From Lachnospiraceae bacterium UBA6452 (GTDB lineage: Bacteria > Bacillota > Clostridia > Lachnospirales > Lachnospiraceae): a stretch of 15,717 nucleotides of DNA. Below, one piece after another: positions 1 to 15,717 of this stretch; position 1 is the first letter of the stretch; each line of letters begins with the position of its first letter. The notes under the pieces were generated by a model that did not search any database, was not told where the DNA came from, and saw nothing but the letters and a program-made list of their open reading frames with translations. Both the position numbers and the translations under genes were made by a program. Where the stretch lies: assembly GCA_002441865.1 (NCBI GenBank), contig DJNY01000017.1, positions 1 through 15,717 on the forward strand. The letters are read 5' to 3'.

Positions 1-2177
1 GCACTGATCGGTATGTAAGAATCATAACTGTAAGTAACCGGTGTCGTCTTTTCTACACCGTTTATCTTTATTTTCTTTGTCGTCTTATAAGTGATCGGTG
101 TCTGATTACCGGTCTGCAGGCTCTTGTCATAGGTATATGCGACAAAATAATAAGTTCTGCCAGGTACCAGATTCATATCACTCATTGCCGTGCTCTCATT
201 ATAAGAGCCGGATTCTGTCGTATATTTCACTTTATTTAATGCCAGTTGGTCAGCATCCGAAAGCTGATACTCCATTTTTCCATCTGCAGAACCCGGTTTC
301 TGGAATTTTGTCGTATAATATGCCGGGAACGATGCTGCCTCATATGCAAATACAACTACATTTTTATCTGTTCCGTCCCATACCAGTCTCGGTCCTGTTG
401 TTCCATAAGATCCGTCATTATTGGAATATTTTTCCACATGCAGATTGGTTACAGGTGTCAGTGCCTGTGTATTCCGGGCAGCAGCCACACCTGCTACCGC
501 TTTGATCGTTTCAAGGTTCTGATCATTATAATATTTTTCATAATCTGCCAGACTGTATGGTACAACCGCAAAATAGTAATAGCTGTAATTTTTATCCGGT
601 GTTACCTCAAGTTCACCTGTACTGCCAGCAGAGAAATAATTTACAGTAAAATCAGATGTACCCAGTCCCAGTTTTTGTAATGTTGCGCTGTCCTTATAAT
701 AAACATCGCTAAAATCAGCTGTTGTCAGACTGACCGCCTTTTTGGAAGCGATTCTGTAAATACGGTAACTCTCGCAATTTGCCAGTGTTGTGAACGTAAT
801 ACGGATCTTATTTTTATCGGTTGAATGTCCTGATCCGCTCACCTCCGTTGTTACCGGGATATATCTGGCTGTTACAGAAGGAACCGCACCGATCGCCTGT
901 GGTGCTGTGTACGTATAGGTATATGGTTCAGACCATTCACCGAATGCATCGATCACATTGACTGTATTACCACTCTGTACACCGTTTTCTGTGATCACCT
1001 TATTTTCCTGATGATAGTACAGACCACGTACACGCAGTCTGACAGACTGACCGTTTGTCAGGTACTTGTCATATGTAAATCCCGTATAGGAACTCATCCG
1101 GTGTGGTGTGCCGGATTTTTCATGCGCATTGTATTCGGTATTTAAAAGAGCACCGTTTACCTCCACTTCATAGCCGACTGAAAGTTCCTGTCCGGCACTG
1201 TTTTTCTCGCCGGCTTTTATATGAAGAGTATTCCAGCTGAATGTAACATTTTGCGCATTCAATGCAATCTCCGTATATCCATAATACTTTTTGATACGTT
1301 TTCCGCCTTCATAAACAGAACGGAAGCCTGCATTTTTATAACATTTGCCGCCTGCTGCATAATAATCCGGTGAAACGTCATATTTATTCTGCCCCTGTTT
1401 CTGATAATAAGCATCTGATTTTGTATAACGGCCATATTGCTTCCTGAAAGCCCGAAGACCTGCTGTATCATCGGAAAAACTGCCTGACATCGGCATATTG
1501 TTTTCTGCCTTTACATGATAATAAGCGCATTCTTTTCCGTTTATATTAACTGTACCAAGGTCGCTGTAATAGATTCCGTTCACTTTATATAACTGGGTTG
1601 CAGCATCCAGATAAGCTGATTTTGGGCTGCCCAGCAATGCAATTTCATTATAGGATCTAAAAGTTGTAACATTCAGATATTTATCATATGATGCATACCT
1701 GTAAAGTTTTCCGTTATAGCTGTAAAGCCCCGTTGCGGCATTTGCGTCGATTTTTCCCGGTGCTTCCACGCATGTGGCTACATCCTGGACCGTAACATAA
1801 CGATATACGACATTCCCATTATCATCCTTAAAGCTGCCGTCATAGCTTCTTCCTGCTGCCTTCAGACCGATCACTTTTGAAATGCTTCCGTCATATGCCT
1901 CATCTGCATCCAGATCCGCATCATTCTCTGAAACAGTGATCTCTGTATCATTTTCTGAGACGCTTGTCTCCTCTGCTGCCTCTGCCACAGGATCGTCTTC
2001 CGGTGCTGCATTCTCTGCCTCTTCCGTATCCGGAATCTGCACTTCTGTTTCTACGCTTTCCGGTGCCACAGTTTCTTCTGCCGGTGCAGCCACCACTGCC
2101 GATGCTTCTCCCAGTACCAGAGAAAAAGCAAGCGCAAGCGCCATTACGCGTTTTCCGTTCAAACTCTTCTTTCTCAT
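1..2177 (-). CDS. Large secreted surface protein with Fn3-like segments (3' end beyond window)
   Basis: I read the frame codon by codon from ATG at 2177 to the left edge and found no stop, giving 725 residues; the C-terminus is missing. The N-terminus is a signal peptide: basic residues 1-10, a hydrophobic core about 11-23, then Ala-rich cleavage-like residues to about 33. A Glu/Ala/Asp-rich linker follows (about 33-95) and carries VSEND twice, at residues 73-77 and 82-86. After it come tyrosine-rich segments (about 95-300), then beta-rich stretches resembling fibronectin type III or other Ig-like folds (about 310-725). Examples are a segment ending GEWSEPYTYTYTAP near residue 420 and one around SYRIYRIASKKAV. 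I see no catalytic motif and no anchor, which may lie beyond the edge. The start follows an AAGGGAG ribosome binding site. The gene lies downstream of the dus terminator, so it probably has its own promoter, though none is obvious. Probable role: wall-associated adhesin or substrate-binding protein (inference). Confidence 0.85.
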   Translation of the reverse strand, partial: MRKKSLNGKRVMALALAFSLVLGEASAVVAAPAEETVAPESVETEVQIPDTEEAENAAPEDDPVAEAAEETSVSENDTEITVSENDADLDADEAYDGSISKVIGLKAAGRSYDGSFKDDNGNVVYRYVTVQDVATCVEAPGKIDANAATGLYSYNGKLYRYASYDKYLNVTTFRSYNEIALLGSPKSAYLDAATQLYKVNGIYYSDLGTVNINGKECAYYHVKAENNMPMSGSFSDDTAGLRAFRKQYGRYTKSDAYYQKQGQNKYDVSPDYYAAGGKCYKNAGFRSVYEGGKRIKKYYGYTEIALNAQNVTFSWNTLHIKAGEKNSAGQELSVGYEVEVNGALLNTEYNAHEKSGTPHRMSSYTGFTYDKYLTNGQSVRLRVRGLYYHQENKVITENGVQSGNTVNVIDAFGEWSEPYTYTYTAPQAIGAVPSVTARYIPVTTEVSGSGHSTDKNKIRITFTTLANCESYRIYRIASKKAVSLTTADFSDVYYKDSATLQKLGLGTSDFTVNYFSAGSTGELEVTPDKNYSYYYFAVVPYSLADYEKYYNDQNLETIKAVAGVAAARNTQALTPVTNLHVEKYSNNDGSYGTTGPRLVWDGTDKNVVVFAYEAASFPAYYTTKFQKPGSADGKMEYQLSDADQLALNKVKYTTESGSYNESTAMSDMNLVPGRTYYFVAYTYDKSLQTGNQTPITYKTTKKIKINGVEKTTPVTYSYDSYIPIS

Positions 2178-2290
2178 GTTTTCTCCCTTCTTCATGCTTC
2201 CTCTTTTATCATGCGGCTGTCCTTCCGGTCAGTCCACGCATAACAACATTATCCTTCATCGCCTGTCTTTTTTCATCTGACTAAATTCAC

Positions 2291-2323
2291 AAAAATAGAG
2301 GTTCTGCTTTGTGCAAAACCTCT
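2291..2323 (-). terminator. Rho-independent terminator after dus
   Basis: On the minus strand an 11-bp stem (arms at plus 2313-2323 and 2297-2307, one G-U wobble) closes a 5-nt ACAAA loop. A run of five T (plus 2291-2295) follows immediately. It lies 31 nt beyond the dus stop and separates the gmd-fcl-dus unit from the secreted-protein gene. Confidence 0.87.
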
Positions 2324-2354
2324 TTCACCATTTAAGTTCATTTTAAGTTCTGTT

Positions 2355-3398
2355 TTAGTTATCTCTGCAGAGCAGTTTCAGCTGCCGGATCACGCTGTCA
2401 TAATCGGCGCATGTACTGCATTTCCGCAGTTGTTTCATAAGCTTGTCTGTTTTGGGATTGCTTCCTCCTGCAAGCCCACTAAGTCCAACCTGCAGATAAC
2501 TCCACAGCTCCTTCATCTTAAACAGAACAGGCTTATCGCCCTGCAGATAAGACCGGTAACCTTCATAGATACGGTCATGGAACAGCCACAGTTTTTCCCG
2601 ATCCGCGGTTTTTTCTGTTTTCCAGTTTCCAGATTTCGCTGTTTTCTCCGGCATTTCCCCGTTCTGCCATGACCGCTCCGCCGCAAACCCCGGCCGCATC
2701 AAAAAGCCTCTTCCGATCATCACGGCTGGCAGCTCCGGATAAGTATATGCTAACTTCTGTATCTGTTCCCTGCTTATGATATCTCCATTGTAGCATATCT
2801 GTATGTCTGTCCGTTTCTGCTCCGCGCAGATCTTCCTGTAAGCCTGTGCAAACGCTTCCTCATGGATTTTCCCCTGATAGAAATCTTCCCTAAGACGCGG
2901 ATGGATGATCAGCTCCGAAACAGGAAATGACTCATACAGAGAAAGAAGTTTTTCCCATTCCGCTTCTTCCTCCATTCCGATCCTTGTCTTAATGGAAAGC
3001 TTTATGCCTTTTCCCGCGGCCCAGTCATAGCATTCTGTCAGAAATACTTTTAAAAGCTCCGGTTCTGCCAACAGTCCCGCGCCGCGTTTCTTTGTGACAA
3101 CAGTTGCTGAAGGGCAGCCAAGGTTCAGATTCAGTTCCCGATAGCCAAACTGATACAGCATCTGCGCAGTGGATATAAAATCCTCTCCTTTATTTGCCAG
3201 AAGCTGTGGGATCAGACAGATCCCCGTATTATTTTCCGGCAGGACATCCCTTAAATCACGGGCAGCCAGCTTCTTTCGACAACTGGCTGCGATAAAGGGT
3301 GCAAAATACCGGTCGATCGTTCCCGGAAAGCAGGATTCATATGCATTGCGCAGAACAAATCCCGTGATGCCTTCCAGTGGTGCAAAATAGATGTTCAT
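2355..3398 (-). CDS. dus: tRNA-dihydrouridine synthase family protein (Dus)
   Basis: This is an FMN-dependent enzyme of the Dus family, whose members reduce uridine to 5,6-dihydrouridine in the tRNA D-loop using NAD(P)H. The 347 residues begin directly with the flavin-binding strand (YFAPLEGIT, residues 4-12). The catalytic-cysteine motif is LNLGCPSATV, with Cys95. Also visible are IKTR (Lys137), HPR (His166, Arg168), NGD (204-206) and the phosphate-binding GRG (229-231), all in Dus order. The length is normal for the family. It differs from textbook DusB/DusC: HPR replaces the usual HGRT, and a short polar insertion (about residues 245-265) precedes the helical C-terminal domain. The start is 8 nt after the fcl stop with only a weak ribosome binding site, suggesting translational coupling. 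A tRNA-modification gene at the end of a nucleotide-sugar operon is odd but need not be functional. The subtype and target uridine cannot be read from the sequence. Confidence 0.9.
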   Translation of the reverse strand: MNIYFAPLEGITGFVLRNAYESCFPGTIDRYFAPFIAASCRKKLAARDLRDVLPENNTGICLIPQLLANKGEDFISTAQMLYQFGYRELNLNLGCPSATVVTKKRGAGLLAEPELLKVFLTECYDWAAGKGIKLSIKTRIGMEEEAEWEKLLSLYESFPVSELIIHPRLREDFYQGKIHEEAFAQAYRKICAEQKRTDIQICYNGDIISREQIQKLAYTYPELPAVMIGRGFLMRPGFAAERSWQNGEMPEKTAKSGNWKTEKTADREKLWLFHDRIYEGYRSYLQGDKPVLFKMKELWSYLQVGLSGLAGGSNPKTDKLMKQLRKCSTCADYDSVIRQLKLLCRDN

Positions 3399-3406
3399 AC
3401 GCCGGC

Positions 3407-4351
3407 TTACCGCTCTGCACGCATCGGATTGTGCAGGAAATCTTCATAAGCAAGTCTGATACCGTCTTCCAGCTCTGTCTTGTATTTCCAGCCAAGGCTT
3501 TCAGCCTTTGATACGTCCAGAAGCTTTCTCGGTGTTCCGTTCGGCTTACTCGTATCCCACTTGATCTCTCCCGTATAGCCTACTACCTTTGCCACAAGCT
3601 CTGTCAGCTCTTTGATCGTCAGCTCCTTACCGGTTCCGGCGTTGACTGTCTCATCTCCGCTGTAGTTGTTCATCAGGAACACGCAAAGGTTAGCCAGATC
3701 ATCCACATATAAGAACTCACGCAGCGGTGAACCGTCTCCCCAGCAGGTTACTTCCTTAAGGCCTGCCTCTTTTGCCTCATGGAATCTGCGGATCAGTGCC
3801 GGCAGTACATGGGAATGTGTCGGATGGTAATTATCATTTGGACCGTACAGATTGGTCGGCATTACGGAAATATAGTCTGTTCCATACTGTTTATTTAAAA
3901 ATTCACAATATTTCAGACCTGAGATCTTCGCAAGCGCATATGCTTCATTTGTCTTCTCCAGCTCTGAAGTCAGCAGACAGCTTTCCTTCATCGGCTGTGG
4001 TGCCATACGTGGATAAATGCAGGAAGAGCCAAGAAACTCCAGCTTCTTACAGCCGTTCTTCCATGCACTGTGGATCGCATTCATCTCCAGGATCATATTA
4101 TCATACATAAAATCAGCCAGTGCATTCTGGTTTGCCACGATCCCGCCTACCTTGGCTGCTGCCAGAAACACATATTCCGGTTTTTCCTGCGCGAAAAATT
4201 CCTCTACAGCATCCTGTCTTGTCAGATCCAGTTCCTTATGGGTTCTTGTCACAATATTGTGATAGCCTTGTCTTTCCAGTTCTCTTACGATTGCAGAACC
4301 AACCATTCCTCTGTGGCCTGCAACATAGATCTTTGCGTCTTTTTCCATCAT
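3407..4351 (-). CDS. fcl: GDP-L-fucose synthase
   Basis: This enzyme converts GDP-4-keto-6-deoxy-D-mannose to GDP-L-fucose by 3,5-epimerisation followed by NADPH-dependent 4-reduction; it acts in the cytoplasm right after Gmd. The 314 residues match the family. The N-terminal Rossmann motif is [10 protein letters not shown] (Gly12, Gly15, Gly18). AAAKVGG (64-70) and GSSCIYP (108-114) are characteristic of Fcl rather than other epimerases; they contain the catalytic Ser and Cys111. The short-chain dehydrogenase pair is Tyr138 and Lys142 (YALAK). The substrate-domain motif [14 protein letters not shown] follows. A GGAAG ribosome binding site serves Met1 or the adjacent Met2; either gives an essentially identical protein. 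It lies 37 nt downstream of gmd on the same strand, so the two are almost certainly cotranscribed. No defect is seen. Confidence 0.96.
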
Positions 4352-4388
4352 TTGCTCTTCTTCCTTCTTCCCTTTTCAAAAACTATGT

Positions 4389-5480
4389 CTATTTTACAAC
4401 GCCTTTTTCCAGATATTCTTCCAGATTCATCTTAATGTGTTCTTCCGCACGCTCTACTGCAACTTTTTCCATATCATGCTTTGTCATGAGGGCAACCAGT
4501 TCTTCAAAGCTTGTCTTGGTCGGGTTCCATCCAAGCTCTGTCTTCGCCTTGGTCGGATCTCCCCAGAGATTTACCACATCTGTCGGGCGGTAGAAATCAG
4601 GGCTGACTTCAACGATCACTTTGCCGTTGGCTTTATTGATGCCCTTTTCATCCATTCCGCTTCCCTGCCATTCCACTTCGATACCTGCATGATGGAAAGC
4701 AAGTGTTGCGAACTCTCTGACAGAATGCTGTACACCTGTTGCGATTACAAAATCTTCCGGCTTATCATGCTGCAGGATCAGCCACATGCATTCCACATAA
4801 TCTTTTGCATACCCCCAGTCACGCAGACTGTCAAGGTTACCTAAATACAACTTCTCCTGTTTGCCCTGTGCAATCCTTGCTGCAGCCAGTGTGATCTTTC
4901 TTGTTACAAAAGTTTCACCGCGGCGCTCGCTTTCATGGTTAAATAAAATACCGGAGCAGCAGAACATATCATAAGCTTCTCTGTACTCTTTTACGATCCA
5001 GTAGCCATACTGCTTTGCAACTGCGTATGGAGAATACGGATGGAACGGTGTTGTCTCTTTCTGCGGAACCTCTTCTACTTTTCCGTAAAGCTCTGAAGTG
5101 GAAGCCTGATAAATACGGCAGGTCTTTTCCAGCCCGCAGACACGGACTGCCTCAAGTACTCTGAGAACGCCCGTTGCTACCACATCTGCTGTATATTCCG
5201 GAACATCAAAGCTGACCTGCACATGAGACTGTGCTGCCAGATTGTAGATCTCATCCGGTCTGATCTCTCCGATCAGCTTTACAAGACTGATGGAATCTCC
5301 GAGATCACCAAATTTCAAATGAAAGTGCGGTGTTCCTTCCAGATGGGCAATACGTTCCCTGAAATCCACGGAAGATCTGCGGATCATTCCGTATACTTCA
5401 TACCCCTTTTCCAATAAAAACTCTGCTAAATAAGAGCCGTCCTGTCCGGTCACACCTGTGATAAGTGCCTTTTTTGCCAT
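4389..5480 (-). CDS. gmd: GDP-mannose 4,6-dehydratase
   Basis: This enzyme dehydrates GDP-D-mannose to GDP-4-keto-6-deoxy-D-mannose, the first committed step to GDP-L-fucose (also to GDP-rhamnose or GDP-perosamine in other organisms). I chose ATG 5480 (363 residues) because the Rossmann start [18 protein letters not shown] follows at once and an AGGAG site lies 8 nt upstream. The reading frame continues 28 codons further to 5564, but that extension has no family resemblance and no good ribosome binding site. NAD(P) motif: Gly9, Gly12, Gly15. Active-site region: STSELYG (127-133), with Thr128, Glu130, Tyr152 and Lys156. [17 protein letters not shown] (181-197) is diagnostic for Gmd. It is the first gene of gmd-fcl-dus. 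A 177-bp gap containing a direct repeat separates it from the divergent AraC regulator, the most likely controller (inference). Confidence 0.97.
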
Positions 5481-5488
5481 AGTTCCTT

Positions 5489-5493
5489 CTCCT
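5489..5493 (-). promoter_or_regulatory. Ribosome binding site deciding the gmd start
   Basis: AGGAG on the minus strand, 8 nt upstream of ATG 5480. It supports the 363-residue Gmd over the start at 5564. Confidence 0.8.
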
Positions 5494-5534
5494 TTTTCTT
5501 TTATATATGACGATATTGCTATTTTCTGTTTTCT

Positions 5535-5563
5535 ATAATATACCCACATTTCTGCCTTATCCA
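5535..5563 (-). promoter_or_regulatory. Possible gmd promoter
   Basis: On the minus strand, TGGATA (plus 5558-5563) and TATTAT (plus 5535-5540) are separated by 17 bp. The -35 box matches the consensus at four of six positions, so it would be weak and suited to activation. It lies just downstream of the 21-bp-spaced direct repeat, where an AraC-type activator would bind. The evidence is pattern only. Confidence 0.4.
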
Positions 5564-5565
5564 TT

Positions 5566-5598
5566 CATTGTATTGACATTCAGTTGCATTATATTGAC
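5566..5598. promoter_or_regulatory. Two 12-bp direct repeats, 21-bp period: candidate AraC-family operator
   Basis: CATTGTATTGAC (5566-5577) and CATTATATTGAC (5587-5598) differ at one base and start 21 bp apart, two helical turns. Direct half-sites at this spacing are the classic layout of AraC I1/I2 sites. They lie in the gap between araC and gmd. The right copy overlaps the proposed -35 box of araC, which would permit autorepression, and both lie upstream of the proposed gmd promoter. Binding by the adjacent regulator is inference. Confidence 0.5.
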
Positions 5599-5620
5599 TT
5601 TTATTTTGAACTTATATAAT
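5594..5620 (+). promoter_or_regulatory. Possible araC-family gene promoter
   Basis: TTGACT (5594-5599) and TATAAT (5615-5620) are separated by 15 bp. Both boxes are good but the spacing is 2 bp short of ideal; TAATAT at 5617-5622 gives 17 bp with a poorer box. It is 38 bp from the start codon. Confidence 0.5.
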
Positions 5621-5657
5621 ATATAGAGAAAAGATATGACAGAAACGGAGTTTTTTC

Positions 5658-6524
5658 ATGGAACAGCAGGCATTATTTCACGGGGATCTCGTCAATACAA
5701 CCCGGATCATTTATACCCCCTCGGAGTTTGCCAAAACTTCCCTTTTACATGTACAGGAAATTGGCACCCTGCAGGCACAAAAACCGCATATGAGCAAACG
5801 TGCGGATCTGGATTCCTATCTCTTCTTTATGGTACGATCCGGCTCCGGCGAGCTGCATTATGCCCATAATACTTATCCGCTGCGTGTTGGCGACTGTGTC
5901 TTTATCGACTGCAGATCCGCCTATTTTCACGAAACAAAGGACGACCTCTGGAGTCTTTCCTGGGTGCATTTCAACGGTCCATCGATCGATGGAATTTACC
6001 AGAAGTATAAGGAACGCGGCGGTCTGCCCGCCTTTCATGCAAATGCATTTGCCCTTTATGAAGACTGTTTTAACCATCTTTACAGCATGGTGTCGGGCAA
6101 TTCTTACGTCCGGGACATGCAGATCAACGAAGGACTTTCTGCTCTGTTAACCCTGTTGATGGAAGATAGCTGGCATCCGGACAGTATGCCTGCCCATACC
6201 AAACGTACCAGCCTGTGGCATGTCCGGGAATATCTTGATCAGAATTATGCACAAAAAATATCGCTCGACGATCTCGCCGAACGATACTTCATCAACAAAT
6301 ATTATCTCACCAGAATTTTTAAAGAACAATTTGGTGTTACCATCAACAATTACCTTTTAAACGTCCGCATCACCCATGCCAAACGCGAGCTGCGCTTTTC
6401 CGGCAAGTCCGCCGAAGAGATCGGGGCTGAGGTTGGTTTTCATGAGCTGTACTACTTCAGCCGCGTCTTTAAAAAAGTAGAAGGCTGCAGCATCAGTGAG
6501 TACCGGAGAATGTGGGGTACCTGA
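5658..6524 (+). CDS. AraC-family transcriptional regulator
   Basis: A 288-residue regulator of normal AraC/XylS length. The N-terminal half (about 20-150) is a cupin-like effector-binding domain: a beta-rich stretch around YLFFMVRSGSGELHY and YPLRVGDCVFIDCRSAYFH, then SLSWVHFNG. The C-terminal 100 residues contain two helix-turn-helix motifs: SLDDLAERYFINKYYLTRIF (202-221) and one at about 251-272 ending YYFSRVFKK, followed by the family tail SEYRRMW. GGAG lies 7 nt upstream of the chosen ATG. It is the only plus-strand gene recognised here, divergent from gmd and convergent with manC, whose stop codon touches its own. By position it probably controls GDP-fucose or polysaccharide genes in response to a sugar or sugar phosphate; the effector is unknown. 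Readthrough from manC would be antisense to it. Confidence 0.93.
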   Translation: MEQQALFHGDLVNTTRIIYTPSEFAKTSLLHVQEIGTLQAQKPHMSKRADLDSYLFFMVRSGSGELHYAHNTYPLRVGDCVFIDCRSAYFHETKDDLWSLSWVHFNGPSIDGIYQKYKERGGLPAFHANAFALYEDCFNHLYSMVSGNSYVRDMQINEGLSALLTLLMEDSWHPDSMPAHTKRTSLWHVREYLDQNYAQKISLDDLAERYFINKYYLTRIFKEQFGVTINNYLLNVRITHAKRELRFSGKSAEEIGAEVGFHELYYFSRVFKKVEGCSISEYRRMWGT

Positions 6525-7841
6525 TCAGATTTCCAGCTCAAACTTCTGTTTATCATGCACATTGATATCCTTGCCAAGCTGGATCTCTACGAGACGCAGC
6601 TCTGTATCCGCAAACACCGTATGGCGGCAGCCTGCAGACATTGTGATCACATCGCCTGCTTTCACAGCCTGTTCAAATCCGTCTACGACTGTTCTGCCGT
6701 TTCCGGAAATAACTACCCAGACTTCATCCCGGTTTTTGTGGCTATGATAATTCATGCTGTGCCCCGGATTCAGAGTTACCTTGATCGTCATGGAAGTCCC
6801 TTCCACATCCAATACCCGGAAGCTTCCCCATGACTTTTCCGCAAACATGATCTGCTGCTCAAATTTATCCACATAAGGCTTGATATAGCTGCTCTGCTCT
6901 TTGTCGGATACCAGAATACCATCCGGCGAAGCAGAAATGACCACGTCATGCAGTCCCATTGCAAGTACAGGCACATCCATCTCATTGACGATATGCACAT
7001 CTGAACAGGTCTCATTTAAAACACCTTTTCCGACAACAGATTCTTCCATCGCTTCTGTCAGCGTGTTCCATGTACCTAGATCCTTCCACTGTCCGGCAAA
7101 ACGCTGTACCTGGATCTTATCCTCTTTCTCTACAACCGCATAATCAAAAGAAATTTTTGTCAACGTCTCATATTTATCAAATAAATCCTGATAATCTGTA
7201 AATTTAATCAGTTCATGCGCCTTCTCAAGCACATATTTCAGCTTGTACGCAAAAACACCGCCATTCCAGAGCGCACCGCGCTTTATATATTCCGCTGCCA
7301 CATCTGCCGTTGGCTTTTCCTTAAAGGTCTCAACCATAGATGTATGATCTGCCGTCTTCGGAATGATATATCCATATTTTTCACTCGGATAAGTCGGCTC
7401 GATTCCCATGAGTACCAGATTGGCTTCGCCCTTGTCCGCCTGCTCAGACAGATCTTTCAGCGCAGCAAAATAGTCATCCTCTACATAAGGATCGACAGGA
7501 CAGACTACTACCGATTCTTCCGGGCTGACTTTCATTTCATCAACAAGATAAGCTGTCGCTAACGCAATCGCCGGGAAGGTGTCTCTTCTGCATGGCTCTA
7601 TGGAAATTCCTACACCATCACCAAGCTGGTTATGGATCGCTGAAACCTGCGTCTTGGAGGTTGCGATTGTGACGGTTGCATCCGCATCTACCGTCTTGAT
7701 CTGCCGATAAACACGCTGCACCATAGACTCATAAGAGCCGTCCTTTTTCTTAAATATTTTTATAAACTGTTTGCTTCTCACATCATTGGAAAGCGGCCAC
7801 AGGCGCTTTCCTGATCCGCCTGATAATAATACAATGTTCAT
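6525..7841 (-). CDS. manC: Mannose-1-phosphate guanylyltransferase with C-terminal cupin
   Basis: This enzyme makes GDP-D-mannose from mannose-1-phosphate and GTP, the precursor used by Gmd. The nucleotidyltransferase domain (about 1-260) opens with LSGGSGKRLWPLS (6-18) and contains CPVDPYVEDD (114-123), FKEKP (173-177) and LWNGGVF (191-197). A linker leads to a cupin of the AlgA/CpsB type (about 335-425) with His366, His368, Glu373 and His407 as likely metal ligands. At 438 residues it is somewhat shorter than bifunctional PMI/GMP enzymes (about 470), so phosphomannose isomerase activity is possible but not certain. AGGAAT precedes the start. It lies 25 nt after the glycosyltransferase gene and is last of that run; its TGA abuts the araC-family stop, leaving no room for a terminator before the opposing gene. 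Confidence 0.95.
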   Translation of the reverse strand: MNIVLLSGGSGKRLWPLSNDVRSKQFIKIFKKKDGSYESMVQRVYRQIKTVDADATVTIATSKTQVSAIHNQLGDGVGISIEPCRRDTFPAIALATAYLVDEMKVSPEESVVVCPVDPYVEDDYFAALKDLSEQADKGEANLVLMGIEPTYPSEKYGYIIPKTADHTSMVETFKEKPTADVAAEYIKRGALWNGGVFAYKLKYVLEKAHELIKFTDYQDLFDKYETLTKISFDYAVVEKEDKIQVQRFAGQWKDLGTWNTLTEAMEESVVGKGVLNETCSDVHIVNEMDVPVLAMGLHDVVISASPDGILVSDKEQSSYIKPYVDKFEQQIMFAEKSWGSFRVLDVEGTSMTIKVTLNPGHSMNYHSHKNRDEVWVVISGNGRTVVDGFEQAVKAGDVITMSAGCRHTVFADTELRLVEIQLGKDINVHDKQKFELEI

Positions 7842-7866
7842 AGTTATTCCTGTTCTGCTTCCGGTA

Positions 7867-9096
7867 TTATTTATCTCCAGAAAGATCTTTTATTTTTCTT
7901 GGAAGCCATGTAATAGTCCGCCCCATTTTGTAGCTTACAGAATTCTCAAGGTCATCATATTTTTTTTGTAAAATTGTTAATTCCTTATTCAATTTTTTAA
8001 CCTGCTGATTCGCGTTTCTGACCTGTTGCCTTACATTTCGTATCTCCTGTCTGGCTTCTTTCAGATCAGATTCTTTTATCTTTTTCTCCCCAGTGCGTTC
8101 TGTCAGCTGGATGTATGTCATAAACGCAAGATAAGTCTGAAAATCCTCGGGAGAATCATTTAAAATATGCGATACAAAATCCGTATACCAGGATATATAA
8201 TAATAGCTTTCATCACGCTCACATATGTGCAGCCTTGTGAGTCCCCCATTTTGCAAAAAAGCTACTGTTGACAAAAAAGCTTCTCTCTGGCTGATATTAC
8301 GAAGAAGATAGATTGTACTGCCGATCACCTTGTTTACATAGCTCTGTTCCGGCATTACCCCTTTGGACTCCAGATTTTCCGCAACATCCATCCATGCCTG
8401 AAATGGTGTTGTCGGTGCTTTTGAAAGAGTGCCCACAAGACTCTGTTTCTGATTCTTTCTATATGTTATAAGTGGCTCTGCAAGTGTTGTAATACGTTCA
8501 GCCAGACACAGTGCGCTAACTGTAAAATAAAGATCATTTCCATTCCGAACCGGCTGAAAAGCAAGCTTTTGTTCTTCAACAAATGCACGGCGGAATAGTT
8601 TATTCCATGCTGCCTCATTGGTAAAATTTAAAATATAAGCTTCGTTTGTCTGCCTGTTAAACACCTCTTCTTCTGGTATGCGTTTCACATTCATATTAGC
8701 AGTATTATAAAATTGCAGCCCCTTTTCTTCCAGGTACTGATATACACCACACACTACTACATCTGCCTTTGTTTCTATTGCTTTCGCATACATTTTCTCC
8801 AGAGCATCCAACGCGAAAAAATCATCACAGTCCCAAAAAATAATATATTCACCACTTGCGTGACTTTTTCCTGTATTTCTTGCTACCCCCGCATAAAGGT
8901 TCTGCTGTCTGTATATCTGAATTCGGTCATCTTTTCTTTGATATTCTTCCAGGATCAAAGGCGAAGAATCTGTCGATCCATCATCCACACAAATAATTTC
9001 TATATCTTTTAGCGTCTGGTTACATACACTATCCAGACATTGTTTTAAATATTTTTCTCCATTGTAAACAGTTACAACCACCGAAACTTTAACCAT
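7867..9096 (-). CDS. Family 2 glycosyltransferase with C-terminal coiled coil
   Basis: A GT-A fold inverting transferase that adds a sugar from a nucleotide donor to a growing glycan at the inner membrane face. From ATG 9096 it is 409 residues: VSVVVTVYNGEKYLKQCLDS, CVDDGSTDSS (VDDGS at 37-41), AGVARNTG (69-76) and the metal-binding WDCDD (88-92) are standard GT2 motifs. Residues about 340-388 form a charged coiled coil, ending in SVSYKMGRTITWLPRKIKDL, a tail type common in Firmicutes surface-polysaccharide transferases. I chose 9096 because AAGGAAT lies upstream and the GT2 strand begins at once. The alternative ATG at 9129 would overlap the polymerase gene by 28 nt. With 9096 the gap is 5 nt, so expression is probably coupled. 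Donor and acceptor cannot be inferred; fucose or mannose are guesses from context. Confidence 0.9.
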   Translation of the reverse strand: MVKVSVVVTVYNGEKYLKQCLDSVCNQTLKDIEIICVDDGSTDSSPLILEEYQRKDDRIQIYRQQNLYAGVARNTGKSHASGEYIIFWDCDDFFALDALEKMYAKAIETKADVVVCGVYQYLEEKGLQFYNTANMNVKRIPEEEVFNRQTNEAYILNFTNEAAWNKLFRRAFVEEQKLAFQPVRNGNDLYFTVSALCLAERITTLAEPLITYRKNQKQSLVGTLSKAPTTPFQAWMDVAENLESKGVMPEQSYVNKVIGSTIYLLRNISQREAFLSTVAFLQNGGLTRLHICERDESYYYISWYTDFVSHILNDSPEDFQTYLAFMTYIQLTERTGEKKIKESDLKEARQEIRNVRQQVRNANQQVKKLNKELTILQKKYDDLENSVSYKMGRTITWLPRKIKDLSGDK

Positions 9097-9101
9097 TTTC
9101 T

Positions 9102-10253
9102 CTATTCCTTTCTTTTTGTATACAAACAATCACACTCTGCACTAAATGCAAGTAACAAAAACGGATCATAACAAAGTGAACGAAGCTGTGGGTCAGCAAG
9201 TCCATGCAGCAGAAATACAACAATCACAACTGCACGCATCGTATGTTTCTGCCTAAGACTACCCACAAACATCCTTCCCAATATCAGGCACATAATAATT
9301 GTAAATACAACTCCCATTGAAAGCAATGTCTGCAAATAAATATTATCAACATAATTATATGGCAATCCCGGGTTACCTGCTGCCTGTGCAACGCCTATCC
9401 ATTCTATTTTTTCCCCCCACAGATGTACCCCATACTGCAAAATTGCACTCTGTCCAAGTTGTAATCTTCCATTTAACATTTCATTTATTTTACACCAGAT
9501 CCCCAGATTAAAGTCTGCCTTCCATGCGCTCACATAACTGATCACTAAAAGGAAAAGCGGAAGAAGTCCTCCGGGAACTATATACCATTTTTCTTTCTTG
9601 AAATATTCACCCCAAACACCAGCCAGAGCCGCAAAAAGCAATAACAGTATACAAAGCACAAAATCTGCCCGTGTATCTGTCAGGCAATAAATCACAAAAT
9701 TTACCACTACGATCGGAATAATCTCCCAGACCCGGACAGTTTTTCTCACTACAAGATATAACATTGTGAGTGTCAGCATATAATGACTTGCATAACTACA
9801 ATACGTAAACCCCAGGCTATGACGTACTCGTTCTCCCATATCTTCATAAAAAAGGATATCCTCTGTTATGCCTATTATCATCAACAAAATCGTCAGGCTT
9901 ACCATAGTGCTGTAAAATATAAGCAACCTTTTTGCCAGTCTCTGAAAAGGGAATCTTCCGGCTGTATAAATAAGCAAAAGCGAAACTGCCAAAGTCAGAG
10001 AAACTCTTTTATATGCCAGCAGGGCAAAACCCGCACATACCAATAATATCAGGAAACTTTTCATTTCCTTTTTGTGATAAAGTATAAGATCCAATACTGT
10101 CAAAAAGAGTACAACATATAAGGTTTCTTTTGAATATTTTTTTATTCCCACCAGTGTTCCTATGCAGGTTGTTCGCAAAAACGAAAGCAGAAGCCATATA
10201 AAAAGAGTAATAGAGTACAGTAGCTCTGCACGATTGTATTGTCTATTTTCCAT
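9102..10253 (-). CDS. Wzy-like polysaccharide polymerase / O-antigen-ligase-type membrane protein
   Basis: The 383-residue integral membrane protein has about 10-12 hydrophobic segments (for example 11-30, 43-59, 66-80, 108-128, 150-169, 177-192, 197-213, 224-242, 305-325, 339-352). Between residues about 245 and 300 lies a long hydrophilic loop containing LNGRLQLG (260-267) and LWG. The N-G-R-L element followed by a large external loop is typical of Wzy polymerases and WaaL-type ligases, as is the late HGLADPQLRSLCYDPFLLL stretch seen in clostridial homologues. Such proteins join lipid-linked repeat units outside the membrane. Sequence conservation in this class is poor, so the call rests on topology, loop motif and context. 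It starts 5 nt after the upstream secreted-protein gene and ends 5 nt before the glycosyltransferase, a tightly coupled arrangement. No flippase or initiating transferase is present in the window. Confidence 0.8.
   Translation of the reverse strand: MENRQYNRAELLYSITLFIWLLLSFLRTTCIGTLVGIKKYSKETLYVVLFLTVLDLILYHKKEMKSFLILLVCAGFALLAYKRVSLTLAVSLLLIYTAGRFPFQRLAKRLLIFYSTMVSLTILLMIIGITEDILFYEDMGERVRHSLGFTYCSYASHYMLTLTMLYLVVRKTVRVWEIIPIVVVNFVIYCLTDTRADFVLCILLLLFAALAGVWGEYFKKEKWYIVPGGLLPLFLLVISYVSAWKADFNLGIWCKINEMLNGRLQLGQSAILQYGVHLWGEKIEWIGVAQAAGNPGLPYNYVDNIYLQTLLSMGVVFTIIMCLILGRMFVGSLRQKHTMRAVVIVVFLLHGLADPQLRSLCYDPFLLLAFSAECDCLYTKRKE
9104..9110 (-). promoter_or_regulatory. Ribosome binding site deciding the glycosyltransferase start
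   Basis: AAGGAAT on the minus strand, about 8-9 nt upstream of ATG 9096. It lies at the very end of the preceding polymerase gene and its 5-nt gap. It supports the shorter 409-residue product. Confidence 0.6.
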
Positions 10254-10258
10254 ACTTT

Positions 10259-12568
10259 CTAGATTGCCCTTATCTTTATTTTTTTAGATAGACCTTTTTT
10301 ACGAAACAATTTTGTATATTCCTTCAATTTGCTTTTCGGGACCTTGATCACTGTCTTTTTCGACATTCCCTTAAAGGCACCTTTTGCAACACTTTTATTT
10401 GTCAGCTTTTTTGATTTAATTGTCAGTACTTTCAATTTTTTGCATCCTGAGAAAGCACTTGTCCCAATTTTATTACATTTACCCGGTAACGTCAATTTTG
10501 TTAAGTTGCTGCAGTTTTTAAATGCATTTGCTCCTATCGAGCTTACATTTTTTCCGATTGTGATCTGTTTCAGTTTTTTCTGACCTTTGAACTGGTTTTT
10601 CCTTACCCGAGTTGCATCATTTGTTATGACCGCTTTTGTAGATGACTTATAGCGGCAGTTAAAATCAACTTTAGGAAATAGCTTACGAAGGCTATCCTCT
10701 AATGTTACAGAAACATTCATATAGTCAACACTTGCATAGCGCAGTTTTCGGTTTTGATCCAGCAGCAGCTTACCTCTCATATCGAGTTCATAACCGTCGT
10801 CTGTTTGTTTTCCGACCACATTAAACATCATGCTATTAGATGCATCAAATACCATTGTAAAAGATTTTTTTATAGAAGTTTCTTTCATTATTTTTTTCAC
10901 ATCTTCGTAACTTTGAGCCATGTATACAACCAAAATTGTTATCTTATTCCCTAACACTTCCTGATATTTTTCCGCATCTTTTAACTCTTCCTCAATCATA
11001 TCTGCATCCCATAGTCCATAATAAATCAAAACTGGTTTGCTTCCAAAGTCCGACAATTTTACAATTTCCCCATTTTCATCTTTGAAGTTCAGATCAGAAC
11101 ATGTCTGTCCTAATTTATTTAGATGTTTTGGAACGTCCTTTTTGTATTGTAACCATAATTGATTCACGCCATAACCTGTTGTTTTTTTGAAAAAATCCCC
11201 TCTGTAATCATATTCTTTACATAGCTGATTTAAGATTTGTACTAAATTATGATTGTATTTTTCTTCTGCCCATTTCAAGAAGCCGGCTGCAGTCGTGTAT
11301 CCATTTGCATAAGTCCCCCCAACAGATGCTACAATCGGCAAATCCCATCCAGCCCTTCGGTTATTCACGCCAAACTGATCTCTGCCATAATCTGCAATAC
11401 CCTCTACTAACCATCCCGGTATATTCTTCGTATATCCCTGCGCAACATGAACCAGCTCATGCGTAATACAATCATAATCCTCCGGATTGGCTTTCAGATA
11501 TGCTCCGCCAACAACAATTAAGTTCTGACTTACATCTGTATATGCCACGCCATCATAACTTGTAATTTCAATCTTCACTTTGTTCAACTTTCCCATACCA
11601 AATGCATTGCATATCGCTGCATACCTCGCATTGAAAAGATTTCGTATATTGGCTTTCGTTTTATTATCCACCAGATTATGTACATCTGTCAGCTCCAAAT
11701 AAGAACTGACATCCATACTTTCATCCAGCCTTTGGAATGTTTTCAGATTACAATCAATTTCTTCTAACTGAATACCACAGTTTTTCAAATAAACTTCCCA
11801 AAGATCATCAATATCCAATCCTGTATATATTCTAAACAATTCACTAGAATACTCGCCGGTCTTAATTTTTTGATTTAATGTATATACAAAATCCGATTTA
11901 TAGTTTTTCTCTATGAAGCATAAAAAATCTGCCGTTGTCCGATATCCGTCCGTATAATTGGCACTTGTAGAATCAACCGGTTCCAACTTCCACCCGGCTG
12001 TTACATTGTTAATGCCATACTTGTTTCTCCCATAATCAGCTATTCCTTCTATCAGCCAGCCATCTACATACCCTTTATAATTCTGCGCGACATGAATCAA
12101 TTCATGTGTAAAAGCATCATAATCCGCTTTTTGTGTATTAAAATAATTAGGATTAATTGTAATAGTCTGCCCCTGTGTATAAGCTACATCTCCTTCCCCT
12201 GTGTATGTCTTATCTACAATGAGCTTTACCTGCAAAATATTTCCATTATTAAAGAAATCACAAATTTGCTTCCATGTACGTGAAAATACCATCTTCAGGT
12301 TTTCACGCACATCTGCCTCAAGCACATTATTTTTATCCTCAATCGTCAGATAGCCGTTAATATCTGTAGTTCCTTCCACTTCAATCTCACGCACATCATT
12401 CTCTGAAACACTATATTTCTCTGTTGCATCATTTGCACTAAGCAAGTTGTCAGCCACATCCATATCTGGCTGTATAAGGTCTGCATATACAGGTACCTCC
12501 ATAGATGATACAATCAGTACTGCTACCAGTACCGCTCCTAACATTCTTTTCATTATTCTTTTTTTCAT
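10259..12568 (-). CDS. Secreted protein: two BSP-type metallopeptidase domains, redoxin-like domain, LRR_5 repeats
   Basis: 769 residues. A signal peptide (1-29, ending VYA) leads into an acidic linker with SVSEND (53-58). Two tandem domains resembling the basic secretory protein peptidases (PF04450) follow, about 60-270 and 280-485. Each has an intact zinc motif (HELIH 155-159; HELVH 370-374), then GWL(I/V)EGIADYGR with Glu174 or Glu389 as the probable third ligand. Over the 47-residue core I count 30 identities between them. Residues about 485-635 look like a thioredoxin-fold redoxin (LGQTCSDLNFKDENGEIVKL, then KLLLDQNRKLRYA), but the CxxC region reads YYGLWDADM with no cysteines. Residues about 660-738 contain BspA-type LRR_5 repeats spaced 23 residues, then a Lys-rich end. 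AAAGGGG precedes the start. It is packed 5 nt upstream of the polymerase gene, suggesting a role at the cell surface with that polysaccharide. Substrate unknown. Confidence 0.85.
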   Translation of the reverse strand: MKKRIMKRMLGAVLVAVLIVSSMEVPVYADLIQPDMDVADNLLSANDATEKYSVSENDVREIEVEGTTDINGYLTIEDKNNVLEADVRENLKMVFSRTWKQICDFFNNGNILQVKLIVDKTYTGEGDVAYTQGQTITINPNYFNTQKADYDAFTHELIHVAQNYKGYVDGWLIEGIADYGRNKYGINNVTAGWKLEPVDSTSANYTDGYRTTADFLCFIEKNYKSDFVYTLNQKIKTGEYSSELFRIYTGLDIDDLWEVYLKNCGIQLEEIDCNLKTFQRLDESMDVSSYLELTDVHNLVDNKTKANIRNLFNARYAAICNAFGMGKLNKVKIEITSYDGVAYTDVSQNLIVVGGAYLKANPEDYDCITHELVHVAQGYTKNIPGWLVEGIADYGRDQFGVNNRRAGWDLPIVASVGGTYANGYTTAAGFLKWAEEKYNHNLVQILNQLCKEYDYRGDFFKKTTGYGVNQLWLQYKKDVPKHLNKLGQTCSDLNFKDENGEIVKLSDFGSKPVLIYYGLWDADMIEEELKDAEKYQEVLGNKITILVVYMAQSYEDVKKIMKETSIKKSFTMVFDASNSMMFNVVGKQTDDGYELDMRGKLLLDQNRKLRYASVDYMNVSVTLEDSLRKLFPKVDFNCRYKSSTKAVITNDATRVRKNQFKGQKKLKQITIGKNVSSIGANAFKNCSNLTKLTLPGKCNKIGTSAFSGCKKLKVLTIKSKKLTNKSVAKGAFKGMSKKTVIKVPKSKLKEYTKLFRKKGLSKKIKIRAI

Positions 12569-12593
12569 GACTTATCCCCTTTCTCTCATCTTT

Positions 12594-13349
12594 TTATATG
12601 TTTATCCATAAATGCTTCCGCATATAAGAAAGCCATGCATTCGTATCCGGATTATCCGACACAAACTGCATCAGCTTGTCCACATACCCCTGCTCCTTTG
12701 CAATCTGTACACTGATCGGATAAATCAGTTCAAATACCAGACAAATATGTCCTACCAGATTATCAACCGGCGTATGCTTCAGGCTGCGAAGCACCGTGTG
12801 CTTCTCCATAAAGCATTTTTTCACAGAATCCGATACTGCTGCCTGTTTCAGTTCCGCAGTCGATACATTATAAATATCTTCAAGCGGCGTATCACAATTT
12901 ACCCGGAAAATATCAATCTTATCTGCATCACGCAATATATTGCAATATGCAGTTTTCTCCGCAGACATACCTTGCGGAATTCTGTATTTGTTATGATTTT
13001 CAATGCTGACTTTGAGAAGTTCCTGTTCCTCCGGTGTAAAATCTCCGAATTGTGTAAGAAGCCCCTCCTCAAACAGGATCGTTATCCCCAGCTCTGCATG
13101 ATCTATCGACTCACTATCCACAAAAGTGCCATATCTTTTCACCTGTTCAAAACGGCCTATGTCATGGAGCATCCCCATTGTCCACGCAAGATCCCTGTCA
13201 ATGGGTATATTCGTAACTGTTTTGGCAATGCGCTCTGCAAGCGCCGCCACACGATACGTGTGGTCGATCTTCAGCCTGATCTTCGGATCAGATGCATTAT
13301 ATTTATTTGTATAATCTGCAAATGTTTGCTTGATTCTTGTTCGGTTCAT
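12594..13349 (-). CDS. HD-domain metal-dependent hydrolase
   Basis: 251 residues with the HD phosphohydrolase signature in order: His30 (KIDHTYRVA), His62-Asp63 (MLHDIGRFEQ), His84, His119 (ENHNKYR) and Asp141 (RDADKIDIF). This set suggests a five- or six-ligand, possibly dinuclear metal centre. HD proteins of this size hydrolyse nucleotides, cyclic nucleotides or other phosphomonoesters and diesters; the substrate cannot be read here. I see no sensor domain, signal peptide or membrane segment. The start is weakly supported: the nearest Shine-Dalgarno-like AGGAG is 15 nt upstream, farther than usual, and falls inside the remnant of an Rpn-type gene. No better in-frame start is apparent. It ends 25 nt before the secreted BSP/LRR gene and could be its first operon partner, although the functional link is unclear. 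Confidence 0.85.
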   Translation of the reverse strand: MNRTRIKQTFADYTNKYNASDPKIRLKIDHTYRVAALAERIAKTVTNIPIDRDLAWTMGMLHDIGRFEQVKRYGTFVDSESIDHAELGITILFEEGLLTQFGDFTPEEQELLKVSIENHNKYRIPQGMSAEKTAYCNILRDADKIDIFRVNCDTPLEDIYNVSTAELKQAAVSDSVKKCFMEKHTVLRSLKHTPVDNLVGHICLVFELIYPISVQIAKEQGYVDKLMQFVSDNPDTNAWLSYMRKHLWINI

Positions 13350-13370
13350 CAGTTATTTCAATAGCTCCTG
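13342..13370. repeat. Left copy of 29-bp direct repeat
   Basis: Matches 15479-15507 at 28 of 29 positions (only 13351 differs). On the minus strand it spans the codons for QELLK, the TAA stop, and the ATGAACCG that here begins the HD gene. It bounds the ATPase/SEC-C segment with its partner. Confidence 0.85.
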
Positions 13371-13418
13371 TCTTGCTAAATGCTTCAGTTCTTCCAATCC
13401 TCTGTTTAATGAATACTC
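13353..13418 (-). pseudogene. Remnant of the C-terminal tail of an Rpn-type nuclease gene
   Basis: On the minus strand 21 codons read EYSLNRGLEELKHLARQELL plus K, then TAA. The last residues (QELLK-stop) and flanking DNA are nearly identical to the end of the Rpn-type gene at 15490, and EGL/EELK-like charged ends are usual for that family. The frame is open upstream to an ATG at 13463 (36 codons in all, starting inside a palindrome), but without a ribosome binding site, so I treat it as a remnant. It is in frame with the HD gene, separated by one stop. Beyond the 29-bp match the resemblance is compositional only. Confidence 0.5.
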
Positions 13419-13447
13419 TAAAAAGTTACAACAGACCAAGTTAACGG

Positions 13448-13462
13448 TGGTGCCTGGCACCA
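13448..13462. repeat. REP-like 7-bp perfect palindrome with one central base
   Basis: TGGTGCC-T-GGCACCA. It lies between the ATPase stop (13475) and the Rpn remnant, in the 125-bp gap before the HD gene. No T-run follows in either direction, so it is not a classical terminator. The core GGTGCCTGGCACC resembles short palindromes dispersed in many bacterial genomes; only one copy is seen here. Confidence 0.55.
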
Positions 13463-13474
13463 TGTGCTCTATCT

Positions 13475-14893
13475 CTACACATAAAGTGAATCTAAGGTAA
13501 GTAATAATACATCCTCTTCGGAAAGTGATTCAAACCAGTCTGTATATCCGGTCAGAGAAAAGAATATATATTTTGAAACCTTATATTTTGCCGTAATTAA
13601 CTTTCCTCTTCTGATCAGCGTTTCATAAATACCTTTGTCAATCTTTTCGTTTTTAAATTTACATTCCCCTATAACAGCCTTTTTGTCTACCTCAGACAAA
13701 GCAACCACATCAATGTCCGCAGATTGTGTTCTAATGCCTCCATTATTATCTGTCACCTTCTCTATTCCCCACCAAGTACCTACAGAAGTAATAAAGCAGC
13801 CATATTCACCTGTTATCCCCTTCATTAACGTATAATACCTGCACATTTCTTCAAAAACCGAACCCATGAATGAATGTAATACCGGCTTAACCACTTTTGT
13901 GTAATAGAGTTCCCCCTGTCCCATTTCAATTACGCTGGTAGCTTTTGAAATAAATTCATACCAAAACTTGAACATATAATCTTTTAAGACATACTGCGTC
14001 TTCTTTTTGTTCTTCTCCTCCGTAATGCATTTCTTTTTTTCAACCAGACCAACATTTATCAGCTTATCTAGTGAATATAATACCGTTTGCTCTTTTTCTC
14101 TGATTTTACCTGCAATCGTATTGAGTGTATTTTCCCCGGATGCAATCTGTTCAACAATATTATTTACAAGTGATATATCAGAAAACTCCTGCGTCAGAAG
14201 ATTTCTTGTTTCATCATATAAATATCCATCTGTTCTGAAGAATAGTCGAATGATATTTTCATCTATACTCTTTTCAGGGTCAATCATAGAAAGATACTTT
14301 GCAACTCCACCGGTAATACCATAACAGACAGCCTTATCCTCATTGGAATAATCAGGGACAAATTTTGCAGCATCTAAGTAATTAAATGCCTCCAATTTAA
14401 TCTGCGAATCACGCCTTCCAAACAAAGGGCTCTTTTCACTGAGTACTTTCTTCTCCATGAAACTAAGCGCGGAACCGCACAATATCACTTTAAGATTCTT
14501 ATCACTCCAGACTCTATCTATATATTTTTGCAAAACAGATAATAGTGCATCATCTTTTTCAGCCCAATATGGTAATTCATCTATTACCAGAATAAGCTTC
14601 TCATCTCCCATATTCTTATTGATAAAATCAAAAACTGCCTCTGTCGTATTAAAACTGATATCCTCCACATCCGGCATAAGCAAATCTGTTACCTGCTTTG
14701 AGAACAATTCCAGATTCCTATCCTTCCCCACTTTAGTCGCCGTATAAAAGATTGTCTTTTTATCTTTGACAAATTCAGCAATCAGCGTAGACTTTCCGAT
14801 ACGTCTGCGTCCATATATGACTGTCATGCCAATGCCTTCTTTATCGTAGAACTCTTTTAAGGATGCCAGTTCTCTTTCTCTGCCTATAAACAT
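13475..14893 (-). CDS. AAA ATPase (archaeal ATPase type) fused to DUF234 nuclease-like domain
   Basis: From ATG 14893 the protein has 472 residues and begins MFIGRERELASL, the usual start of this family. Walker A is YGRRRIGKST (27-36), Walker B LILVIDE (100-106), and a sensor-like LCGSALSFM follows (138-146). A winged-helix region lies at about 240-305. The C-terminal DUF234 region (about 305-472) carries D395 (ADIDVVA) and GECKFK with Glu410 and Lys412, a PD-(D/E)XK nuclease arrangement. These proteins are common in archaea and Firmicutes and often sit in mobile patches; their role is unsettled. An upstream ATG at 14908 overlaps the GGAGG itself, so I prefer 14893, 8 nt downstream of it. It stands alone between two short gaps, near a SEC-C gene and inside a 29-bp direct repeat. 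By eye its DNA is more AT-rich than the gmd-fcl region. Confidence 0.88.
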   Translation of the reverse strand: MFIGRERELASLKEFYDKEGIGMTVIYGRRRIGKSTLIAEFVKDKKTIFYTATKVGKDRNLELFSKQVTDLLMPDVEDISFNTTEAVFDFINKNMGDEKLILVIDELPYWAEKDDALLSVLQKYIDRVWSDKNLKVILCGSALSFMEKKVLSEKSPLFGRRDSQIKLEAFNYLDAAKFVPDYSNEDKAVCYGITGGVAKYLSMIDPEKSIDENIIRLFFRTDGYLYDETRNLLTQEFSDISLVNNIVEQIASGENTLNTIAGKIREKEQTVLYSLDKLINVGLVEKKKCITEEKNKKKTQYVLKDYMFKFWYEFISKATSVIEMGQGELYYTKVVKPVLHSFMGSVFEEMCRYYTLMKGITGEYGCFITSVGTWWGIEKVTDNNGGIRTQSADIDVVALSEVDKKAVIGECKFKNEKIDKGIYETLIRRGKLITAKYKVSKYIFFSLTGYTDWFESLSEEDVLLLTLDSLYV

Positions 14894-14901
14894 TTGCATC
14901 T

Positions 14902-14906
14902 CCTCC
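14902..14906 (-). promoter_or_regulatory. Ribosome binding site deciding the ATPase start
   Basis: GGAGG on the minus strand, 8 nt upstream of ATG 14893. The longer candidate start at 14908 contains this site inside its own first codons, so the 472-residue form is preferred. Confidence 0.75.
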
Positions 14907-15032
14907 ATATTTGTTCATTTTATTCAAATCATTTTTAACAAAATATTTCTGAATTAAATATATCATAAACGAGTCTATGCAACCAATCCCTTTATTAACA
15001 ATTTAATCATCTATCAAATAGGCAAGGCCTTT
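14907..15032. other. AT-rich intergenic stretch upstream of the ATPase gene
   Basis: About 125 bp between the SEC-C stop and the ATPase ribosome binding site, very AT-rich. It probably holds the ATPase promoter, but I see no -35/-10 pair close to consensus and no convincing hairpin terminator. Confidence 0.4.
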
Positions 15033-15452
15033 CTACCTTCTACCGCAGCACTTCTTATATTTCTTTCCCGAACCACATGGGCACGGATCGTTAGGATATA
15101 TTTCAGTAAATTCTCTTCTTATCAATTCATCAGGCTTATGCCCTCTGTTTTCTTTCAGTCGTGTGTTATTATGGGCATCCATAAGCAATCCCACAAACTC
15201 ATTCATTTGTTTTTCGTTCTTAAACATGATATCAGCTTCTGTCATTTTACTGATCACATCTGCCGGAGACTCTCCCTCATAGCTATTTGCCCATACCTGC
15301 AGACACCACGAAACAGCCTGCTCATATGGCAAATCTAATTTCTTTCTAAAAAATGCTTGTAATTTTTTATATGCCAATGAACTTTCTTCATATCCGATTC
15401 TGCAAATTTCTTCAATCTGCTGTACCGATGGTATATAAAACTCTTTATCCAT
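15033..15452 (-). CDS. Small SEC-C motif protein
   Basis: 139 residues. The C-terminus is a textbook SEC-C zinc-binding motif, [15 protein letters not shown] (122-136), with Cys124, Cys126, Cys135 and Cys136 as ligands. The same motif ends SecA and many small unrelated proteins and mediates zinc-dependent protein or nucleic-acid contact. The N-terminal about 110 residues look helical and acidic; I do not recognise the domain. There is no signal peptide, so it is cytoplasmic. The start is the only plausible ATG but lacks a strong ribosome binding site. It follows the Rpn-type gene by 37 bp and is separated from the ATPase by about 140 bp. Its function is unknown; its association with the ATPase may be only shared insertion in the same segment. 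Confidence 0.8.
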
Positions 15453-15478
15453 CTGGCTATCTAACGCCCTTATTTACA

Positions 15479-15507
15479 CGGTTCATCGGTTATTTCAATA
15501 GCTCCTG
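15479..15507. repeat. Right copy of 29-bp direct repeat
   Basis: Partner of 13342-13370 (28 of 29 identical, same orientation). Here it is the genuine 3' end of the Rpn-type gene plus 11 nt beyond its stop. The ATG within it opens only a 9-codon frame, whereas in the left copy the same ATG starts the HD gene. Confidence 0.85.
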
Positions 15508-15717
15508 CAGTCTTTTTACCTCGGCCTCCAACTCAGCAGCTCTTTTAACCGCATCATTTGCTCTTTGCACTGCATCATCTGCTCTTTGCCGCTCCTTTTC
15601 TGTATTCTCCCTTTCAAGTTCTATTCCCTCCCGTTTTCCGGCATTATATTCCGTAAGAAGGCATCTCTCATAGTCTTCCCTTGCTTCACACTGCATACGG
15701 ATTTTTTCATCTTCACT
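15490..15717 (-). CDS. C-terminal tail of an Rpn-type (PD-(D/E)XK) nuclease/transposase-like protein, 5' end beyond window
   Basis: The frame is open to the right edge, giving 75 residues that start SEDEKIRMQCEAREDYE and end EVKRLQELLK. The pattern of an acidic start, an AREDYE-like helix, a K-R-E-G stretch (AGKREGIELERE) and a charged coiled-coil tail matches the C-terminus of the Rpn (recombination-promoting nuclease, PDDEXK_2) family frequent in Lachnospiraceae. The catalytic domain would lie outside the window. About 28 residues form near-perfect heptads (RADDAVQ, RANDAVK, RAAELEA, EVKRLQE). Family members are active nucleases, and some are reported as toxic phage-defence proteins; no activity can be claimed from the tail alone. 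Its 3' end is duplicated upstream of the HD gene. Confidence 0.65.
   Translation of the reverse strand, partial: SEDEKIRMQCEAREDYERCLLTEYNAGKREGIELERENTEKERQRADDAVQRANDAVKRAAELEAEVKRLQELLK
15551..15592. repeat. Two tandem 21-bp units encoding coiled-coil heptads
   Basis: Units 15551-15571 and 15572-15592 match at 17 of 21 positions and encode RANDAVK and RADDAVQ on the minus strand. A third, more diverged heptad follows in the protein. This is a possible site of length variation by slippage. Confidence 0.6.

Follow-up and report, generated by a model that had tools for sequence, protein, structure and literature searches.

Proteins of the BSP family (PF04450) comprise the plant PR-17/PRp27 proteins and the bacterial basic secretory family. 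The plant member PRp27 is a 23-kDa secreted protein, and a hydroxamate metalloprotease probe was reported to label it only if its HExxH motif is intact (PMC9322406). According to the same paper, the plant relative Hv-PR17 did not cleave casein or gelatin, and a zinc-site mutant of PRp27 still confers immunity (PMC9322406). Substituted HExxH sites are reported to be frequent in BSPs (PMC3650047). The bacterial BSP peptidases are little described; just two open-access papers were found to name PF04450, and both deal, judged by their titles, with plant defence proteins, and among the matches listed there was no paper on tandem BSP proteins, on BSP-thioredoxin proteins or on a pairing of BSP proteins with glycan genes.

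The window analysed here, i.e., the whole stretch of 15,717 nucleotides of contig DJNY01000017.1 from Lachnospiraceae bacterium UBA6452, encodes a 769-aa protein with two BSP domains, a thioredoxin-like domain and a leucine-rich repeat (LRR) tail (Table 1). We propose, with a probability of about 0.42, that this protein is a surface-retained double-zincin peptidase in a swappable surface-remodelling cassette, together with a Wzy-like membrane protein and a family 2 glycosyltransferase (GT2).

Table 1. Positions of the features discussed in the text, in window coordinates
Feature	Position	Strand	Basis or remark
Tandem-BSP/thioredoxin-like/LRR protein, whole ORF, 769 aa	10259..12568	minus	ORF list, Pfam, alignment of 12 proteins including itself
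Predicted signal peptide, residues 1-29 (limit set by eye)	12482..12568	minus	sequence
BSP1, predicted catalytic domain, residues 70-262	11783..12361	minus	
HELIH, residues 155-159, predicted zinc site of BSP1	12092..12106	minus	sequence
WLIEGIAD of BSP1, from residue 171	12035-12058	minus	
BSP2, predicted catalytic domain, residues 285-476	11141..11716	minus	
HELVH, residues 370-374, predicted zinc site of BSP2	11447..11461	minus	sequence
WLVEGIAD of BSP2, from residue 386	11390-11413	minus	
Thioredoxin-like domain without CXXC, residues 483-634	10667..11122	minus	
Variable stretch within the thioredoxin-like domain, approx. residues 500-598	10775..11071	minus	comparison with P0002
LRR_5 C-terminal tail, residues 637-769	10262..10660	minus	Pfam, searches
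4749-bp block of the GT2, Wzy-like and BSP genes with the final 11 nt of the HD ORF	7856..12604	minus	absent from the corresponding locus of G001
Wzy/O-antigen-ligase-like multi-pass membrane protein, 383 aa, start 5 nt after the BSP stop	9102..10253	minus	
GT2 glycosyltransferase, 420 aa as listed from TTG	7867..9129	minus	Glycos_transf_2, 9.2e-41
manC-like (mannose-1-phosphate guanylyltransferase type)	6525..7841	minus	TIGR01479, 194.8 bits, below cut-off; flank common with G001
HD-domain protein	12594..13349	minus	other flank common with G001, 94% aa
gmd-like	4389..5564	minus	counterpart in G001 and G002
fcl-like	3407..4351	minus	counterpart in G001 and G002

Domain architecture of the tandem BSP protein

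A first-pass annotation had described an ORF with a signal-peptide-like start, two BSP domains and LRR_5 repeats, which was confirmed by the ORF list and by Pfam. The coding strand is the minus strand, and the plus-strand translation is full of stops. Pfam assigned BSP (PF04450) to two stretches of the protein (E=1.6e-34; 120 bits against the curated cut-off of 23.8), and this match together with the relatives of like architecture rules out an artefact or chance origin of the ORF. The protein is predicted to be secreted, and its single hydrophobic stretch in a hydropathy scan covers residues 9-27. A motif scan revealed neither a lipobox nor an LPxTG-type motif nor another canonical wall anchor, so that surface retention would rest on the LRR tail (LRR_5, E=2.6e-19), which likely holds the protein at the surface. 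Stretches related to this tail were found in many proteins of related genomes. Promoter and terminator scans gave no clear excess over shuffled sequences (31 vs 30.8; 8 vs 5.5, sd 2.7).

In each BSP copy the HExxH motif and a downstream EGxAD motif are kept, as HELIH/WLIEGIAD and HELVH/WLVEGIAD, and thus the earlier statement that both zinc sites are intact holds. In a 42-row alignment H370, E371, H374, Q377, W386, E389, G390, D393, R396 and Y424 (converted numbering) are invariant. Both domains are predicted to be zinc peptidases. As the thioredoxin domain takes most rows in a fold search with the whole model, BSP2 was folded alone. For both copies the models predict a gluzincin/zincin (MA clan) fold resembling M1 peptidases and the M30 enzyme lugdulysin, with match scores close to the value of about 13 at which the aligner itself urges caution over helical arrangements; the predicted fold thereby supports the assumption of a zincin around both HELxH motifs. 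The likeness to M1 and M30 is one of fold only, with no Pfam row of these families at E<=1. Tricorn F3 is the published template for PRp27, too (PMC9322406). The eCIS_core profile (PF13699) scored 36.4 bits against a cut-off of 22, but its best stretch comprises residues 128-165 around HELIH and positions 39-77 of the 79 profile positions, and no eCIS gene was noticed among the window ORFs scanned. No glycan-binding module exceeded its Pfam cut-off in the protein; a Cbm74 row (E 0.19) lay far below.

The third domain had been annotated as redoxin-like. Its AhpC-TSA match is marginal (5.1e-6, 26.9 bits against a cut-off of 26), and the assignment to a thioredoxin-type fold stood. The redox cysteine pair did not: CXXC is absent from all 12 aligned proteins, the present one included, and no cysteine directly follows the Trp, i.e., at the position of the first CXXC cysteine, when the alignment is read by eye. 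Nine of the 12 proteins still have single cysteines, one or two each, in that part of the domain that was scanned. The Pro before the last strands is kept in 11 of them, the exception being the 769-aa protein itself. Because the fold lacks the redox pair, a redox role of the domain is unlikely, and it would be 'redox-dead' as judged by the missing CXXC; an active redoxin was rejected on this ground. The domain is instead likely to be a recognition module, as its sequence variability suggests. Between the window protein (P0001) and its relative P0002 identity amounts to 93% in BSP1, 95% in BSP2 and 96% in the LRR part vs 57% in the thioredoxin-like domain. Differences occupy 58 of the 101 positions in residues 500-600 vs 43 of the 599 remaining positions from residue 70 onwards, with limits of the stretch that were set after inspection and a single pair of this closeness; identity returns abruptly near residue 599. 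Both recombination and diversifying change would fit such a pattern. The argument from the variable domain rests mainly on this one close pair, and in four further, hand-picked pairs the thioredoxin-like domain is again the least conserved of the three.

Tandem BSP relatives and their history

A search of proteins gave 162 matches at E<=1e-3; of the 120 listed, the top 12, counting the query itself, match over the core. Eleven of these possess two BSP copies, while P0012 has one BSP copy and the redoxin-like domain. Both HExxH motifs are present in all 11 tandem proteins, the present one among them, at overall identities of 33-85%; EGxAD was found by pattern in 21 of the 22 copies, and the remaining copy, BSP1 of P0008, reads WIVEGIAD by eye. 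The C-terminal modules differ: LRR_5 is found in P0001, P0002 and P0004-P0007, Big_2/fn3 in P0003 and Big_2 in P0008, and nothing follows the redoxin-like domain in P0009-P0012. When the alignment was used as a profile for a further search (best 120 of 126 matches), no new tandem member was added, and the scores drop from 511 bits for P0012 to 179 for an LRR protein and 128 for a single-BSP protein. By these scores and alignments the 12 proteins are a small, sharply bounded subfamily.

In a 44-row tree the BSP1 domains of all 11 tandem proteins cluster together (86/95), and so do their BSP2 domains (98/94); P0012 lies outside both clusters, and the fork above them is supported by 89/79. Because BSP1 and BSP2 group separately with P0012 outside, a single old duplication in an ancestor with BSP and redoxin-like domain is likely, at moderate support, with both predicted active sites kept since.

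PF04450 was detected at E<=0.001 in 5 of 397 genomes of the bacterial family, in four of them over the cut-off, and the 14 control genomes were silent. A search with the core protein gave matches, mostly weak and to one part, in 15 of 392 genomes of the order and 17 of 391 of the class. A scan of genome contigs with the single sequence found no relative. A phage origin was discarded after a scan of viral contigs, where 39 stretches matched the pattern, none of them was confirmed and no relative was found. Likewise, a plasmid origin was rejected, with only three plasmid records matched: one, from Hymenobacter, contains a BSP protein at a 582-bp place with the annotation 'basic secretory family protein', and the other two match the LRR part alone.

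The three-gene block and its neighbourhood

In G001, the nearest genome compared, the window is matched at 2666-6517 (93.5%), 6529-7855 (93.5%) and 12605-14988 (96.6%), while parts of the two window ends match worse or not at all. Since the segments matching 6529-7855 and 12605-14988 are only about 98 bp apart in G001, the DNA between them, which comprises the GT2, Wzy-like and BSP genes, has no counterpart there. The three genes resemble one another in composition, with GC3 values of 0.331 (BSP), 0.349 (Wzy-like) and 0.333 (GT2) vs 0.444 and 0.481 for the flanking HD and manC genes; low values also occur outside the block, beyond the HD gene, in an ATPase gene (0.358) and a SEC-C gene (0.364). 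The ATPase gene of low GC3 is common to the window and G001. Owing to their joint absence from G001 and their like composition, the BSP, Wzy-like and GT2 genes were likely gained or lost jointly as one exchanged block, as judged against one genome, and composition mildly favours a gain by the window rather than a loss by G001. A genetic link of the BSP gene to glycan genes is therefore borne out at this locus. PF04450 was not detected in G001 in a search that was positive in five other genomes, and a further search, run with no positive control, gave no match in G001 and G002, the two genomes covered for that genus. No transposase is encoded among the block ORFs and repeats at the block are only short or imperfect, which speaks against a transposon-borne insert.

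The HD-domain gene lies 25 nt upstream of the BSP ORF on the same strand. As listed from its TTG start, the GT2 ORF shares 28 nt with the Wzy-like gene; the ATG at 9096 makes a more natural start codon. An AraC gene lies between manC and the gmd- and fcl-like genes, and in G001 a gene for a DUF6056 membrane protein intervenes between manC and the AraC gene. The names gmd and fcl are presumptive assignments by eye, and the dus gene of the window was named likewise. The locus had been called a polysaccharide operon. The 5-nt spacing from BSP to the Wzy-like gene and the GT2 and manC genes on the same strand agree with this, but 'operon' is generous, as neither a flippase nor a priming transferase was identified among the nine ORFs scanned with Pfam; such genes may lie beyond this short window (15.7 kb). 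The proposed Wzy-like polymerase is weakly supported, and the protein could equally be a ligase. A search with it returned nine proteins, one at 100% identity by the table; five of the nine match Wzy_C (PF04932; best E=9.3e-5), the window's own protein has no Pfam match, and its alignment found no solved structure at E<=10. A close relative, P0122, is 81% identical. Relatives occur in 22 of 250 genomes of the bacterial family, and the one in G001 (32%) adjoins a LicD gene and genes that, by eye, resemble a teichoic-type locus.

Beyond this locus the association with glycan genes was not found. Among 109 open frames matched by any of three home-made profiles in the loci compared, two, in L021 and L022, show the full architecture of both BSP copies and the thioredoxin-like profile. 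In the genus of L021 and L022, two of seven genomes matched, namely these two themselves. In L021, GGDEF-type and clostripain-type genes lie downstream (by eye) and the contig ends 155 bp upstream; in L022 the BSP gene lies between genes named by eye as RelA-like and polA. In this partly readable context no glycan genes adjoin either gene. The wider survey covered the best 80 of 192 BSP loci with flanks of up to 10 kb, shorter on short contigs, and the window's GT2, manC, gmd, fcl and Wzy proteins as queries (phmmer, E<=1e-4). The loci stem mostly from Stenotrophomonas, Mucilaginibacter, Pedobacter and their kin, with only 13 titled Bacillota or its members. None of the 80 has a GT2-, manC-, gmd- or Wzy-type neighbour at this threshold, and an fcl-like neighbour occurs in two. 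The phmmer controls L106, L112 and L117-L120 were positive; since they are close relatives of the queries, other kinds of glycan genes would escape the survey. The expectation that homologues would also lie beside polysaccharide genes thus failed for L021 and L022 and, with respect to GT2, manC, gmd and Wzy, for the 80 BSP loci, and a general BSP-polysaccharide system is not supported. The glycan linkage is therefore a feature of the present locus and was not found for the subfamily as sampled.

Possible function and comparison with known systems

The three-gene block likely remodels the cell surface, because a twin-zincin protein predicted to be secreted is joined in it with two predicted surface-sugar genes and all three are absent from the nearest genome compared. 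In the proposed mechanism, the two zincin units would cut extracellular or envelope proteins, the thioredoxin-like domain devoid of a redox pair would choose the partner or substrate, and the LRR tail would keep the protein at the surface. As the BSP gene likely travels with two glycan genes, the sugar coat and surface proteolysis may change together, provided that the genes are also functionally coupled.

It is possible, though less likely than not, that the BSP gene is a passenger that happened to enter the insert of the glycan genes. It would then encode a general secreted peptidase of the clade, probably used to scavenge nutrients or digest host proteins. The unrelated genes beside the relatives in L021 and L022, the 80 BSP loci devoid of GT2, manC, gmd and Wzy neighbours and the C-terminal modules, which vary between LRR, Big_2/fn3 and none, would all suit such an enzyme. 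However, the three genes are tightly packed (5 nt; 28-nt overlap), similar in composition and present or absent as a unit. It is rather unlikely that the BSP domains bind zinc and act by binding, as plant PR-17/PRp27 may do, which would make the protein an adhesin or a receptor-like surface protein. The immune effect retained by the PRp27 zinc-site mutant and the lack of casein and gelatin cutting by Hv-PR17 (PMC9322406), as well as the reported frequency of substituted HExxH sites (PMC3650047), are in line with binding, but a pure binder would likely have lost some of the HExxH motifs, and both are kept in 11 of 11 tandem proteins.

It appears quite improbable that the protein is a peptidase devoted to surface-glycan assembly, where it would trim, anchor or degrade glycoproteins of the fucosylated or mucin type. 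Such a role is suggested by the Wzy-like, GT2 and manC genes, followed beyond AraC by the gmd- and fcl-like genes downstream, and there is a precedent in SrtB4 of Mediterraneibacter gnavus, which is encoded in a strain-variable capsule cluster and reported to be needed for capsule presentation (PMC13121745). Against it stand the lack of a glycan-binding module over the Pfam cut-off, the linkage, which was not seen in the relatives surveyed, and G001, which keeps manC, gmd and fcl without a BSP gene. That the thioredoxin-like domain is an active disulfide reductase opening substrates for the peptidase units is extremely improbable, given that CXXC is absent in 12 of 12 proteins, that no Cys directly follows the Trp and that the Pro of 11 of 12 is lost here.

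The surface-remodelling cassette with a double-zincin peptidase thus remains our preferred reading. In its most far-reaching form, which we regard as unlikely, the cassette would be mobile and would combine the double zincin, a redox-dead, fast-changing thioredoxin targeting module and a co-inherited polymerase or ligase and glycosyltransferase, so that every new glycan would arrive with a peptidase to clear or mature the surface proteins that the glycan decorates. If the genes of the cassette are functionally linked, members of this clade would exchange their surface glycans and their surface proteolysis jointly. Furthermore, a subfamily that keeps both predicted catalytic copies and whose thioredoxin-like domain lacks the redox pair and is the most variable part poses a testable question on targeting, namely whether a pseudo-thioredoxin is used as targeting domain of a protease.

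Compared with described systems, the protein shares with the BSP family PF04450 a match over the cut-off, here obtained twice, and the HExxH and EGxAD motifs in each copy. It differs from the 23-kDa plant PRp27 (PMC9322406) in having two BSP copies, followed by a thioredoxin-like domain and by LRR repeats at the C-terminus. With the gluzincins of M30 (lugdulysin) and M1 (LTA4 hydrolase, tricorn F3) both BSP units have the predicted fold in common, at 8-15% identity in the BSP2 rows shown and with no sequence-level match listed. TlpA/DsbE/ResA-type thioredoxin-like proteins are set apart by the CXXC that is missing in 12 of 12 proteins of the present subfamily. The C-terminal LRR_5 repeats (2.6e-19), with related stretches in many proteins of related genomes, resemble BspA-type LRR_5 surface proteins, whereas the double BSP unit in front of them distinguishes the present protein. 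The srtB4 capsule cluster of Mediterraneibacter gnavus, which likely stems from the same bacterial family as the window, offers the parallel of a protein-processing enzyme inside a strain-variable surface-glycan cluster; its enzyme is a sortase and not a zincin, and its role in the capsule was tested by mutants (PMC13121745).

Locus differences from the nearest genome

In G001, the nearest genome compared, a gene for a DUF6056 membrane protein lies between manC and the AraC gene, and this protein has no counterpart in the window, so that the GDP-sugar locus seems open to exchange in two places. G001 also has a second copy of the HD gene's first third, which directly adjoins DNA matching the end of the window; this arrangement points to an old rearrangement in the region of the ATPase_2/DUF234 gene. 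The predicted surface protein at the window start was without match in Pfam and NCBIfam scans, and its beginning is akin to a 1299-aa protein in G001.

As listed, the GT2 reading frame begins with TTG and so shares 28 nt with the Wzy-like gene. An alternative ATG start at 9096 would give a 5-nt gap to the Wzy-like gene, resembling the spacing of the BSP and Wzy-like genes.

Coordinates of the features discussed (C10, contig of G001)
Feature	Sequence	Position	Strand	Length
Predicted surface protein, open-ended	window	3-2195		731 aa
GT2 start region	window	9096-9129		
HELIH	window	12092-12106	-	
Region with first third of HD gene	window	13089-13370		
HD gene, second copy	C10	105485-105745		
Match to DNA adjoining second copy	window	15479-15717		
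DUF6056 membrane protein (locus L118)	C10	98630-100117		495 aa
Opitutae protein	L025	1961-3391		

The zinc motif and multiple BSP domains

The Pfam profile eCIS_core matches about 38 residues around HELIH, the predicted zinc site of the first BSP domain (36.4 bits, cut-off 22), and likewise the 10 relatives scanned. The match probably reflects a zinc-motif region in common and not an eCIS link.

On two Pedobacter contigs (L023 and L024, about 9.6-12.2 kb), three neighbouring single-BSP open frames follow one another, a separate case in which the BSP family has expanded locally. An Opitutae protein likewise contains two BSP domains; in the tree, these branch away from the tandem subfamily, and therefore the tandem arrangement likely arose more than once.
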